Shown: positions 1 through 64,000 of the stretch, piece by piece | Numbering within the stretch: position 1 is the stretch's first letter | How the letters are laid out: each line of letters opens with the position of its first letter | DNA from: Mesorhizobium hawassense | Lineage (GTDB): Bacteria > Pseudomonadota > Alphaproteobacteria > Rhizobiales > Rhizobiaceae | Reading direction: 5' to 3' | Length of the DNA: 64,000 bases | NCBI RefSeq assembly: GCF_003289945.1 | Contig: NZ_QMBP01000003.1 | Location: 496,001 to 560,000 of the forward strand | Made by a program: the position numbers and the translations under genes | Notes under the pieces: generated by a model | The model's database searches: none | Told to the model about the DNA's origin: nothing | Seen by the model: only the letters and a program-made list of their open reading frames with translations

Positions 1-95
1 AAGCGCAAAAATCCTGACAAGACAACTTTATTAGATTTCGGCCCGTGTGACGTCGCGAATCACCTCTATAACTGCCGAGATCAGTGCGGCTCATC

Positions 96-1631
96 TCACC
101 CCAGCGTCTCCCTGATCGCCGCCGCCAGCCTCTCCACCCCTTCCCTTGTCTGCGCCGCGTCGCACGCGGCATAGCCCAGCACCAGCCCCTGGGTCGGCGC
201 GGTGTTCTGGAAATATTTCGACAGCGGCGAGACGTTGATCGCCCTTTTCGCCGCCGCCTGGCTGACCTTGATGTCGTCGATGCCTGCCTTGAGATAGCCC
301 ACCACCTGGATGCCGGCTTCGGCGGGGGAGAGGGTGATCTCGTCGCGCAGGCGCTCGGCCACGATCTCTCGGAAAAGCTGGCGGCGCTGGGCGTAGATGC
401 GGCGCATGCGCTTCAGGTGCCGGCTCATATGGCCTTCGGTGATGAAATCGGCGAGCGCGGCCTGCAAGAGCAGCGGCGCGAATTGGCCGGTGGTGGAGAG
501 CGCGTTGACGATGCGGCCGGCGAGCTCCGGCGGGAGCACCATGAAGCCGATGCGCAGCGCGGGGAACAGGAGCTTGGCGAAGGTGCCGACATAGATGACG
601 CGGCCGGCGCGGTCCATGCTCTGGATCGCCGGCACGGGCCTGCCTTGAAAGCGGTATTCGCCGTCGAAATCGTCCTCGATCACCCAGGCGTTGGCGGTCT
701 CGGCGATGTCGAGCAGGCGCAGCCGCTCCTCCATGCGCATGGTGATGCCGAGCGGATGCTGGCAGGCCGGCGTCACATAGATGAGGCGGGGCGAAAACTC
801 CGGCGCGTCTGACTCTTTGTTGGAGCATGATCTTTGTCCGAGAACCGGTTCCCACTTCTCGGGATCATGCTCAAAACGCCAGCCGCGCTCCTGGTCGACC
901 GGGATGGGCAGGATCTTTGCGCCGGCCACGGTGAAGGCGGCCTTGGCGCCGTAATAGCCGGGCTCCTCCATCCACACCGTGTCGCCGGGGTCGAGCAGCA
1001 GGCGGGCCAGAAGATCGAACGCGGCCTGCGCGCCGGTGGTGACGACGATCTGCTCGGGACGGCAGCGCACGCCGCGCGCGGAGAACAGATAGCCGGCGAT
1101 CGCCTCCTTCAGCGCCGGATGGCCGGTGACGTCATAGGTGCCGAACAGCGTCTCGCCGCCATGGCTGGCGCGGCGCGCCACCAGCCGGCCCCAGACGCCG
1201 AAGGGAAAGCTCTCGTGATCCGGCATGCCGGGGTGGAAGGCGACATGGCCCGGCCTGCCGTGGTGATAGGGCTGGCTGAGCAGCTCCTCGCCACGGCGCG
1301 AGGGTGTGCGCAACGGCATGGGCGCCGCTTGGGCCGGTGTTTCGCGCGGGCCTTCGGGCAGGTCGACGATGACCGGGCGAGCGCCCTGGCGGTTGGCGAG
1401 GTAGCCTTCTGTGACGAGCTGGTCGTAAGCGGCGACGATGGTGTTGCGGCCAAGGCCGAGCTCGGCGGCCAGGGCGCGGGTCGAGGGCAGCTCCGAGCCC
1501 GGCGCCAGCGTGCGGTCGCGGATGATGGCGACGAGGCCGTGATAAAGCTGGCGGGACAGATGCTCGGGGCTGGCGCGGTTCACCGCCAGCATGTCGAGCG
1601 GGAAGGCCTGGGGTTTGGGGTGGGGGCGCAT
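96..1631 (-). CDS. MocR/PdxR-type regulator (GntR wHTH fused to an aminotransferase-like domain)
   Basis: Transcription factor of 511 residues. Residues about 20-85 form a GntR winged helix-turn-helix (SELPSTRALAAELGLGRNT is the recognition part), and about 130-505 form a fold-type I aminotransferase domain. The expected PLP lysine is Lys353 in TFAKLLFPALRIGF. Such proteins usually sense PLP or an amino compound rather than catalyse. The family takes its name from the rhizopine regulator MocR, and moc-like genes lie at the far end of this window, but the target here is unknown; PdxR or GabR-like roles are equally possible. It is divergent from the inositol-type operon at 2166. Oddity: residues about 254-270 are encoded by a palindromic rhizobial repeat (823-872) that leaves the frame open. 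Confidence 0.9.
   Translation of the reverse strand: MRPHPKPQAFPLDMLAVNRASPEHLSRQLYHGLVAIIRDRTLAPGSELPSTRALAAELGLGRNTIVAAYDQLVTEGYLANRQGARPVIVDLPEGPRETPAQAAPMPLRTPSRRGEELLSQPYHHGRPGHVAFHPGMPDHESFPFGVWGRLVARRASHGGETLFGTYDVTGHPALKEAIAGYLFSARGVRCRPEQIVVTTGAQAAFDLLARLLLDPGDTVWMEEPGYYGAKAAFTVAGAKILPIPVDQERGWRFEHDPEKWEPVLGQRSCSNKESDAPEFSPRLIYVTPACQHPLGITMRMEERLRLLDIAETANAWVIEDDFDGEYRFQGRPVPAIQSMDRAGRVIYVGTFAKLLFPALRIGFMVLPPELAGRIVNALSTTGQFAPLLLQAALADFITEGHMSRHLKRMRRIYAQRRQLFREIVAERLRDEITLSPAEAGIQVVGYLKAGIDDIKVSQAAAKRAINVSPLSKYFQNTAPTQGLVLGYAACDAAQTREGVERLAAAIRETLG
823..872. repeat. Palindromic rhizobial repeat inside a coding region
   Basis: The ends are a perfect 10-bp inverted repeat (GAGCATGATC and GATCATGCTC) around an AACCGGTTCCCACTT-type core. 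The same design occurs at 55762-55810 and 61328-61376. This copy lies within the MocR-type gene and is translated as about 17 extra residues between the strands of the aminotransferase domain. Confidence 0.85.
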
Positions 1632-1700
1632 GGGCTATGTCGCGCCGTGTGTGCGATGGCGTGCCGAGACAGGCTTGTCCTGTAAGGTCGAGTTCCTTCG

Positions 1701-1858
1701 CCCCCCTCTCTGTCCTGCCGGACATCTCCCCCTTAAGGGGGGAGATTGGCAGTTCGAGCGCCTCGCTTCTCTTTGCAACGTTGGCGATAGGCCAAAGCCG
1801 CCGCGACATCCGATCTCCCCCTTTGAGGGGGAGATGCCCGGCAGGGCAGAGAGGGGGG
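1701..1858. repeat. Long double-hairpin inverted repeat (Mesorhizobium-type intergenic palindrome)
   Basis: The outer arms 1701-1733 and 1826-1858 are reverse complements with 2 mismatches in 33 positions (CCCCCCTCTCTG, CTGCCGG, CATCTCCCCCT). Each arm also continues into its own small hairpin: CTCCCCCTTAAGGGGGGAG on the left, and CTCCCCCTTTGAGGGGGAG on the right. From memory, repeats of this kind are very common between genes in Mesorhizobium; copy number was not checked. Confidence 0.85.
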
Positions 1859-2128
1859 CCTCGCGCCGCCGCGTGATGATTTTCCGATGTCCCATCCGCC
1901 CATCCTGCCACAGCCGTGACCGCGCACAACTGGTTCCTTCATTTTCCGGAAAACTGGCCCTCGCGAGGGAGACAGAGCGGCGTAGACTTCTCTCGCTGAC
2001 GTTGGGGTAGGACGTCGACGAGACGACAGGTTCGGCAGGACTCCGGGAGGGCGTCCGGCCGAACGAAGAACAAGCGGGGCTTCGCATCCGCCACCAGAAC
2101 CGCAGCCATCTCCTCCCGAGACCATGAC

Positions 2129-2152
2129 CCCCGCAGCCAGCCTGCTGCGGGG
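2129..2152 (+). promoter_or_regulatory. Hairpin directly upstream of the operon's first ribosome binding site
   Basis: CCCCGCAGC (2129-2137) pairs perfectly with GCTGCGGGG (2144-2152) around a 6-nt loop. The Shine-Dalgarno-like GGAAAG follows at 2154-2159 and the ATG at 2166. No T-run follows, so it is not a classical terminator; a role in mRNA stability or translation is possible. Confidence 0.4.
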
Positions 2153-2165
2153 CGGAAAGCGCGCA

Positions 2166-3077
2166 ATGACGACAGTTCGACTTGGCATCAATCCGATCAC
2201 CTGGACCAATGACGACGTGCCGGAACTGGGCGGCGACACGCCGCTCGAGACGTGCCTCAGCGAAACCGCCGAAGCCGGTTACGCGGGAACGGAGCTTGGC
2301 GGCAAGTTCCCGCGCGACAGCCGAGCGCTGCGGCCAATCCTCGACCATTACGGGCTGGCGCTGGTCTCCGGCTGGTATGACGGGCGCATCTGCGAGAAGG
2401 ATGTGGATGAGGAATTCGAGGCGATCCGGCCGCATCTGACCTTGCTGCGCGACCTCGGCGCTGGCCAAGTCGTTTATGCCGACACCTCGCGCGGCCGGCA
2501 TGGCGCCATCCACGACCCGATCTCGCAGCGGCCGACGCTGATGGACGGGGAGTGGAAGGCCTACGGCGCCAAGATCACCAGGCTCGCCGAACGGTTCTCC
2601 GATTTCGGCGTCGGCATGGCCTTCCATCACCACATGGGCACGATCGTCGAGACCGACCAGGAGATCGACAGGCTGATGCACACAACCGGCGAGGCTGTCG
2701 GCCTGCTCTACGACACCGGGCACTGCGCTTTCTCCGGCGGCGACCCGGAGCAATTGCTGCGCCGGCATGTGAACCGCGTCGTGCATGTCCATTGCAAGGA
2801 TGTGCGCCCGGCGATGCTGAAGAAGGCGCGCGACACCGATATGAGCTTCATGGGCGCGGTGATGGAGGGCATCTTCACCGTGCCCGGCGATGGCGCCATC
2901 GACTATGCGACACTGCTGAAAATCCTCGCCGGCCGGGGCTATTCCGGCTGGCTGGTGGTGGAGGCCGAGCAGGACCCGGCCAAGGCGCACCCCTTGACCT
3001 ATGCGACGATGGGGTATCGCAATCTGAAGCGGCTCGCCGAGGGCGCAGGCTTCCACGTCCACGAGCGGAAGGGGTGA
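2166..3077 (+). CDS. Inosose dehydratase-like TIM-barrel protein (IolE/MocC paralogue)
   Basis: A 303-residue xylose-isomerase-like TIM barrel. It shares with IolE the N-terminal LGINPITWTNDDVPELG, the HHHMGT metal/catalytic loop, the DTGHCAFSGGD block and VPGDGAIDY. The family's reaction is dehydration of 2-keto-myo-inositol; the rhizopine protein MocC also belongs here. A second and probably canonical iolE lies at 15446 between iolD and iolB, so this copy may act on another inosose or an amino-inositol derivative. The start was set at 2166 because GGAAAG lies 6 nt upstream; the in-frame ATG at 2124 would place that site inside the gene. It is first gene of an operon with an ABC importer and two more sugar enzymes. 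Confidence 0.85.
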   Translation: MTTVRLGINPITWTNDDVPELGGDTPLETCLSETAEAGYAGTELGGKFPRDSRALRPILDHYGLALVSGWYDGRICEKDVDEEFEAIRPHLTLLRDLGAGQVVYADTSRGRHGAIHDPISQRPTLMDGEWKAYGAKITRLAERFSDFGVGMAFHHHMGTIVETDQEIDRLMHTTGEAVGLLYDTGHCAFSGGDPEQLLRRHVNRVVHVHCKDVRPAMLKKARDTDMSFMGAVMEGIFTVPGDGAIDYATLLKILAGRGYSGWLVVEAEQDPAKAHPLTYATMGYRNLKRLAEGAGFHVHERKG

Positions 3078-3105
3078 GACACGAGCGGGGGCGCCGGGGA
3101 GGGCG

Positions 3106-4203
3106 ATGAGTTCGGTTCTGTACAAAAACGTGGTCAAGAATTTCGGCGCGCTCAACGTGCTGCGATCGCTCGACCTTGCCGTGCCGGACCATAAATTCCT
3201 CGCCCTCCTCGGTCCATCGGGCTGCGGCAAGACGACGGCGCTGCGCATCCTGGCGGGGCTCGACATGCCGACATCCGGCAAGGTGTTCATCGGCGAGCGC
3301 GACGTCACCCGGCTGCAGCCGCGCGACCGCGACATCGCCATGGTGTTCCAGAGCTACGCGCTCTACCCGCAGATGACGGTCGCCGAGAACATCGGCTATC
3401 CGCTGTGGATCCGCGGCACGCCGGACGCCGGGCGCAAGACCAAGATCGGCGAGGTCGCCGCCATCCTCGAAATCGGCCATCTGCTCGACCGCCGGCCGCG
3501 CCAGCTCTCCGGCGGGCAGCGGCAGCGCGTGGCGCTGGCGCGCGCCATCGTGCGCGATCCGGCGGCCTTCCTGATGGACGAGCCGCTGTCCAATCTCGAC
3601 GCAAGGCTCAGGCTCACCATGCGCGGCGAGATCAAGCGGCTTTGCCAGCGCCTCAGCGCCACCACCATCTATGTCACCCACGACCAGGTCGAGGCGCTGA
3701 CCATGGCCGACCTCGTCGCCGTCATGCATGGCGGCGAGCTGCAGCAGATGGCGCCGCCCATCGACATCTACGACCGCCCGGCCAACCGCTTCGTCGCCAC
3801 CTTCGTCGGCAATCCGCCGATGAACATCCTGCCGGCGGCGCTTTCCGAGCAAGGCGTGATGGTGGGCCGCAAGGTCGTCCCGCTGGAACGGACGCGGCTC
3901 ACCGCGTGCCGGCTGGCCGAGATCGTCGAGATCGGGCTTCGGCCCGAAGATTGCAGCGTCGCCCAATCGGATGCGCCGGATGCGCTGCCCGGCGAAATCT
4001 ACGTCGTCGAACCGATGGGCAACGAGACGCTTGTCAATGTGCGGCTCGACGGCGGCAACGTCTCGGTCCGGGCCGGGCGCGATTTCCGGGGTGTGGTGGG
4101 TGAAAGCATCGGCGTCGCCTTCGACCCGGCGAACGCCTGTTTCTTCAATTCGGCCGGCCTCACCGCCGTCCACAGGGTCAACAACAATGGGAGAGTGACA
4201 TGA
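3106..4203 (+). CDS. CUT1 ABC importer, ATP-binding subunit (UgpC/MalK type)
   Basis: A 365-residue cytoplasmic ATPase. Walker A GPSGCGKT is at about 36-43, the Q-loop is in [11 protein letters not shown], the signature is LSGGQRQR, Walker B is in [12 protein letters not shown], and the H-loop is in YVTHDQ. The C-terminal third looks like the TOBE/OB regulatory domain found in MalK-type subunits. The gene starts 28 bp after the IolE-like gene and overlaps the binding-protein gene by 4 bp (ATGA). It energises import of a sugar or polyol, in context probably an inositol-type compound; the substrate is inferred from neighbours only. Confidence 0.92.
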
Positions 4204-5513
4204 TGCATTCCAGCAGACTTACTCGCCGCTCCGTCATCAAGGGCGGGCTCGGCCTGGCCTTGGCGACCACCGCGCTGACCACGCTCGGCCTGCCGCTGCC
4301 GGCCCGCGCCGCCGGCAAGAAGGTGATCATCGGCGCCTTCGCCGACGGCGGACTGACGCCGTTCAAGGAAAAGATCATCCCGCTGGCGAAGGAAAAGGGC
4401 TTCGACATCGAGTTCCTCGAGGACGAATACGGCGTGACGTTGGAGAAGTGGTTCGCCGATGCCCAGAGCGGCGCCGGCCAGTACGACCTCTATCTGCTCG
4501 ACGATCCGTGGGTGCCGCAGTTCGGCGCCGCCAACGTGCTCGAGGATCTCGGCGCCGGTGGCATCGATGCGACCGACAAGGACTGGATCGGCTCTATGAT
4601 CGACATGGGCTACTGGCCACCGCAGCAGGGGCCGCGCGTCAAAGGCTTCGAGAACGCCAAGCCGACGCTGATCTGCGTGCCTTTCGTCGGCGATTTGCAA
4701 ACGCTCACCTATCGCAACGACGTCTTCACCGGCGGCGCGCCGAAGACCTGGGACGAGGTGATCGCCAAGGGCAAGGAAGGCGTCGCCGCCGGCAAGATCA
4801 AATATCCGGTCGTGTTCCGCGGCGTCACCGGCAACCCGATCGTCACCAGCTGGTATCCGATCTTCCTGTCGTTCGGCGGCTCGTTCTTCGACGACAAGTG
4901 GAACCCGATCTTCAATTCGGCGCAAGGCAAGGCTTCCGCCGATTTCTTCGTCGGCACGATGAAGCAGAACACGGCGAGCGGCGTGGTCGAGTTCGATTCC
5001 GACCAGGAGGGCGCGGCGATCCTGGGCGGCGATGCCGGCGCCATCATCCAGTATTCGGGCAACGCGCTGAAGGCCGACGATCCGGCGCAGACCAAGGTCG
5101 CCGGCAAGCTCGATTTCGGCGTCGTGCCGAAGCAGGAAAAAGCGATCGCGCAGATGGGCATCTTCATCGCCGGCGTGCCGAAATCGGCGCCCAACAAGGC
5201 GAACTCGATCGAGTTCCTGAAGTGGTATGTCAGCGCCGAAACCCAGGCGAAGCTGTCGGAAGCCGGCTCCATTCCCGTCAAGCGCAGCGCCTTCGGCATC
5301 GCCAAGCCCGGCAACCGGCTGATCCCGGTCGCGCTGCAGCAGCTCGACGCCGGCGCGCTGCCCAGGCCGCGCACGCCGGACTGGGCGAAGGTCGAGGAAC
5401 TGCTCGGCATCGAGCTCAACAAGGCGCTGCAGGCCGGCTCCGGCGGCGGTGCGGCGCTCGACACGGCGGCCAAGCAGGTCAAGGACTATCTGACCACGGC
5501 CGGTTACTACTGA
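4200..5513 (+). CDS. CUT1 ABC importer, extracellular solute-binding protein with Tat-type signal
   Basis: A 437-residue family 1 solute-binding protein. The N-terminus carries twin arginines (TRRSVIKGG, residues 8-16), a hydrophobic stretch and an ARA-A cleavage site near residue 37, so Tat export to the periplasm is likely. The rest has the two-lobed CUT1 pattern (YDLYLLDDPWVPQF, TYRNDVF, PKTWDEV). Start ATG 4200 overlaps the ATPase stop; ATG 4203 is also possible. The ligand cannot be read from the sequence. The operon also encodes an inosose-dehydratase-like and an inositol-dehydrogenase-like enzyme, so a cyclitol or a cyclitol glycoside is a reasonable guess. Confidence 0.9.
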   Translation: MMHSSRLTRRSVIKGGLGLALATTALTTLGLPLPARAAGKKVIIGAFADGGLTPFKEKIIPLAKEKGFDIEFLEDEYGVTLEKWFADAQSGAGQYDLYLLDDPWVPQFGAANVLEDLGAGGIDATDKDWIGSMIDMGYWPPQQGPRVKGFENAKPTLICVPFVGDLQTLTYRNDVFTGGAPKTWDEVIAKGKEGVAAGKIKYPVVFRGVTGNPIVTSWYPIFLSFGGSFFDDKWNPIFNSAQGKASADFFVGTMKQNTASGVVEFDSDQEGAAILGGDAGAIIQYSGNALKADDPAQTKVAGKLDFGVVPKQEKAIAQMGIFIAGVPKSAPNKANSIEFLKWYVSAETQAKLSEAGSIPVKRSAFGIAKPGNRLIPVALQQLDAGALPRPRTPDWAKVEELLGIELNKALQAGSGGGAALDTAAKQVKDYLTTAGYY

Positions 5514-6418
5514 TGCAAGCGGGCACGCAGGCGCGCAAATATCGCCTGCAGGGGGCGGGGCTCGACCTCGCCCTCCCCTATCTCATGCTGGCGCCGGGCC
5601 TGACGATCGTGCTCGGCGTGCTGGTCTATCCGCTCTGGGATGGGCTGCGCGCCAGCGCAAAAGCCTACCGCTACGGCTCGCCGGTCGCCGATGTCGGCCT
5701 GCAGAACTATCTGCGTCTGTGGAGCGACGCGCAGTTCCTGAATTCGCTCTGGGTCACGGTGAAGTTCGTCGCGCTCTCGGTGTCGTTCGAGGCGGTGCTG
5801 GGCTTCGCGCTGGCGCTGTTTTGCCTGCACGAATTCCGCGGCATCCGGCTGCTCAGGACCGTGCTGATCATCCCGATGGTGGTCACGCCCGTCGTCGTCG
5901 CCATCGTCTTTAGGCTGATCTATGCCAGCGACGCCGGCATGCTGACGGCGCTGTCGGAGGCGATGGGCGGCGGCGCGGTGCAGATCCTCGGCAATCCGCT
6001 CAATGCCTTCATCGGGCTGGTCGTGCTCGACGTCTGGGAATGGACGCCGCTGATGTTCCTGATCCTGCTCGCCGGGCTGCAATCGCTGCCGCACGAGCCG
6101 TTCGAGGCGGCGCGCGTCGACGGCGCCGGCGCCTGGCGCGTCTTTGCCGACCTCACCTTCCCGATGATGCGGCCGGTGCTGGCGGTGGCGATCGTGCTCC
6201 GCACCATCGACGCCTTCGGCACTTTCGACCAGGTTTTCGTGCTGACCCGTGGCGGGCCGGGCGAAGCGACGCGGCTGATCTCGATCTACGGCTACGACAC
6301 CGCGTTCAAGTTCCAGCAGACCGGATATGCGGCGGCGCTGTTCGTGACGATCGGCCTCGTCGTGCTCGCGCTCGCCTTCAGCGCCATCAGGCTCCTGCGC
6401 AGGGTCGACGCGTCATGA
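5513..6418 (+). CDS. CUT1 ABC importer, permease subunit 1 (MalF/UgpA type)
   Basis: A 301-residue inner-membrane protein with about six transmembrane segments. The cytoplasmic-loop EAA motif reads EAARVDGAGAWRVFADLTFP, where the ATPase docks. The start ATG at 5513 overlaps the stop of the binding-protein gene (TGATG), and the gene overlaps the next permease by 4 bp, so the four transporter genes are translationally coupled. Confidence 0.92.
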   Translation: MQAGTQARKYRLQGAGLDLALPYLMLAPGLTIVLGVLVYPLWDGLRASAKAYRYGSPVADVGLQNYLRLWSDAQFLNSLWVTVKFVALSVSFEAVLGFALALFCLHEFRGIRLLRTVLIIPMVVTPVVVAIVFRLIYASDAGMLTALSEAMGGGAVQILGNPLNAFIGLVVLDVWEWTPLMFLILLAGLQSLPHEPFEAARVDGAGAWRVFADLTFPMMRPVLAVAIVLRTIDAFGTFDQVFVLTRGGPGEATRLISIYGYDTAFKFQQTGYAAALFVTIGLVVLALAFSAIRLLRRVDAS

Positions 6419-7233
6419 GCACCCGTATGGCGCGCATCCTCACCACCGTCTTCGTGCTGGCCGTCGTGCTGTTGCCGATCTACTGGCTGGTCTCGACCTC
6501 GCTCAAGTCGAACCGCGAGATCACCCAGGAAGGCACGCTCTACCCGCATGTGCCGACGCTCGACAATTACGTGCGGCTGTTCACCGAAAAGCAGTTCGGC
6601 TCCTACCTGACGAACTCGCTGGTGGTGACTTTCTTCTCGGTCGCCATCGCGCTCGCCGTCGGCGCGATGGGCGCCTATGCGATCGCCAGGTTCCGCCTGC
6701 CTTTTGCCGCGGAGCGCAAGGTCGGCCTGTTCCTTTTGACGCTTCGCATCATTCCGCCGGTCGTCATCCTAATCCCGGTCTATCTCCTGATGCTCAGCCT
6801 CGGCCTGCTCGACAGCTGGCTCGGCCTGATCGCCACCTACACCGCCTTCAACGTCACCTTCTGCGTCTGGATGATGGAGAGCTTTTTCCGCGAGATCCCT
6901 GTCGATCTCGAGGAGGCCGCGATGGTCGACGGCGATTCGCGCTTCGGCGCCTTCCGCCGCATCACGCTGCCGCTGGCGGCGCCGGGGTTGGCGGCCACCG
7001 CCATCTTCGCCGTGCTGGTCACCTTCAACGAGTTCCTCTTCGCGCTGGCGCTGACGGCGACGCCGCGCGCAATGACCATGCCGCGCGGCACCGCGACGCT
7101 GATCGGCCGCATCGACACCGACTGGGCCTCGATGTCGGCGGCCGGCGTCATCGGCGCGCTGCCGATCGTCTTCTTCGCGCTCCTGGTGCAGCGCCATCTG
7201 GTGCGCGGGCTCACCATGGGCGCGGTGAAATGA
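6415..7233 (+). CDS. CUT1 ABC importer, permease subunit 2 (MalG/UgpE type)
   Basis: A 272-residue inner-membrane protein. It starts with a membrane segment (ILTTVFVLAVVLLPIYWLVS) followed by the TSLKSNREI loop typical of MalG-type subunits, and it has an EAA motif (EEAAMVDGDSRFGAFRRITL). The ATG at 6415 overlaps the preceding stop codon (ATGA). It pairs with the upstream permease to form the translocation channel. Confidence 0.92.
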   Translation: MSTRMARILTTVFVLAVVLLPIYWLVSTSLKSNREITQEGTLYPHVPTLDNYVRLFTEKQFGSYLTNSLVVTFFSVAIALAVGAMGAYAIARFRLPFAAERKVGLFLLTLRIIPPVVILIPVYLLMLSLGLLDSWLGLIATYTAFNVTFCVWMMESFFREIPVDLEEAAMVDGDSRFGAFRRITLPLAAPGLAATAIFAVLVTFNEFLFALALTATPRAMTMPRGTATLIGRIDTDWASMSAAGVIGALPIVFFALLVQRHLVRGLTMGAVK

Positions 7234-7297
7234 ATGCCGCGCGGGCAATTGAACCGGCCGCTCCGCCAAGGCGCGGCCCGATAGGAAAGTCGAACGC

Positions 7298-8290
7298 ATG
7301 ATGGATGTCTGTCTGTTCGGAGTGGGGCTGATCGGCCGTGTGCATGCGGGCAATCTGGCGCGCCACCCAAAGGTGCGGCTGCGCTACATCGTCGATCCCA
7401 ATCGCGAGGCGGCGCAGAAGGTCGCCGCGGTTACCGGCGCCGAGATCGCCGACACCGAGACCGTGATGAACGATCCGGCAGTGAAAATGGTGTTCATCGC
7501 CTCGGCGACGCGCACCCATGCCGAGCTCGCCATGGCCGCGGCGGCGAAAGGCAAGGCGATCTTCTGCGAGAAGCCGATCGATCTCGACCTCAAGCGCACC
7601 GACGAATGCCTGGCCGCGGTGGCGAAGGCCGGCGTGCCTTTCCAGATCGGCTTCAACCGTCGCTTCGATCCGAGCTTCCGGGCGCTGAAGGAGCGCCTCG
7701 ACGGCGGCGAGATCGGCGCCGTCGAGCAGGTCATCATCACCAGCCGCGACCCCGAGCCCGAAACCGAGGAAGCGCTGGCCGGAGGGGGGGGCGTCTTTCG
7801 CGAGATGACGATCCACGACTTCGACATGGCGCGCAACATGCTCGGCGAGGAGCCGGTGGAGCTGTTCGCGACCGGCTCCTCGCTGGTGGCGCCGCAATAC
7901 GGGAAGCTCGGCGACTACGACACCGCGATGTTCATCCTGCGCACCGCGTCGGGCCGGCAATGCCACATCAACAACAGCGTCAGGGCCGCCTATGGCTACG
8001 ACCAGCGCATCGAGGTGCATGGCGCCGACGGCATGCTGCAGGCAGGCAACCGGCTGCCGACCTCGGTGGAAATGTATGGCGGTACGGGCATATCGCGCGA
8101 CAAGCCCTATTACTTCTTCGTCGAACGCTATGCGGAATCCTACGCCGCCGAGATCGATCACTTCATCACCTGCGTCGAAACCGGCGGGAAGCCGGCGGTT
8201 ACCGCCAGCGACGGCCGCAAGGCGATGATCCTTTGCGAAGCGGCCATCGCGTCGGCCCGGTCCGGCCGGTTCGAGCCGGTAAAGCTCTGA
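7298..8290 (+). CDS. Gfo/Idh/MocA oxidoreductase, inositol 2-dehydrogenase-like
   Basis: A 330-residue NAD(P)-dependent dehydrogenase. The Rossmann motif GVGLIGRVH is at about 8-16, the catalytic-lysine motif EKP at 91-93, and the substrate-domain block is TIHDFDMARNMLGEEP. That block and NRRFDPSF closely resemble the idhA product at 43084, so oxidation of an inositol or related cyclitol to the ketone is likely. AGGAAAG precedes the ATG. It follows the transporter genes and precedes a TIM-barrel isomerase, giving an uptake-oxidation-isomerisation/dehydration set. One of three Gfo/Idh/MocA genes in the window. Confidence 0.88.
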   Translation: MMDVCLFGVGLIGRVHAGNLARHPKVRLRYIVDPNREAAQKVAAVTGAEIADTETVMNDPAVKMVFIASATRTHAELAMAAAAKGKAIFCEKPIDLDLKRTDECLAAVAKAGVPFQIGFNRRFDPSFRALKERLDGGEIGAVEQVIITSRDPEPETEEALAGGGGVFREMTIHDFDMARNMLGEEPVELFATGSSLVAPQYGKLGDYDTAMFILRTASGRQCHINNSVRAAYGYDQRIEVHGADGMLQAGNRLPTSVEMYGGTGISRDKPYYFFVERYAESYAAEIDHFITCVETGGKPAVTASDGRKAMILCEAAIASARSGRFEPVKL

Positions 8291-8322
8291 GCGGATGACC
8301 TGAAGGCAAGCGGGAGTCCCAA

Positions 8323-9261
8323 ATGAAGATTGGCATGATCACCGACAGCCTGGGCAACCTGTCCTTCGACGAGATGCTGCGCGCCTCGGCCGAGCTCGGG
8401 CTGGAGACGCTGGAATTCGCCTGCGGCAACTGGTCGTCGGCGCCGCATATCGATCTGACGGCGATGCTGGACAGTGCCGCGACCCGCGCCGAATTCGTCG
8501 CCAAGGTCCGCGACCACGGGCTGACGATCGCGGCGCTCAACTGCTCGGGCAACCCGCTGCATCCGGGACCGCAGGGCAAGAAGCACCGCCAGGTGACCGA
8601 GGACACGATCCGGCTGGCGAGCCTGATGGGCATCGACCGCGTGGTGATGATGTCCGGCCTGCCCGGCGGGCCCGGCGATGCCAACCCCAACTGGATCATC
8701 ACCGACTGGCCGCCAGAATGCGCCGACATCCAGCGCTACCAGTGGGACGATTGCATCATCCCCTACTGGCGCGATCTGGTGAAATTTTCGAACAATCTCG
8801 GCATCGGCAAGCTGTGCCTGGAATTGCACGGACATCAGGCCGTCTACAATGTCCAGACCTTGTTCCGCCTGCGCGATGCGGTCGGCGAGACCGTCGGCGC
8901 GAACTACGATCCGAGCCATCCGATGTGGATGGGCGCCGATCCCCTAGCCGCCGTGCGCAAGCTTGGCTCCGCGATCTACTATGTCCACGCCAAGGATACG
9001 CGCGTCGAGCCGGTGCCGGCCGGCATCGACGGCGTGCTCGATGCGCGTCCGCCAAATCACTATGCCGAAAGGGCCTGGAACTACATCACGCTGGGCTACG
9101 GCCATGGCGAGACCTGGTGGCGGCAGTTCTGCACCGCCCTGAAGCAGGCCGGCTACGACGACGTGCTGTCGATCGAGCACGAGGACATGATGCTGTCGCC
9201 GATGGAAGGCATGCGCAAATCCGTGGCGCTCTTGCGCAACGTCGCCATCAATCTGGCCTGA
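8323..9261 (+). CDS. Sugar phosphate isomerase/epimerase family TIM-barrel protein
   Basis: A 312-residue xylose-isomerase-like (AP endonuclease 2 fold) protein. Likely metal-binding acids and histidines lie in LCLELHGHQ, NYDPSHPMWMG, YYVHAKDTR and SIEHEDMM. The family covers sugar isomerases, epimerases and inosose-modifying enzymes, including IolH-like proteins; the exact reaction cannot be assigned. It is the last gene of the operon that starts at 2166, about 30 bp after the oxidoreductase, so it probably acts on the ketone made by that enzyme. It converges with the oxidoreductase gene ending at 9325. Confidence 0.82.
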   Translation: MKIGMITDSLGNLSFDEMLRASAELGLETLEFACGNWSSAPHIDLTAMLDSAATRAEFVAKVRDHGLTIAALNCSGNPLHPGPQGKKHRQVTEDTIRLASLMGIDRVVMMSGLPGGPGDANPNWIITDWPPECADIQRYQWDDCIIPYWRDLVKFSNNLGIGKLCLELHGHQAVYNVQTLFRLRDAVGETVGANYDPSHPMWMGADPLAAVRKLGSAIYYVHAKDTRVEPVPAGIDGVLDARPPNHYAERAWNYITLGYGHGETWWRQFCTALKQAGYDDVLSIEHEDMMLSPMEGMRKSVALLRNVAINLA

Positions 9262-9324
9262 ATGCCCGGGTCCGATCTCGAATTAGAGCGCCGGCCGTCA
9301 CATCGGTCCCGACGCTTGGCTCGA

Positions 9325-10434
9325 TTACCTCACATCGACCCAGCGCTGTTCCTGGAACGAGCGCGCCATCGCATGCACGGTGCGCTCGATCTCCAGCCCC
9401 TCGTCGAAGTCGATGATGCGGGCCGGGTTGCCGGCGATGCGCATCAGCAGCTCGCGGCATTCGATCATCTTGAGGTCGTTGAAGCCGAGGCCGTGGCCGG
9501 GCGCCGGCAGGAAGGAATCGTAGGGCTTGTGGTGCGGTGCGACCAGGATGGTGCGGTAGCCCTGCTCGGTCGGCCGGTCGGCGGTGAGGTAGAGCTGGAA
9601 CTCGTTCATCCGCTCCTGGTCGTAGAGGATCGAGCCCTTCGAGCCGAAAATCTGGATGGCGATACGGCCCTTGCGGCCCCAGGCCGAGCGGTTGACCAGC
9701 AGCGTGCCGGCCACGCCGTTTTCGAGATGCATCAAGACGCTGGCGATGTCGTAGGTCTCGACGGTGCGGCGGCCGCCGGAAGCGAGTTTGCGGTCGGCAT
9801 AGGGCTTCGCCATGTCGCACATCACCCGGCCGACACGGCCGAACAAAACCTTGATCAGCGACAGCGGATGCACGGCGAAATCGTCGAGCGCGCCATAGCC
9901 GGAAGCCGCCTCGTGCTTCCAGAAGAACAGTGCCTCCGGGTCGGCCATGAAATCCTCGTCCATCTCGATGCGCACGAGGTTGACGTCGCCGATGATCTTC
10001 TCTTCCAGCAGCGCGCCGATGTGGCGGATGGCGGGGTTCTGGATGTAGTTGTAGCCGAGCACCGCGACCTTGCCCGATTGTTTGGCGGCCTTCGCCATCG
10101 CCTCGGCCTCGGCAAAGCTCGGCGCCATCGGCTTCTCGCACCACAGATGCTTGCCGGCTTCGAGGATGGCGATCGCCATTTCGGGATGGAACTGGTTGGG
10201 CGTGGTCAGCGAGACGATTTCGACCTCCGGATCGTTGACCACGGCGCGCCAGTCGCCGGAGGCTTTGGCGAAGCCGAACTCGCCGGCCTTGCGCCTGGCA
10301 AGCTCGTCATTCACCTCGCCCAGGTGCACCAGCCTCGGCTTGTCGACGTCGGGGAAGACGGTGCCCACCGCGTTCCAGGCGATGGCGTGGCACTTGCCCA
10401 TGAAGCCCGTGCCGATGAGGCCCACTCCGACCAT
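9325..10434 (-). CDS. Gfo/Idh/MocA oxidoreductase divergent from iolR (IolY-like)
   Basis: A 369-residue NAD(P)-dependent dehydrogenase with GVGLIGTGFMGKCH at the N-terminus (Rossmann fold), WCEKPM as catalytic lysine region and GYNYIQNP in the substrate domain. It is clearly more distant from the two IdhA-like proteins of the window. A comparable oxidoreductase gene sits divergently to iolR in Sinorhizobium meliloti, where I recall the name iolY; that match rests on position and family, not on a search. A role in inositol or scyllo-inositol metabolism is likely, and it probably shares the iolR control region. Confidence 0.85.
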   Translation of the reverse strand: MVGVGLIGTGFMGKCHAIAWNAVGTVFPDVDKPRLVHLGEVNDELARRKAGEFGFAKASGDWRAVVNDPEVEIVSLTTPNQFHPEMAIAILEAGKHLWCEKPMAPSFAEAEAMAKAAKQSGKVAVLGYNYIQNPAIRHIGALLEEKIIGDVNLVRIEMDEDFMADPEALFFWKHEAASGYGALDDFAVHPLSLIKVLFGRVGRVMCDMAKPYADRKLASGGRRTVETYDIASVLMHLENGVAGTLLVNRSAWGRKGRIAIQIFGSKGSILYDQERMNEFQLYLTADRPTEQGYRTILVAPHHKPYDSFLPAPGHGLGFNDLKMIECRELLMRIAGNPARIIDFDEGLEIERTVHAMARSFQEQRWVDVR

Positions 10435-10468
10435 GTCGATCGTCTCCGAGATAAGGAAAGAATTGGTC

Positions 10469-10508
10469 TGGATGAATTAGTCCATTTTCCTAAAGAATGG
10501 AACATCCA
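10469..10508. promoter_or_regulatory. Nested inverted repeats in the divergent iolY/iolR control region
   Basis: TGGATG (10469-10474) is matched by CATCCA (10503-10508), and CCATT (10482-10486) by AATGG (10496-10500). Within this, TGGATGAATTAGTCCA (10469-10484) is itself a TGGA-N8-TCCA palindrome, like the boxes before iolC and ibpA. A binding site for IolR is the simplest reading. Confidence 0.45.
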
Positions 10509-10572
10509 AATCATTTTTTATGGTGTTCTTGCGCGAACTCGCTATGATGAGGCAGGAGAGGGACAAAACCTT

Positions 10573-11439
10573 ATGGGCGCTGACGGAGCGACGATGGACG
10601 AACGGGTGCCTCGCGATTTCGAAACGCTGCGCGCGACCATCCTGGACAGGCGCGCCAGCCTGCCCAAACGCATCGCGCAGATCGCCGCCTACGCGCTCGA
10701 CAATCCCGACGACATCGCCTTCGGCACGGCGGCCAGCATTGCAGCTTCGGCCGGCGTGCAGCCCTCGACACTGATCCGTTTTGCCCAGCAGCTCGGCTTC
10801 GACGGCTTCACCAGCCTGCAGCAGGTCTTCCGCGAGCGGCTGCGCGAGCGCAACTCCTCCTATGACGAGCGGCTGGCGGCGCTGCGCGCCAAGGCCGAGG
10901 ACGGCGGCGGCCACCGGGCGATCTTCGACGGTTTCGTCGCCGCCGCCAGCACGTCGCTGGGCGATATTTCGCGGTCGCTCAACGATGCGCATTTCGAGGA
11001 GGCGGTGGCGCTTCTGGCGAAGGCCGAGACCATCTATGTGCTGGCCAGGCGCCGCTCCTATCCGGTCGCATCCTACATCGCCTACGCGCTGGGCAAGCTC
11101 AAGATCCGCAACCAGTTGGTGGAATCGGCCGCCGGGCTGAACGCCGAGATGATCGGCTTCGCCACGCCGCGCGACGCGGTGATTGCCATCAGCTTCTCGC
11201 CTTACGCGCCCGCGACCATCGACGAGACGCGCGCGATCGCCGAACAAGGCGTGCCGATCGTGGCGATCACCGACTCATCCTTCTCGCCGCTGGCGCAATT
11301 CGCCAAGGTCTGGTTCGAGGTCGCCGAGGCCGATTTCGGCGGCTTCCGTTCGATCTCGGCGACCATGGCGTTGGCCATGGCGTTGACCGTCGCCGTCGGC
11401 GAGAAGCGCCGCGAAGCCGGGCGTCGGCGCAAGGGCTGA
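10573..11439 (+). CDS. iolR: RpiR-family transcriptional regulator of inositol genes
   Basis: A 288-residue regulator with an N-terminal RpiR helix-turn-helix (SIAASAGVQPSTLIRFAQQLGFDGF, about 57-81) and a C-terminal SIS sugar-isomerase domain (about 135-270) that binds a phosphosugar effector. In S. meliloti the RpiR-type IolR represses inositol catabolism genes and lies directly upstream of iolCDEB, as here. The start was placed at ATG 10573, after the divergent control region; ATG 10594 is an alternative. A site with the form reported for IolR, GGAA-N6-TTCC, lies between this gene and iolC. Confidence 0.88.
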   Translation: MGADGATMDERVPRDFETLRATILDRRASLPKRIAQIAAYALDNPDDIAFGTAASIAASAGVQPSTLIRFAQQLGFDGFTSLQQVFRERLRERNSSYDERLAALRAKAEDGGGHRAIFDGFVAAASTSLGDISRSLNDAHFEEAVALLAKAETIYVLARRRSYPVASYIAYALGKLKIRNQLVESAAGLNAEMIGFATPRDAVIAISFSPYAPATIDETRAIAEQGVPIVAITDSSFSPLAQFAKVWFEVAEADFGGFRSISATMALAMALTVAVGEKRREAGRRRKG

Positions 11440-11466
11440 GCCTTCAGACAAGCGCTTTTCGCTTCG

Positions 11467-11480
11467 GGAACGCTCATTCC
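11467..11480 (+). promoter_or_regulatory. Candidate IolR box 1 upstream of iolC
   Basis: GGAA-CGCTCA-TTCC matches exactly the GGAA-N6-TTCC palindrome I recall for S. meliloti IolR. It lies just upstream of a TTGACT (11484-11489) that could be the -35 element of iolC. Confidence 0.65.
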
Positions 11481-11495
11481 ATATTGACTACAGAT

Positions 11496-11511
11496 TGGAA
11501 TTAATATTTCA
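11496..11511 (+). promoter_or_regulatory. Candidate IolR box 2 upstream of iolC, repeated before ibpA
   Basis: TGGAATTAATATTTCA is a variant of the GGAA-N6-TTCC box. It matches 15 of 16 bases with the minus-strand TGGAATAAATATTTCA at 47250-47265, upstream of the inositol-binding protein gene. The two iolC boxes are 30 bp apart, so protein could bind both on one side of the promoter. Confidence 0.6.
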
Positions 11512-11592
11512 TATTGATGGCGCCACGCCGTCGCTTGCGCGTGCTGTCCAAAACGACGCTGCTCTGCATAACAAGGCCGATGGGAGGTTCGA

Positions 11593-13527
11593 ATGGGCGA
11601 AGCCGTGGAAGGGAAATACCCGCCGCTCGACGTCATCACTATCGGCCGCGCCTCGGTCGATCTCTATGGCCAGCAGACCGGCTCGCGGCTGGAGGACATC
11701 GCCTCTTTCGCCAAGTCGGTCGGCGGCTGCCCGGCCAATATTTCCGTCGGCACGGCAAGGCTCGGCCTGCGCTCGGCGCTGCTGACGCGCGTCGGCGACG
11801 AGCAGATGGGCCGCTTCATCCGCGAGCAGCTTCGGCGCGAGGGCGTCTCGGTCGACGGCTTGAAGACCGACAAGGAACGGCTGACGGCGTTGGTCCTGCT
11901 CTCGGTCGAGAGCGAAGGCGTCTCGCCGATGATCTTCTACCGTTCCGACTGCGCCGACATGGCGCTCGCCGAAGAAGATATCGACGAGGCCTTCATTGCC
12001 TCGGCGCGCTCGGTCGTCGTCACCGGCACGCATTTTTCTCGCCCCAATTCGGATGCCGCGCAGCGCAAGGCGATCCGCCTGATGAAAGCCAAGGGCGGCA
12101 AGGTCGTCTTCGACATCGATTACCGCCCGAACCTTTGGGGCCTCGCCGGCCATGCCGAGGGTTTCGAGCGCTACGTCAAATCCGACCGCGTCTCGGCGCA
12201 GCTGAAGACCGTGCTGCCGGATTGCGATCTCATCGTCGGCACCGAGGAGGAGATCATGATCGCCTCGGGCGCCGACGATTGCCTGAGCGCGCTGAAGACC
12301 ATCCGCGCGCTGTCTTCGGCCACCATCGTGCTGAAGCGCGGCGCCAAGGGCTGCATCGTCTATGACGGGCCGATCAGCGACGACCTCGAGGACGGCATCG
12401 TCGGCAAGGGTTTTGCGATCGAGATCTACAACGTGCTCGGCGCCGGCGATGCCTTCATGTCGGGCTTCCTGCGCGGCTGGCTGGGCGGCGAAAGTTTCGC
12501 CACGGCCGCCACCTGGGCCAATGCCTGTGGCGCCTTCGCCGTGTCGCGCCTGCTCTGCGCGCCGGAATATCCGACCTTCGAGGAGCTGCAGTTCTTCCTC
12601 AAGCACGGCAGCAAGCATCTGGCGCTGCGCAAGGACGAGACGATCAACCACATCCATTGGGCGACGACGCGCAGGCGTGACATTCCTTCGCTGATGGCGC
12701 TGGCCTGCGATCACCGCGTCCAGCTGGAAGACGTCGCGGCGAAAGTCGGCGCCGACGCCGCGCGCATCCCCGACTTCAAGGTTCTTACCGTCAAGGCGGC
12801 GGCCAAGGTGGCCGCCGGCCGCGACGGTTACGGCATGCTGATCGATGAGAAATACGGCCGCGACGCGATGTTCGAATTCGCCCGCCATCCCTTCGCCTGG
12901 CTCGGCCGCCCGGTCGAATTGCCAGGATCACGGCCGCTGCGCTTCGAATTCTCGCAGGATATCGGCTCGCAGCTCATCGAATGGCCGATCGACCATTGCA
13001 TCAAATGCCTGTGCTTCTATCACCCGGACGACCCGGAAGCGCTAAAGACCGAGCAGCAGCAGAAGATCAGAGCTTTGTTCGAAGCCGCGCGCAAAGTCGG
13101 TAGGGAACTTCTCGTCGAGATCATCGCCGGCAAGCACGGCAAGCTCGACGACACCACCATTCCGCGCGCGCTGGAGGAGCTCTACGCGCTGGGCATCAAG
13201 CCCGACTGGTGGAAGCTCGAACCGCAGGCCTCGGCCGGCGCCTGGGCGAAGATCGAACAGGTGATCGTCAAGAACGACCCGTGGTGCCGCGGCGTCGTGC
13301 TGCTCGGGCTGGAGGCGCCGCAGGACGAGCTGGTCGCGGCGTTTGCCGCAACGAGCAACGCGCCGATCGTCAAGGGTTTCGCCGTCGGTCGCACCATCTT
13401 CATCAATGCCGCCGAACAATGGCTGGCCGGCAAGATGTCAGATGACGAGGCGATCGCCGACATGGCCGCTCGCTTCGAACAGCTGACGGAGGCGTGGCTT
13501 GCCGCGCGCGGCCGCAAGGCCGCATAA
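11593..13527 (+). CDS. iolC: 5-dehydro-2-deoxygluconokinase fused to a C-terminal DUF2090 domain
   Basis: A 644-residue two-domain protein. Residues about 12-335 are a PfkB/ribokinase kinase, with the phosphosugar signature NVLGAGDAFMSGF and catalytic base Asp286. It phosphorylates 5-dehydro-2-deoxy-D-gluconate, the product of the IolD and IolB steps. Residues about 345-640 are a DUF2090 domain, an aldolase-like TIM barrel (ALACDHRVQLEDV, GIKPDWWKLEP, APIVKGFAVGRTIF). Stand-alone IolC kinases are only about 330 residues. The second domain may perform the next, IolJ-like aldol cleavage; that is inference. It is the first structural gene after iolR and has two candidate IolR boxes upstream. Confidence 0.92.
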   Translation: MGEAVEGKYPPLDVITIGRASVDLYGQQTGSRLEDIASFAKSVGGCPANISVGTARLGLRSALLTRVGDEQMGRFIREQLRREGVSVDGLKTDKERLTALVLLSVESEGVSPMIFYRSDCADMALAEEDIDEAFIASARSVVVTGTHFSRPNSDAAQRKAIRLMKAKGGKVVFDIDYRPNLWGLAGHAEGFERYVKSDRVSAQLKTVLPDCDLIVGTEEEIMIASGADDCLSALKTIRALSSATIVLKRGAKGCIVYDGPISDDLEDGIVGKGFAIEIYNVLGAGDAFMSGFLRGWLGGESFATAATWANACGAFAVSRLLCAPEYPTFEELQFFLKHGSKHLALRKDETINHIHWATTRRRDIPSLMALACDHRVQLEDVAAKVGADAARIPDFKVLTVKAAAKVAAGRDGYGMLIDEKYGRDAMFEFARHPFAWLGRPVELPGSRPLRFEFSQDIGSQLIEWPIDHCIKCLCFYHPDDPEALKTEQQQKIRALFEAARKVGRELLVEIIAGKHGKLDDTTIPRALEELYALGIKPDWWKLEPQASAGAWAKIEQVIVKNDPWCRGVVLLGLEAPQDELVAAFAATSNAPIVKGFAVGRTIFINAAEQWLAGKMSDDEAIADMAARFEQLTEAWLAARGRKAA

Positions 13528-13564
13528 GAAGAACGGCGCCAACGAAAGCCGGAGGAAACGACAA

Positions 13565-15409
13565 ATGATCAAGACCGTTCGCCTGACGATGGCGCAGGCT
13601 GTTACCCGCTTTCTCAGCCGCCAGATGACCGAGATCGACGGCAAGCAGGTGCCGATCTTCGGCGGCGTGTGGGCGATCTTCGGCCACGGCAATGTCGCGG
13701 GCATCGGCGAGGCGCTCTACCAGGTGCGCGACGAGCTGCCGACCTTCCGCGCCCATAACGAGCAGGCGATGGCGCATGCGGCGATCGCTTATGGCAAGGC
13801 CAATTTCCGGCGCCGCTTCATGGCCGCGACCACTTCGATCGGCCCCGGCGCGCTGAACATGGTGACGGCTGCCGCGCTCGCTCACGTAAACCGGTTGCCC
13901 GTCCTGTTTTTACCGGGCGACGTCTTCGCCAACCGGCTGCCCGATCCGGTGCTGCAGCAGGCCGAGGATTTCTCCGACGGGACGGCGAGCGTCAACGACT
14001 GCTTCCGTCCGGTATCTCGCTATTTCGACCGCATCACCCGGCCGGAGCAGATCATCCCGGCGCTCAACCGCGCCATGCAGGTGCTGACCGATCCGGCCGA
14101 ATGCGGCCCGGTGACGTTGTCGCTCTGCCAGGACGTGCAGGCCGAAGCCTATGACTATCCCGAAAGCCTGTTTGCCGAGCGCGTCTGGACGCCGCGCCGG
14201 CTGCGCCCGGACCGCAATGAGCTGGCGGCAGCCGTCGCGGCGCTGAAGGGGGCGAAGAAGCCGCTGGTGATCGCCGGCGGCGGCGTCCTCTATTCGCAGG
14301 CCTCGGACGAGCTCGCCAAGCTGGTGCAGGGCGCCGGCATTCCGGTCTGCGAGACGCAGGGCGGCAAGTCCGCCTTGCCCGACGACCATCCCCTCAACAT
14401 GGCGGCGGTCGGCGTCACCGGCACCTCCGCGGCCAACCGGCTGGCGGAGGAAGCCGATGTCGTGCTTGCCGTCGGCACCAGGCTGCAGGACTTCACCACC
14501 GGCTCCTGGGCGCTGTTCAAGAATGCCGGCCGCACCATCATCGGGCTCAACACGCAGGTCTTCGACGCCGGCAAGCACTGGGCGCTGCCGCTGGTCGCCG
14601 ACGCGTCCGAGGGGCTCGCCGAGCTTTCTGCCGCGCTGAAGGGCTGGAAGGCGCCGTCCGCCTGGACCGACAATGCGCTGAAAGGCAAGACCGACTGGCA
14701 GGCCGCCGCCGCCAAGGTGACGGCGTCGACCAACGCCGCCTATCCTTCGGACGCGCAGGTGATCGGCGCCGTGCAGCGCGCCATGGGCTCGGGCGTCACC
14801 TTGCTGCATGCCGCCGGCGGGCTGCCCGGCGAATTGCACAAGCTCTGGCAGGCCGGCGCGCCTGGCTCCTACCATGCCGAATACGGCTTCTCGACCATGG
14901 GCTACGAGATTGCCGGCGGGCTCGGCGTCAAGATGGCGAAGCCCGACCAGGAGGTCGTCGTCATGGTCGGCGACGGCTCCTATTTGATGCTGAATTCCGA
15001 GATCGCCACTTCGGTGATGCTCGGCCTGAAGCTCACCGTCGTGCTGCTCGACAATCGCGGCTATGGCTGCATCAACCGGCTGCAGATGGCGACAGGCGGG
15101 GCCAACTTCAACAATCTGCTCAAGGACTCGCGCCACGAGATTCTGCCTGACGTCGACTTTGCCGCGCATGCGGCGAGCCTCGGCGCCGTCGCCGAGAAGG
15201 TGGCCTCGATCGCCGAACTGGAGACGGCGCTGGGCAAGGCGAAGAAGACCGACAAGACGACGGTGCTGGTGATCGACACCGATCCGCTTGTGTCGACCGA
15301 GGCAGGCGGTCATTGGTGGGATGTCGCCGTGCCGGAAGTCTCGTCGCGGCCGCAGGTGAACGCCGCGCGCAAGAAATATGAGGAAGCCGTGGGCAGCCGC
15401 CAGGGCTGA
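13565..15409 (+). CDS. iolD: 3D-(3,5/4)-trihydroxycyclohexane-1,2-dione hydrolase
   Basis: A 614-residue thiamine-diphosphate enzyme of the acetolactate-synthase superfamily. It opens the ring of the diketone made by IolE, giving 5-deoxyglucuronate. The catalytic Glu66 is in RAHNEQAMAH, the FAD/DHS-like middle domain is at about 200-340, and the diphosphate/Mg motif starts at GDGS (about 469) and ends in the LLDNRGYG region. Start ATG 13565 has the strong ribosome binding site GGAGGAAACGACAA. It lies 37 bp after iolC and 36 bp before iolE. Confidence 0.94.
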   Translation: MIKTVRLTMAQAVTRFLSRQMTEIDGKQVPIFGGVWAIFGHGNVAGIGEALYQVRDELPTFRAHNEQAMAHAAIAYGKANFRRRFMAATTSIGPGALNMVTAAALAHVNRLPVLFLPGDVFANRLPDPVLQQAEDFSDGTASVNDCFRPVSRYFDRITRPEQIIPALNRAMQVLTDPAECGPVTLSLCQDVQAEAYDYPESLFAERVWTPRRLRPDRNELAAAVAALKGAKKPLVIAGGGVLYSQASDELAKLVQGAGIPVCETQGGKSALPDDHPLNMAAVGVTGTSAANRLAEEADVVLAVGTRLQDFTTGSWALFKNAGRTIIGLNTQVFDAGKHWALPLVADASEGLAELSAALKGWKAPSAWTDNALKGKTDWQAAAAKVTASTNAAYPSDAQVIGAVQRAMGSGVTLLHAAGGLPGELHKLWQAGAPGSYHAEYGFSTMGYEIAGGLGVKMAKPDQEVVVMVGDGSYLMLNSEIATSVMLGLKLTVVLLDNRGYGCINRLQMATGGANFNNLLKDSRHEILPDVDFAAHAASLGAVAEKVASIAELETALGKAKKTDKTTVLVIDTDPLVSTEAGGHWWDVAVPEVSSRPQVNAARKKYEEAVGSRQG

Positions 15410-15445
15410 ACCGGCCTCGCAACGAACCGACATTGGAGTGACGAC

Positions 15446-16360
15446 TTGAAAGCCAAACTGGGCATGTCCCCCATCGCGTGGTGGAACGACGATCTCGTGG
15501 AATTGAGCGACGACGTGTCGCTGGAGGAATGCCTGCGCCAGTCGCGCTCGGCCGGCTTCACCGGCATGGAGATGGGCCGCCGCTTCCCCAACGACCCGAA
15601 GGTGATGCTGCCGATCCTGAAAGAGGCCGACGTGACGCTTTGCGGCGGCTGGTTCTCCGGCACGCTCGTCAACGAGGATCTGGCGAAGAACAAGGACCGC
15701 ATCCAGCCGATGATCGACCTGTTCAAGGCCGTCGACGCGCCCTGCATCGTCTATGGCGAGGTCGGCCGTTCCATCCAGGGCGATCGCTCCAAGCCCCTGG
15801 CCACCAAGCCGAAGCTCACCGGCGACGAAATGAAGGCCTATGGCCGCCGCGTCACCGAATTCGGCGAATGGTGCGCCGAGCAGGGCATGCCGCTCTCCTA
15901 CCACCACCATATGGCGGCGGTGGTCGAGACCGAGCCGGAGGTCGATTCCTTCATGCACCATTCCGGCGAAGGCATCCCGCTTTTGCTCGACGCCGGCCAT
16001 CTCGCCTTTGCCGGCGGTGACGTGCTGCGCGCCATCGACAACCACCACAAGCGCATCAACCACGTCCATGTGAAGGACGTGCGCATGGACGTCATCGACG
16101 GGCTCGACCGCTCGAAACAATCCTTCCTCGATGCCGTGGCGCTCGGTGCCTTCACCGTGCCGGGCGATGGCTCGCTCGATTTCGGCGCCATCGTCCAGCG
16201 TTTCGCCGATCACGGCTATGAGGGCTGGTTCGTGGTCGAGGCCGAACAGGATCCGAAGAAGAACCCGCCGCTGAAGATGGCTCAAGTCGGCCACAAGGAG
16301 CTGATGCGGGTGATGACGGCCGCCGGCTATACGGTCGAGACGCAAGGGTTCCCGGCCTGA
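15446..16360 (+). CDS. iolE: Inosose dehydratase
   Basis: A 304-residue TIM-barrel enzyme that dehydrates 2-keto-myo-inositol to the trihydroxycyclohexanedione used by IolD. Family marks are LGMSPIAWWNDDLVELSDD, SYHHHMAAVVETE, DAGHLAFAGGD, HVHVKDVR and VPGDGSLDFG. The start is TTG at 15446 with GGAG 8 nt upstream; no ATG is better placed (the next is 15464, inside the conserved N-terminus). It lies in the canonical iolCDEB order, unlike the paralogue at 2166. Confidence 0.93.
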   Translation: MKAKLGMSPIAWWNDDLVELSDDVSLEECLRQSRSAGFTGMEMGRRFPNDPKVMLPILKEADVTLCGGWFSGTLVNEDLAKNKDRIQPMIDLFKAVDAPCIVYGEVGRSIQGDRSKPLATKPKLTGDEMKAYGRRVTEFGEWCAEQGMPLSYHHHMAAVVETEPEVDSFMHHSGEGIPLLLDAGHLAFAGGDVLRAIDNHHKRINHVHVKDVRMDVIDGLDRSKQSFLDAVALGAFTVPGDGSLDFGAIVQRFADHGYEGWFVVEAEQDPKKNPPLKMAQVGHKELMRVMTAAGYTVETQGFPA

Positions 16361-16441
16361 ACGGTGGATTGGCCATGAATGATGGATTAGTCGGGGCGTC
16401 CGGTCTATCTGATACGCTTTGGGCAATCCTGGATTGGCGCG

Positions 16442-16654
16442 ATGAAAGACTATGAGCATCCCTTCTTCCGGCCGCTGTGGCGACGCATCGCCGTCGTCGC
16501 GGTCTGCCTGATCTGGTCGGTGATCGAGTTCGCCTCCGGCACGCCATTCTGGGGCGTCATCGCGCTCGGCTTCGCCGGTTATGCTGTGTGGCAGTTTTTC
16601 TACCTCTACAAGCCGGTTGAGGAGACCAAACCTCCGGCCGAGCCGAAGGAATGA
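16442..16654 (+). CDS. Small membrane protein between iolE and iolB (DUF3329-like)
   Basis: A 70-residue protein with two hydrophobic segments (about 15-30 and 37-55), a basic N-terminus (FFRPLWRR) and an acidic, proline-rich tail (KPVEETKPPAEPKE). It resembles small alphaproteobacterial proteins that I recall as DUF3329, which is uncertain. It ends 17 bp before iolB and so is co-transcribed with the inositol genes. No function is evident. Confidence 0.75.
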   Translation: MKDYEHPFFRPLWRRIAVVAVCLIWSVIEFASGTPFWGVIALGFAGYAVWQFFYLYKPVEETKPPAEPKE

Positions 16655-16670
16655 TCTAACGGAGCTCCCT

Positions 16671-17483
16671 ATGTCGAAACTGCTCGTCAAGGCCGACAAA
16701 GGCCACGGCCACGTCGCTCACGTCACGCCGCAAAGCGCCGGCTGGACTTATGTCGGGTTCGATCTGCATCGGCTGAAGCCCGGCGAGACGGCGTCCGGCA
16801 AGACCGGCGACCGCGAGGTCTGCCTGGTCTTCGTCACCGGCAAGGGCAAGGCTTCGGCCGGCGGCAAGGATCTCGGCCTGCTCGGCGAGCGCATGTCGCC
16901 CTTCGAGGGCAAGCCATGGTCGGTCTACGTGCCACAAGGCTCCGACTGGTCGGTGACGGCGGATACGGAACTGGAGCTCGCCGTCTGTTCGGCGCCGGGC
17001 TTGAGCGGCGGCCTGCCGGTGCGCGTCATCGGGCCCGACGATCTCGGCCAGGAAGTGCGCGGCAAGGACACCAACACGCGCTACGTCACCAACATCCTGC
17101 CGGAAGGCAAGCCGGCGGATTCGCTGCTGGTGGTGGAGGTCATCACGCCCGGCGGCCACACCTCCAGCTATCCGCCGCACAAGCACGACCAGGACAATCT
17201 CCCCCTGGAATCCTATCTCGAGGAGACCTATTACCATCGCCTCAACCCGCCGCAGGGCTTTGCCTTCCAGCGCGTCTACACCGATGCCGACCGCAACGGG
17301 GTGCGCGAACTGGACGAGGCGATGGCGATCGAGGATGGCGATGTCGTGCTGGTGCCGAAGGGCTATCACCCCTGCGCCGCCTGCCACGGCTACGACCTCT
17401 ATTATCTCAACGTCATGGCCGGCCCGAAGCGGACGTGGAAATTCCACAATGCGGCCGAGCACGAATGGCTGATGAAGGCCTGA
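16671..17483 (+). CDS. iolB: 5-deoxy-glucuronate isomerase
   Basis: A 270-residue KduI/IolB-type double cupin. It converts 5-deoxyglucuronate to 5-dehydro-2-deoxygluconate, the IolC substrate. The metal site is in GGHTSSYPPHKHD and E(SY)LEETYYHR, and the second half ends in GYHPCAACHGYDLYYLNVMAG. Start ATG 16671 follows GGAGCTCCCT; the longer reading frame overlaps the upstream small gene. Last gene of the iolRCDE-x-B operon. Confidence 0.93.
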   Translation: MSKLLVKADKGHGHVAHVTPQSAGWTYVGFDLHRLKPGETASGKTGDREVCLVFVTGKGKASAGGKDLGLLGERMSPFEGKPWSVYVPQGSDWSVTADTELELAVCSAPGLSGGLPVRVIGPDDLGQEVRGKDTNTRYVTNILPEGKPADSLLVVEVITPGGHTSSYPPHKHDQDNLPLESYLEETYYHRLNPPQGFAFQRVYTDADRNGVRELDEAMAIEDGDVVLVPKGYHPCAACHGYDLYYLNVMAGPKRTWKFHNAAEHEWLMKA

Positions 17484-17616
17484 TCAAGCAGCTCGGCAAA
17501 GCCGTTGGTCCAGTCGGGAAAAATCGTCGGCTAACGACCTTGCGGCTGGACTTGCCTTCGAAAACCCATGAAAGCTTCGTCAATCCGTCATGGAAATCAC
17601 CTATGGCAGCGGGTCT

Positions 17617-17717
17617 GATGCATGTCGCCGCAAGCGCTGACGCGTTTTGGGACACGACTTGCCAAAAACAATGACTTGAAGCGCGTCGCATACTCCTTCG
17701 GGCGCAGCGCGCTTTGA
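17617..17717. repeat. Composite intergenic palindromic repeat, copy 1
   Basis: This sequence aligns over its whole length with the reverse complement of 22830-22935: ATGCATGTCGCC, then GTTTTGGGA, then GACTTGAAGCGCGTCGC, then GCGCGCTTTGA. It is the more degenerate of the two copies. It fills the gap between iolB and the DUF1045 gene, where I see no gene. Confidence 0.7.
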
Positions 17718-17729
17718 TGAGGACCGTTC

Positions 17730-18437
17730 ATGCGCTACGCCATCTACTACACCCCGAGGCAGGACGAGGCTCTGGCGCGCATTGCCGCCAACTGGCTGGG
17801 CCGCGATCCGTTCGGCGCGGCGACGCGGCCGGTCGAGGCCGTGGGTGATCTGTCGGCGGCGGAAGTCGCCTTCCACACCGCCTCGGCGAGGCGTTACGGG
17901 TTCCATGCAACGCTGAAGGCGCCGTTCCGGCTGGCGCCGAACGAGACGGAAGCCTCGCTGCGCGCCGCGCTCGACACCTTTGCCGAAGCGACGCCGCAGG
18001 TCGTCGTTCCGCGTCTCGTCCTCGGCCAGATCGACGGCTTCTTCGCGCTGGTGCCGGAGACCCAGTTCGCGCCGCTCAACGGCTTCGCCGGCGAGGTGGT
18101 GCGCGCCTTCGATCGCTTCCGCGCGCCGCTGACCGAGGCCGAGATCGAGCGCCGCAGCCCGGACGCACTGAAGCCGGACGAGTTCCGCAACCTCTGCCAA
18201 TGGGGCTATCCTTACGTCTTCGACACGTTCCGCTTCCACATGACGCTGTCGGGACGCGTCGGGCCCCAGGAAAGCCTGCGTCTTCGTGCAGCGATCGACG
18301 GATTGTTCGCCGACGTGCTGCGGCAGCCGGTGCCGGTGGATGGGTTGACATTGTTCGTCGAAAACGAGCCCGGCGCCCCGTTCATGGTGCTTTCCCACCA
18401 TGCGCTTGGCCGTGGCCCGGCCCGCAAGACCGCCTAG
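17730..18437 (+). CDS. DUF1045 phosphonate-associated 2H phosphoesterase-like protein
   Basis: A 235-residue protein of the DUF1045 family found with phosphonate operons. It carries the two H-x-T motifs of the 2H phosphoesterase fold: FHATLKAP (His59) and FHMTLSG (His170). The reaction is not firmly known; a role with ribose-phosphonate intermediates or cyclic phosphates has been proposed for neighbours of phnM and phnN. Here it precedes phnM and phnN, separated by a palindromic repeat. Confidence 0.85.
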   Translation: MRYAIYYTPRQDEALARIAANWLGRDPFGAATRPVEAVGDLSAAEVAFHTASARRYGFHATLKAPFRLAPNETEASLRAALDTFAEATPQVVVPRLVLGQIDGFFALVPETQFAPLNGFAGEVVRAFDRFRAPLTEAEIERRSPDALKPDEFRNLCQWGYPYVFDTFRFHMTLSGRVGPQESLRLRAAIDGLFADVLRQPVPVDGLTLFVENEPGAPFMVLSHHALGRGPARKTA

Positions 18438-18526
18438 GGCGGATCAGCGGAAACGCTGAACCGCCCTATCTCTTTGATTTACGCAATTCCGAACGGAAAA
18501 CCGCAAAACACTTTTCCTGGAATTGC
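18436..18526. repeat. Two adjacent intergenic hairpin repeats
   Basis: Hairpin 1: AGGGCGG..CAGCG-GAAA-CGCTG..CCGCCCT (18436-18467), beginning at the DUF1045 stop codon. Hairpin 2: GCAATTCC (18483-18490) with GGAATTGC (18519-18526) around a purine-rich centre. The second resembles another repeat family common in rhizobia. They could weaken read-through into phnM. Confidence 0.7.
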
Positions 18527-18569
18527 TTTGGATGACCGCTGACAGACCGCTCGAGATAGGACGCCTGAG

Positions 18570-19709
18570 ATGACCGCCGAAACAATTCTCACCAATGCCC
18601 GCATCGTGCTGCCCGACGAAATCGTCGAAGGCTCGCTCCTGTTGCGCGATGGCCTGATCGCCGCCATCGAGCCGGGTGCCGCCCGCACCGGCGAGGATAT
18701 GGGCGGCGACTACATCATCCCGGGCCTCGTCGAACTTCACACCGACCATCTCGAAGGCCATTACGCGCCGCGCCCTAAAGTGCGCTGGAACCCGATCGCC
18801 GCCGTGCTTGCCCATGACGCGCAGGTCGCGACCGCCGGCATCACCACCGTGCTCGACGCCTTGCGCGTCGGCATGGACGAGGATGCCGACCTCACCTCCG
18901 ACGACATCCGCAAGCTCGCCGACGCGATCGAGGACAGCGTGCGCGAGGATCGCCTGCGGGCCGATCATTTCATCCATCTGCGCTGCGAAGTCTCGGCGCC
19001 GGATTGCCTCAAGGCATTCGCCAATTTCGAGACCGACGAGCGGGTGAGGCTTGCCTCGCTGATGGACCACGCGCCCGGACAGCGCCAGTTCGTCAACCTC
19101 GAGACCTATGCCTATTACTATCAGCGCAAGCTGAAGCTGACCGATCAGGACTTCAAGAAGTTCTGCGAAAAGCGGATGGGCGAATCGGCCCGCAATTCCG
19201 GCCCGAACCGCGTCTTCATCTCGGCGGCCTGCCATGAGCGCGGCATCGTGCTGGCCAGCCATGACGACGCCACCGCCGGCCATGTCGACGAGGCGATCGA
19301 ACAGGGTGTGCGCGTCGCCGAGTTCCCGACGACCGAAGAGGCGGCCAAGGCTTCGAAGGCAGCCGGCCTCGGCGTGCTGATGGGCGCGCCGAACGTCATG
19401 CGCGGCGCTTCGCATTCCGGCAACGTCTCAGCGCGCACGCTTGCCGCCGACGGCCTGCTCGACATCCTGTCGTCGGACTACATTCCCTTCAGCCTGATCC
19501 AGTCGGCCTTCTTCCTCGGCGATGTCGTCGAGGGCATAACGCTGCCGCAGGCCGTCGCCATGGTGACGAAGAACCCGGCCGAGGCAATCGGGCTTGCCGA
19601 TCGCGGCGTCATCGAACCCGGCCGCCGCGCCGATTTGGTGCGGGTGCGCCTCGACGACCATGTGCCGGTCGTGCGCACCGTGTGGCGTCAGGGCGGCCGG
19701 GTCGCATGA
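18570..19709 (+). CDS. phnM: Alpha-D-ribose 1-methylphosphonate 5-triphosphate diphosphatase
   Basis: A 379-residue amidohydrolase-fold enzyme of the C-P lyase pathway. It removes diphosphate from ribose-1-phosphonate 5-triphosphate. Metal-binding residues are visible in LVELHTDHLEGH (about 54-64), HFIHLRCE, and SHDDAT. The C-terminus NPAEAIGLADRGVIEPGRRADLV is typical. It overlaps phnN by 4 bp (ATGA). The C-P lyase core genes phnGHIJKL are not in this window. Confidence 0.92.
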   Translation: MTAETILTNARIVLPDEIVEGSLLLRDGLIAAIEPGAARTGEDMGGDYIIPGLVELHTDHLEGHYAPRPKVRWNPIAAVLAHDAQVATAGITTVLDALRVGMDEDADLTSDDIRKLADAIEDSVREDRLRADHFIHLRCEVSAPDCLKAFANFETDERVRLASLMDHAPGQRQFVNLETYAYYYQRKLKLTDQDFKKFCEKRMGESARNSGPNRVFISAACHERGIVLASHDDATAGHVDEAIEQGVRVAEFPTTEEAAKASKAAGLGVLMGAPNVMRGASHSGNVSARTLAADGLLDILSSDYIPFSLIQSAFFLGDVVEGITLPQAVAMVTKNPAEAIGLADRGVIEPGRRADLVRVRLDDHVPVVRTVWRQGGRVA

Positions 19710-20332
19710 TGGTCTCGGCTTTGATCGAGCGCGAGCTGGCCGAAAGCCTGCCGATCCGCAACGGCGTCTTCGTCGCGGTGGTCGGCCCGAGCGGCGCCGG
19801 CAAGGATACGGTGATCGGTTATGCCAAGGCGCATTTTGCCGGCGAGACGCGGCTGGAATTCGTGCGCCGCGTCATCACCAGGCCGAGCGACGCGGCGAGC
19901 GAGGACCACGATACGCTGGCCGATGCCGCCTTTGCCGAAGCGGAAGCCGACGGCGCCTTCTCACTTTGCTGGGACGCGCACGGCCTGCGCTATGGCCTGC
20001 CGGCCGATGTCGACTGGGCCGTCGCGAACGGCCATGTGGCGGTCGCCAACGTCTCGCGCGCCGTCATCCCGGCGCTGCGTGAACGCTACGCCAATCTGGC
20101 CGTGGTCGAGATCACCGCCACGCCGGAGATCCTCGCCGAGCGGCTGGCGGCGCGCGGCCGCGAATCGCGCGGCGAAGTGCTCGCGCGCCTGGCGCGCAGC
20201 ACCAGCGTCAAGCTGACGGGGCCGGACGTGACCTCCATCGACAACAGCAGCGACAAGCAAATCGCCGGCGAACGCTTCGCCGAGGTGCTGCGCAAGGCGA
20301 TGGCGTTCTCGGACCTGTCGGACATGATCTAA
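19706..20332 (+). CDS. phnN: Ribose 1,5-bisphosphate phosphokinase
   Basis: A 208-residue P-loop kinase (Walker A GPSGAGKD at 27-34) that phosphorylates ribose 1,5-bisphosphate to PRPP, closing the phosphonate pathway. It is guanylate-kinase-like (RRVITRPS, ITATPEILAERLAARGRES). The start ATG 19706 overlaps the phnM stop, so the pair is translationally coupled. The stop codon touches the long palindrome 20331-20474, which probably ends the transcript. Confidence 0.92.
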   Translation: MMVSALIERELAESLPIRNGVFVAVVGPSGAGKDTVIGYAKAHFAGETRLEFVRRVITRPSDAASEDHDTLADAAFAEAEADGAFSLCWDAHGLRYGLPADVDWAVANGHVAVANVSRAVIPALRERYANLAVVEITATPEILAERLAARGRESRGEVLARLARSTSVKLTGPDVTSIDNSSDKQIAGERFAEVLRKAMAFSDLSDMI

Positions 20333-20474
20333 GATGTGCTGATATTCAGGTGAGGCCGGCCTGCAAATGGCGGCTTCCTGCGCTTCCGGTGCTCACGTAC
20401 GAAAAGTACGCTCCGCTCCGGTTCTCGGAAGCCACCACTTTCGGCTCGGCCTGACCTGAATCTCAACACATCTT
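20331..20474. repeat. Long imperfect palindrome between convergent genes
   Basis: The whole 144-bp segment folds on itself: AAGATGTGCTGATATTCAGGT at the left is answered by ACCTGAATCTCAACACATCTT at the right, and the centre is a perfect CGTAC-GAAAA-GTACG hairpin (20396-20410). It fills the space between phnN (plus) and the amino acid ABC ATPase (minus), so it can act as a two-way terminator. The central sequence resembles a repeat widespread in rhizobia. Confidence 0.85.
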
Positions 20475-20494
20475 GGTGCCGAGCAGCCCGGTCT

Positions 20495-21310
20495 TCACTT
20501 GTTGAAGTTGGCGATGAACTGCTTGAACTGCGGCGTCGGCGGCTTGGCGAACATTTCCTTCGGTTCGCCAACCGAATCCACCTCGCCCTTGTGCAGGAAC
20601 ATCACCTTGCTCGATACGTCGCGGGCAAAACCCATTTCATGGGTAACGACGAGCATGGTGCGGCCTTCTTCGGCGAGCGAGCGCATGACGCGCAGCACCT
20701 CGCCGACCAGCTCCGGATCGAGCGCCGATGTCGGCTCGTCGAACAGCATGACCTTCGGGTTCATCGCCAGCGCCCGCGCTATGGCCGCGCGCTGCTGCTG
20801 GCCGCCCGACATGTGCGGCGGATAGTAGTTGCGCCGCTCCCATATGCCGACGCGCTTCAACAATGCCTCGGCCTGTTCCAGGCATTCCGCCCGCGGCCGC
20901 TTCAGCACATGCGTCGGCGCTGCGACGAGGTTCTCGAGCACGGTCATGTGCGACCAGAGATTGAAGCTCTGGAAAACCATGGCGAGGTTGGCACGGATCC
21001 GTTCCACCTGACGGATATCGGCCGGCATCTGGCGGCCATCCCGTGCCTGCTTCATCCGGATTAACTCGCCATCCACCCGCACTTCGCCGGAGTCCGGCGT
21101 CTCCAGGAGGTTGATACAGCGCAGCATCGTGCTCTTGCCCGAGCCCGAGGAGCCGAGAATCGAAATGACATCGCCCTTGTGCGCCTCGAGCGAAATGCCC
21201 TTGAGCACCTCATGATCGCCGAAGCACTTGCGCATGTCCCTGACGCTGATGGCGGACTTGTCTTCCGGGGACGGTGCCGCTTTCGCGGCAGCGGCGACAT
21301 TTGCCGACAT
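20495..21310 (-). CDS. Polar amino acid/opine-type ABC importer, ATP-binding subunit (HisP/OccP type)
   Basis: A 271-residue ATPase with Walker A GSSGSGKST, Q-loop MVFQSFNLWSHMTVLEN, signature SGGQQQR, Walker B VMLFDEPTSALD and H-loop VVTHEMGFA. It belongs to the PAAT family for basic amino acids, glutamine or opines. Start ATG 21310 was chosen because GGAGG lies 8 nt upstream and because it overlaps the previous stop (TGATG); GTG 21313 is the alternative. Last gene of a binding protein-permease-permease-ATPase operon. Confidence 0.92.
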   Translation of the reverse strand: MSANVAAAAKAAPSPEDKSAISVRDMRKCFGDHEVLKGISLEAHKGDVISILGSSGSGKSTMLRCINLLETPDSGEVRVDGELIRMKQARDGRQMPADIRQVERIRANLAMVFQSFNLWSHMTVLENLVAAPTHVLKRPRAECLEQAEALLKRVGIWERRNYYPPHMSGGQQQRAAIARALAMNPKVMLFDEPTSALDPELVGEVLRVMRSLAEEGRTMLVVTHEMGFARDVSSKVMFLHKGEVDSVGEPKEMFAKPPTPQFKQFIANFNK

Positions 21311-22047
21311 CACAACACCTCCGGGACGGGTTTGATTTGCTGGCTCTGCTCAGGCGGGGGACGCAGATGCGGCGAAAGCCGGTATTCGACCCAGGCGAAC
21401 AGCCGGGCGATCGACAAATTGAGCAGCAGGTAGATCACGCCGGCGCAGGTCAGCACCTCGATCGGCCGGAACGTGTCGTGCTGGATCTTCTGCGCCGTTC
21501 CCATCATCTCCATGATGGTGACCACGGAAGCGAGCGCGGTTGCCTTGGTCATCAGGATGATTTCGGTCGAATAGGCCGGCAGCGCCAGCCGCAGCGCGAT
21601 CGGCAGCGTGACAAGGCGGAAGCGGGTGAACGCCGGCATACCGAACGCCTTGGCCGCCTCGATCTGGCCGACGGGCACCGCCCGCAGCGCGCCGCGGAAA
21701 ATCTCGCTCTCATAGGCGGCCGTGTTCAAGGCCATGGCGACGATCGTGCAATACATCGGATCGCGCAGGATCGGCCACAGTATCGGGCTGTGGCGAACGA
21801 AATCGAACTGGGAGAGCCCAAAATAGATCAGATAGAGCTGCACCAGCAGCGGCGAGCCGCGGAAGACGAAGACATAGGCGCGGGTGAAATATTCACCCAA
21901 TTTGTGGCCGGAAGCCCGCAGCCAGGTCAGGCCGGTGGCGATGATGAGCCCGAAGGCGATGCCGAAGAACCAGATTTCGAGCGTCAGCGGCAGCGCCTTC
22001 AGGACGCTCCACATGGTCGAAAGGTAGAAATCAAAATCCACCGTCAC
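21310..22047 (-). CDS. Polar amino acid/opine-type ABC permease (HisM/OccM type)
   Basis: A 245-residue inner-membrane subunit with about five transmembrane segments and the PAAT permease motif region EAAKAFGMPAFTRFRLVTLP. The start is GTG at 22047, 3 bp after the stop of the other permease. Forms a heterodimer channel with it. Confidence 0.9.
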   Translation of the reverse strand: MTVDFDFYLSTMWSVLKALPLTLEIWFFGIAFGLIIATGLTWLRASGHKLGEYFTRAYVFVFRGSPLLVQLYLIYFGLSQFDFVRHSPILWPILRDPMYCTIVAMALNTAAYESEIFRGALRAVPVGQIEAAKAFGMPAFTRFRLVTLPIALRLALPAYSTEIILMTKATALASVVTIMEMMGTAQKIQHDTFRPIEVLTCAGVIYLLLNLSIARLFAWVEYRLSPHLRPPPEQSQQIKPVPEVL

Positions 22048-22050
22048 CTC

Positions 22051-22797
22051 TCACTTCGGCCGCGTGAAACTGCGCGAGGTGTAACGCTCGGCCTTCTCGA
22101 AAATCGGCGTCGAGACCGAGGTCATCACCAGGTAAAGGATGCCGGCGACCGTGTAGAAAAGCAGCGAATGGTGCGTCGAGCGCGCCGCCTTGTTCGCCGT
22201 CAGCATCAGCTCGGCGACGCCGGTAACCGAGATCAAAGCCGAATCCTTGATGGTGAGCTGCCAGACATTGCCCAGTCCCGGCACCGCCAGGCGCAGCACC
22301 TGCGGCATTATCACGAGGCGAAAACGCTGGAAGGCCGACATGCCGTAGGCGCGGGCCGCCTCGAGCTCGCCGCGATGGATGGCGAGGAACGAGCCACGGA
22401 AGACCTCGGCCTGATAGGCGCCGGAAATGATGCCGACCGCGAGAACGCCGCCGAGGAAGCTCGGCATGTTTAGAATATCCGTCGAGCCTATCGATCCGGT
22501 CGACCGCGCGACGCCGGTCAGGACCTGCGTGCCGCCATAGTAGAAAAGATAGATGATCAGGAGTTCCGGTTCGCCGCGGAAGACGGTGGTGTAGCTCTCA
22601 CCGATAAACCGCAACCCGCCGCGAGGCGAAAGCTTGGCCGCCGCCACCAGCGACCCGAGCATCGCGCCGATCAGCATCGAGACCATGGTGACGGCGAGCG
22701 TCCAGGCGATGCCCCAGAGCAGCTGCACGCCCCAGCCGGCGGCCAGCAACTCATAGGCCGTCGAAAACTGCGCCTGCAGATCGCTGAGAAACTCCAC
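22051..22797 (-). CDS. Polar amino acid/opine-type ABC permease (HisQ/OccQ type)
   Basis: A 248-residue inner-membrane subunit with about five membrane segments. The docking motif is EAARAYGMSAFQRFRLVIMP, and VFRGEPELLIIYLFYYGG is characteristic of HisQ/OccQ proteins. The start is GTG 22797, preceded by GGAGGGAGG. A terminator and a composite repeat (22830-22971) separate it from the binding-protein gene, so this subunit may be expressed less than the binding protein. Confidence 0.9.
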   Translation of the reverse strand: MEFLSDLQAQFSTAYELLAAGWGVQLLWGIAWTLAVTMVSMLIGAMLGSLVAAAKLSPRGGLRFIGESYTTVFRGEPELLIIYLFYYGGTQVLTGVARSTGSIGSTDILNMPSFLGGVLAVGIISGAYQAEVFRGSFLAIHRGELEAARAYGMSAFQRFRLVIMPQVLRLAVPGLGNVWQLTIKDSALISVTGVAELMLTANKAARSTHHSLLFYTVAGILYLVMTSVSTPIFEKAERYTSRSFTRPK

Positions 22798-22829
22798 GTA
22801 CGCCTCCCTCCCGGCGCCGGTTGCTTATC

Positions 22830-22935
22830 TTAAAGCGCGTCGCGTCGAAACGGAATCAGGCGACGCGCTTTAAGTCTCTGTTCTGGTGCATGTCGTTCTC
22901 CCAAAACCGCATGCACACTTTTGGGCGACATGCAC
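22830..22935. repeat. Composite intergenic palindromic repeat, copy 2
   Basis: Two palindromes side by side: TTAAAGCGCGTCGC (22830-22843) with GCGACGCGCTTTAA (22860-22873), a perfect 14-bp pair, and GTGCATGTCG (22886-22895) with CGACATGCAC (22926-22935). Copy 1 lies at 17617-17717 in opposite orientation. Confidence 0.85.
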
Positions 22936-22942
22936 TCGATGC

Positions 22943-22971
22943 AAAAACGGGAGCAGCCAAGGCTGCTCCCG
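22943..22971 (-). terminator. Intrinsic terminator after the binding-protein gene
   Basis: On the minus strand CGGGAGCAGCC pairs with GGCTGCTCCCG (22948-22971), followed by TTTTT (22947-22943). It lies just after the stop of the binding-protein gene and before the permease genes of the same operon, so partial read-through would give excess binding protein. Confidence 0.8.
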
Positions 22972-22979
22972 TCGCGACA

Positions 22980-23822
22980 TTACTTGGTAATGTCGATCTT
23001 GAACCACTGCAGGCTGTATTTCGACACCGAGCCGTCGTCGATCGCGGCCTTGAGCGCCTTGTTGTAGATGTCCTGCAGGTCCTTGTCGGTCTTGCGGAAA
23101 GCGGCGCCGATGCCCGGTCCGAGGATCGGCCCACCCTTGAACTGCGGGCCGACGAAGGCCAGGTCCTTGGCATCGGGCTTGGCCAGCGTGCCGAGGAAAT
23201 AGGTGGTGTCGGCGAAGGCGACGTCGATACGGCCGGCCATCAGGTCGAGGTCATGCTCGTCGGTGGTCTTGTACTCATGGACGTTGGCGACATCCTTGAG
23301 ATACTTGTCGGCAAACGTCGCCTCCGTGGTCGAAACCTGCAGGCCGAGATTCTTGCCGGTCAGTTCCTTGCGCAGAGTGTCGAGCGCCGCCTTGGATTCG
23401 GCGTCGTCCTTCGAGAGGTCGATCATCTTGCCGCTGTTGGAGAGCTGCGCCAGCGGACCGTTCTTGTCGGCAAGGAAAGCCACCGGCGAGGACGCGTAGG
23501 GGATCGAGAAGTCGATCGTCTTCATGCGCTCTTCGGTGATCGACATGCCGTCCATGACGATGTCGAATTTGCCCGCGGTCAGGCCGGGAATGACGCCGTC
23601 CCAATCCTGCGCCACGATGTTGCATTCGAGCTTCGCGCGGGCGCAGACGTCGTTTAGGATGTCGACCTCGAAGCCGACGATCTTGCCGCTGGCATCCGTC
23701 TGGTTCCAGGGGGCATAGGAGCCCTCCATGGCGACAGACACGGTCTTCCAGTCCTTGGCCATCGCCGGCGTCGAACAGGTCAGCGCCAGCGCGGCAAGTG
23801 CGATCCAACGTGAAGAAGTCAC
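22980..23822 (-). CDS. Polar amino acid/opine-type ABC importer, periplasmic binding protein
   Basis: A 280-residue family 3 solute-binding protein with a Sec signal (WIALAALALTCSTPAMAKD, cleavage after AMA). It has typical features FEVDILNDVCARAKLECN, DWDGVIPGLTAGKFDIVMDGMSIT and ERMKTIDFSIPY. It resembles LAO/HisJ and opine-binding proteins such as OccT/NocT, so lysine, arginine, ornithine, histidine or an opine are possible ligands. The start is GTG 23822: GGAGGAAAT directly precedes it, whereas the in-frame ATG at 23837 would contain that site. Confidence 0.9.
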   Translation of the reverse strand: MTSSRWIALAALALTCSTPAMAKDWKTVSVAMEGSYAPWNQTDASGKIVGFEVDILNDVCARAKLECNIVAQDWDGVIPGLTAGKFDIVMDGMSITEERMKTIDFSIPYASSPVAFLADKNGPLAQLSNSGKMIDLSKDDAESKAALDTLRKELTGKNLGLQVSTTEATFADKYLKDVANVHEYKTTDEHDLDLMAGRIDVAFADTTYFLGTLAKPDAKDLAFVGPQFKGGPILGPGIGAAFRKTDKDLQDIYNKALKAAIDDGSVSKYSLQWFKIDITK

Positions 23823-24007
23823 AGTATTTCCTCCCATATTTTGTCCTGGAACAATGCGATTACAGATTGCTTAGCCCAGCCCCAATTCGCCGACAAGGGC
23901 TGTTTTCGGGTTCACGCGTTGTTGCAATCCGCCCGCGAATCCGGACTTGCCCGGCGGCTTCCACCGCGAGCATCGATCCAATCGGGATCGTTGACGGAAG
24001 AGGGAGG

Positions 24008-25003
24008 CTATTCCGCGGGCGCGCCGGCGACGTTCTGGCGCGCCGCCTCGACCATGCGGCGCCGGGCGCGGAAGACACCCCATTGCTGGTCGACCAGCAC
24101 GCCGATCAGGATCACGCCGCCCATCACCGCGAAGTTCAGCGAAGACGGGATGCCGAGCAGATTGACGAGGTTCTGCAACTCCTGCAGCAGCACGGTGCCG
24201 AGGATGACGCCGACCAGCGAGCCCTCGCCGCCGCGCAGCGAGAAGCCGCCGAGCACCGCCGCCGCGATGGCATAGAGCTCGTAGAACTGGCCGTGGCTCG
24301 CCGGCGAGATCGAGCGCGTGTACATGGCGAAATAGATCGCCGACAGCGCCGTCAGCACGCCGCAGATGACGTAGGCCGCGATGATCACCCGGCCCGTGCG
24401 GATGCCGGAATATTTCGCCGCTTCCTCGTTCTTGCCGATGGCATAGAGATAGCGGCCGAACACCGAGCGGTGCAGCACCACCCACATGACGATGGCGATG
24501 ATGATCAGCGCGATGAAGCTGTTCGGCACGCCGTATGAACGGCCGGCCGTCAGGAATTCCAGGTCCGGGAAATTCTGACCGAAGGCGAAGCCCGCCGTGC
24601 CGTCGGCGGTGTAGAAGCGCGCCACGCCGCGATAGATGAGCAGGCCGCAGAGCGTCACCACGAAGGGCTGCAATTTCAGCCGCGTGATCAGCCAGCCATG
24701 CACGAAGCCGATGATGGCGCCGAGCAGGATGATCACCACGAAGGCCAGCGGCCAGTCGAGCTCACGTACCGCGATGAAGTCGATGAACAGCGTGCCGAGC
24801 AGCGCGACCAGCGAGCCGACCGACAGCTCGATGCCGCCGGTGATGATGACGAAGGCCTGGCCGATGGAAAGGATGCCGAACAGGCCAATCAGGTTGGAGG
24901 TGTTGGCGAGGTTGATCGGCAAAAGGAAGCGCGGGTTGATGGCCGTCACCACCGCGCCGACCACCAGAATCAGGATCAGCAGGCCGAGATCTTTCTTGCT
25001 CAT
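24008..25003 (-). CDS. Rbs-type sugar ABC permease
   Basis: A 331-residue CUT2 permease (RbsC-like) with eight to ten membrane segments. The family signature GGIELSVGSLVAL and the region GEGSLVGVILGTVLLQELQNLVNLLGIP are present. It overlaps the ATPase gene by 4 bp (ATGA). Substrate unknown; ribose-class pentoses, deoxy sugars or polyols are possible. Confidence 0.92.
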   Translation of the reverse strand: MSKKDLGLLILILVVGAVVTAINPRFLLPINLANTSNLIGLFGILSIGQAFVIITGGIELSVGSLVALLGTLFIDFIAVRELDWPLAFVVIILLGAIIGFVHGWLITRLKLQPFVVTLCGLLIYRGVARFYTADGTAGFAFGQNFPDLEFLTAGRSYGVPNSFIALIIIAIVMWVVLHRSVFGRYLYAIGKNEEAAKYSGIRTGRVIIAAYVICGVLTALSAIYFAMYTRSISPASHGQFYELYAIAAAVLGGFSLRGGEGSLVGVILGTVLLQELQNLVNLLGIPSSLNFAVMGGVILIGVLVDQQWGVFRARRRMVEAARQNVAGAPAE

Positions 25004-26565
25004 TGCGCTTCTCCCGCCGCTTGCAGCAATTTCGGCTTCTTGCCGACCGCCAGCAGGAGCACGTTCTCCTGGCTGAAGTCGTCCTTGTCGAGGATGCCGG
25101 AGATCTGCCCCTCATGCATGACCGCGATGCGGTCCGAGACGCCGATCACCTCTTCCATGTCGCTGGAGATCATCAGCACCGCGACGCCGGCGTCGGCCAG
25201 CGCGCGCATCAGCCCGTAGATTTCGGCCTTGGCGCCGATGTCGATGCCGCGCGTCGGCTCGTCCAGGATCATCACCTTCGGGTTCATTGCCAGCCATTTG
25301 GCCAGAACCACCTTCTGCTGGTTGCCGCCCGACAGCGTGCCGGTGCGGGTCAGGACCGACGGCGCCTTGATGCCGAGGTTCTTCTTCTGCTTTTCGGCCG
25401 TCGCCAATTCCGCGTTGGTCGAGACCAGCGAGCGCCTGGCATGCGCCGGCAGATTGGGCAGCGATATGTTCTGGGCGATCGACAGATCTAGCAATATGCC
25501 GGTCAGCTTGCGGTCTTCCGGCACAAGGAAGATGCCGTTCGCCACAGCATCGGCGGCCGATCCGACATCGAGCGGCTTGCCGTCGAGCGTGACATTGCCT
25601 GCCAAACGCTCGTCGATGCCGAACAACACGCGCGCGAGCTCGGTGCGGCCGGAGCCGACAAGGCCGGCAAGGCCCAGGATCTCGCCGCGCCGAAGCTCCA
25701 AGCTGACCGGGCGGTCGGGATAGGTGCTGGTGCGGATCGCTTGCGCCGATAGCGCGACCGGGCCCGGTGCCCGCGTGGCCTCGCCAGCCTTCTCGCGCTC
25801 CTTCAGCATGCGGCCGATCATCAGCCTGACCATCTCGTCGTGATTGATCTGGGCCTTCGGCAGCGTGCCGGCCAGCGTGCCGTCGCGCAGCACCACGACA
25901 CGGTCGGCGACGCGCTCGATCTCGTGCAGCCGGTGCGAGATGAAGATGACGCTGATGCCTTCCGCCTTCAGCCCCTTGATGACGTCGAGCAGCTTTTCCG
26001 TCTCGGCGATCGGCAGGCTGGAGGTCGGCTCGTCGAGGATCACCAAGCGGGCCTTGATCGACAGCGCCTTGGCGATCTCGACCATCTGCTGCTGGGCGAG
26101 CGACAGCGAGGCGACCGGCGCGTCGGCCGAGAAATTGGCCCCGACGCGCTTCAGGAGCGGCGCCACCATCTCGCGCAATTTGGCGCGATCGACCAGCTTC
26201 AGCGGCCCGGCGCGCAGTGGCTCGCGGCCGAAGAAGACGTTGGCGGCGACATCGAGGTTTTCGAACAGGTTGAGTTCCTGGTGCACGAAGGCGATGCCGG
26301 AACCGATGCTTTGTTCGACGGTCAGCCCGTCATGCGCCGCGCCATCGACGGTGACGGCGCCGCTGTCGGGCCGCGTCACGCCGCCGAGGATCTTCATCAG
26401 CGTCGATTTGCCGGCGCCGTTTTCGCCGACCAGGCCGATGACCTCGCCGGGTCGTACCTCCATCGAAAACCTGTCCAGCGCCACAACACCCGGATAGGTC
26501 TTGCGCACGGCCTCAAGGCTCAGGAACGGAGCGGTGTTTGGGTGAGTGGTGTCGGTAGGGATCAT
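25000..26565 (-). CDS. Rbs-type sugar ABC ATPase with two nucleotide-binding domains
   Basis: A 521-residue RbsA-like protein with two ATPase halves. The first has Walker A GENGAGKST, signature LSLAQQQM and DEPTSSL; the second has signature SGGNQQK and DEPTRGID. As in other CUT2 proteins, the second half lacks a full Walker A. ATG 26565 was taken as start because the ABC domain begins about 12 residues later; the longer frame up to 26661 runs through the spacer after the binding-protein gene. GTG 26568 is also possible. Confidence 0.9.
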   Translation of the reverse strand: MIPTDTTHPNTAPFLSLEAVRKTYPGVVALDRFSMEVRPGEVIGLVGENGAGKSTLMKILGGVTRPDSGAVTVDGAAHDGLTVEQSIGSGIAFVHQELNLFENLDVAANVFFGREPLRAGPLKLVDRAKLREMVAPLLKRVGANFSADAPVASLSLAQQQMVEIAKALSIKARLVILDEPTSSLPIAETEKLLDVIKGLKAEGISVIFISHRLHEIERVADRVVVLRDGTLAGTLPKAQINHDEMVRLMIGRMLKEREKAGEATRAPGPVALSAQAIRTSTYPDRPVSLELRRGEILGLAGLVGSGRTELARVLFGIDERLAGNVTLDGKPLDVGSAADAVANGIFLVPEDRKLTGILLDLSIAQNISLPNLPAHARRSLVSTNAELATAEKQKKNLGIKAPSVLTRTGTLSGGNQQKVVLAKWLAMNPKVMILDEPTRGIDIGAKAEIYGLMRALADAGVAVLMISSDMEEVIGVSDRIAVMHEGQISGILDKDDFSQENVLLLAVGKKPKLLQAAGEAQ

Positions 26566-26672
26566 CACGCCTGAACAGCAGCCGGTGGGCCACAGACTGA
26601 CGGGCCTTGGCGGCTCCGTCAATACGAACGCCGGCTCAAGGAGACCCTTGAGCCGGCGCAACGGTTTTGGAC

Positions 26673-27635
26673 TTATTTGCCCGCCATCGCCTTGAGGTTG
26701 GCGGCGTAGGCGTCGACGTCATCCTTGCCGATGATCTTGGTCGGGATGATGATCAAATTGCCGGCCGGGATGCCCGACTTGTCGCCCTTGAGGTAGGCGG
26801 CCATCAGCTTCATGCCCTGATAGGCCCATTCGAAGGGCTGCTGCACCACGGTCGCGGCGACGGTGCCTTCCTTGACGCCGCCCAGCGTGATCGGATCGTC
26901 GTCGAAGCCGACGACGGTGATCTGGCCGAGCTTGCCGGCGTCGCGCAGCGCTTCATAGATGCGCGGCGTGTTGTAGGAATAGAAGCCGACCATGCAGGTG
27001 ATGTCGGGGCTGGCGACCAGCGCGTCCTCGACGTTCTTCTTGGCGCGCGCCTGGTCGATATCGTCGCCACGCACGTCGACGAGCTCGATCTTGCTGCCGG
27101 CGAGGCCGTCCTTCATGCCCTGGATGCGTTCCTTGGCGTTGTCGGCGCCGAGCAGGCCGACGAAACCCAGGCACTTGCCGCCGTTCGGCATCGCCTTCTT
27201 GGCGATCTCGGCCGCCTGCTTGCCGGCATCGACATTGGACGAGCCGATATAGGCGACGCGCTTGGTCTGCGGCGCATCCGAGTCGGTGGTGAACAACGCG
27301 GTTTCCGACGCGATCTTGTTCAGCCCGTCTGTCGAGGTCTTGGGATCGACGGCCGAAACCATGATGCCCTTGACGCCCGCCGTCACCAGATCGTCCATCA
27401 AGCGCTGCTGGATGGCGACCGAGGACTGTTCCGGATATTTGAGCTCGAGATTGTAGTCGGGCAGTTCGCCCTGCGCCTTCTTGACGCCGGCTTCCGCCGC
27501 CTTCCAGAAGTCTGACGCACCGTTGACGACGAAGGCCAGCGTCGGCTTGTCGTCCGCGCGGGCAATCGCCGTGGCCGTAAGCCCAATGAGCAGGGCCGCC
27601 GCGGCGACAGATGCGTTACGGATTACTGATTTCAT
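26673..27635 (-). CDS. Rbs-type sugar ABC periplasmic binding protein
   Basis: A 320-residue family 4 (RbsB-like) binding protein. It has a signal peptide (AAAALLIGLTATAIARADD), then LAFVVNGASDFWKAAEAGVKKAQ, DDLVTAGVKGIMVSAVDP and VVGFDDDP, which line the sugar cleft. First gene of the minus-strand operon with the ATPase and permease downstream. The divergent LacI gene at 28246 is the likely regulator. Confidence 0.92.
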   Translation of the reverse strand: MKSVIRNASVAAAALLIGLTATAIARADDKPTLAFVVNGASDFWKAAEAGVKKAQGELPDYNLELKYPEQSSVAIQQRLMDDLVTAGVKGIMVSAVDPKTSTDGLNKIASETALFTTDSDAPQTKRVAYIGSSNVDAGKQAAEIAKKAMPNGGKCLGFVGLLGADNAKERIQGMKDGLAGSKIELVDVRGDDIDQARAKKNVEDALVASPDITCMVGFYSYNTPRIYEALRDAGKLGQITVVGFDDDPITLGGVKEGTVAATVVQQPFEWAYQGMKLMAAYLKGDKSGIPAGNLIIIPTKIIGKDDVDAYAANLKAMAGK

Positions 27636-28245
27636 AGTTCATCCTCCCTTGTAGAACTCGTCGCTGATGTCTCGGCTGCGGCCTGGATAACCCCTCCTCC
27701 TCAAGGGTCCGGCGAAGGTCCGCCGACTCAAGAACGGTGCCGATCCGGGCCGCTACCCGAGACACTAGACACTGATGTGGCGTTCGTAAATAGTCCGATT
27801 TGTCTGACATTTTCGTGAAATGGATGTAGGCCGATCCGGCGATGCAGCCGGGTGTCGAACGGGCATCCTTCGCACTTGCCGGCGCCGATCCGACGTCTGG
27901 ATGGTTGCGGCGAGTTGACAGTAGAACGCTTACGACTATTAGTAAATAGTATTAGTTATGAGCCGAGTGCCGCGACTTCGAAGCGGAGGAGACGCCAGTC
28001 GAAAACGCGCTGGGAGTGAGGCGAACGAGCGGCGGCAAGGCTTGCAGCCGCATGGAAACCGCGGAATTGTCAGCACTGCTGACCTTGTCTGACCGGTTTT
28101 GCCGGGATGCCAGGCGGCTGGTGATTTGCATGCCGCGCTTGCTAATATATATTAGCTGAGCGCACTTCGATAAACGGACCGGCCTCGACCATCTTGCCGT
28201 TGCCGCCGCCTTTGCTTTAGAGCCGGCGGGGTTTGGGAAACGACC
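27636..28245. other. 610-bp divergent control region between the Rbs-type operon and lacI-type gene
   Basis: Contains AT-rich islands unlike the surrounding DNA: a CATTT-TCGTG-AAATG palindrome (27808-27822), the segment ACTATTAGTAAATAGTATTAGT (27934-27955) following a TTGACA at 27915-27920, and the perfect palindrome at 28141-28156. These are candidate operators and promoters. I see no supported gene in it. Confidence 0.6.
28141..28156. promoter_or_regulatory. Perfect 16-bp AT-rich palindrome upstream of the LacI-type gene
   Basis: GCTAATATATATTAGC is fully palindromic and lies 90 bp before the ATG of the regulator gene. It may be an autoregulatory operator or a promoter core; it lacks the central CG often seen in LacI-family operators. 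Confidence 0.4.
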
Positions 28246-29361
28246 ATGAGCGAACCGACGGAACTGCGCGATCCTCCCGGGGCTTCCAGGCGCCGCAAGC
28301 CAGCCGCCAAGCCCAAGGGACGTGTCACCATGACCGACATTGCGCGCGCCGCCGGCTGCTCGCAGGCGACGGTCTCCTTCGTGCTCAACAATTCGCCGGG
28401 TATCCGGCTGTCGCAGCAGACGCGCGACCGCGTCATCGAGGCGGCGCGGTCGCTGGGCTACTCGCCACCGGTCTTCTCGGCGCTGCGGCCGGCGGTGACG
28501 CCGTTCGAAGGCCTGGATGGCGTCATCGGCTTCGCGGTCGACCAGCTCGCCACCAGCCCCGAGGCGGTGGTCGCGATCGAGGGCGCGCGGCAGGCCTCGT
28601 GGAACGCCGGCAACGTGCTTCTGGTGGCGCAGACCATGGGCGATTCGGTGATGGAGCCGCGCGCCATCCAGGCGCTGACCAGACGCGGCATCTCGGCGCT
28701 GATCTACATGACCATCTTCACGCGCGAGATCACCGCGCCCGATTTCCTCTACAGCCTCGAGATCCCTGTCATCCTTCTCAATTGCTACACCGCCGACTAC
28801 GCCTTCCCGGCCGTGGTGCCGTCCGAGATCGCCGGCGGCCAGAGCGCCACCAGGCATCTGATCGGCCACGGCCATCGCCGCATCGCCACCATCACCGGCG
28901 AGCCGTGGATGCAGGCGGCGCAGGACCGGCTGAAGGGCTATCGCCGCGCTTTGGCCACCGCCGACATCCCGTTCGATCCGGAGCTGGTGGTCGAGGGCGA
29001 TTGGTCGGCCAGCGCCGGCTACGCCGCAACCGTCAAGCTGCTTGCGTTGAAAGACCGCCCAACCGCCATCTTCTGCCAGAACGACCGCACCGCGATCGGC
29101 TGCTACGAGGCGCTCAAGGAAGCGGGGCTGCATATCCCGCAGGACATCTCGGTGGTCGGCTATGACGACGAGGAGATCGCCCGCCACCTCTTCCCGCCGC
29201 TCACCACGTCGATCCTGCCGCATCTGGCGATGGGCCAATGGGCGATCGAGCAGCTGGAGACGCCGCCAACACCCGGCCGCGGCCGCTATCCCATCACCAA
29301 GCTGGAGTGCCCGCTGGTGGAGCGGGAAAGCGTGGCGCGCGTTCGGGACAAATCAGGATGA
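28246..29361 (+). CDS. LacI-family transcriptional regulator
   Basis: A 371-residue regulator. The helix-turn-helix MTDIARAAGCSQATVSFVLNN lies at residues 29-49 after a basic N-terminal extension (ASRRRKPAAKPKG), followed by the hinge helix and a periplasmic-binding-like sensor domain (about 90-355: AIFCQNDRTAIGCYEAL, ISVVGYDDEEIARHLFPPLTT). ATG 28330 would give the more usual LacI length, so the upstream start is uncertain. Divergent from the Rbs-type sugar importer, which it probably controls. Confidence 0.88.
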   Translation: MSEPTELRDPPGASRRRKPAAKPKGRVTMTDIARAAGCSQATVSFVLNNSPGIRLSQQTRDRVIEAARSLGYSPPVFSALRPAVTPFEGLDGVIGFAVDQLATSPEAVVAIEGARQASWNAGNVLLVAQTMGDSVMEPRAIQALTRRGISALIYMTIFTREITAPDFLYSLEIPVILLNCYTADYAFPAVVPSEIAGGQSATRHLIGHGHRRIATITGEPWMQAAQDRLKGYRRALATADIPFDPELVVEGDWSASAGYAATVKLLALKDRPTAIFCQNDRTAIGCYEALKEAGLHIPQDISVVGYDDEEIARHLFPPLTTSILPHLAMGQWAIEQLETPPTPGRGRYPITKLECPLVERESVARVRDKSG

Positions 29362-29398
29362 CTCTCCCAACGCAAGCACTTCTGGGTGCGCATCTGTA

Positions 29399-29428
29399 TT
29401 GACATTGTCATGACAAATCTTAGATAAT
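29399..29428 (+). promoter_or_regulatory. Promoter with embedded operator for the toxin-antitoxin pair
   Basis: TTGACA (29399-29404) and GATAAT (29423-29428) are separated by 18 bp, a good sigma-70 promoter. The perfect palindrome TTGTCATGACAA (29405-29416) sits in the spacer, where the antitoxin or its complex would block RNA polymerase. An AAGGAG ribosome binding site follows before ATG 29456. Confidence 0.75.
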
Positions 29429-29455
29429 CCATCCTGATTAAGGAGAATCTTTTCC

Positions 29456-29755
29456 ATGGTGCAGCCCGGTCACCGTAATCATGACGCGGCCCGCAAGGAT
29501 GACGTGATTCAGATCCGTGCTTCGGCGGGGACCAAAGCCATTCTTAGCCGCGCCGCGAGCCTGCGCGGGCAGAAACTGTCGGAGTTCATGCTGGACAGCG
29601 CCCGCAGGCAGGCGGAGGAAACCATTCTGGATCAGCGTACCTTCTTTCTCGATGCCGACGCGCATCAGAAATTTCTCGACCTGCTTGACGCCCCGAGCAA
29701 GCCCTCCAACGAACTTCGCGCGCGCATGACGCGCAAGCCGGCCTGGGAGCGCTGA
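29456..29755 (+). CDS. TacA-like (DUF1778) antitoxin
   Basis: A 99-residue ribbon-helix-helix antitoxin. The N-terminal half (DDVIQIRASAGTKAILSRAA) is the DNA-binding part, and LDQRTFFLDADAHQKFLDLLD is the toxin-wrapping C-terminal part seen in DUF1778 proteins. It overlaps the toxin gene by one base (TGATG), giving coupled translation. It should repress its own promoter through the palindrome at 29405. Confidence 0.88.
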   Translation: MVQPGHRNHDAARKDDVIQIRASAGTKAILSRAASLRGQKLSEFMLDSARRQAEETILDQRTFFLDADAHQKFLDLLDAPSKPSNELRARMTRKPAWER

Positions 29756-30282
29756 TGCCCACTGGGCAATTGCACGTCCGCCCCCCGGAACGGCTGACCG
29801 TCGGCCATGACGTTTCCGAATTTCGCAACGGCAAGCATGGGTCCCTTGATGACTGGTTGCGCAACCGCGCCCTCTCTGGCGAGGGCCTTTCTGCTCGTAC
29901 CTACGTCGTCTGCGACGCCGGTACCAAAGATCGCGTCGTCGGCTACTACGCGATATCGACGGCTATGGAGGAACGGGTTGCGCTGCCAAGCGCGAAGCTG
30001 CGGCGGGGCATGCCCGAGCAGGTACCACTACTGCTGATCGGTCGGCTGGCGGTCGATCAGGCGTTCCAGGGAATGGGCCTCGGTGGCGACCTGCTTTCCG
30101 ATGCACTGCGGCGCTGTCTGGCGGTCTCAGAAATTGCTGGCGTTCGCGCCGTGGTGACGCATGCAATCGACGATGACGCCGTCGGCTTCTATCGGCTGCA
30201 CGGCTTCGTTTTGTCACCGCTGGGAGAGCGTGTCATCTTGATGCCGGTCGAGACAGTGCAGGGGCTGTTCTCGAAAGTTTGA
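29755..30282 (+). CDS. TacT-like GNAT toxin
   Basis: A 175-residue GNAT acetyltransferase of the toxin type. Visible are VVGYYAIS, LLLIGRLAVDQAFQGMGLGGDLL (acetyl-CoA loop with Q-x-x-G-x-G) and DAVGFYRLHGF. In the TacT/AtaT group the protein acetylates charged tRNA and stops translation. It directly follows its antitoxin gene and ends 18 bp from a convergent ABC gene. The pair looks like a compact cassette placed between two sugar loci. Confidence 0.88.
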   Translation: MPTGQLHVRPPERLTVGHDVSEFRNGKHGSLDDWLRNRALSGEGLSARTYVVCDAGTKDRVVGYYAISTAMEERVALPSAKLRRGMPEQVPLLLIGRLAVDQAFQGMGLGGDLLSDALRRCLAVSEIAGVRAVVTHAIDDDAVGFYRLHGFVLSPLGERVILMPVETVQGLFSKV

Positions 30283-30300
30283 GTCGCCCAACATCGGCCC

Positions 30301-31056
30301 TTACCCGCCGACCATCAGCTTGACGACCTCGTCGTGGTTGGTCTCGGCGATCTTGCGTTCGCCGGCCTGGACGCCGCGCCTCAGCACCACGATGCGGTCC
30401 GACACGGCGAAGATGTCCTGCAGATTGTGCGAGATGAAGATCACGCCCCGCCCCTGCGCCTTGAGCTGGTGGATGAGCGAGATCACCTTGCGCTGCTCGG
30501 GCACGCCGAGGGCCGCGGTCGGTTCGTCCATGATCAGGATCTGGGCGTCCCAGTAGACGGCGCGGCCGATGGCGACGGCCTGGCGCTGGCCACCGGAGAA
30601 GTTGCTGACCGGGGCCTCCAGCCGGCTGACATGGAAGTCGAGCCGGCTCATCGTTTCCTTGGCCGCCGCCGCCATCCGCTTGCGATCCAGCACCGGCAGG
30701 AAGCCGAAGGCTCTGCGCATCGGCTCGCGGCCGAGGAAGATGTTGGCGCCGATCGACAGATTGTCGGCAAGCGCGAGGTCCTGGTAGATCGTCTCGATAC
30801 CCTTCTCGCGCGCCTCCTGCGGCGTGGCGAAGCTCACCGGCTGGCCCCTGAGCAGGATTTCGCCGGCCGTCGGCTGGTAGACCCCGGATATCGCCTTGAT
30901 CAGTGTCGTCTTGCCGGCGCCATTGTCGCCGGCCAGCGCGACCACCTCGCCCGGGCGCACCGCCATGGAGAAGTCGCTCAGCGCGCGCACGGCGCCGAAA
31001 TGCTTGGAAAGGTTCCTGACCTCGAGGAGAGGCGCGGTCTGCTCGGCGTTAGTCAT
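30301..31056 (-). CDS. Sugar ABC importer, single-domain ATPase (SorC-linked system)
   Basis: A 251-residue ATPase with one nucleotide-binding domain: Walker A GDNGAGKTT, Q-loop ETIYQDLALADNLSIGANIFLGRE, signature FSGGQRQA, Walker B ILIMDEPTAALG, H-loop FISHN. It resembles the first half of RbsA-type proteins, so two copies should assemble per transporter. ATG 31056 overlaps the permease stop by 8 bp; upstream frame is permease DNA. Part of a binding protein-permease-ATPase operon transcribed from about 33400. Confidence 0.9.
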   Translation of the reverse strand: MTNAEQTAPLLEVRNLSKHFGAVRALSDFSMAVRPGEVVALAGDNGAGKTTLIKAISGVYQPTAGEILLRGQPVSFATPQEAREKGIETIYQDLALADNLSIGANIFLGREPMRRAFGFLPVLDRKRMAAAAKETMSRLDFHVSRLEAPVSNFSGGQRQAVAIGRAVYWDAQILIMDEPTAALGVPEQRKVISLIHQLKAQGRGVIFISHNLQDIFAVSDRIVVLRRGVQAGERKIAETNHDEVVKLMVGG

Positions 31057-32110
31057 CCTGGCGGGCTCCGCTGAACCGGCGCTGAGCCTGGTCGATGAGG
31101 ACGGAAATGATGATGACGACGCCGACGGCGATGAACTGCCAGAACGGCTCGACATTGACGAAGACCAGCCCGTATTGGATGACCGCGATCACCAGCGCGC
31201 CGGCCACCGTGCCGAGGATGGTGCCGGAACCGCCGAACAGGCTGGCGCCGCCGATGACCACGGCCGCGACGCTGTCGAGCAGCAGCGGCTCGCCGGCCTG
31301 GGCCGCGCCGGCGGTGAAGCGCGCGGCATAGAGCGCGCCGCCGAGGCCCGCGCACATCGCCGACAGCACATAGAGGCGCAAGATGTGATCCTTGATGTCG
31401 ATGCCGGCCCGGCGCGCCGCCTGGATGTTGGCGCCGATGGCGTAATTGTGCTGGCCGAACCGGGTCTGGCTCAGCACATAATGCATCACGATGACGAAGA
31501 TCGCGGTGATGATGACGAGATAGGGCACGCCGTAGAGCTTGCCGTTGCCGAGCACCGCGAACCAGGAATTCTGCACCGGCACCGTGGTGCCGCCGGCCAT
31601 CAGGTAGGCGGCGCCGCGCGCCACGCCGAACATGCCGAGCGTGCCGATGAAGGGCGGCACCTTGAGGCGTGAGATCAACAGGCCGTTGATGACGCCGGGC
31701 ACGCCGGCGACGATCACGGCCGCAAGGATGCCGGCAAGCATGGCCAGCGGCAAGGGAATGGCGGCGCCCGCAATGTTGGTGGCGTGCGCGGCGATGACGG
31801 CGGCGAGCCCCATGATGAAGCCGAGCGACAGATCGATGCCGCCCGAAATGATGACGAAGGTCTGCCCGGTCGCCAAAAGCAGCGGCGCCACGGCGAAGAT
31901 GGCGATGGACTGCACGTTGAACGGGTTGAGCACGAAGGTGGCGCCGAAGGCGAAGCGCGACCAGACCTCGAAGCAGATGACCAGGCCGGCAAGGAAAAGC
32001 CAGGCGCGCCCTTCGGCGATCCTGCGGACCAGGCTCTTGGCCGTATCGCTGTGGTCGGCCTGAGGGGCAACGTGCTTTTCGGCTTGCTGGGCTGGTGATG
32101 TCGAGGTCAT
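31049..32110 (-). CDS. Sugar ABC importer, CUT2 permease (SorC-linked system)
   Basis: A 353-residue RbsC-like permease with about ten membrane segments; GQTFVIISGGIDLSLGFIMGL is the family signature. ATG 32110 has CGGAG upstream and gives a normal cytoplasmic N-terminus; the frame continues to 32170 without better start. The sequence is close in style to the inositol permease at 44930 but distinct. Confidence 0.91.
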   Translation of the reverse strand: MTSTSPAQQAEKHVAPQADHSDTAKSLVRRIAEGRAWLFLAGLVICFEVWSRFAFGATFVLNPFNVQSIAIFAVAPLLLATGQTFVIISGGIDLSLGFIMGLAAVIAAHATNIAGAAIPLPLAMLAGILAAVIVAGVPGVINGLLISRLKVPPFIGTLGMFGVARGAAYLMAGGTTVPVQNSWFAVLGNGKLYGVPYLVIITAIFVIVMHYVLSQTRFGQHNYAIGANIQAARRAGIDIKDHILRLYVLSAMCAGLGGALYAARFTAGAAQAGEPLLLDSVAAVVIGGASLFGGSGTILGTVAGALVIAVIQYGLVFVNVEPFWQFIAVGVVIIISVLIDQAQRRFSGARQDD

Positions 32111-32210
32111 GAACGCTCCGCCGTAGGCTTCCTTCGAACGGGATCCGGTTGTCGCCGGGATCCGACGCAAGCCTCCTCCCGGCGGGCCGGGAGGAGGCCA
32201 GGCGCGCTGG

Positions 32211-33188
32211 TTACTCGGAGTAAAGATACTTCGAGATGTTCGGGTCGGCGATGTTGGACTTGTCCATGATCGTGAAGCCGGTGCCGATCGAGACCGGGAT
32301 CGAATGTCCGGTCAGGTGGGCATAGGCCGAAACGACGCCATAATAGCCGATCTCGGCCGGGTGCTGGGCGATCGCCACGTCGACCAGCCCGGTGTTGATG
32401 TTGTCGACGATGCTGGTCGGAGCGTCGAAGGCGACCACCTTGACAGTGCCCGTCTGCCCGGCCTGCTTGACGCCGTTGGCAGCGCCCAGCGCCGAGAACA
32501 GGTTGGCGCCGAAGACGCCGACGAGATCGGGATTGCGCGCGAACACCGCCTGCAGCTGCGAAGCCGCCTTGTTGGCGTCGTCGTCGTTGAACTGGGTTTC
32601 CAGCACGGTGATGCCGGTGTGCTTGGCCATCTCCTTCTTGAAGCCTTCCTCGCGCTGGTCGGTGGTCGAGATGCCGGGCTTGACGTTCGAGACATAGACC
32701 TTGCCCTTGTCGCCAATGGACTTGGCAAGCGCCCGCGCCGCGATCTCGCCGCCGAGCACGTTGTCGGAGGCGATGTAGGCGAGCGGGAAGTCGGCATCGC
32801 CGGCGCCGGTCTGGTAGGCGCCGGTGCCGATGAAGGTGTCGACGGTGATCACCGGGATGCCGGCGTCATTGGCCTTGCGCAGCGGCTCGACCAACTGGAC
32901 CTTGTCGGTCGGCGCGATCAGGATCGCGTCCGGCTTCTTGGCGATGACGGCGTCGAGCACCGGAACCTGCGTCACCGGGTTGAAGTCGGGCGCGCCCTGG
33001 AAGACCAGGTTCACGCCGAGCGCGTCGGCCGCCGCCTGCGCGCCCTTGCGCATGGTAATGTAGAAGCCGTCGGTGGTCAGGCCCGGAATGAGCGCGATGG
33101 TGTATTTCTTATCCTCGGCGTGGGCGGGCGCGATCAGCGCCGATGCCGAAACGGCGAGCACCGCAAGCGCGGCAACGATCTTCCTCAT
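32211..33188 (-). CDS. Sugar ABC importer, periplasmic binding protein (SorC-linked system)
   Basis: A 325-residue family 4 binding protein. Signal peptide residues 1-24 (ALAVLAVSASALIAPAHAED). Ligand-lobe motifs include LIPGLTTDGFYITMRKGAQ, DAILIAPTDKVQLVEPLRKANDAGIPVITVDTF and VKVVAFDAPTSIVDNI. First gene of the operon. A promoter-like element about 205 bp upstream is nearly identical to one before the aldolase gene at 34790, so the imported sugar is probably the substrate of that aldolase and kinase. Confidence 0.92.
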   Translation of the reverse strand: MRKIVAALAVLAVSASALIAPAHAEDKKYTIALIPGLTTDGFYITMRKGAQAAADALGVNLVFQGAPDFNPVTQVPVLDAVIAKKPDAILIAPTDKVQLVEPLRKANDAGIPVITVDTFIGTGAYQTGAGDADFPLAYIASDNVLGGEIAARALAKSIGDKGKVYVSNVKPGISTTDQREEGFKKEMAKHTGITVLETQFNDDDANKAASQLQAVFARNPDLVGVFGANLFSALGAANGVKQAGQTGTVKVVAFDAPTSIVDNINTGLVDVAIAQHPAEIGYYGVVSAYAHLTGHSIPVSIGTGFTIMDKSNIADPNISKYLYSE

Positions 33189-33620
33189 GAAACTCCTCCT
33201 CGAGATGTTGGCAGATGTACGGTTGACACTGGGTAGTCTGCTTGCCGCTGCGGGCGGCTTTCCTCCTCAGCGCCCAGCCGTTGGGTCAGCCGGCGGAACC
33301 CGGCCATTTCGATGTCGGCGGTTTCGTTGCCTGCCTCCGCAGGGATCGAAAAACCGCGCTACCCGGCACGCTTCCGCACCAAGCCGGCAACGTTGTAACA
33401 CTTTGCTGAAATAAATTGCAAGCGGATCCTGGACGGCCCGAACCGCCACTGCTTTCCGATCGGACAAGCATCGTGTGCTCCGCTCAGCCCCGCATCGGCG
33501 ACTATCGCGCCAAGCCGTCGCCGGCACAACGGGAGATTTCCGCGGCTGCAACGCCTATCCGGCAGCGCGAGAAAAGTGCGGAGCGAGTTCCGTTTGGAAC
33601 CAGGCGAGAATATGGGAGGC
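33189..33620. other. 432-bp region: leader and promoter of the sugar ABC operon
   Basis: From 33392 to 33189 lies a leader of about 200 nt for the minus-strand ABC operon, with GAGGAGGAG as ribosome binding site next to the ATG. The promoter-like element is 33393-33421. Between 33423 and the end of the SorC gene at 33621 I see nothing that I can name. Confidence 0.6.
33393..33421 (-). promoter_or_regulatory. SorC-linked promoter/operator element, copy A (ABC operon)
   Basis: On the minus strand TTGCAA and TTACAA are 17 bp apart, like -35 and -10 elements, with TTTATTTCAGCAAAGTG between them. It matches 26 of 29 bases with copy B at 34572-34600, spacer included, and in the same orientation to its downstream gene. 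Confidence 0.7.
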
Positions 33621-34529
33621 TCAACCGCCCTGGTTGAGCCGCTCCAGGATGGCCTGCGCCGTCTTGGTGTCCGTGACAAGCGCGCTGATCAGCCTGGCGC
33701 GGGCCGCGCCGATGATGGCCTTGGCCTTCTCCGGCCCCGAAGCGACGCCGATCACCAGCGGAACGGCACGGAGCTGGTCGGGCGACATGGCGATCATCCG
33801 GCTCTCGCCTTCCCAGGAGATGAGGGCGCCGTCGGCATCGAAATAATGCCGGAGCACGTCACCAGCGGCCTGCACCAGGGCCTGTTCGCTCAGCGTCGCG
33901 GCGCTTGCCTCCGGCGCATTGATTGCATGCGGCAGGCCGACGCCGACGATTGCGATGTCGGTCCGGCCCCAGAGGGACACGGCGTCATGTATGGCCGCGT
34001 CGGCAAGAAAGACTTCGCGCAATTCGCTGGACGGCAGGTAGGGCGCGTGGATGAAATGCGGCGTTCCGCCGAACTCCTCGGCCGCCAGCCGCACGAACTC
34101 GTTGATCTGGAAATGCGGCGCCTGCTGCTGCATGCCGCCGGTGGCGGCAACCGTCAGCACGCCTGGAAAGCGCGGCAGGCCGGCGCGGATCACTTCGCGG
34201 ATGGCGCGGCCCCAGCCGATGGCCACCACAGAACCGGCCGAAAGTTCCGCCTTCTTGAGCAACCGGCCCAGCGGCGCCGCAAGCGCCGTCAGCACGCCTG
34301 CCGCCGGCGTCTCGACGATGGCTGCGTCGCGCAAACCCAGCCTCTCGACCAACTGCGAGGTGAGGGCCTCCGGCGTGACGATATCGAGCACCTCGATGCG
34401 CACGATGCCCTCGGCCCGCGCGCGCTGCAGAAGCCGCGAAATGGTGGCGGTGGAGACGCCAAGCCGGCGCGCGATATCGACCTGCGACATCTCCGCCTCG
34501 TAATGCAGCTTGGCGACCGTGTGCAGCAT
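33621..34529 (-). CDS. SorC/DeoR-family sugar-responsive regulator
   Basis: A regulator of about 302 residues. The N-terminal helix-turn-helix is HYEAEMSQVDIARRLGVSTATISRLLQRA (about 9-37), and the rest is a SorC-type effector domain with a phosphosugar-isomerase-like fold (SVVAIGWGRAIREVI, ATGGMQQQ, VGVGLPHA, GVASGPEKAKAIIGAARARL). ATG 34529 is the only ATG, but related proteins have several more residues before the helix-turn-helix and the frame is open upstream, so the start is unsure. It lies between the two arms of the sugar system it probably controls. Confidence 0.88.
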   Translation of the reverse strand: MLHTVAKLHYEAEMSQVDIARRLGVSTATISRLLQRARAEGIVRIEVLDIVTPEALTSQLVERLGLRDAAIVETPAAGVLTALAAPLGRLLKKAELSAGSVVAIGWGRAIREVIRAGLPRFPGVLTVAATGGMQQQAPHFQINEFVRLAAEEFGGTPHFIHAPYLPSSELREVFLADAAIHDAVSLWGRTDIAIVGVGLPHAINAPEASAATLSEQALVQAAGDVLRHYFDADGALISWEGESRMIAMSPDQLRAVPLVIGVASGPEKAKAIIGAARARLISALVTDTKTAQAILERLNQGG

Positions 34530-34571
34530 CGTGCGTGATGCGGTCGCGTCCTGTATGGGAGGTACAGACAG

Positions 34572-34600
34572 CTTGCAATTCCTTTCAGCAATGTGTTACA
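34572..34600 (+). promoter_or_regulatory. SorC-linked promoter/operator element, copy B (aldolase-kinase arm)
   Basis: TTGCAA (34574-34579), a 17-bp spacer and TTACAG (34597-34602), with TTTCAGCAATGTG conserved against copy A. It points towards the aldolase gene at 34790, leaving a leader of about 185 nt. Confidence 0.7.
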
Positions 34601-34789
34601 GGCCTGTCGACCGATGGGAGTTATCGCCCAAATTCGGCAAACCCGCAACTTGGGGGCGCTCCTTCGGCACGCTGTTCCGCCCGTCATGGCAGGCGCGTCG
34701 GAACAGTGAAGCTTGCGGCCTCAAGACAGGCAGAAGGCACCTCCAAGGATAGCGCGTCCCGATGCGTAGGATGCGCCGAGATCGGACCG

Positions 34790-35701
34790 ATGACCATGAC
34801 CAAGATGACCACCGCGGAACTGCGCGGCTACCAGCAGATTTGCGGCAAGGACGGGGCCATGATGGCCATTGCCTGCGACCAGCGCGGCGGCATGCGCACG
34901 CTGCTGGCGTCGGATCCGGCGGAGCAGGCCGCGATCACCAACGACATGCTCGGCGACACCAAATCCGACATCACCCGATATCTCGCCAGCGAGGCGTCCT
35001 GCGTGCTGCTCGATCCGCTCTGCGCGGTGCCGCGTGTCGTCGATGAAGGCGTGCTCAACCGCGACACGGCACTGCTCATCGGCCTCGACGCCTCGGGCTA
35101 CGACGTCTCGCCGGAAGGCTACCGCCTGTCGCGCCTGGTGCCCGGCATCGACGCGCGCCGCGTGCGCGAGCTGGGCGGCACCGGCGGCAAGATCATGGTG
35201 TATCTGAGGGCCGATCGGCCCGAAGCGAACGAGCACAACATCGCCATCCTCAAGCAATGCATTGCCGACTTCGCCAAGGAGGATCTTCTGCTAATCGTCG
35301 AGTTCCTGACCTACCAACTCGAACGCGAAAGCCCCGAGGACTATGCCGCGAAGATCCCGTCGCTGGTCGAGGAGGGCACGCGAATTTCCCTGGACTGCGG
35401 CGCCAAGGTGCTGAAGCTGCCCTATCCCGGAACGCCCGAAGCCTGCGCCAGCATCACCAGGATTGCCGGCGACGTGCCTTGGGCGGTGCTGTCGGCCGGA
35501 GTCAACCATGCGACCTTCCTCGGCCAGGTCGAGATCGCCATGAAGAACGGCGCCTCGGGCGTGATCGCCGGCCGGTCGCTGTGGAAGGATTGCATCTCGC
35601 TCGACCGCGACGTCCAGCGCGAGAAGCTCAAGACAGTCGCGGTTTCCCGTTTGCGGGAAATCCAGGCGGTCATCGGCAACTATCGCCGCAAAGCTGCCTG
35701 A
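34790..35701 (+). CDS. LacD/YihT-like class I aldolase
   Basis: A 303-residue TIM-barrel aldolase of the tagatose-1,6-bisphosphate aldolase (LacD) and sulfofructose-1-phosphate aldolase (YihT) family. Diagnostic segments are MAIACDQRGGMR at the N-terminus, LLIVEFLTYQ, AKVLKLPYPG (the lysine is the likely Schiff base) and WAVLSAGVNHATF followed by GVIAGRSLWKD. It should cleave a ketose bisphosphate to triose phosphates. Three close ATG codons (34790, 34796, 34805) are possible; the first is used. A strong hairpin separates it from the double-kinase gene. Which sugar it serves is not visible. Confidence 0.85.
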   Translation: MTMTKMTTAELRGYQQICGKDGAMMAIACDQRGGMRTLLASDPAEQAAITNDMLGDTKSDITRYLASEASCVLLDPLCAVPRVVDEGVLNRDTALLIGLDASGYDVSPEGYRLSRLVPGIDARRVRELGGTGGKIMVYLRADRPEANEHNIAILKQCIADFAKEDLLLIVEFLTYQLERESPEDYAAKIPSLVEEGTRISLDCGAKVLKLPYPGTPEACASITRIAGDVPWAVLSAGVNHATFLGQVEIAMKNGASGVIAGRSLWKDCISLDRDVQREKLKTVAVSRLREIQAVIGNYRRKAA

Positions 35702-35708
35702 GGCATGT

Positions 35709-35744
35709 TGATCTTCAGCTCAGGCAAGCCTGAGCTGAAGATCA
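35709..35744. terminator. Perfect 17-bp inverted repeat between aldolase and kinase genes
   Basis: TGATCTTCAGCTCAGGC (35709-35725) is followed after AA by its exact reverse complement (35728-35744). There is no T-run, so it may be an attenuator or RNA-processing/stability site that sets the ratio of aldolase to kinase, rather than a full terminator. Confidence 0.65.
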
Positions 35745-35772
35745 GGTCGGCGCCTAGACAGTACGGGACGTC

Positions 35773-37209
35773 ATGCCACACAAATCGATGGCCATAGGGA
35801 TCGATATCGGCGGCACCAATCTGCGGGCCGCGCTGATCTCGCACTCCGGTGAAATCCTTCGTCGCGTCTCCGAGAAGAGCGCGCCCGATCCGGAGCTGGT
35901 GCTCGGCCGCATCGCCGACATGGTGCATCGGCTCGACGGACCGCAGGTCGCGGCCATCGGCGTCGGCGTTCCCGGACGTGTCGATGCGGAAAATCGCGCG
36001 GTGCTTTCCGGCGGCTATGTCGATCTTGCCTCGGTTGCCCTGGCGCACCGGCTGGAAAGCATGGCCGGCCGGCCCGTCGTCATCGACAATGACTGCAACA
36101 TGGCACTGGTCGCCGAAATGGCGCTGGGCGCCGCCTCCGGCCAAGCCAATGTGGTGATGTTCACCATCGGCACCGGCATCGGCGGCGCGGTGGCGGAAGG
36201 GCGGCGCATCGTGCGCGGCAAGGCGACGGCCGGCCAGCTCGGCCATATCGGCGTCGAGCTCGACGGCGAGGTCTGCAAATGCGGCCGGCGCGGCTGCGTC
36301 GAAACCGTGAGCTCGGGCACCGCGCTCGGCGGTCACATCGCCCGTGCCGGCCTCGGTCCGGACGTCTCGGTCGACCAGCTCTTTGCCCGCGGCGCCGCCG
36401 GCGATGCGACGGCGCGCGGCATATTGGACGCCTGGGCGCGGCCGCTGCGCGCGGCGATCGACACGGCGGTCGCCATGTTCAATCCGGAGCTGGTGCTGCT
36501 CGGCGGCGGCCTCGGCGAGGCCGCGCACAGAGCGCTTGCCGATCTGCCGGCGCTGGCGCCCTGGTATCAGGCGGCGGTGCAGCCGGCGAAGCTCGGCGAC
36601 GACGCAGGCGTCATCGGCGCCGGCCTGCAGGCGCTCGCGTCGGTGGTTTCCCAGGCTTCGGCCCGGCCGGCCGGCGGCCGGCGCGCGGTGCTGGTCAACG
36701 GCATTCCGGCCTCCGGCAAGAGTACCGTCGCGCGCGGCATTTCCGAACGCATGGGCTGGCCGCTGCTGGCGCTCGACACCATCAAGAACCCGTTCCTCGA
36801 AGCGCTGGGCGGCGCGGACCGCGAATTCAACCGCACGCTCGGCCGCGCCAGCTACGCGGCCATCTGGTTGGTGGTCGGCGAAGCGCCCGCGGGCGCCACA
36901 TTCGTCGTCGATGCCTGGTTCGGCTTCCAGCCACGCGCGCTGCTGGAAGATCACCTGGGCCACGCCGGCGTTGGGCAGACCGCCGAAATCTGGTGCCATG
37001 CGCCGGGCGAGGTGCTGGCCGAACGCTACCGCGCCCGCCTCGACCAGCGCCCCGCCGGCCATCCCGGCGCCACCTACATTCCAGAGCTGGTCGAACTGGC
37101 CAAGCGCGCGGAGCCGCTCCGGCGCGGCCCGCTGTTCGACGTCGACACCACCAAGCCGATCGATTTCGACGCCATCAGCCAATGGCTGCGTGAAGTGATG
37201 CACGGCTAG
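35773..37209 (+). CDS. ROK-family sugar kinase fused to a P-loop kinase domain
   Basis: A 478-residue fusion. Residues 1-295 are a complete ROK kinase: phosphate-binding GIDIGGTN (8-15), catalytic Asp in VVIDNDCNMA (about 105), GTGIGGAV, and the zinc motif CKCGRRGCVE (about 168). Residues 300-478 are a separate P-loop NTPase: Walker A GIPASGKST (about 310-318), LDTIKNPF, FVVDAWFG (Walker B-like) and a RYRARLDQRP lid. The second half resembles gluconate-kinase-like and AAA_33 kinases. With the LacD-like aldolase next door, the two halves could add two phosphates to one imported sugar; this is inference. The P-loop half might instead be a regulatory NTPase. Confidence 0.88.
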   Translation: MPHKSMAIGIDIGGTNLRAALISHSGEILRRVSEKSAPDPELVLGRIADMVHRLDGPQVAAIGVGVPGRVDAENRAVLSGGYVDLASVALAHRLESMAGRPVVIDNDCNMALVAEMALGAASGQANVVMFTIGTGIGGAVAEGRRIVRGKATAGQLGHIGVELDGEVCKCGRRGCVETVSSGTALGGHIARAGLGPDVSVDQLFARGAAGDATARGILDAWARPLRAAIDTAVAMFNPELVLLGGGLGEAAHRALADLPALAPWYQAAVQPAKLGDDAGVIGAGLQALASVVSQASARPAGGRRAVLVNGIPASGKSTVARGISERMGWPLLALDTIKNPFLEALGGADREFNRTLGRASYAAIWLVVGEAPAGATFVVDAWFGFQPRALLEDHLGHAGVGQTAEIWCHAPGEVLAERYRARLDQRPAGHPGATYIPELVELAKRAEPLRRGPLFDVDTTKPIDFDAISQWLREVMHG

Positions 37210-37292
37210 AGCCGTCAATCCGTGAAAACTCTCACCGCTTGGCAGCAATCCCGTCAGGGTCTAGCTTGACGGTCAGCCACCGGGAGAACGCG

Positions 37293-38093
37293 ATGACATC
37301 GATTTTCACCGTGCACGCAGCCTCGGGCTACGAGCAGTTGATGGGACGCTGGAGCCGCAGGCTGGCACCCAAATTCATCGACTTCGCCGGCCTGGCCGGT
37401 GGCGAAAAAATCCTCGACGTCGGCTGCGGCACCGGCAGCCTGACCTTCGAACTGGCGAAGTCCGCCGATCTCGCCGAGATCCAGGCCATCGACTTCTCGC
37501 CGGTCTTCGTCGCGGCGGCGAAGGAGAAGAACAGCGATCCGCGCATCACCTTCAACCAGGCCGACGTCACCGCGCTTCCCTTTGCCGACAAAACCTTCGA
37601 CCGCTCGCTGGCGCTGCTGGTCCTGCACTTCGTACCGGAGACCGGCAAGGCGGTGGCCGAGATGCGCCGCGTGGTGCGGCCGGGCGGCGTGGTCGCGGCC
37701 GTGGTCTGGGATCATTATGGCGGCATGACCGGCATGCGCATGATGATCGACACGGTGGCGGCGCTCAGCGAAAGCGGGCGCCAGATGCGCAGCCGCTATT
37801 GCTTCCAGCCGATGATGCAGCCGGGCGAAATGAAGCGGACCTTCGCCGAGCAAGGCCTGGCCGACGTCAGCGAAGCCGAATTGATGATCCGCATGGACTA
37901 TGAGAATTTCGATGACTTCTGGGCGCCGATCCGCGCCGGCGAAGGCCCGCTCGGCAGATACATGACCACGCCGGACCCGGCGGAGCGGGATCGCATCGAG
38001 GCCGCCGTCCGCGATGCCTATCAGGCCGGCCGGCCCGACGGCCCGCGATCCTTCGCCAATGTCGCCTGGGCCTGTCGCGGCATCGTGCCCTGA
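37293..38093 (+). CDS. Class I SAM-dependent methyltransferase
   Basis: A 266-residue methyltransferase_11-type protein. Motif I is LDVGCGTGS (41-49), motif II-like DFSPVFVAAA, motif III VRPGGVVAAVVWD. Start ATG 37293 follows CGGGAG; the longer frame from 37239 lacks a site. Substrate unknown; it resembles UbiE/COQ5-like small-molecule methyltransferases in general form only. Confidence 0.87.
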   Translation: MTSIFTVHAASGYEQLMGRWSRRLAPKFIDFAGLAGGEKILDVGCGTGSLTFELAKSADLAEIQAIDFSPVFVAAAKEKNSDPRITFNQADVTALPFADKTFDRSLALLVLHFVPETGKAVAEMRRVVRPGGVVAAVVWDHYGGMTGMRMMIDTVAALSESGRQMRSRYCFQPMMQPGEMKRTFAEQGLADVSEAELMIRMDYENFDDFWAPIRAGEGPLGRYMTTPDPAERDRIEAAVRDAYQAGRPDGPRSFANVAWACRGIVP

Positions 38094-38159
38094 GATCGTG
38101 TCGGCGCAGCCGGGCAGTGCCAGCACCGAACCATTGGCTTGTCAAAAGCCGGCAACGTG

Positions 38160-38864
38160 TCAGTTGCCGGCGGCAGCCGAGGCATTGATCTCCCAGCCGT
38201 CGACCCAGACCTGCCGCAGCCGGTCGCCCTCGCCCTTGAACCACAGGCCCGCCGGCCGGCAATCCTCGATGCGGTCGCTGCGGAAATTGCGGATGGCCAG
38301 GCGCAATTCGCACCACGCGACGATGTTGGCCGTCTCGGCATAGTAGATCAGCGCGATCGGCCGGATCGTGCGTTCGGTCGCCCGTCCCGCTTCGTCGCGA
38401 TAGGACAAAGCGAGTTTCTCCTCGTCGCGGATGGCGCGGCGGACCAGCGCGAGGTCGACGGCGGAAGCGGAAGGTGCCGCAAAACCCCAGGCATGCAGCG
38501 CATTGGCGTCGAGCGTCTGCCGCAAGGGGGGCGGCACCGCGCCCGCGATCTTGGCGCCGACGCGTTTCGCCGCCTGCTTGAGCTCGTCGTCGCCGGTGCG
38601 CTCGAGCAGCGCCAGCGACAAGACGATCGCCTCCATCTCCTCGATGGAAAACATCAGCGGCGGCAGGTCGAAGCCGGGGCGCAGTATGTAACCGATGCCG
38701 CGCCCGCCCTCGATCGGCACGCGCATCGCCTGCAGGGCGGCGATGTCGCGATAGACCGAGCGCACCGTCACCTCCAGCCGCTCGGCGATCGCCGCTGCCG
38801 TCACCGGCTTTCTGGCCAGCCGCAGGATCTGGATGATCTCGAACAGGCGCGAGGCCTTGCGCAT
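38160..38864 (-). CDS. HTH/WYL-domain transcriptional regulator (YafY type)
   Basis: A 234-residue regulator with an N-terminal HTH_11 domain (KPVTAAAIAERLEVTVRSVYRDIAALQ, about 18-44) and a WYL ligand-binding domain (about 130-225; the characteristic tryptophan-tyrosine-leucine region appears as IALIYYAETANIVAWCELR). Divergent from the LysE-type exporter at 38995 with a palindrome between them, so it probably controls that gene and itself. Confidence 0.88.
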   Translation of the reverse strand: MRKASRLFEIIQILRLARKPVTAAAIAERLEVTVRSVYRDIAALQAMRVPIEGGRGIGYILRPGFDLPPLMFSIEEMEAIVLSLALLERTGDDELKQAAKRVGAKIAGAVPPPLRQTLDANALHAWGFAAPSASAVDLALVRRAIRDEEKLALSYRDEAGRATERTIRPIALIYYAETANIVAWCELRLAIRNFRSDRIEDCRPAGLWFKGEGDRLRQVWVDGWEINASAAAGN

Positions 38865-38889
38865 TTTTTTTCACACCCATCAGAAACGC

Positions 38890-38911
38890 AACTGACACAT
38901 CCCCGTCAGTT
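38890..38911. promoter_or_regulatory. Inverted repeat in the WYL-regulator/LysE divergent region
   Basis: AACTGAC (38890-38896) and GTCAGTT (38905-38911) are a perfect inverted repeat with an 8-bp spacer, placed 26 bp before the regulator start and 84 bp before the exporter. A binding site for the WYL-domain regulator is likely. Confidence 0.6.
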
Positions 38912-38994
38912 GGGGTGACCTATAGGACCGCCTACCCGCTTGAAAATCAACAGATTCCTTTTTCTCGCGGCGAGTGAGGCAGCAGGCAACTGAC

Positions 38995-39630
38995 ATGAGC
39001 TATGGCGAGAACCTCTGGCTGTTCTTCGTGCTTCTGTTCGGCATCATCGCCGTTCCGGGCATGGATATGCTGTTCGTGCTGGCCAATGCGCTGACCGGCG
39101 GCAGCAACAGAGGGCTGGCTGCGACCGGCGGCATCATGCTGGGCGGCGCCGTGCACACGCTGAACGGCGCGATCGGCGTTGGCCTGCTCATGCACTTCGT
39201 CCCGATGCTGTTCACGCCGCTGCTGATCGCCGGCGCCGCCTACATGGCCTATATCGGCATTTCGCTGATGCGCAGCTCCATCACCGTCGGCGACGACACG
39301 TCCACCGGGAGCCGGTCGGCCTGGAAAGCGTTTCGGCAAGGCATGCTCACCTGCCTGATCAATCCGAAGGCCTATCTCTTCATCATCGCCGTCTATCCGC
39401 AATTCCTGAAGCCGGCTTACGGTCCGATCTGGATGCAGGCGACAATCATGGGATTGCTGACCCTCGTCACGCAGGCCGCCATCTATGGCGGGCTCGCCGT
39501 CACCGCCGGGCGCAGCCGGGGGCTGCTTGTCGACAATCCGCAAGCGACCATATTGGCCGGGCGCGCGGCAGGGCTGCTGCTGTTTGCCGTTTCGATATTC
39601 ACCGCCTGGGAAGGATTGAGGGCGGCGTGA
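38995..39630 (+). CDS. LysE-family exporter
   Basis: A 211-residue inner-membrane protein with five to six hydrophobic segments. LysE/RhtB marks are AVPGMDMLFVLANALTGG near residue 20-37, GAAYMAYIGISLMRS, and FRQGMLTCLINPKAYLFIIAVYPQF. Exports amino acids or related compounds; the substrate is unknown. Start ATG 38995 lies after GAGGCAGCAGG. Confidence 0.9.
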   Translation: MSYGENLWLFFVLLFGIIAVPGMDMLFVLANALTGGSNRGLAATGGIMLGGAVHTLNGAIGVGLLMHFVPMLFTPLLIAGAAYMAYIGISLMRSSITVGDDTSTGSRSAWKAFRQGMLTCLINPKAYLFIIAVYPQFLKPAYGPIWMQATIMGLLTLVTQAAIYGGLAVTAGRSRGLLVDNPQATILAGRAAGLLLFAVSIFTAWEGLRAA

Positions 39631-39652
39631 TCGCCGCCCTCCCCATTTTCGC

Positions 39653-40744
39653 TCAGGCCGCGCCCTGCCGGCTGGCGAGCATCTCGCGCTTCACCGACCG
39701 GCGCCATTCGACGGCGCCGGCGAGGCCGTGCAGCACCGTTTCGGTGGTCGCCCAGTCGATGCAGGCGTCGGTGATGCTCTGGCCGTAGGTGAGCGGCTTG
39801 CCGGGCACCACATCCTGCCGGCCGGCGACGAGATTGCTCTCGATCATGACGCCGATGATGCGCTCGTCGCCTGCGGCCACCTGCCCGGCCACGTCGGCCG
39901 CGACCTTAGGCTGGTTCTCCGGCTTCTTGGCGCTGTTGGCGTGGCTGACATCGATCATCAGCCGCGGCGCGACGCCGATGCGGCCGAGTTCGCCGGCAGC
40001 CGCGTCGACGCTTGCGGCATCATAATTCGGCGTGATGCCGCCGCGCAGGATGACGTGGCAATCCTCATTGCCGGTGGTCGCAGCGATTGCGCTGCGGCCG
40101 CCCTTGGTCACCGCCATGAAATGATGCGGCTGGGCGGCAGACTTCACTGCCTCGCCGGCGATCCTGAGATTGCCGTCGGTGCCGTTCTTGAAGCCGACCG
40201 GACAGGACAGCCCCGAGGCCAGCTCGCGATGGATCTGGCTTTCGGTGGTGCGCGCGCCGATGGCGCCCCAGGCGACGAGGTCGGCAATGTATTGCGGCGT
40301 CGTCATGTCGAGGAACTCGGTCGCCGCCGGCAGGCCGAGATTGTTGACGGCCGACAGCACGTTGCGCGCCATGCGCAAGCCCTTGTCGATGTTGAAGCTG
40401 CCGTCGAGATCGGGATCGTTGATGAGACCCTTCCAGCCGACCGTGGTGCGCGGCTTCTCAAAATAGACGCGCATGACGATCTCGAGCCGGTCGGCCAGGG
40501 CCTCGCGCAGCGCCGCCAGACGGCTGGCGTAGTCCACGGCGGCGACCGGATCGTGAATGGAACAAGGGCCGACGATGACGACCAGTCGATCGTCGGCCCC
40601 CGTCAGGATCGAATGGATGGCGTTGCGTGAGGCGGCAACGGTGCGCGTCGCCGTGAGCGAGCGCGGTATCTCGCGCATCACCTCTTCCGGCGTGGTCAGT
40701 ACCTTGAGTTCCTTGACCCGAAGGTCGTCTGTGGTGGTCAACAC
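39653..40744 (-). CDS. 3-deoxy-7-phosphoheptulonate (DAHP) synthase, class I
   Basis: A 363-residue AroF/AroG/AroH-type enzyme that condenses phosphoenolpyruvate and erythrose 4-phosphate, the first step of aromatic biosynthesis. Key motifs: IVGPCSIHDP, FEKPRTTVGWKG (binding loop), ATEFLDMTTPQY, GARTTESQIHR, GFKNGTDG, DVSHANSAKKPENQ and GVMIESNLV. Start GTG 40744 has AGGAG upstream. The frame remains open to a TTG at 40786, but that codon lies in the T-run of the attenuator terminator. Expression is probably controlled by the leader-peptide attenuator at 40785-40913. Which allosteric inhibitor it responds to cannot be told. Confidence 0.92.
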   Translation of the reverse strand: MLTTTDDLRVKELKVLTTPEEVMREIPRSLTATRTVAASRNAIHSILTGADDRLVVIVGPCSIHDPVAAVDYASRLAALREALADRLEIVMRVYFEKPRTTVGWKGLINDPDLDGSFNIDKGLRMARNVLSAVNNLGLPAATEFLDMTTPQYIADLVAWGAIGARTTESQIHRELASGLSCPVGFKNGTDGNLRIAGEAVKSAAQPHHFMAVTKGGRSAIAATTGNEDCHVILRGGITPNYDAASVDAAAGELGRIGVAPRLMIDVSHANSAKKPENQPKVAADVAGQVAAGDERIIGVMIESNLVAGRQDVVPGKPLTYGQSITDACIDWATTETVLHGLAGAVEWRRSVKREMLASRQGAA

Positions 40745-40784
40745 GGCTTTCTGCTCCTGGTTAGGAGACCTGCCGGCTTGAAAC

Positions 40785-40810
40785 AAAAAAGCCGCCAGGT
40801 CTGGCGGCTT
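40785..40810 (-). terminator. Attenuator terminator of the DAHP synthase leader
   Basis: On the minus strand AAGCCGCCAG pairs with CTGGCGGCTT (40810-40789), followed by a run of T. Its 5' arm GCCGCCAG is also exactly complementary to CTGGCGGC in codons 18-20 of the leader peptide gene (40862-40855), so the two pairings exclude each other. Confidence 0.85.
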
Positions 40811-40832
40811 GTCGGATTTTGATCTGGAATTT

Positions 40833-40913
40833 TCAGATCGAGCGCAATCCTCCCGCCGCCAGCGAGCTGCTAAAGTACCAATAGGTGGCGGACAGGTTGA
40901 TCATCCGGCTCAT
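40833..40913 (-). CDS. Attenuator leader peptide of the DAHP synthase gene
   Basis: A 26-residue reading frame: ATG at 40913, TGA at 40833. Codons 11-14 read Tyr-Trp-Tyr-Phe. A ribosome stalled there for lack of aromatic aminoacyl-tRNA leaves codons 18-20 free to pair with the terminator arm, which allows transcription into the synthase gene; a ribosome that reaches the stop codon covers them and the terminator forms. A further small hairpin GATCTG/CAGATC overlaps the stop codon. The ribosome binding site is weak and an internal ATG (codon 4) could also be used. Confidence 0.8.
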   Translation of the reverse strand: MSRMINLSATYWYFSSSLAAGGLRSI

Positions 40914-40984
40914 ATAGTCGATGCGAAGGCGGTTGTCACGTGCTTGATGGGCAGAAGGTTTCTCATCACGCGCAACCCGTTGCC

Positions 40985-41218
40985 CTAACGCTCAAGGCTG
41001 ATATCGGCGCAGCGCAGTGGTGACTTCAAGAGGAATTCCGCAAGCGTACCCTTTCGCCGGGTTTTTCGAAGCCATTCTTCGGCCGACACCACTACCACGC
41101 TTGGTTTGCCGTTTTCGGTGATCGTCTGCGGCGCGTACTGCGCCTGCTCGATAACCTCGGCGAACTGGGCTTTGGCCTCGCCGACGGTCCAGCTGATATC
41201 TTTGGGCGCAGACATCAT
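40985..41218 (-). CDS. Phd/YefM-like antitoxin without visible toxin
   Basis: A 77-residue protein with the Phd/YefM N-terminal fold (SWTVGEAKAQFAEVIEQAQ, then TITENGKPSVVVVSAEEWLRK). Such antitoxins normally precede a RelE or PIN-domain toxin. Only 71 bp separate this gene from the attenuator leader of the DAHP synthase gene, and no toxin frame is present on either side. It is either an orphan antitoxin or the remnant of a pair. Confidence 0.82.
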   Translation of the reverse strand: MMSAPKDISWTVGEAKAQFAEVIEQAQYAPQTITENGKPSVVVVSAEEWLRKTRRKGTLAEFLLKSPLRCADISLER

Positions 41219-41350
41219 TCCACTCCCATGCTTGTTTCGACTACATGACTATGAGGGAATGGCAATGTTGCGGCGACAGGTAGGCATGTGGGCTCTAAGA
41301 GAGCATACACCGTTGCGCCGAGCCCGAACTGGCGTGCGGCGGCTCGGTCG

Positions 41351-42145
41351 CTACTCCCCGACCACCCCAGCGATGTTCTGGTCATAATCAACCAGCGAGC
41401 CGGTCATGACGCCGGCCTGGGGGCTCAGCATGTAGGTGATCAGCCGGGCAAGCTGCGCGGGCTTGACCAGCTGGCCCATCGGCTGCGCGGCCTCGGCCTT
41501 TTCCAGCCAGTCGTCGGGCGCGTCGTGCCACTTCTTCTGCACGATCGCCTCGCCCTCGGTATCCATCCATCCCGGCAGCACGGCGTTGCAGCGGATGCGG
41601 TTCTTGCGATACGAGCTCGCAACATTCTTGGTCAGCGTCATCAGCGCGCCCTTGCTGGAGGAATAGGGCGCCAGGAAGGACTGGCCGCAATGCGCCGCCA
41701 TCGACAGGACATTGACGATCGAGCCCGGCGCTTTCTTTTCCAGGAGATGCGCCACCACGCCCTGCATCAGGAAGAACGGGCCGCGCACATTGGTCTGAAA
41801 GATCTGGTCGAAGGTCTCCTCGGATGTTTCGACCAGCGAACCGCGCGCCGACGTTGCGGCGGCGTTGACCAGCGCGTTGATGGTGCCGAAATGCGAGATT
41901 GCCGTGGCCACGGCGCGCTTGCAGTCGGCGACCTTGGCGACGTCGGCGCTGATGAAGATCGTATCGACGCCGAGCTTCTCGAAATGGGCAACCGCCTTGT
42001 CGCCCTTCTCCTGCGAGCGGCCGATCAGCGCCAGTGCCTTGCAGCCCTCTTCCGCCAAGACTTCGGCGACGGCAAAGCCGATGCCTTGCGCGCCGCCAGT
42101 GACGATGGCGCGCGTCTTCGAATTGCGATCGGCTGATATGCTCAT
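41351..42145 (-). CDS. Short-chain dehydrogenase/reductase in the inositol transport operon
   Basis: A 264-residue SDR. The NAD(P) motif TGGAQGIGFAVAEVL is near residue 16-30, NAAAT near 93, the catalytic Ser is in NVLSMAAHCG, and YSSSKGA carries the Tyr and Lys. It lies 30 bp after the IolI-like gene, so it is probably made with the inositol importer and idhA. It may oxidise or reduce an inositol isomer, an inosose or a related polyol; the sequence does not decide. Confidence 0.87.
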   Translation of the reverse strand: MSISADRNSKTRAIVTGGAQGIGFAVAEVLAEEGCKALALIGRSQEKGDKAVAHFEKLGVDTIFISADVAKVADCKRAVATAISHFGTINALVNAAATSARGSLVETSEETFDQIFQTNVRGPFFLMQGVVAHLLEKKAPGSIVNVLSMAAHCGQSFLAPYSSSKGALMTLTKNVASSYRKNRIRCNAVLPGWMDTEGEAIVQKKWHDAPDDWLEKAEAAQPMGQLVKPAQLARLITYMLSPQAGVMTGSLVDYDQNIAGVVGE

Positions 42146-42175
42146 CGCCCTGCTCGCTGGGTCGGGGTTCAGTTC

Positions 42176-43063
42176 TTACTTGTCGAGACGGACGGTCTTG
42201 CCTGACGTCGCATCCGCGAGCTGCCCAGCAGCCTCAAGACTGCCGCGGATGAAGTCCATGCTGCTGCCGATCGCTTCGGCCGGGTTTGCCAGCCGGTGGA
42301 CCTCTGTCGAGAACGGCTCATAGGAGAACGCGCCGGCATAGCCATTGTCCAGCAAAGCACGTATCTGGTCGACATTGCCCAGCCGATCCCTATCATCGAC
42401 GAGGATCCGATGCCCGTCCTGCATCTGCTCGGCGCTCAACCCCTGATCGACGACGCCGGAGATATGGACAATGCCGGTGTATGCCGGGAAGATGTCGCGC
42501 TCACCCGCGAGGTGATGGTGGAAGGTATCGTGCACGAGTTTGTAATGCGCCTCCCCTCCAACAGCCTCGATCGCGGCGATGGCGTCAGCCTTGTGGCGCA
42601 GCGACGAAGTGACGAAGCCGAGCGGTTCGATCAGCGCAACAAGACCGGCTCTCGCCAGCATCGGCAGGATTTCACCGAGCGAGCGGCGCAGCGCCTCATC
42701 GCGCTCGCCCGCCGCATATTGCGGCGCGTCGTTACGCGGGATGAGGCTGATCGACTCGGCGCCGGCTTGCGCGGCCTCGTCAATCAGCATCTGCACTTTT
42801 GCGCGCATCCCATCGGACCATGTGTTGAAGCCGTAAGCTTCCGACAAGCCGAGAAGCCGAAGCCCTTTCGATCGCGCGTAGCTGCCTATGACAGTCGGCG
42901 CTTCGCCGTCGAAAAATGCGGCGGTCGACAGTTTCTTGTCGGCCAGGTCATTGCGAAGTTCGACTCCGATACAGCCAAGAGAGGCGGCGAGATCGAGGAA
43001 CGCACGGCAGTCGAGCCTGGGGGTCGCAATGTGGTTCAGCGAGAACTTCAGTTGCGCGGTCAT
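42176..43063 (-). CDS. iolI: 2-keto-myo-inositol isomerase-like TIM-barrel protein
   Basis: A 295-residue xylose-isomerase-like protein. It matches the IolI pattern: LKFSLNHIATPRLD at the start, LVHDTFHHHLAGE as metal and substrate loop, GIVHISGVVD, and AFSYEPFSTEVH at the end. IolI interconverts inososes, connecting inositol stereoisomers to the main pathway. It follows idhA by 20 bp. Fourth inosose-type TIM-barrel gene of the window; the symbol is given by family and context. Confidence 0.82.
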   Translation of the reverse strand: MTAQLKFSLNHIATPRLDCRAFLDLAASLGCIGVELRNDLADKKLSTAAFFDGEAPTVIGSYARSKGLRLLGLSEAYGFNTWSDGMRAKVQMLIDEAAQAGAESISLIPRNDAPQYAAGERDEALRRSLGEILPMLARAGLVALIEPLGFVTSSLRHKADAIAAIEAVGGEAHYKLVHDTFHHHLAGERDIFPAYTGIVHISGVVDQGLSAEQMQDGHRILVDDRDRLGNVDQIRALLDNGYAGAFSYEPFSTEVHRLANPAEAIGSSMDFIRGSLEAAGQLADATSGKTVRLDK

Positions 43064-43083
43064 CGTATTTCTCAGCCAAAATC

Positions 43084-44073
43084 CTAGATCGACACAGCCT
43101 TGCCGGTCTTGACCGACTTCAGCGCCGCATCGGCCAACTTCAACGCAACCAACCCATCGGCGCCGCTCGGCGCTGCCTTCTTGCCCGACGTCGCCGCGGC
43201 GATGAAGGACGCGATCTCATTGGCGTAGGCGTCGAGGTAGCGGGTCATGAAGAAGTCGTGCAGCGGCGGACGGGTGTAACCCTTGTCGTTGGCGAGCTCG
43301 ATCGACACCGGCCGCTGGTTCTCGGCCGCGACCATGCCCTTGGAACCATGCACTTCGATGCGCTGGTCGTAACCATAGGTGGCGCGGCGCGAATTGGAGA
43401 TGACGGCCTGCTTGCCGGAGGCGGTTTCGAGGATGACGCTGACAGAGTCGAAATCGCCGGCTTCGCCGATCTTCTTGTCGACCAGCACCGAGGCATGGGC
43501 GCTGACGGCAACGGGCTCCTCGCCGAGCAGGAAGCGCGCCATGTCGAAATCATGGATGGTCATATCGCGGAAAATGCCGCCGGAGCGGGCGATGTAATCG
43601 AGCGGCGGGGCGCCCGGATCGCGCGAGGTGATGGTAACCATCTCGACCGTGCCGATGGCGCCGTCGTCGATCGCCTTGCGCACGGCGGCGAAATGCGGGT
43701 CGAAGCGGCGGTTGAAGCCGACCATCAGCGTGGCGCCGGTCTTCTCGACCACCGCAAGGCATTTTTCGACGCGCTTGACGGAAAGATCGATCGGCTTCTC
43801 GCAGAAGATCGCCTTGCCGGCCTTGGCGAAGCGCTCGATCAGGTCGGCATGGGTGTCGGTGGGCGTGCAGATGATGACGGCGTCGATGTCGTTGGCTTTC
43901 TCGATGGCATCGATCGTGCGGACTTCCGCGCCATAGGCGGAGGCCAGTTCCGTCGCCGCTTTCTCGAAGGCATCGGCCACGGCCACGAGTTTGGCTTGCG
44001 GGTTGGAGGCAACGGCGCGGGCATGCACCTTGCCGATACGGCCGGCGCCGAGAAGAGCGAAGCGGAGTGTCAT
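43084..44073 (-). CDS. idhA: Inositol 2-dehydrogenase
   Basis: A 329-residue Gfo/Idh/MocA enzyme that oxidises myo-inositol to 2-keto-myo-inositol with NAD. Motifs: LLGAGRIGKVHARAVAS (Rossmann), FCEKPIDLSV (catalytic lysine), FNRRFDPHFAA, TIHDFDMARFLLGEEP and YGYDQRIEVHGSKGM. ATG 44073 follows GAGGGACATTCC; the frame extends upstream only through transporter DNA. It lies directly after the inositol importer genes. Confidence 0.93.
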   Translation of the reverse strand: MTLRFALLGAGRIGKVHARAVASNPQAKLVAVADAFEKAATELASAYGAEVRTIDAIEKANDIDAVIICTPTDTHADLIERFAKAGKAIFCEKPIDLSVKRVEKCLAVVEKTGATLMVGFNRRFDPHFAAVRKAIDDGAIGTVEMVTITSRDPGAPPLDYIARSGGIFRDMTIHDFDMARFLLGEEPVAVSAHASVLVDKKIGEAGDFDSVSVILETASGKQAVISNSRRATYGYDQRIEVHGSKGMVAAENQRPVSIELANDKGYTRPPLHDFFMTRYLDAYANEIASFIAAATSGKKAAPSGADGLVALKLADAALKSVKTGKAVSI

Positions 44074-44156
44074 GGAATGTCCCTCGAGGGTGGGTTTTAC
44101 AGGCAGGTCCGCGCCTGTCGGCGCGAACGATTGGTTGATCCCGTCGCGGCGCCCCG

Positions 44157-44927
44157 TCAGGCGGCCTGCAGCTCCGCCTGTCCGGTCTTGGCGCCGGTGA
44201 TGTAGGCGACGATATCGTTGCCGTCGGTATCCTGCTTGCGCAGATTGGCGACGATCTTGCCGCGGCGGAAGACGACGATACGGTCGACCAGGTCGAACAC
44301 CTGGCGCATGTTGTGGCTGACCAGGATCAGCGGCTCGCCGTTCTCCTTCAGCGTGCGGATGATGTTTTCGACCTGCGCCGTTTCCTGCACGCCGAGCGCT
44401 GCCGTCGGCTCGTCCATGATGATCAGCTTGGAGGCGAAGGTCGCCGTCCTGGCGATCGCCACGCACTGACGCTGGCCGCCCGACATGTGGCGGATGGTGC
44501 TGGAGAGGTTCGGGATCTTCACCGCCGTGCGGACAAGCGCTGCCTCGGTCGCCTTGCGCATCGCCTTGCGGTCGAGGATGGAGAACGGGCCGAGGTTGAA
44601 CAGCACCTTCTCGCGACCGAGGAAGAGGTTCGACGGCACGTCGAGATCGTCGGCCAGAGCGAGGTTCTGGAACACGGTCTCGATGCCCGCCTCGCGAGCC
44701 TCGATCGGACCGGAGAAATTCACCTCCTTGCCGTCGAACCAGATCTTGCCGTCGGTGCGCTGCTCGACGCCGGTGATCTGGCGCACGAAGGTCGACTTGC
44801 CGGCGCCGTTATCGCCCATGATGGCGACATGCTCGCCCTTGCGCAGCTCGAAATTCGCCTCCTGCAGCGCGTGCACGCCGCCATAGTGCTTGGTGAGGTT
44901 TTCGGTTTTCAGAACGATGTCGGACAT
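44157..44927 (-). CDS. iatA: Inositol ABC importer, single-domain ATPase
   Basis: A 256-residue ATPase with Walker A GDNGAGKST, Q-loop ETVFQNLALADDLDVPSN, signature MSGGQRQC, Walker B LIIMDEPTAALG, H-loop VSHN. The Caulobacter IatA protein is, to my knowledge, a double-domain ATPase, whereas this one has a single domain and probably dimerises. The symbol follows the neighbouring binding protein, which looks like IbpA. Start ATG 44927 follows AGGAGCTTGAGC. Confidence 0.82.
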   Translation of the reverse strand: MSDIVLKTENLTKHYGGVHALQEANFELRKGEHVAIMGDNGAGKSTFVRQITGVEQRTDGKIWFDGKEVNFSGPIEAREAGIETVFQNLALADDLDVPSNLFLGREKVLFNLGPFSILDRKAMRKATEAALVRTAVKIPNLSSTIRHMSGGQRQCVAIARTATFASKLIIMDEPTAALGVQETAQVENIIRTLKENGEPLILVSHNMRQVFDLVDRIVVFRRGKIVANLRKQDTDGNDIVAYITGAKTGQAELQAA

Positions 44928-44929
44928 GC

Positions 44930-46006
44930 TCAAGCTCCTATCGCCCGGCGGCGCTGGCGCCATTGATCGAGAACGACCGCGCCGACGATGATCACGCCCT
45001 TGACCATCTCCTGATAATAGGCGTCGAGGCGCAGGAAGGTGAAGCCGGAAATGATGACGCCGAAGATCAGCGAGCCGATCACGGTGCCGATGATCGAACC
45101 GCGGCCGCCCGACAGCGAAACGCCGCCGATGACCGCCATGGCGATGGCGTCGAGCTCGTACATCACGCCCATGCCGGCCTGGGCGGTGAGGTTCTTGGAA
45201 GAGAGCACCACGGCCGCAAGCGAGGCGAGAATGCCGGCGATGGCATAGACCAGCACCTTGTGGTTGGCGATCTTGATGCCGGACATGCGCGCGGCGTCCT
45301 CGTTGGAGCCGATGGCATAGCAGTGCTTGCCGTATTTCGTGTAGGTCAGGATGAGCTGAAACAGGATCGCCAGCGAAATGAAGATGACGACCGGCATCAA
45401 GCCCTTGCCGATGGCCGCGAAGCTGTCGGTCGGGAAAGAGATCGGCTGGCCCTTCGACCACCATTTGGCGATGCCGCGGGCGGTGACCATCATGCCGAGC
45501 GTGGCGATGAAGGGCGGAATACGGGTGTAGGCAATGAGCAGGCCGTTGATCAGGCCGGCGATCAGGCCGCAGCCGATGGCGACCAGCAGCGGCACGATGA
45601 CCGGCAGGTCGGTCAGGCCGTAGTCGATGAACATCGCCTTGGGGTTGGGATTACCGTTGACGGTCGCGACCTGCGCGAAGCTCATGGCGATCATGGCGGT
45701 GGCGCCGACGATCGAGCCCGAGGACAGGTCGATGCCGCCGCAGATGATGACCTGGGTGACGCCGATGGCGATGATGCCGACGATCGACACCTGCAGGATG
45801 ATGATCTGCAGGCGCTGTTCGTTGAAGAGACCGGACACATTCTCACGGGTGTTGAACAGGAAGCTGTCGCCCAGGAAGACGCGGCCGATCAGCTCGAAGG
45901 CGGCGACCAGGATGACCAGCGCCAGGAACACGTTGAACTCGGCAGGCCATGGACGCTTCTTGGCGTCGTAACTCAAGCCGCCAATGCCATGCGATGACTG
46001 TGACAC
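44930..46006 (-). CDS. iatP: Inositol ABC importer, permease
   Basis: A 358-residue CUT2 permease with about ten membrane segments. GVTQVIICGGIDLSSGSIVGATAM is the family signature, and GGVSLSGGRGSIIGTVIGSLIFGVI a second conserved block. Only 2 bp separate it from the ATPase gene. It forms the inner-membrane channel for the inositol-binding protein encoded upstream. Confidence 0.86.
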   Translation of the reverse strand: MSQSSHGIGGLSYDAKKRPWPAEFNVFLALVILVAAFELIGRVFLGDSFLFNTRENVSGLFNEQRLQIIILQVSIVGIIAIGVTQVIICGGIDLSSGSIVGATAMIAMSFAQVATVNGNPNPKAMFIDYGLTDLPVIVPLLVAIGCGLIAGLINGLLIAYTRIPPFIATLGMMVTARGIAKWWSKGQPISFPTDSFAAIGKGLMPVVIFISLAILFQLILTYTKYGKHCYAIGSNEDAARMSGIKIANHKVLVYAIAGILASLAAVVLSSKNLTAQAGMGVMYELDAIAMAVIGGVSLSGGRGSIIGTVIGSLIFGVIISGFTFLRLDAYYQEMVKGVIIVGAVVLDQWRQRRRAIGA

Positions 46007-46142
46007 GTCTTGTTCCTCCGAATGACCGCGCCCGTTCTCCCGCCCGGTCGGGCGGGAGAGGAACAGAGCGGCGCCGCTTCATCAGCAGCCGATTTCAGCC
46101 AGTCCGATGCGCCGCGGCACCACTCGGTGAGTGGCCCAGCCT

Positions 46143-47084
46143 TCAGTTCTTCTTCAAGAACTTGTCGATGTTCGCCGGGGTGACGAGCTGGAACGGGATG
46201 TAGACCTTGTGTTCCACCTTTTCGCCCTTGGCGAGCTTCAGCGCCGCGTCGAGCGCGCCGGCGCCCTGGCCAGCCGCATCCTGGAAGACGGTCACGTCGA
46301 GATCACCCGCCTGCATCGCGACAAGCGCGTCCTGCGTCGCGTCGACGCCGCCGACCACGACCGCCTTCATGTCGACATTGGCGGCCTTCATCGCCTGGAT
46401 GGCGCCGATGGCGCTTTCGTCGTTGTTGGCGATGACGCCGTCGAACGCCTTGCCCGACGACAGCCAGTTGGTCATCAGGTTCTGCGCCTGGTCACGGTCC
46501 CAGTTCGAGGTCTGCTTGTCGATGATCTTGATGAAGCTGCAGTCCGGCGTGGCGATGACTTCCTCGATGTCCTTGGTGCGCTGCACCGCGGCCTGGTTCG
46601 AGAGCTCGCCCATGATCACATAGACATTGGCTTCCTTCTTGCCGGCTTCCTTGAACAGGCGGCAGGCTTCCTTGGTCTCGAGCGTGCCGGATTCGGCCTC
46701 GTTCGAAGCGACGAAGGCCTGATTGTCGGGCAGTGAGTCGACATTGACCGGCTGGCGGTTGACATAGACCAGCGGGATCTTGGCCGCGGCGGCCGCATCC
46801 GACATCGCCTGGGTGGCCGAAGTGTCGACCGGATTGACGATGATGGCGTCGACGCCCGAGGCGGCGAAGTTCTTGATCTGGTCTAGCTGCTTGGCCACGT
46901 CGTTCTGCGCATCCTCGACCTGCAGCTCGACGCCGCTCATGCCCTTGGCCTGCGCGATCATGCCGTTGCGCAGCACGGTCAGGAAGTTGTCGTCGAACTT
47001 GGCCATCGAAACGCCGATCTTGGCGGCGAAGGCGGATGAACACATCAGCGCCGAAAGCGCGACGCCCAAAAGCAGTTTCTTCAT
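46143..47084 (-). CDS. ibpA: Inositol-binding periplasmic protein
   Basis: A 313-residue family 4 binding protein with a short signal peptide (MKKLLLGVALSALMCSSAFAAK). It has the features of IbpA-like inositol-binding proteins: SMAKFDDNFLTVLRNGM, NPVDTSATQAMSDAA, LVYVNRQPVNVDSLPDNQAF, VIANNDESAIGAIQAMK and VGGVDATQDAL. ATG 47084 follows GGAGGAGAGATAAA. It heads the operon ibpA-iatP-iatA-idhA-iolI-SDR; a candidate IolR box lies at 47250-47265. Confidence 0.87.
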   Translation of the reverse strand: MKKLLLGVALSALMCSSAFAAKIGVSMAKFDDNFLTVLRNGMIAQAKGMSGVELQVEDAQNDVAKQLDQIKNFAASGVDAIIVNPVDTSATQAMSDAAAAAKIPLVYVNRQPVNVDSLPDNQAFVASNEAESGTLETKEACRLFKEAGKKEANVYVIMGELSNQAAVQRTKDIEEVIATPDCSFIKIIDKQTSNWDRDQAQNLMTNWLSSGKAFDGVIANNDESAIGAIQAMKAANVDMKAVVVGGVDATQDALVAMQAGDLDVTVFQDAAGQGAGALDAALKLAKGEKVEHKVYIPFQLVTPANIDKFLKKN

Positions 47085-47436
47085 TTTATCTCTCCTCCAC
47101 TTGGTGTCCGGCTGCACCTATTGAACCGGAATTCCCGGTTTGCCCGGAGAATCTCTCCCTGCGGCCATCTGGCGTTGCCATCGCTTGGAACGCCTCGTCC
47201 TCCGCTCGAACAGACGTTCCGGAACGAAAGAACCAAAAAGCCTAGTTAGTGAAATATTTATTCCATTTCGTTTTGGAAACGTCAAGGGCGATTCCGACCG
47301 GGGCAGCCGGTTTTTCGATCACCATCGACGTGACGAAGATCAAAATCGTCGAAATTTACGCCCGAACCCGGATGAACCACGATGAAAGAATCCATCAGCC
47401 TGATGGATTGCATCACATCGGCTGCAGGCTCGGCGC
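47085..47436. other. 352-bp control region of the inositol importer operon
   Basis: Upstream of ibpA. Contains the IolR-like box 47250-47265, a 12-bp palindrome CGTTCCGGAACG (47215-47226), a TTCC-N10-GGAA inverted repeat (47261-47278) and AACCGGAATTCCCGGTT near 47124. The upstream LacI-type gene ends at 47437 on the same strand. I see no gene here. Confidence 0.6.
47250..47265 (-). promoter_or_regulatory. Candidate IolR box upstream of ibpA
   Basis: On the minus strand TGGAATAAATATTTCA, differing in one base from the box at 11496-11511 before iolC. It lies 166 bp upstream of the ibpA start. A palindrome CGTTCCGGAACG at 47215-47226 lies between it and the gene and could be the site of the upstream LacI-type regulator. 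Confidence 0.6.
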
Positions 47437-48468
47437 TCAGATGTTTTCCGGCAGATAGATGTCGAAGGGCAGGAAGGTCTGTCCCGGCGCATTGGCGGCG
47501 CCGCTTTCAATGGCATGCGCCATCAGCCCGACGAGCTCCCGGCAGAGCGCGGCAAGCGGCGTCGAGATCACCATGGTGAGGATGCTGTCGGCGAGCGCCG
47601 CGCGCGAGACGGCGTTGATCTCGTTGCAGATGACGACCGGCATTTGCGCCGGATTCGCAATCCTCAGCGCCGAGACCGCGCCTTCCATGCCGCCGCCGGC
47701 GACATAGCAGCCGGCGAGATCGGGATGGCGCGCCAGGAGATCGAGCATGGCATCATGCGTCACGTCATTGGCCTCGAGGTTGACCAGCGTCTCCATCACG
47801 GTGAAGTCCGGCGCGTGCTCGCGGAAGAAAGAGCGGAAGCCGATCTCGCGCAGCTCATGGCCGTGGAAGCGGTGGCTGCCGACGAAGAGCGCCACCTTGC
47901 CGGGCTTCCTCGCGGCCTTGGCGATCATCCATGCCGCGCTGCGCCCGACCTTGCGGTTGTCGAGCCCGACATAGCCCTCACGGATGCCGGCGGCAAAGTC
48001 GGACAGCAGCGAGAAGACCGGCTGCCCCCTCGCCTTCAGCGTCTCCACGACGGCCGTCAGGTTGGGGTGATCCGGGCCGACGACGGCGATGGCCCTCGAT
48101 TTCGCGGCCAGCTTGCGCATCTGGGCGGCGATCTCGTCCGGCGCCAGGGAAGCGGCGAACTCGACGGTCGCAACGCCGCGGAAGCGCTGCGACTGCGCGA
48201 CCGCCAATTCGAGCTCCCTGGCGAAATCGCCATAGAAGACGTCATTGCCCCTGAGCAGCAGGAAGCCGAGCCGGTATTCCGGCAATTCCTGGCGCATGCG
48301 CTGCTTGATCAGCCCGGCGGCGTGGTAGCCGATCTCGGTGGCGGCGTCATAGACCCGGCGCGCGGTCTCTTCGCGCACCGGCAGGCGGCTGTTCAAAACC
48401 CGGTCGACGGTGGCGACGCTGACGCCCGAGACGCGCGCCAGATCGGTGATCGTCGGTCGCTTTGCCAT
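47437..48468 (-). CDS. LacI-family regulator between the inositol importer and moc-like genes
   Basis: A 343-residue LacI-type protein. Helix-turn-helix TITDLARVSGVSVATVDRVLN is at 5-25, and the sensor domain (about 65-335) resembles regulators that bind sugars (ELELAVAQSQRFRG, LFVGSHRFHGHELREIGFRSFF, CYVAGGGMEGAVSAL). It lies upstream of ibpA on the same strand and divergent from mocD, so it may control either or both. A 13-bp palindrome sits in the divergent gap. Confidence 0.88.
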   Translation of the reverse strand: MAKRPTITDLARVSGVSVATVDRVLNSRLPVREETARRVYDAATEIGYHAAGLIKQRMRQELPEYRLGFLLLRGNDVFYGDFARELELAVAQSQRFRGVATVEFAASLAPDEIAAQMRKLAAKSRAIAVVGPDHPNLTAVVETLKARGQPVFSLLSDFAAGIREGYVGLDNRKVGRSAAWMIAKAARKPGKVALFVGSHRFHGHELREIGFRSFFREHAPDFTVMETLVNLEANDVTHDAMLDLLARHPDLAGCYVAGGGMEGAVSALRIANPAQMPVVICNEINAVSRAALADSILTMVISTPLAALCRELVGLMAHAIESGAANAPGQTFLPFDIYLPENI

Positions 48469-48522
48469 GAACGGCGCTCCATCGCCTAACCCGACTCAGG
48501 GTAGCTCATCCTGATATGAAAT

Positions 48523-48535
48523 GATAGAATCTATC
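48523..48535. promoter_or_regulatory. Palindrome in the LacI/mocD divergent gap
   Basis: GATAGA-A-TCTATC is a perfect 6+1+6 palindrome in an AT-rich patch 111 bp before mocD and 55 bp before the LacI-type gene. Candidate operator of that regulator. Confidence 0.5.
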
Positions 48536-48645
48536 TTTGTGACGTTGAGACTATCAGCTCTTGCGGCTATGGTGAAGTCGAAAGTCAGCGATGCGCGGGC
48601 CCAGGCGGTTGGAGCTGTCCGCAAGGCGCTGATGGAGGAACCCCA

Positions 48646-49752
48646 ATGACGGCAATCACGTCTTCGGCAGCGTCGCCGCGCGACTACAGCCTGACCGGGC
48701 GAGACGCCAGGCTCGCGGTCGAAAACGGGCTTTCGGCGGCACAGTGGTATCACACCGACGTCCCGCGCAAGCAGATGAAGGAGCTGATGCAGCGCTCCGA
48801 CCAGCCGGCGATCCGCGACACCATCATCTGGCTGGCCGCTTTCGTCGTCAGCGCCGCGGGCGCCATCTGGTTCTGGGGCAGTTGGTGGTGCGTGCCGTTC
48901 CTCTTCGTCTATGGCACGCTCTACGGCTCCTCGACCGATTCCCGCTGGCACGAATGCGGCCACGGCACCGCCTTCCGCACGGAGTGGATGAACGATGCCG
49001 TCTACCAGTTCGCCTGCTTCATGATCATGCGCAATCCGGTGACCTGGCGCTGGAGCCACACGCGCCACCACACCGACACCATCATCGTCGGCCGCGACCC
49101 GGAGATCGCCGTCATGCGGCCGCCGGATCTGCTGCGCGTGGTGCTCAACTTCTTCGGCATTCTCGATGCCTGGCACGCGATGGTCGACATGGTGCGCAAC
49201 GCCGCCGGCGTCATCAGCGCGGCGGAAAAGACCTTCATTCCCGAGCAGGAGCAGCCGAAGGCGATCCGCGTGGCCCGCATCTGGCTGGCCATCTATCTCG
49301 CGACCATCGCATTGGCGCTCTATCTGCATTCGTGGCTGCCGCTGATGCTCGTCGGCCTGCCCCGCCTCTATGGCGCCTGGCATCACGTGATGACCGGCCT
49401 GCTGCAGCATGGCGGCCTCGCCGACAATGTCACCGACCATCGTCTGAACAGCCGCACCGTGCTGATGAATCCGATCAGCCGCTTCATCTACTGGAACATG
49501 AACTACCATGTGGAGCATCACATGTTCCCGATGGTGCCCTATCACGCGCTGCCGAAGCTGCATGAGCTGATCAAGCACGATCTGCCGACGCCGACGCCGT
49601 CGATCCTGGCCGGCTATCGCGAAATGATCCCGGCCTTCCTGCGCCAGTTGCGGAACGAGGACTATTTCCTCAAGCGCGCGCTGCCGCCGACGGCAAAGCC
49701 CTACCGGGAAGAGCTGCACAACGACAATCCGGTGGCGGCGGCGGCCGAGTGA
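48646..49752 (+). CDS. mocD: Membrane diiron oxygenase, rhizopine MocD-like
   Basis: A 368-residue integral-membrane non-haem diiron protein of the fatty-acid desaturase/alkane hydroxylase superfamily. The three histidine clusters are HECGHG (102-107), HTRHH (138-142) and HVEHH (288-292), with hydrophobic segments at about 60-95 and 210-240. In rhizopine degradation MocD, with MocE and MocF, removes the O-methyl group of 3-O-methyl-scyllo-inosamine. The following Rieske ferredoxin and reductase genes, and the inositol genes around, support that role over lipid desaturation. GGAGG precedes the ATG. Confidence 0.82.
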   Translation: MTAITSSAASPRDYSLTGRDARLAVENGLSAAQWYHTDVPRKQMKELMQRSDQPAIRDTIIWLAAFVVSAAGAIWFWGSWWCVPFLFVYGTLYGSSTDSRWHECGHGTAFRTEWMNDAVYQFACFMIMRNPVTWRWSHTRHHTDTIIVGRDPEIAVMRPPDLLRVVLNFFGILDAWHAMVDMVRNAAGVISAAEKTFIPEQEQPKAIRVARIWLAIYLATIALALYLHSWLPLMLVGLPRLYGAWHHVMTGLLQHGGLADNVTDHRLNSRTVLMNPISRFIYWNMNYHVEHHMFPMVPYHALPKLHELIKHDLPTPTPSILAGYREMIPAFLRQLRNEDYFLKRALPPTAKPYREELHNDNPVAAAAE

Positions 49753-49790
49753 GCGGCCCGACCATCTGACATGAGCTTTTGGAGGACGAG

Positions 49791-50105
49791 ATGAGCGATT
49801 GGGTCGAGGCCTGCGCGGCCGGGGATATCGACGAAGAAGACGTGATGCGGTTCGACCATGGCGGCCGCACCTTCGCCATCTACCGCAGCCCGGAGGACGA
49901 ATATTTCGCGACCGACGGCCTGTGCACGCATGAAAAGGTGCATCTGGCCGACGGGCTGGTGATGGACGACATCATCGAATGCCCCAAGCACAATGGCCGC
50001 TTCAACTACAAAACCGGCGACGCGCGCGGCGCACCAGTCTGCGTCAACCTGAAGACCTATCCGGTCAAGGTCGACGCCGGCAAAGTCCTCATTCAGGTCG
50101 GGTGA
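49791..50105 (+). CDS. mocE: Rieske-type ferredoxin, MocE-like
   Basis: A 104-residue soluble Rieske [2Fe-2S] protein. Ligands are Cys45 and His47 (LCTHEKVHL) and Cys64 and His67 (ECPKHNGRF). It carries electrons from the reductase encoded next to the membrane oxygenase. ATG 49791 has GGAGG at 49781-49785; the frame reaches back to a TTG at 49779 that is less likely. The reductase gene begins 6 bp after the stop. Confidence 0.85.
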   Translation: MSDWVEACAAGDIDEEDVMRFDHGGRTFAIYRSPEDEYFATDGLCTHEKVHLADGLVMDDIIECPKHNGRFNYKTGDARGAPVCVNLKTYPVKVDAGKVLIQVG

Positions 50106-50110
50106 CGACG

Positions 50111-51340
50111 ATGACGGGAGGAATGGTGATCATCGGCGCCGGCGAATGCGGCGGGCGCGCCGCGCTTGCGTTGCGCGATCTGGGTTTCGAAGGGCCGGTG
50201 ACACTGGTCGGCGACGAGCCGCATCTGCCCTATGAGCGGCCTCCGCTGTCGAAGGAGGCCATGACCGGCGAGGCTCCAGCCATCAAGACCATTACCACCG
50301 ACGCGCTTTTGGCCGAGCGCTCAATCCGGCACATTCATTCCGTCCGGGCCGCGGCGATCGACCGCGCCGCGCATGCCGTGCGGCTGTCGGACGGCTCCTC
50401 CCTTTCCTATGACAAGCTGCTGCTGGCGACCGGATCCGTACCGCGCAAGCTGCCGATGCCGGGGCTGGGCGGACGCTGCGTTTACTTGAGGACCTTCAAC
50501 GATGCGCTGGCCATCCGCGCCCATCTCAGCGCCGGAAATCGCGTCGCCATCCTCGGCGGCGGCTTCATCGGCCTGGAGCTGGCTGCTTCGGCGCGCAAGC
50601 TCGGCGCCACTGTCACGGTCATCGAGGCGCAGCCGCGCATCCTGATGCGCGGCGTGCCGGCCGAGATTGCGGAGATCATTCACAAGGCGCATGAGGCCGA
50701 GGGCGTGAAAGTCCTCACCGGACAGGGCATCACGGCGATTGCCGACGACGGCCCGCAAGTTGGCATCACGCTTGGCGATGGACAGGAAGTCGTCGCCGAT
50801 CTCGCGGTCATCGGCATCGGCGCCGTGCCGGTGACGGCGCTCGCCGCCGCGGCGGGGCTCGCGATCGACAACGGCATCGCCGTCGACGCGACGCTTCGTA
50901 CGGCCGACCCGGATGTCTTCGCCGCCGGCGATTGCTGTTCGTTCCCGCTCGCGGTCTATGGCGGACGGCGCGTGCGGCTGGAAGCCTGGCGCAACGCCCA
51001 GGAGCAAGGCGCTTTAGCCGCCAGGAACATGCTCGGCGCCAATGAGGCGCATGCCGCCGTGCCATGGTTCTGGTCGGATCAATACGGCCTCACGCTACAG
51101 ATCGCCGGGCTTTCCGACGAAGGTCGCGCGATCGTCCGGCGCGACCTCGACGATGGCGCCTTCATCCTGTTCCACCTGGCCGAGGACGGCAGGCTGGTCG
51201 CCGCCAGCGGCATCGGCCCCGGCAATGCGGTGGCGCGCGACATCCGCCTGGCCGAAATGCTGATCGCCAGGCGGGCGATGCCGGCGCCGGAAGCGCTGGG
51301 CTCGCAAGCGGTCAAGCTGAAGTCGCTGCTGGCGGCATAG
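50111..51340 (+). CDS. mocF: FAD-dependent ferredoxin reductase, MocF-like
   Basis: A 409-residue pyridine-nucleotide-disulfide-type reductase. FAD motif IIGAGECGGRAA (7-18), NAD motif ILGGGFIGLELAAS (about 150), and the second FAD motif ADPDVFAAGDCC. C-terminal residues match the putidaredoxin reductase-like domain. It reduces the Rieske protein with NAD(P)H. ATG 50111 is used; ATG 50123 follows GGGAGGA too closely. Third gene of the mocDEF set. Confidence 0.86.
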   Translation: MTGGMVIIGAGECGGRAALALRDLGFEGPVTLVGDEPHLPYERPPLSKEAMTGEAPAIKTITTDALLAERSIRHIHSVRAAAIDRAAHAVRLSDGSSLSYDKLLLATGSVPRKLPMPGLGGRCVYLRTFNDALAIRAHLSAGNRVAILGGGFIGLELAASARKLGATVTVIEAQPRILMRGVPAEIAEIIHKAHEAEGVKVLTGQGITAIADDGPQVGITLGDGQEVVADLAVIGIGAVPVTALAAAAGLAIDNGIAVDATLRTADPDVFAAGDCCSFPLAVYGGRRVRLEAWRNAQEQGALAARNMLGANEAHAAVPWFWSDQYGLTLQIAGLSDEGRAIVRRDLDDGAFILFHLAEDGRLVAASGIGPGNAVARDIRLAEMLIARRAMPAPEALGSQAVKLKSLLAA

Positions 51341-51374
51341 TCCGCCTGCAACCGGCATTGAGGGATCAAGACAT

Positions 51375-52184
51375 ATGGCACGCAGCAGACCGACCGTCGC
51401 CGATTTGCAGTCACTGAAGGGCAAGCGCCAGCTTTCCAAACTGCGCGTCTTTTCGCTCGAGGAGGCTGAAGCCGCCGAACGCGCCGGCATCGACCTCATC
51501 TCGGTTCCCTATGATGTGATGCTCGACCCGCGCTTTCGCGACGCCGCACCCACCTGCTTCGCCATCCCCGGCGATGAACGCATCAAGCTCGGCGCCACCG
51601 CGAACGAGATCCTGCGCATGGCGGTGAACCTGCGCGCGGCAAGCGCCGACGCCATGTATTGCTCGGCCAGCCTGCGGACGATCCGCCGGCTGCGCGACGA
51701 GCATATTCCGGTCTGCGGCCATGTCGGCCTGATCCCGGCGCATGCGACCTGGACGGGCGGCTTCAAGGCGGTCGGCAAGACGGCCGAAAGTGCCGCCTTC
51801 GTGTGGAAGCAGGTCCGGGATCTGGAGGCCGCCGGCGCCTTCGCGGCCGAAATCGAGGTGGTGCCGGCCAGTGTCGCCGCCGCGATCTCGCGGCGCACGC
51901 CCCTGATCATGATCTCGATGGGCGCGGGCACCGGCTGCGACGCGCAATATCTGTTCTCGGAAGACGTGCTCGGTTCCAATCGCGGCCGCTATCCGCGCCA
52001 TGCCAAGCGCTACCGAGATTTCAGCGCGGAGTTCGATCGGCTCCAGAACGAGCGCATCGCCGCCTTCCGCGAATATGCCGACGACATCCAGTCCGGCGCC
52101 TATCCGGAGCCGCGCCACACCGTCGAGGCGGACCCGGAGGAAATGCGAAAATTCGAGGCGTATCTGGAGTCGGAAGGCTACTGA
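51375..52184 (+). CDS. PanB-like (ketopantoate hydroxymethyltransferase superfamily) protein
   Basis: A 269-residue TIM-barrel protein. The second half fits PanB: PVCGHVGLIPAHATWTGG, EIEVVPASVAAAIS, ISMGAGTGCDAQYL and DVLGSNRGRYPRHAKRY. PanB transfers a C1 unit from methylene-tetrahydrofolate to ketoisovalerate. The N-terminal part, where PanB has its VGDS metal aspartate and a second LPFM-type aspartate loop, reads ISVPYDVMLD and MYCSASL instead, so the usual reaction is doubtful. It is 34 bp after mocF and looks co-transcribed with mocDEF, whose demethylation should release formaldehyde. A link to C1 handling is a hypothesis. Confidence 0.8.
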   Translation: MARSRPTVADLQSLKGKRQLSKLRVFSLEEAEAAERAGIDLISVPYDVMLDPRFRDAAPTCFAIPGDERIKLGATANEILRMAVNLRAASADAMYCSASLRTIRRLRDEHIPVCGHVGLIPAHATWTGGFKAVGKTAESAAFVWKQVRDLEAAGAFAAEIEVVPASVAAAISRRTPLIMISMGAGTGCDAQYLFSEDVLGSNRGRYPRHAKRYRDFSAEFDRLQNERIAAFREYADDIQSGAYPEPRHTVEADPEEMRKFEAYLESEGY

Positions 52185-52193
52185 GCCAAACGA

Positions 52194-53153
52194 TTAGAAA
52201 AGCGCCTTCAGTTCGTCGAGCTTGTCGTTGACCAGCCAGCCGTAATAGTTCTCCTCGGGCAGCTTTTCCGGCTCTCCGGCCGCGCGGCGCTTCTCGTTCT
52301 CGGCCTTCAGCGCCTCGGCGCGCTGCTCCGGATTGCCGACATTGTAGAGCGTGGCGGTCAGGCCCGGGTTATGCGAGATGTCGAAGCCGGCAATGTTGCG
52401 GTAGGCGTCGATCGACTTCCTGATGGTCGCGGCGACGTAAGGCAGCGTCAGATCCGGATCCATGATGGTCTTGTAGACCATGTTGGGATCGTTGACGTCG
52501 AGCTCGGGCAGGCCGGAAACCTTGTGCACGAGGTCGCTCATCTGAAGCGCCGTCAGCGGGTTGAGCTGGCCGAGACCAAAGGTCTGGCCGGCATAATAGG
52601 GCTGGAAGAAGGTGGCACCGAAGCGATCGTTGGGGAAATCCTCGCCGCCGACGGTCTGGCCTCGGAAGGAATGGTTCCACACCTGCTCGCGGCATTCCCA
52701 AAGGTCGTAGCTGTCGCCCATGCCGGCGCATTTCTCGAATTCCGGCCGCTTGATGAAATCGCTGACATCCTCGCCCTCATAGGCAAAGGTCAGCTTGCTC
52801 GACAGATAGGAGATCGCCTTGACGTAATAGGTCTGCAGACGGTCATAGGCGTCGACATTGTAGGTGTGCTCGCCGACGATCGCGCCGACGATATGCATCG
52901 GGTCGATGCCATAGGCCGCCGCCGCCTTCCTGATCTTGGCGCGCAAGTCGGCGTCGTTCTGCAGCAGCGCGTAGACCTTGCGGTACTTGGCCTGGAAGGT
53001 GGTGTTGGTGGCCTGGGTGCGCCGGCTGGACGCGCCCGGAATATCCGGCTGCACGCTGTTGCGGTTGCCGGGCGGCACCATGGTTGCCGCATCAGCGGTT
53101 GCCACCGCCGCCGCCAGCACGAGACCAGCCAGTAGAAACAGGTATTTCTTCAT
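52194..53153 (-). CDS. Secreted DUF1402-family protein
   Basis: A 319-residue protein with a Sec signal peptide (YLFLLAGLVLAAAVATADAAT) and a mature part I associate with DUF1402, found mainly in rhizobia. Helical segments such as YGIDPMHIVGAIVGEHTYNVDAYDRLQ and the FGLGQLNPLTALQMSDLVHK block suggest a lytic-transglycosylase-like fold, as both contain G-E-x-x and GLGQ-type elements, but this is only a visual impression. ATG 53153 was chosen because it starts the signal peptide. It converges with the PanB-like gene. Confidence 0.8.
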   Translation of the reverse strand: MKKYLFLLAGLVLAAAVATADAATMVPPGNRNSVQPDIPGASSRRTQATNTTFQAKYRKVYALLQNDADLRAKIRKAAAAYGIDPMHIVGAIVGEHTYNVDAYDRLQTYYVKAISYLSSKLTFAYEGEDVSDFIKRPEFEKCAGMGDSYDLWECREQVWNHSFRGQTVGGEDFPNDRFGATFFQPYYAGQTFGLGQLNPLTALQMSDLVHKVSGLPELDVNDPNMVYKTIMDPDLTLPYVAATIRKSIDAYRNIAGFDISHNPGLTATLYNVGNPEQRAEALKAENEKRRAAGEPEKLPEENYYGWLVNDKLDELKALF

Positions 53154-53323
53154 ACGCCGCCGCCTTTGAATCGGCGGCAACCTAGGTAAAGCGCTCGGCG
53201 GAGTCGAGAGAAGGCTTGAACCCGCCGCCAAGAATGGTGACCAGATGCTTCCATTTGGCCACACCCAGGATTTGTCAGCCGGACAATTCGGGCCGGCGGT
53301 CAGGCCGGCCCGAATTCAAAAAA

Positions 53324-54634
53324 TCAGAGAATGAACCGCGACAGGTCGGTGTTGCGCGACAGGTCGCCGACATGCTTCTCGACATAGGCGGCGTCGATGG
53401 TGACCGCCGTGCCGTTGCGGTCCGGCGCGTCGTAGGAGATTTCGTCCAGCACGCGCTCCATCACCGTCTGCAGGCGCCGGGCGCCGATGTTCTCGACGCT
53501 GGCGTTGAGGTCGACAGCGATGCCGGCGAGCGAATCGATGGCGTCGTCGGTGAAGGTCAGCTCGACGCCCTCGGTCTTCATCAGCGCGATATACTGCTTG
53601 ATGAGGCTCGCCTCCGTCTCGGTGAGGATGCGGACGAAGTCCGACTTCTCCAGCGCGCGCAGCTCGACGCGGATCGGCAAGCGGCCCTGCAGCTCCGGCA
53701 AAAGGTCCGACGGCTTGGAGACGTGGAAGGCGCCGGAGGCGATGAACAGGATATGGTCGGTCTTGATCGGCCCATATTTGGTCGCGACCGTCGTGCCTTC
53801 GACCAGCGGCAGCAGATCGCGCTGCACGCCTTCGCGCGACGGGCCGCCCGAAATGTCGCTTCGGGCCGCGATCTTGTCGATCTCGTCGAGGAAGACGATG
53901 CCGTCGTTTTCGGCCGATTCCAGCGCCCTGCGCACCACTTCGTCCTGGTCGAGCAGCTTGTCGGACTCGTCATTGACCAGCAGCGCGTAGGAATCGCGCA
54001 CCGTGGTCTTGCGGGTCTTGGTCTTGCGGCCGCCCATCGCCTTCGACAGCATGTCGTTGATGTTGAGCACGCCGACATTGGCGCCGGGCATGCCGGGAAT
54101 CTCGAAGCCGGGCATGCCGCCGGTGCCGGTGTCGGCCACCTCGATCTCGATCTCCTTGTCGTCGAGCTCGCCGTCGCGCAGCTTCTTGCGGAAGCTGTCG
54201 CGCGTGGCCGGGCTCGCCGTCTTGCCTACGAGGGCTTCAAGCACGCGCTCCTCGGCATTGACCTGCGCGCGCGCGCTGACGTCGCCGCGCATCTTCTCGC
54301 GCGCCAGGCCGATGGCGACCTCGACGAGGTCGCGCACGATCTGCTCGACATCGCGGCCGACATAGCCGACCTCGGTGAACTTGGTCGCCTCGACCTTGAC
54401 GAAGGGCGCGCCGGCGAGCCGGGCCAGGCGGCGCGAGATCTCGGTCTTGCCGACGCCGGTCGGGCCGATCATCAGGATGTTCTTCGGCATCACCTCTTCA
54501 CGCATCTGGCCTTCCAGCTGCTGGCGGCGCCAGCGGTTGCGCAAGGCGATGGCCACGGCGCGCTTGGCGTCCTTCTGGCCGATGATGAAGCGGTCGAGTT
54601 CCGAAACGATTTCACGGGGAGAAAAGGTGCTCAT
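53324..54634 (-). CDS. hslU: HslUV protease ATPase subunit
   Basis: A 436-residue AAA+ unfoldase. It has the N-terminal [19 protein letters not shown], Walker A GPTGVGKT (57-64), the pore motif GYVGRD, the intermediate domain (about 110-235), Walker [11 protein letters not shown], and the sensor-2 [21 protein letters not shown]. The C-terminus DLSRFIL docks into HslV. It unfolds substrates for HslV. DUF2585 and GNAT genes lie between it and hslV, so the two subunits are separated by two genes. Confidence 0.95.
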
Positions 54635-54639
54635 AAGAC

Positions 54640-55239
54640 TCAAATTCCACTTTGCCACTGCCTGATGGACTCGAACGGATGCAGCAGCATGATCACGTTG
54701 AGCGTCAGATTGTCCCGGATGATGTAGCCCGTGCCGAACTCGAAGATGAGCGCCAGGGCCACGATCACCCATATAGGTAGCTTTCGCGCCATCACAAATC
54801 CCAGCGCCATGAACAGCGTGTCGGACACCGAATTGATGATGCTATCGCCGTAATAGTTGAGCGAGATGGTGCCGGCGCGGTAGCGCTCGATGATGAAGGG
54901 GCTGTTTTCCAGAAGCTCCCAGCCGCCCTCGATGAGGACGGCAAAGGCCAGCCTCAGCCCGACCGGCGAGCGCGGAAACAGGAACGTCGCCAGCGCATAG
55001 AACAGGAAGCCGTGAATGATGTGGGAGAAGGTGTACCAGTCGGCGATGTGCTGGGAATTCTCCGAGCTGTTGACCACGCCGTGCCAGAGCTTGACGTAGC
55101 CGCAGGTGCAGATCGGCGGATGGCCCATGCCGTACAGGGCGCCCGCCTGGAAGATGATCAAGGCGAGCACGAGCAGCAGGCCCATGCGCCAGCTGTCTTC
55201 ATAGGCCGAAAGCGTCTTGTCCTCTCCGGATGCGGTCAT
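54640..55239 (-). CDS. DUF2585-family integral membrane protein
   Basis: A 199-residue protein with about five membrane segments ([56 protein letters not shown]). The conserved features [16 protein letters not shown] and HIIHGFLFY fit DUF2585. Function unknown. It ends 5 bp before hslU and starts 4 bp after the acetyltransferase gene, so it is part of the hslV-hslU transcript. Confidence 0.85.
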
Positions 55240-55243
55240 TGAC

Positions 55244-55768
55244 TCAGTCCCCCAGATTTTCGTCGTCCTCGGCCACGTCGACGGCCATCAGCACGACGTC
55301 CCCATATTGCGAATGCCTGCGGCCGATCGACCTGAAGCCGGCCTTCTCATAGGCGCGGATGGCGCGGCCATTGTCGGGATGCGGATCGATGATGACGCGC
55401 GGCGCGCCTTCCTCGAACAGCTCCTCGACGAACTGGCGCACGATGGCCGAGCCATGGCCGACGCCGACCAGTTCCGGCGGGCCGATCGTGAGATCGATGC
55501 CCAGCGCGCCGAACGGCTGGTCGGCATAGGGATGGTCGTCCTCCATATGCGGATCATAGCTCTGCAGATAGGCGATCGGCCTGCCGTCGAGTTCGACGAT
55601 CAGCGGCTCCACCGAGACCGAATCGATATGCTCGCGGATCTCGGCGATTTCCTTCGCCGGATCGTCCCACCACCGAGCGACATGCGGCTGCTCGAGCCAG
55701 CCGGCGATCATCGGCAGGTCTTTTTCGGTGACCGGCCGAAAATCATAGCTGTCTTCCTGTTTGGCCAT
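55244..55768 (-). CDS. GNAT acetyltransferase (AAC(6')/Acetyltransf_8-like)
   Basis: A 174-residue GNAT protein. [25 protein letters not shown] at the start, [21 protein letters not shown] as acetyl-CoA loop, and [17 protein letters not shown] at the end resemble the AAC(6')-type branch; this does not prove drug resistance. ATG 55768 lies in the left arm of a palindromic repeat; the frame extends to 55807 only by translating that repeat, so the longer version is unlikely. It lies between hslV and DUF2585. Confidence 0.83.
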
Positions 55769-55810
55769 GATCTCTTCCAAAAACCGGTTCCCACTTTTTG
55801 GGATCATGGC
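55762..55810. repeat. Palindromic rhizobial repeat overlapping a start codon
   Basis: GGCCATGATC (55762-55771) and GATCATGGCC (55801-55810) are perfect inverted repeats around AAAAACCGGTTCCCACTTTTTGG. Same family as 823-872 and 61328-61376. The start codon of the acetyltransferase gene is the CAT of the left arm, so the leader mRNA folds right at its start. Confidence 0.85.
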
Positions 55811-55819
55811 CGAACACGC

Positions 55820-56371
55820 TCAGGCGGCATCGAGCGTTTCGACGACGAAATTGTTGTTGGTGTAGACGCAGATGTCGGACGCGATCTGCATCGCCTTGCG
55901 GGCGATCTCCTCGGCATCCTTGTCGGTGTCGATCAGCGCACGGGCGGCGGCCAGCGCGTAATTGCCGCCGGAGCCGATGGCCATCACGCCGTGCTCGGGC
56001 TCGAGCACGTCGCCATTGCCGGTCAGCGCCAGCGAGACGGACTTGTCGGCGACCAGCATCATCGCTTCCAGGCGGCGCAGATAGCGGTCGGTGCGCCAGT
56101 CCTTGGCAAGCTCGACGCAGGCGCGGGTCAATTGATCCGGATATTGTTCGAGCTTGGCTTCGAGCCGCTCGAGCAAGGTGAAGGCGTCGGCGGTGGCGCC
56201 GGCAAAACCGGCGATGACGCTGCCGTCCTTGCCGATGCGGCGCACCTTGCGCGCGTTGCCCTTCATGATCGTCTGGCCAAGGCTGACCTGGCCGTCGCCG
56301 GCGATCACCACCTTATTGCCCTTGCGCACGCTGACGATGGTCGTGGCGTGCATGGTCAGTTCATTCGACAT
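55820..56371 (-). CDS. hslV: HslUV protease, proteolytic subunit
   Basis: A 183-residue threonine protease of the proteasome beta type. The catalytic Thr is exposed after processing before TTIVSVRKG (residues 10-18). Others are [33 protein letters not shown] and [14 protein letters not shown]. The ATG at codon 7 is an alternative start that is nearer to the processing site. Divergent from hisB with a 215-bp gap. Confidence 0.95.
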
Positions 56372-56586
56372 TCTTGGCTCCGATGCGCGCTATCCCTCTT
56401 GAAGGCGATTGGCGCGGTACGAGTGAGTTGGATCGGCCATATGTATGCATGAGGCTAACGATTGCAAACCGCCCCGGACCAGCCCGATAGCGACCGGAAT
56501 GGCAACTGGCAATCGCCGGATCATGCTGATAGAAGGCTCTCGTTTTCAAGCCCGAAGCCTCCGAACCGGGCAACAAGGACAGAACG

Positions 56587-57183
56587 ATGACGCGTTCCGC
56601 CGAAGTCAGCCGCAAGACCAAGGAAACCGAGATCAGCGTCTCGGTCCATGTCGACGGCAAAGGCAAAGCCGACATTTCGACCGGTGTCGGCTTCTTCGAC
56701 CATATGCTCGACCAGCTGTCGCGGCATTCGCTGATCGACATGACCATCAAGGCCAAGGGCGACCTGCATATCGACGACCACCACACGGTCGAGGACACCG
56801 GGATCGCGATAGGCCAGGCGTTGAGCAAGGCGCTGGGCGAGCGGCGCGGCATCATGCGCTATGCCTCGATCGATCTTGCCATGGACGAGACGCTGACCAG
56901 GGCGGCGATCGACGTCTCCGGCCGACCCTTCCTGGTCTGGAACGTCGGCTTCTCGTCGCCGAAGATCGGCACGTTCGACACCGAGCTGGTGCGCGAGTTC
57001 TTCCATGCGCTGGCGCAGAATGCCGGCATCACGCTGCATGTGACCAACCATTACGGCGCCAACAACCATCACATCGCCGAAACCTGCTTCAAGGCGGTGG
57101 CGCGCGCTTTGCGCGCGGCGCTGGAGCCCGATCCGCGCCAGCCCGACGCGGTGCCCTCCACCAAGGGTTCCCTGAAAGGATAG
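56587..57183 (+). CDS. hisB: Imidazoleglycerol-phosphate dehydratase
   Basis: A 198-residue single-function HisB, the manganese enzyme for step six of histidine synthesis. Motifs: [33 protein letters not shown], and at the C-terminal repeat [33 protein letters not shown]. First gene of the his cluster, divergent from hslV. Confidence 0.95.
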
Positions 57184-57187
57184 CCCT

Positions 57188-57661
57188 ATGGCGATCTATG
57201 TCGTGATGGAGCCGCCGGCTGGCAACAAGGCCGAGGACATCCGTTTCGTGCGCGACAGCTTCACCTGGCTCGGCTTCCTGGTCTCGCCGCTCTGGCTCGC
57301 CTGGAACCGGCTGTGGATCGAGGCGGTCTTGGCCTTCGTCGTCATGGCGGTGCTGTCGGCGGTCGGTGAGAGGCTCGGGCTCGAATGGGCCGGATCGATG
57401 CTGTCGCTGCTGGTCTCGCTCTATGTCGGATTCGAAGGCCAGGGCTTGCGCATTGCCGCGCTGCGCCGGCGCGGCTGGCGCGAATGGGGCGTGGTCGCGG
57501 CCGCCAATCTGAGCGAGGCCGAGATGCGCTACGCGCAGGAAGCCGGCGACGATGGCGACGAGCCGGCGCCGATGCCGCGCATCGTGCCGGACGCGTCGCT
57601 GGCACGGCCGCCGCAGACCGGCATGGCGCTGGGGCTGACCCACACGCCTGGAAGGCCCTGA
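57188..57661 (+). CDS. DUF2628-family membrane protein in the his operon
   Basis: A 157-residue protein. The N-terminus [24 protein letters not shown] is typical of DUF2628, followed by membrane segments at about 45-60 and 67-80 and a soluble tail. The function is unknown. It lies 4 bp after hisB and 1 bp before hisH, a placement I recall for several rhizobia. Confidence 0.82.
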
Positions 57662-57662
57662 C

Positions 57663-58313
57663 ATGCGGGTAGCGATCATCGACTACGGCTCGGGCAATCT
57701 GCGCTCGGCCACCAAGGCCTTCGAGCGCGCCGCGCATGAGGCTGGCCTTGCCGCGACAATCGAACTCACGGCCGATGCCGAGCGCGTGCGCGGCGCCGAC
57801 CGAATCGTCCTGCCGGGCGTCGGCGCCTATGCCGATTGCGCCGCCGGACTGCATGCCGTCACCGGCATGTGGGAGGCGGTGGAAGAGGTGGCTCTGCGCA
57901 AGGGACGGCCGTTCCTCGGCATCTGCGTCGGCATGCAGCTGATGTCGGAACGCGGCCTCGAAAAGACCGTCACCAAGGGCCTCGGCTGGATCGCCGGCGA
58001 CGTCAAGGAGATTCGGCCGTCCGACCCGGCGCTGAAGATCCCGCAGATCGGCTGGAACACGATCGAGCTGCAACGCAATCATCCGCTGTTTTCCGGCATC
58101 GAGACCGGCCCGAAGGGGCTGCATGCCTATTTTGTCCATTCCTACCATCTCGATGCGCGGAAGGCGGACGAGGTTCTGGCGACAGCGGACTATGGCGGCC
58201 CGGTAACGGCGGCCGTTGCCCGCGACAACCTTGCCGGCACGCAGTTCCATCCCGAGAAAAGCCAAGCACTCGGCCTGGCGCTGATCACCAATTTCCTGAA
58301 ATGGAGGCCCTGA
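57663..58313 (+). CDS. hisH: Imidazole glycerol phosphate synthase, glutaminase subunit
   Basis: A 216-residue class I glutamine amidotransferase. The nucleophile is Cys88 in [10 protein letters not shown], and the His/Glu pair is in QFHPEKSQ near 198-200. It supplies ammonia to HisF. The stop overlaps the start of the next gene (TGATG). Confidence 0.95.
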
Positions 58314-58606
58314 TGACAGCCAAGAAGGGCTATTGGATCGCGCTGATCGATGTGCGCGACCAGGAAATCTACAAGAAGTACATCGAGGCCAACGCCAAGG
58401 CCTTCGCCAAATATGGGGCGAGGTTCGTCGTTCGGGCGGGCCGCTATGAAAATCCCGAAACGCCGACGGGCAATCGTCATGTGGTGGTGGAGTTCGATTC
58501 CTACGACACGGCGGTCGCCTGCTACCAATCGCCCGAGTACCAGGAGGCGTCGAAATACAGGCTTGCCGGCTCCACCGGGCATTTCGTCATCGTCGAGGGC
58601 GCCTGA
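58313..58606 (+). CDS. DUF1330-family protein in the his operon
   Basis: A 97-residue ferredoxin-like alpha/beta dimeric barrel protein: [59 protein letters not shown] in the hisH end serves as ribosome binding site, and the start overlaps the hisH stop. Function unknown; the family has been linked to small-molecule degradation but not to histidine synthesis. Confidence 0.87.
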
Positions 58607-58608
58607 CC

Positions 58609-59355
58609 GTGATCCTGTTTCCGGCAATAGATCTCAAGGACGGCAAATGCGTGCGCCTGAAACACGGCGACATGGCCACCGCCACCATCTACAACGACGA
58701 TCCGGCAGCCCAGGCCAGGGCCTTCGAGGACCAGGGCTTCGAGTGGCTGCACGTCGTCGATCTCAATGGCGCCTTCAAGGGCCAGAGCGTCAACAGCGCC
58801 GCGGTCGGCGCCATCCTCAAGGCGACGAAGAACCCGGTACAGCTCGGCGGCGGCATCCGCACCCTGCCGCAGATCGAGGACTGGCTCGATCGCGGTCTGG
58901 CCCGCGTCATTTTGGGCACGGTCGCGGTGCGCGAGCCGGAGCTGGTCAAGCAGGCTTGCAAGGCTTTCCCGGGCAAGGTCGCCGTCGGCATCGACGCCAA
59001 GGGCGGCAAGGTCGCGGTGGAAGGCTGGGCCGAGGCTTCCGAGCTCGGCGTCGTCGAGCTGGCGAAGAAATTCGAAGGCGCGGGCGTGGCGGCCATCATC
59101 TACACCGACATCGACCGCGACGGCGTGCTTTCCGGCATTAACTGGGATTCGACGATCAGCCTGGCCGAGGCGGTGTCCATCCCGGTGATCGCATCCGGCG
59201 GCCTCGCCTCGATCGCCGATATCGTGCGCATGACCATGCCGGATGCCAAGAAACTCGAAGGCGCGATCTCGGGCCGCGCCCTATATGACGGACGTATCGA
59301 CCCGGCCGAGGCACTGGCGATCCTGCGCGGCGAGACGGCGGAGGCAAGACCGTGA
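58609..59355 (+). CDS. hisA: Phosphoribosylformimino-5-aminoimidazole carboxamide ribotide isomerase
   Basis: A 248-residue TIM barrel. Asp8 in [11 protein letters not shown] and the second Asp in YTDIDRDG are the catalytic pair; QLGGGIRT and [11 protein letters not shown] bind phosphates. Start GTG 58609, 2 bp after the DUF1330 stop. The end overlaps the GTG of the arginase-like gene. Confidence 0.95.
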
Positions 59356-60191
59356 ACATTTCGATCATCCTGGCATCCTATGACAGCGGCCATTTCCACG
59401 GCGGCTGCGGCCAGGGACCGGACGCGCTGATCTCCGGTGGGCTGGCCGAGGCGCTGAAGCTCGCCGGCCACGATGTCGACGTGAACGACATCGGCAAGGT
59501 GGTCGAGGATGAGCAGGAACGTGAGATCGGCACCGGCTTTGCCGTCTGCAACGCCGTTTCGGGCGAGGTGCGCATCGCGCTGGACAAGAAGCGGTTTCCG
59601 ATCGTGCTGGCCGGCAACTGCCTGACCAGCGCGGGCGCCGTGGCGGGTGCCGGCGCCGACGCCATCATCTGGGCAGACCAGCATGGCGACCTCAACACGC
59701 CGGAGACCTCGACCACCGGTTTTCTCGACGGCATGGCGCTGGCCACCGTGCTCGGCCTCTGCTGGCGGCCGATGGCCAGCCAGATCCCCGGCTTCAAGCC
59801 GGTCGATCCGTCGCGCTGCGTCCTGGTCAACGCGCGCGACCTCGACGATGCGGAAAGAGAGCTGCTGAAAGCGCTGCCTATCATCCGGACCGAATGCCCG
59901 GACTGGAAGAGCGCTGCGCAGAGACTGAAGGCCGACGGCGCCAAGCGGGTGCACATGCATGTGGACCTCGACGTGCACGACCCGGAGAAGCTGCAGGCCA
60001 ACCGCTACACCACGCCTGGCGGTCCGGCGCCCGAACAGGTGCGCACCGCCATGTGCGGCCTCGCCGGCCCGCTCAGCGTCGCCGGACTGACCATTTCGGC
60101 CTACGATCCGGCCTTCGACCCCAAGGGCGATGTGCCGCCGCTGGTCGGCGAGCTGGTGGTCGACCTGCTCGCGACGCTGGAAGGCAAATGA
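59352..60191 (+). CDS. Arginase/agmatinase-family protein within the his operon
   Basis: A 279-residue ureohydrolase-fold protein. Metal motifs DQHGDLN and DLDVHDPEK are intact, but the first motif, normally GGDHS, reads AGNCLTSAG, so the first histidine ligand is lost. This variant is seen in some arginase relatives and may change metal content or substrate. The GTG start overlaps hisA and the end overlaps hisF. Why it is coupled to histidine synthesis is unknown; formiminoglutamase-like activity would be a natural idea. Confidence 0.83.
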
Positions 60192-60982
60192 TGCTGAAGG
60201 CCCGCGTCATCCCTTGCCTCGACGTCAAGAACGGCCGCGTGGTCAAGGGCGTCAATTTCGTCGATCTCGTCGATGCCGGCGATCCGGTCGAAGCCGCCAA
60301 GGCCTATGACGCGGCCGGCGCCGACGAGCTCTGCTTCCTCGACATCACCGCGTCGTCCGACAATCGCGAGACGATCTTCGACGTGATCGCCAGGACGGCC
60401 GAGCAATGTTTCATGCCGCTCACGGTCGGCGGCGGCGTGCGCCAGGTGGCCGACATCCGCAAGCTGCTTCTGGCCGGCGCCGACAAGGTGTCGATCAACA
60501 CGGCGGCGGTGAAGAACCCGGATTTCGTCGCCGAAGCCGCCGACAAGTTCGGCAACCAGTGCATCGTCGTTGCCATCGACGCCAAGAAGGTATCGGCGGC
60601 CGGCGAGAGCGACCGCTGGGAGATCTTCACCCATGGCGGGCGCGAGAAGACCGGCATCGACGCCGTCGACTTCGCCAGAAAGATGGTCGAGCGCGGCGCC
60701 GGCGAGATCCTTTTGACCTCGATGGACCGCGACGGCACCAAGGCCGGCTACGACATCGCGCTGACGCGCGCGATCGCCGACGCGGTGCGCGTGCCGGTGA
60801 TCGCATCAGGCGGCGTAGGCACGCTCGATCATCTGGTCGAAGGTATCCGCGACGGCCATGCGGGTGCTGTGCTTGCCGCCTCGATCTTCCATTTCGGCAC
60901 CTACACGATCGCGCAGGCCAAGGCACATATGGCAAAGGCCGGGCTGCCGATGCGGCTGGACTCACCCGTCGAACGAGCATAA
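60191..60982 (+). CDS. hisF: Imidazole glycerol phosphate synthase, cyclase subunit
   Basis: A 263-residue TIM barrel. Catalytic Asp11 is in [15 protein letters not shown] and Asp130 in [10 protein letters not shown]. It pairs with HisH. The start is at the second of two adjacent ATG codons (60188 and 60191), which gives the usual [12 protein letters not shown]-terminus; both overlap the preceding stop. Confidence 0.95.
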
Positions 60983-60991
60983 ACGACTGTT

Positions 60992-61315
60992 ATGGCAGAC
61001 TTTTCGCTCGCCGAGCTGGAACAGATCATTCATCAGCGCGCCCATTCCGGCGACCCGGACTCATGGACGGCGAAACTGTTCGCCAAGGGCATCGACAAGG
61101 CGGCGCAGAAGCTCGGCGAGGAAGCCGTCGAGACGGTCATTGCCGCCGTCAAGGCCGACAAGAAAGGCCTCGTTTCGGAAAGTGCCGATCTCCTATATCA
61201 TTGGCTGGTCGTCCTCGGCATCGCCGGCGTGCCGCTGGACGAGGTTCTGAAGGAGCTCGAGGGCCGCACCGGCCGCTCGGGCATCGCCGAAAAGGCGTCG
61301 CGCCCCAAGGGCTGA
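60992..61315 (+). CDS. hisE: Phosphoribosyl-ATP pyrophosphatase
   Basis: A 107-residue all-alpha NTP pyrophosphatase (MazG-like): [29 protein letters not shown] with the metal-binding glutamates, then [13 protein letters not shown]. It is a separate protein, not the HisIE fusion of enteric bacteria. It closes the his cluster; a palindromic repeat follows. Confidence 0.94.
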
Positions 61316-61327
61316 AAGAGACTGATC

Positions 61328-61376
61328 GAGCATGATGTCGCCCGAAAACCGCTTCACACTTTTCGGCATCATGCTC
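61328..61376. repeat. Palindromic rhizobial repeat between hisE and coaA
   Basis: GAGCATGATG (61328-61337) and CATCATGCTC (61367-61376) are perfect inverted repeats around CCCGAAAACCGCTTCACACTTTTCGG. Same family as 823-872 and 55762-55810. Confidence 0.85.
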
Positions 61377-61395
61377 TAGGAGGGCAGGAGACTCG

Positions 61396-62355
61396 ATGGA
61401 CCAGCTTGCTCCCACCGAGAAATATTCCCCCTATCGTTTCTTCTCCGCCGAGCAATGGTCGCAGTTCCGCGCCGACACGCCGCTGACGCTGACTGGCGAC
61501 GAGATCGACAGGCTGCGCTCACTCAACGACCCGGTCGACCTCGAAGAGGTCAAGCGCATCTATTTGTCGCTGTCGCGGCTGCTGTCGGCCCATGTCGAGG
61601 CAAGCCAGTTGCTGTTCAGGCAGCGCCAGGCCTTTTTCAACGCGCAGGACATCGTCAAGACGCCCTTCATCATAGGCATTGCCGGCTCGGTCGCGGTCGG
61701 CAAGTCGACCACGGCGCGTGTGCTGAAGGAGTTGTTGGCGCGCTGGCCATCGAGCCCGAAGGTCGATCTCATCACCACCGACGGCTTCCTGTTGCCGAAC
61801 GAGATCCTGCGCCGCGAGAACCTGATGGAGCGCAAGGGCTTTCCCGAGAGCTACGACGTCGGCGCGCTGCTCAGGTTCCTGTCCGGCATCAAGTCGGCGC
61901 AAAGCAGTGTCCGCGCGCCGGTCTATTCGCACCTGACCTACGACGTCATTCCCGGCGAGTTCGTCACCATCGACCGTCCCGACATATTGATCTTCGAAGG
62001 CATAAACGTCCTGCAACCCGGCAAGCTGCCGAAGGACGGCAAGATCGTGCCTTTCCTGTCCGATTTCTTCGACTTCGCCATCTATATCGACGCCGACGAA
62101 AAGCTGATCCATCAGTGGTACATCCAGCGTTTCATGCGGCTGCGCGAGACCGCCTTCCGCAATCCGGACTCCTTCTTCCATCGCTATTCGCAGCTTTCGC
62201 AGGATTCCGCGCGGGCCATCGCCGAAGGGCTCTGGGCCAACATCAACCTGAAGAACCTGCGCGAGAACATACTGCCGACCAGGGCGCGCGCCGACCTCAT
62301 CCTGCGCAAGGGCGCCAACCACCTGATCGAGGAAGTGGCGTTGAGGAAATTATGA
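61396..62355 (+). CDS. coaA: Pantothenate kinase, type I
   Basis: A 319-residue P-loop kinase, first step of coenzyme A synthesis. Walker [10 protein letters not shown] is at 97-105, TTDGFLLPN and RKGFPESYD follow, then [11 protein letters not shown] and IFEGINVLQ. It follows the his cluster, separated by the palindromic repeat; AGGAG of the spacer serves as ribosome binding site. Confidence 0.95.
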
Positions 62356-62428
62356 TTTCTTAACGGCGGCTTAGGCAATCCCGACTAGCTTTGCGAGCCA
62401 AACTCCAGCGGGTGTCGGGAGGCAACCG

Positions 62429-63463
62429 GTGATCAAGGCGGGCAATGCCGCGGGCCGCCAGGCCCCGGTCTATTCACTGGTCATTCCGATCTTCAACGAA
62501 GAGGCGGTGCTGCCGTTGCTCGTGCGGCGGATCACGGCCTTGCTCGACAAGCTCGACGGCAGAGCCGAAGCCATCTTCGTCGACGACGGCAGCCGTGACA
62601 CCAGCGTCATCTTCCTGCGCGGCATGGCAGCCGAGGATCCGCGCTTCCGGCTGATCGAACTGTCGCGCAATTTCGGCCACCAGATCGCGATCACCGCCGG
62701 CATGGACGCTGCGGCTGGCGACGCCGTGATCGTCATGGACGCCGACCTTCAGGATCCTCCCGAAGTGGTGCTCGACCTCGTCGCCAAATGGAAGCAAGGC
62801 TACGAGATCGTCTACGCCCGCCGCACCAAACGCGAGGGCGAGACGCTGTTCAAGCGCATCACCGCCAACCTGTTCTATCGCGTGCTCGAACAGATGACGT
62901 CGGTCGACATCCCGCGCGACGTTGGCGATTTCCGCCTTGTTGGCCGAAAGGCGCTGGACACGTTCAAGCGCATGCCGGAGCGCGACCGCTTCGTGCGCGG
63001 CATGTTCGGCTGGATGGGCTTCAAGCAGACGGCGGTATCGTTCGAGCGGCCCGAGCGGGCCGCAGGCGAAACCAAATACCCGTTCTGGAAGATGGTGCGG
63101 CTGGCCGTGCACGGCATCGTCAGTTTTTCCGACAAGCCGCTGCGGCTGGCGCTGTGGGCGGGACTGGCCATCTCGGGTTTTGCGGCCCTGCTCGGCGTCT
63201 ATGCGCTGTTTTCCTGGCTTTTCGTCAGCAGTGTCGTCCATGGCTGGACTTCGACCGTGGTCATCATCTCCTTCTTGTCCGGCATCAATCTCTTCATGAC
63301 CGGCATCATCGGTCTCTATGTCGGCGGCATCCATGCCGAGGTGAAGCGGCGGCCGCTCTATGTGATCGATCGACTGACCGGCTTCGAGGAAGCGGTCGCC
63401 GCGATGCGAAATGCCGAGACATCAAAGGATGTGCCCGCTGGGCGCGAACGGCGGCTCGGCTGA
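62429..63463 (+). CDS. Family 2 glycosyltransferase with C-terminal membrane segments (GtrB/DPM1-like)
   Basis: A 344-residue enzyme. The catalytic domain (about 15-245) has SLVIPIFNEEAVLP, FVDDGSRD, the DAD metal motif in VIVMDADLQDPPE and DVGDFRLVGRK. Two membrane helices follow (about 245-315), giving the layout of polyprenyl-phosphate glycosyltransferases such as GtrB or ArnC. The start is GTG 62429. With the GtrA-like protein downstream it probably makes and flips a lipid-linked sugar for surface glycans. Confidence 0.9.
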   Translation: MIKAGNAAGRQAPVYSLVIPIFNEEAVLPLLVRRITALLDKLDGRAEAIFVDDGSRDTSVIFLRGMAAEDPRFRLIELSRNFGHQIAITAGMDAAAGDAVIVMDADLQDPPEVVLDLVAKWKQGYEIVYARRTKREGETLFKRITANLFYRVLEQMTSVDIPRDVGDFRLVGRKALDTFKRMPERDRFVRGMFGWMGFKQTAVSFERPERAAGETKYPFWKMVRLAVHGIVSFSDKPLRLALWAGLAISGFAALLGVYALFSWLFVSSVVHGWTSTVVIISFLSGINLFMTGIIGLYVGGIHAEVKRRPLYVIDRLTGFEEAVAAMRNAETSKDVPAGRERRLG

Positions 63464-63477
63464 CTTTGCGGCAGGTG

Positions 63478-63945
63478 ATGAAATCCGAAAAGGCGTTTGC
63501 CGCCGAGGGGATGGCCTCGGTCGGGCATCCATTCTGGTCATGGGCGATGGGTCGTTCAGAGCCCGCGCGTGTCCTGCGGTTTGCCGCGATCGGTGGCCTG
63601 TCGACGCTGATCTACGCCACGGGCGCGCTGATTCTGTCGGACCAACATAGTTTTGGCATGCCGGCTGTGATCGCTTCGGTCGTCGCCTATTGCACCGCCG
63701 CAGTATTTTCCTATTGGGGGCACCGCCTCGTGACCTTCATGTCCGATGGTGCGATCGGCTTCGAGGCCGCCCGCTTTGCCTGCGCCACCGCGGTCGGATT
63801 TCTCCTTTCCGTCGGGCTGGCCACGGTCCTTACGGATATCGCCGGATTGCCACCGTCGGTGCCGGTGATCCTGGCCTGCATCATGGTTCCGATCCTGAAT
63901 TTCATAATCCTGCGCAGGTTTGTCTTTGTCGGGGCAGCCCGATGA
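63478..63945 (+). CDS. GtrA-like membrane protein
   Basis: A 155-residue protein with four membrane segments (ARVLRFAAIGGLSTLIYATGAL, AVIASVVAYCTAAVFSYWGHR, FACATAVGFLLSVGLATVL, VPVILACIMVPILNFIILRRFVF) that fit the GtrA family, thought to flip lipid-linked sugars. It lies 14 bp after the glycosyltransferase gene. GTG 63475 is an alternative start. Confidence 0.86.
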   Translation: MKSEKAFAAEGMASVGHPFWSWAMGRSEPARVLRFAAIGGLSTLIYATGALILSDQHSFGMPAVIASVVAYCTAAVFSYWGHRLVTFMSDGAIGFEAARFACATAVGFLLSVGLATVLTDIAGLPPSVPVILACIMVPILNFIILRRFVFVGAAR

Positions 63946-63982
63946 GCGCCGGCGGTCTCGTCCGCTCAAAGGGGAAAAGGCT

Positions 63983-64000
63983 GTGACGGTCATCCAGGAG
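63983..64000 (+). CDS. Possible start of a further gene, cut by the window end
   Basis: GTG at 63983 follows GGGGAAAAGG at good distance and opens a frame (V/M-T-V-I-Q-E) to the edge. Too short to identify. It could be the third gene of the glycosyltransferase cluster. Confidence 0.3.

Follow-up and report, generated by a model that had tools for sequence, protein, structure and literature searches.

A locus of six genes in Mesorhizobium hawassense, located between positions 30301 and 37209 of the window (the whole stretch of 64,000 nucleotides that was analysed), appears to serve the import and degradation of a plant ketose, for which D-manno-heptulose is the best candidate. We infer the sugar, the catalytic steps and their order, and the odds of this reading being right are about even. 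In the proposed pathway, an ABC importer would take up the ketose, the ROK half of a two-kinase fusion protein would convert D-manno-heptulose into its 7-phosphate, the P-loop half would convert the 7-phosphate into the 1,7-bisphosphate, and an aldolase would finally split the bisphosphate into DHAP and erythrose 4-phosphate.

The gene set proposed in the initial annotation (importer, SorC regulator, aldolase and double-kinase fusion) is borne out by the open reading frames and the family profile matches, with all six genes present on the strands described and clearly assigned to their families. The importer operon occupies the reverse strand (30301-33188) and comprises an ATPase of the ribose/CUT2 type (30301-31056; PF00005, 114.5 bits), a permease (31049-32110; PF02653, 124.4 bits) and a periplasmic sugar-binding protein (32211-33188; PF13407, 194.4 bits). 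Two details of the layout had to be amended, since the permease and ATPase genes overlap by 8 bases and the ATPase has a single domain. In many relatives, the ATPase gene is found in the same ABC-SorC-aldolase-kinase order. The regulator gene follows on the same strand (33621-34529), while the forward strand carries the class I aldolase of the LacD/YihT kind (34805-35701; PF01791, 68.6 bits, curated cut-off 23.8) and the fusion of 478 residues (35773-37209). The latter consists of a ROK half (residues 1-298, 35773-36666), matching PF00480 at residues 8-284 with 176 bits (cut-off 22.9), and a P-loop kinase half (residues 301-478, 36673-37206), matching PF13671 (AAA_33) at residues 306-426 with 33.2 bits (cut-off 27).

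ROK and P-loop kinases adjoin the aldolase in all 74 alphaproteobacterial loci that encode a close aldolase. These loci come from 73 genomes (G979 contributed two); 55 were selected by the aldolase alone, whereas 19 (L082-L100) were retrieved with the fusion as query. Ten loci with a distant aldolase of 26-31% identity contain neither kinase at an E value of 1e-8. The arrangement of aldolase, ROK and P-loop kinase is beyond chance. With regard to the binding protein, 57 of the 74 loci encode one with at least 60% identity to that of PDB 5dkv, 9 encode a different one and 8 have none in the fetched stretch. The best 80 of 268 relatives, which share species with the named genomes and do not form an independent set, include 65 loci with both kinases (61 fused, 4 separate), 14 without ROK and one (L289) that ends before the kinases.

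The domain pair of the fusion also recurs in relatives. It is found at full length in 20 of the 61 genomes of the genus, that of M. hawassense included, and is therefore neither a one-off nor an assembly error. Judging from their sequences, both halves can be regarded as real kinases, as their catalytic motifs are kept and they also occur as separate adjacent genes in 34 of the 74 alphaproteobacterial loci. The two are fused in the other 40 loci, and the pathway does not require the single polypeptide of the earlier idea.

In the ROK half, the residues D107, Q155, G157, H158, C168, C170, C175 and E177 are kept in all 75 sequences compared, and these include the catalytic Asp (D107) and the zinc motif CxC..GC. 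The sugar-binding motif of ROK proteins, ExGH, normally begins with Glu, which is absent here and replaced by Gln at position 155 in 75 of 75 sequences. Seven other ROK proteins exist in the same genome, and the five recovered by a motif search have Glu (four) or Lys (one) at this position. The P-loop half has an invariant Walker A motif, PAxGKS, in 23 sequences, with two enterobacterial copies scoring 26.0 and 26.1 against PF13671, slightly below the cut-off. The P-loop half has no close relative that is characterised, 2rhm being described as a 'putative kinase'. The automatic names given to these genes ('tagatose-bisphosphate aldolase', 'ROK family protein' and 'glucokinase') hide a two-kinase enzyme and would be corrected if the present reading is right, in which case a subfamily of P-loop kinases with no assigned function would also gain a substrate class.

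The order of the two phosphorylations may be read from the enterobacterial form of the locus. Among 246 genomes, 24 enterobacterial ones encode a close aldolase (a 72-residue fragment in G1178 being excluded from the count), and loci were fetched from 22 of them, leaving out G1179 and G1240. All 22 combine the aldolase and the P-loop kinase with PTS components IIA, IIB and IIC, and have no ROK partner. A scan of two of these loci placed IIC, at 490 and 483 bits, above the cut-off of 380 bits for an ascorbate-PTS model; IIA matched an ascorbate IIA model best, but under its cut-off. A PTS delivers an already phosphorylated sugar, and one of the ascorbate type substitutes for the ROK kinase here. 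The second phosphate is therefore most likely added by the P-loop half, in agreement with the initial annotation. SorC and its operator are kept in 13 of the 22 loci, whereas the remaining 9 lack SorC. This replacement of ROK by a PTS, with the operator kept in those 13 loci, gives the strongest support to the initial proposal of one ketose unit that joins transport, regulation and catabolism, with two phosphorylations preceding aldol cleavage. The swap of ABC importer and ROK kinase for a PTS under a shared operator offers a natural experiment on kinase order.

A PfkA-type kinase is also encoded in 10 of the 22 PTS loci as well as in 12 of the 14 loci without ROK among the best 80 of 268 relatives, an overlapping set in which two loci on short contigs show no IIB (L306) or no PTS (L310) in view. 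Such a neighbour might itself produce the bisphosphate, freeing the P-loop kinase for a different task. Along these lines, a sugar monophosphate, as imported by the PTS loci, might be cleaved directly, with the P-loop half acting after the aldolase on the dihydroxyacetone, glyceraldehyde or erythrose released. We regard this as improbable, since the joining of the kinases in one protein suggests consecutive steps and since the aldolase keeps the residues common to LacD and YihT, the substrates of which carry an anion at both ends. These residues, taken from an alignment of 11 sequences, are D25, Q26, R27, K129, E166, K204, S230 and R257; K204 is presumably the Schiff-base lysine, and we take the DQR, Glu, Ser and Arg residues to be the active-site set.

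The aldolase is 27% identical to LacD of Carnobacterium and 24% to YihT, and does not reach the LacD equivalog TIGR01232 (69 bits versus 432.2). As YihT is among its solved relatives, a route resembling sulfoglycolysis could be envisaged, in which a sulfo-ketose is phosphorylated once and then cleaved. The Sulfo-EMP pathway (YihSTUV) does share the aldolase superfamily and the succession of kinase and aldolase with the locus, but it relies on a single PfkB-type kinase together with an isomerase and a reductase. Two kinases rather than one are encoded here, neither an isomerase nor a sulfolactaldehyde reductase was found among the nine proteins scanned (locus and borders), and the binding protein falls into the sugar group of Avi_5339, all of which make this route very improbable. 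The locus also resembles the Gram-positive tagatose 6-phosphate pathway (LacABCD), in which a class I aldolase of the LacD type splits a ketose bisphosphate. In contrast to that pathway, its second kinase is of the P-loop type and not PfkB-like as LacC; the same nine proteins included no LacAB isomerase and no PfkB-type second kinase.

As regards the sugar, the binding protein is 80.4% identical over 301 residues to that of PDB 5dkv (Avi_5339 of Agrobacterium vitis; phmmer E 3.2e-163). The same gene order is found in three A. vitis genomes, with proteins 98-99% identical to 5dkv, which places the 5dkv binding protein in a locus of this type. The ligand of the 5dkv structure is probably D-tagatose and not the heptulose. 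The structural model of the window protein was poor (pLDDT 58.5) and served only for reading structure titles. The sole binding report found for this binding protein is an unpublished observation, quoted in PMC5507952, that Avi_5339 binds mannoheptulose. Because of this quoted ligand, the pathway is drawn through a 1,7-bisphosphate instead of the 1,6-bisphosphate proposed initially. A ketose remains the expected substrate, but the panel put forward at first (tagatose, fructose, sorbose and psicose) may be the wrong one.

D-Tagatose could be processed by the same mechanism, with the ROK half producing tagatose 6-phosphate, the P-loop half the 1,6-bisphosphate and the aldolase DHAP and glyceraldehyde 3-phosphate. 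We consider this unlikely, although it is the likeliest of the alternatives: the aldolase resembles tagatose-bisphosphate aldolases, the probable 5dkv ligand would agree, and genes of a tagatose route accompany many of the loci. TagK-like and GatZ-like proteins are encoded within the fetched stretch in 16 and 15, respectively, of 54 non-Mesorhizobium alphaproteobacterial loci, the pair that was scanned scoring under the curated cut-offs. Within Mesorhizobium, GatZ is present in 20 of 20 genomes with the locus and in 28 of 41 without it (Fisher p 0.006, uncorrected for kinship). Among 43 genomes with the locus (those of L059-L100 and that of M. hawassense, the genomes of 32 further alphaproteobacterial loci being left out), 42 encode a member of the GatZ family (tagatose 6-phosphate epimerase). 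This near-constant presence, the association of GatZ with the locus in Mesorhizobium and the proximity of TagK and GatZ to the loci also fit tagatose itself. On the other hand, the monophosphate route of TagK and GatZ would already cover tagatose in the same genomes, and a second route would therefore be redundant, which favours mannoheptulose over tagatose without proving it. Moreover, the usual target of ROK kinases is the exocyclic CH2OH of a pyranose, a group that tagatopyranose should lack and that manno-heptulopyranose should carry at C7. The mannoheptulose report for Avi_5339 likewise speaks against tagatose.

The TagK-GatZ route of rhizobia and agrobacteria, in which GatZ is the C4 epimerase (PMC11907403), is often found in the same genome as the locus or adjacent to it, and the two may share an importer. 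It differs in leading to fructose 6-phosphate with one kinase and an epimerase, and has no aldolase of this kind.

The regulator contains a sugar-phosphate-type effector domain (PF04198, 158 bits) and HTH-family matches within residues 2-56, and among solved proteins it is most closely related to the sorbitol operon regulator, DeoR and LsrR. An operator-like motif is found ahead of both transcription units, before the importer operon (33394-33421, TGTAACACTTTGCTGAAATAAATTGCAA) and, as a second copy on the opposite strand, in the gap between the SorC and aldolase genes (34573-34600). The importer-side motif occupies the same place in 19 of 19 Mesorhizobium-type loci tested. The gap motif is present in all 62 loci with divergent SorC and aldolase genes (20/20 Mesorhizobium-type, 29/29 other alphaproteobacterial and 13/13 enterobacterial), with no matches in 10 unrelated loci totalling 160,010 bases. 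A further 25 alphaproteobacterial loci do not have the divergent arrangement, and 14 of them lack an operator site. The SorC protein would bind this motif and sense the sugar phosphate.

The initial annotation was unaware of any pathway built in this way, but such a gene set had been proposed for mannoheptulose in 2017. PMC5507952 predicted an ABC importer, a COG3684 aldolase, a ROK kinase (COG1940) and a second small kinase in the Rhodobacteraceae bin08. The Avi_5339-like binding protein, the aldolase, the ROK kinase, the second kinase and the proposed steps are common to that locus and the present one, whereas both kinases are joined in one polypeptide here, and the SorC regulator, the operator and the PTS form do not appear in the relevant passages of PMC5507952. 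The second kinase, which is assigned in those passages to COG0529 (APS kinase), matches Pfam AAA_33 here; the Pfam matches of the P-loop half at an E value of 0.001 include no APS-kinase family, and none of the 50 fold matches listed bears that name. The pathway idea accordingly dates from 2017; the additions made here are the fusion and the enterobacterial form, where a PTS importer would take over from the first kinase. No description of either form was recognised in the literature searched, which scarcely covered subscription papers and was not targeted at the PTS form.

A more specific reading, to which we give somewhat less than even chances, is that one polypeptide constitutes a complete heptulose bis-kinase, with a Glu-to-Gln ROK half and a P-loop half that would found a new family of sugar-phosphate 1-kinases. 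Combined with an aldolase of the LacD type, it would form a true catabolic route for seven-carbon plant sugars, and plant-associated enterobacteria would have swapped the importer and the first kinase for a PTS, one branch keeping the regulator and operator. If the main reading is right, it accounts for the way in which many rhizobia, agrobacteria and plant-associated enterobacteria live on a rare plant ketose.

Some other interpretations were set aside. The SorC-type regulator and the related importer family are shared with the AI-2 (Lsr) system, but the binding protein scores higher to RbsB (134.9 bits) than to LsrB (65.3 bits), which argues against an Lsr-like function, and the kinase is not of the FGGY type to which LsrK belongs. 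Neighbouring Gfo, epimerase, hydrolase, Rpe and second ROK (ROK2) genes were considered as missing steps, but they do not seem to be part of the core, since relatives of Rpe, the epimerase and the hydrolase are found in only 12 of 54 loci and not beside the window locus. A downstream DAHP synthase, as an outlet for erythrose 4-phosphate, was found only in L082 among 52 loci. Finally, a hairpin in the gap between the aldolase and fusion genes was considered as an attenuator. A related, longer repeat lies elsewhere in the window, and only L082-L085 among the 20 Mesorhizobium-type loci compared carry the repeat in this gap, so a mobile intergenic repeat seems likelier.

All six genes named in the initial annotation are present, on the strands stated there and with clear family matches. 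On the reverse strand lie the ABC importer, consisting of an ATPase (30301-31056), a permease (31049-32110) and a sugar-binding protein (32211-33188), and the SorC regulator (33621-34529). The forward strand carries the aldolase (34805-35701), divergent from SorC, and the 478-residue kinase fusion (35773-37209), in which a ROK kinase spans residues 8-284 and is followed, from about residue 301, by a P-loop kinase domain. The annotation's further statement, that no pathway with this architecture had been described, has to be withdrawn, as the architecture was predicted in 2017 according to the available part of PMC5507952. The locus is a variant of that predicted mannoheptulose pathway, and its chemistry is likewise predicted; compared with the same part of the proposal, the additions made here are the fusion of the kinases together with its distribution, the operator motif, the co-occurring tagatose route and a PTS form.

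Of 7996 candidates scored in a protein search, 2676 are related to the fusion at E ≤0.001. Among the 120 relatives listed, all cover at least 98% of the fusion, and the named ones are nearly all Mesorhizobium, names that point to a Mesorhizobium-like genome for the window; the full fusion is found in 20 of the 61 genomes of the genus, its own included. With regard to the aldolase, a search of 297 genomes of the family delimits a sharp group, present at 64% identity or more in 24 of them, the remaining long matches reaching at most 36% and short fragments up to 43%. The neighbourhoods examined in alphaproteobacteria comprise 74 loci from 73 genomes, 19 selected through the fusion search (L082-L100) and 55 through the aldolase alone. 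In all 74 the aldolase has a ROK and a P-loop kinase beside it, and neither kinase was found at ten loci surrounding distant aldolases. The two kinases form a single open frame in 40 loci and are separate neighbours in 34; in the 16 of these inspected, the genes overlap by 4 bases (11 loci) or are 4 to 7 bases apart (5 loci), lengths that depend on script-chosen starts. A SorC-type gene accompanies them in 66 of the 74 loci, at least one of these (L168) being a match of only 26%. The binding protein is at least 60% identical to that of PDB entry 5dkv in 57 loci, a different one in 9, and absent from the fetched stretch in 8. In L086 its gene is split over two frames (9179-9922 and 8949-9203), owing to an error in the sequencing or because this copy is broken.

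A scan of 84,980 named species detected 268 relatives, the best 80 of which include Rhizobium, Agrobacterium, Aureimonas, Kaistia, Mesorhizobium, Labrys, Tabrizicola, Cypionkella and several Enterobacterales. The aldolase is also encoded, at 60-80% identity, in 25 plasmid records. On an Agrobacterium rubi plasmid (L231), there are IS66 and integrase genes close to the SorC-aldolase-fusion unit, and the sugar importer in the stretch is a different one, of the UgpC rather than the ribose type.

The window has two copies of a 28-base motif spotted by eye, one preceding the importer operon (33394-33421) and the other in the gap that separates SorC from the aldolase (34573-34600); the motif is absent from 100 shuffles of the window, the pattern itself being derived from those two sites. 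The other loci offer a fairer test, made with a looser 27-base pattern of 20 fixed positions and up to five mismatches, which has no match in twenty shuffled stretches or in ten unrelated loci (160,010 bases). Where SorC and the aldolase diverge, a site lies between them in 20/20 Mesorhizobium-type, 29/29 other alphaproteobacterial and 13/13 enterobacterial loci, and these 62 loci hold six further sites outside that gap. The same holds for 66/66 divergent loci among the best 80 of the 268 relatives, a set that overlaps the others in species. Among the 25 other alphaproteobacterial loci that lack this divergent arrangement, a site is present somewhere in 11 and missing from 14; a weak site was found in two of the nine enterobacterial loci lacking SorC. 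We infer that SorC binds this motif. A site also precedes the binding-protein gene in all 19 Mesorhizobium-type loci tested, but the share falls to 12/25 for other alphaproteobacterial loci and to 26/62 for loci of the best-80 set. Judging from these sites, the importer operon and the SorC/aldolase side would constitute one regulon.

In a phylum-wide sample, the aldolase was also detected in two genomes of another class; the family to which one of the two belongs, placed in Enterobacterales by named copies, has it in 24 of 246 genomes. All 22 enterobacterial loci fetched encode the P-loop kinase together with PTS components IIA, IIB and IIC, and all 22 lack the ROK partner, one having an unrelated ROK gene 6 kb off. 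In the two loci scanned, IIC passes the ascorbate-type PTS model and IIA has the ascorbate IIA model as its best match, below the cut-off. SorC and the operator motif are kept in 13 of the 22; the one enterobacterial SorC compared, from L185, is 62% identical to that of the window. Since a PTS delivers its sugar phosphorylated, it is apparently the ROK step that has been replaced, which would leave the P-loop kinase to act second, once the first phosphate is on. This swap is the best evidence for the order of steps in the initial annotation, in which one polypeptide phosphorylates an imported ketose twice and the aldolase splits the bisphosphate. The two-kinase mechanism is supported in outline. 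A complication for the order of steps is a PfkA-type kinase in 10 of the 22 PTS loci: all nine without SorC (L220-L227 and L186), where it heads the PTS operon, and one of the 13 with SorC (L213). It is likewise found in 12 of the 14 ROK-less loci of the best-80 set. PTS loci with this enzyme may not need the P-loop kinase, or may use it for another task. Beside the PTS genes stands a small protein, of one kind (about 101 aa) in all 13 of L185 and L208-L219 and of another (about 90 aa) in all nine of L186 and L220-L227; a HAD-type hydrolase lies downstream of the aldolase in seven of the nine loci without SorC (L220, L222-L227).

The binding protein of the window is 80.4% identical to 5dkv, which according to its title is Avi_5339 of Agrobacterium vitis. 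PMC5507952 reports, as an unpublished observation, that Avi_5339 binds mannoheptulose. Three A. vitis genomes encode a 98-99% identical binding protein in a locus with the same gene order. The ligand in 5dkv is one we take to be D-tagatose. D-manno-heptulose has the D-tagatose configuration at C3 to C5 and one extra carbon; because this configuration is common to both, the two sugars could share a single binding protein and a single type of aldolase. Within the fetched stretches of 54 non-Mesorhizobium loci, a TagK-like gene is found in 16 and a GatZ-like gene in 15; the one pair scanned, that of L064, scores below the curated cut-offs. GatZ, described in the accessible text of PMC11907403 as the tagatose 6-phosphate/fructose 6-phosphate C4 epimerase, is encoded by 42 of the 43 locus-bearing genomes tested, and within Mesorhizobium by 20/20 genomes with the locus versus 28/41 without. 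These numbers can also be read as tying the locus to tagatose; however, a genome already equipped with the GatZ route would hardly require another for tagatose, and we therefore favour mannoheptulose.

In the genome of the window itself, TagK-like (40%) and GatZ (47%) relatives stand with a LacI regulator on contig C17 (L115, 8933-15995), the regulator being 55% identical to one near the locus in other genera; by eye, two dehydrogenase-like genes lie between them, as in a galactitol/tagatose locus. Another gene set recurs near the locus, for instance at 11669-16035 of L060: a Gfo/Idh/MocA dehydrogenase, an isomerase/epimerase, an alpha/beta hydrolase, a ribulose-phosphate-3-epimerase-like protein and a second ROK kinase. 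Relatives of the epimerase, the hydrolase and the Rpe protein are near the locus in 12 of 54 loci, and the genome of the window has relatives of four members of the set side by side at another place (L116, 14990-18001).

Next to this locus, at 25000-29361 of the window, there is another sugar importer of the ribose type, comprising an ATPase and a binding protein and accompanied by a LacI/RbsR-like regulator. Between the aldolase and the fusion there is a 16-base perfect inverted repeat (35710-35743), with a related copy near 20341-20464; the inverted repeat has the look of a leftover from a longer intergenic repeat, one that occurs at the same place in L082-L085. DAHP synthase is a user of erythrose 4-phosphate, and a gene that by eye looks like one lies 2.4 kb past the fusion (39653-40786) and, among the 52 loci mapped, elsewhere only in L082.
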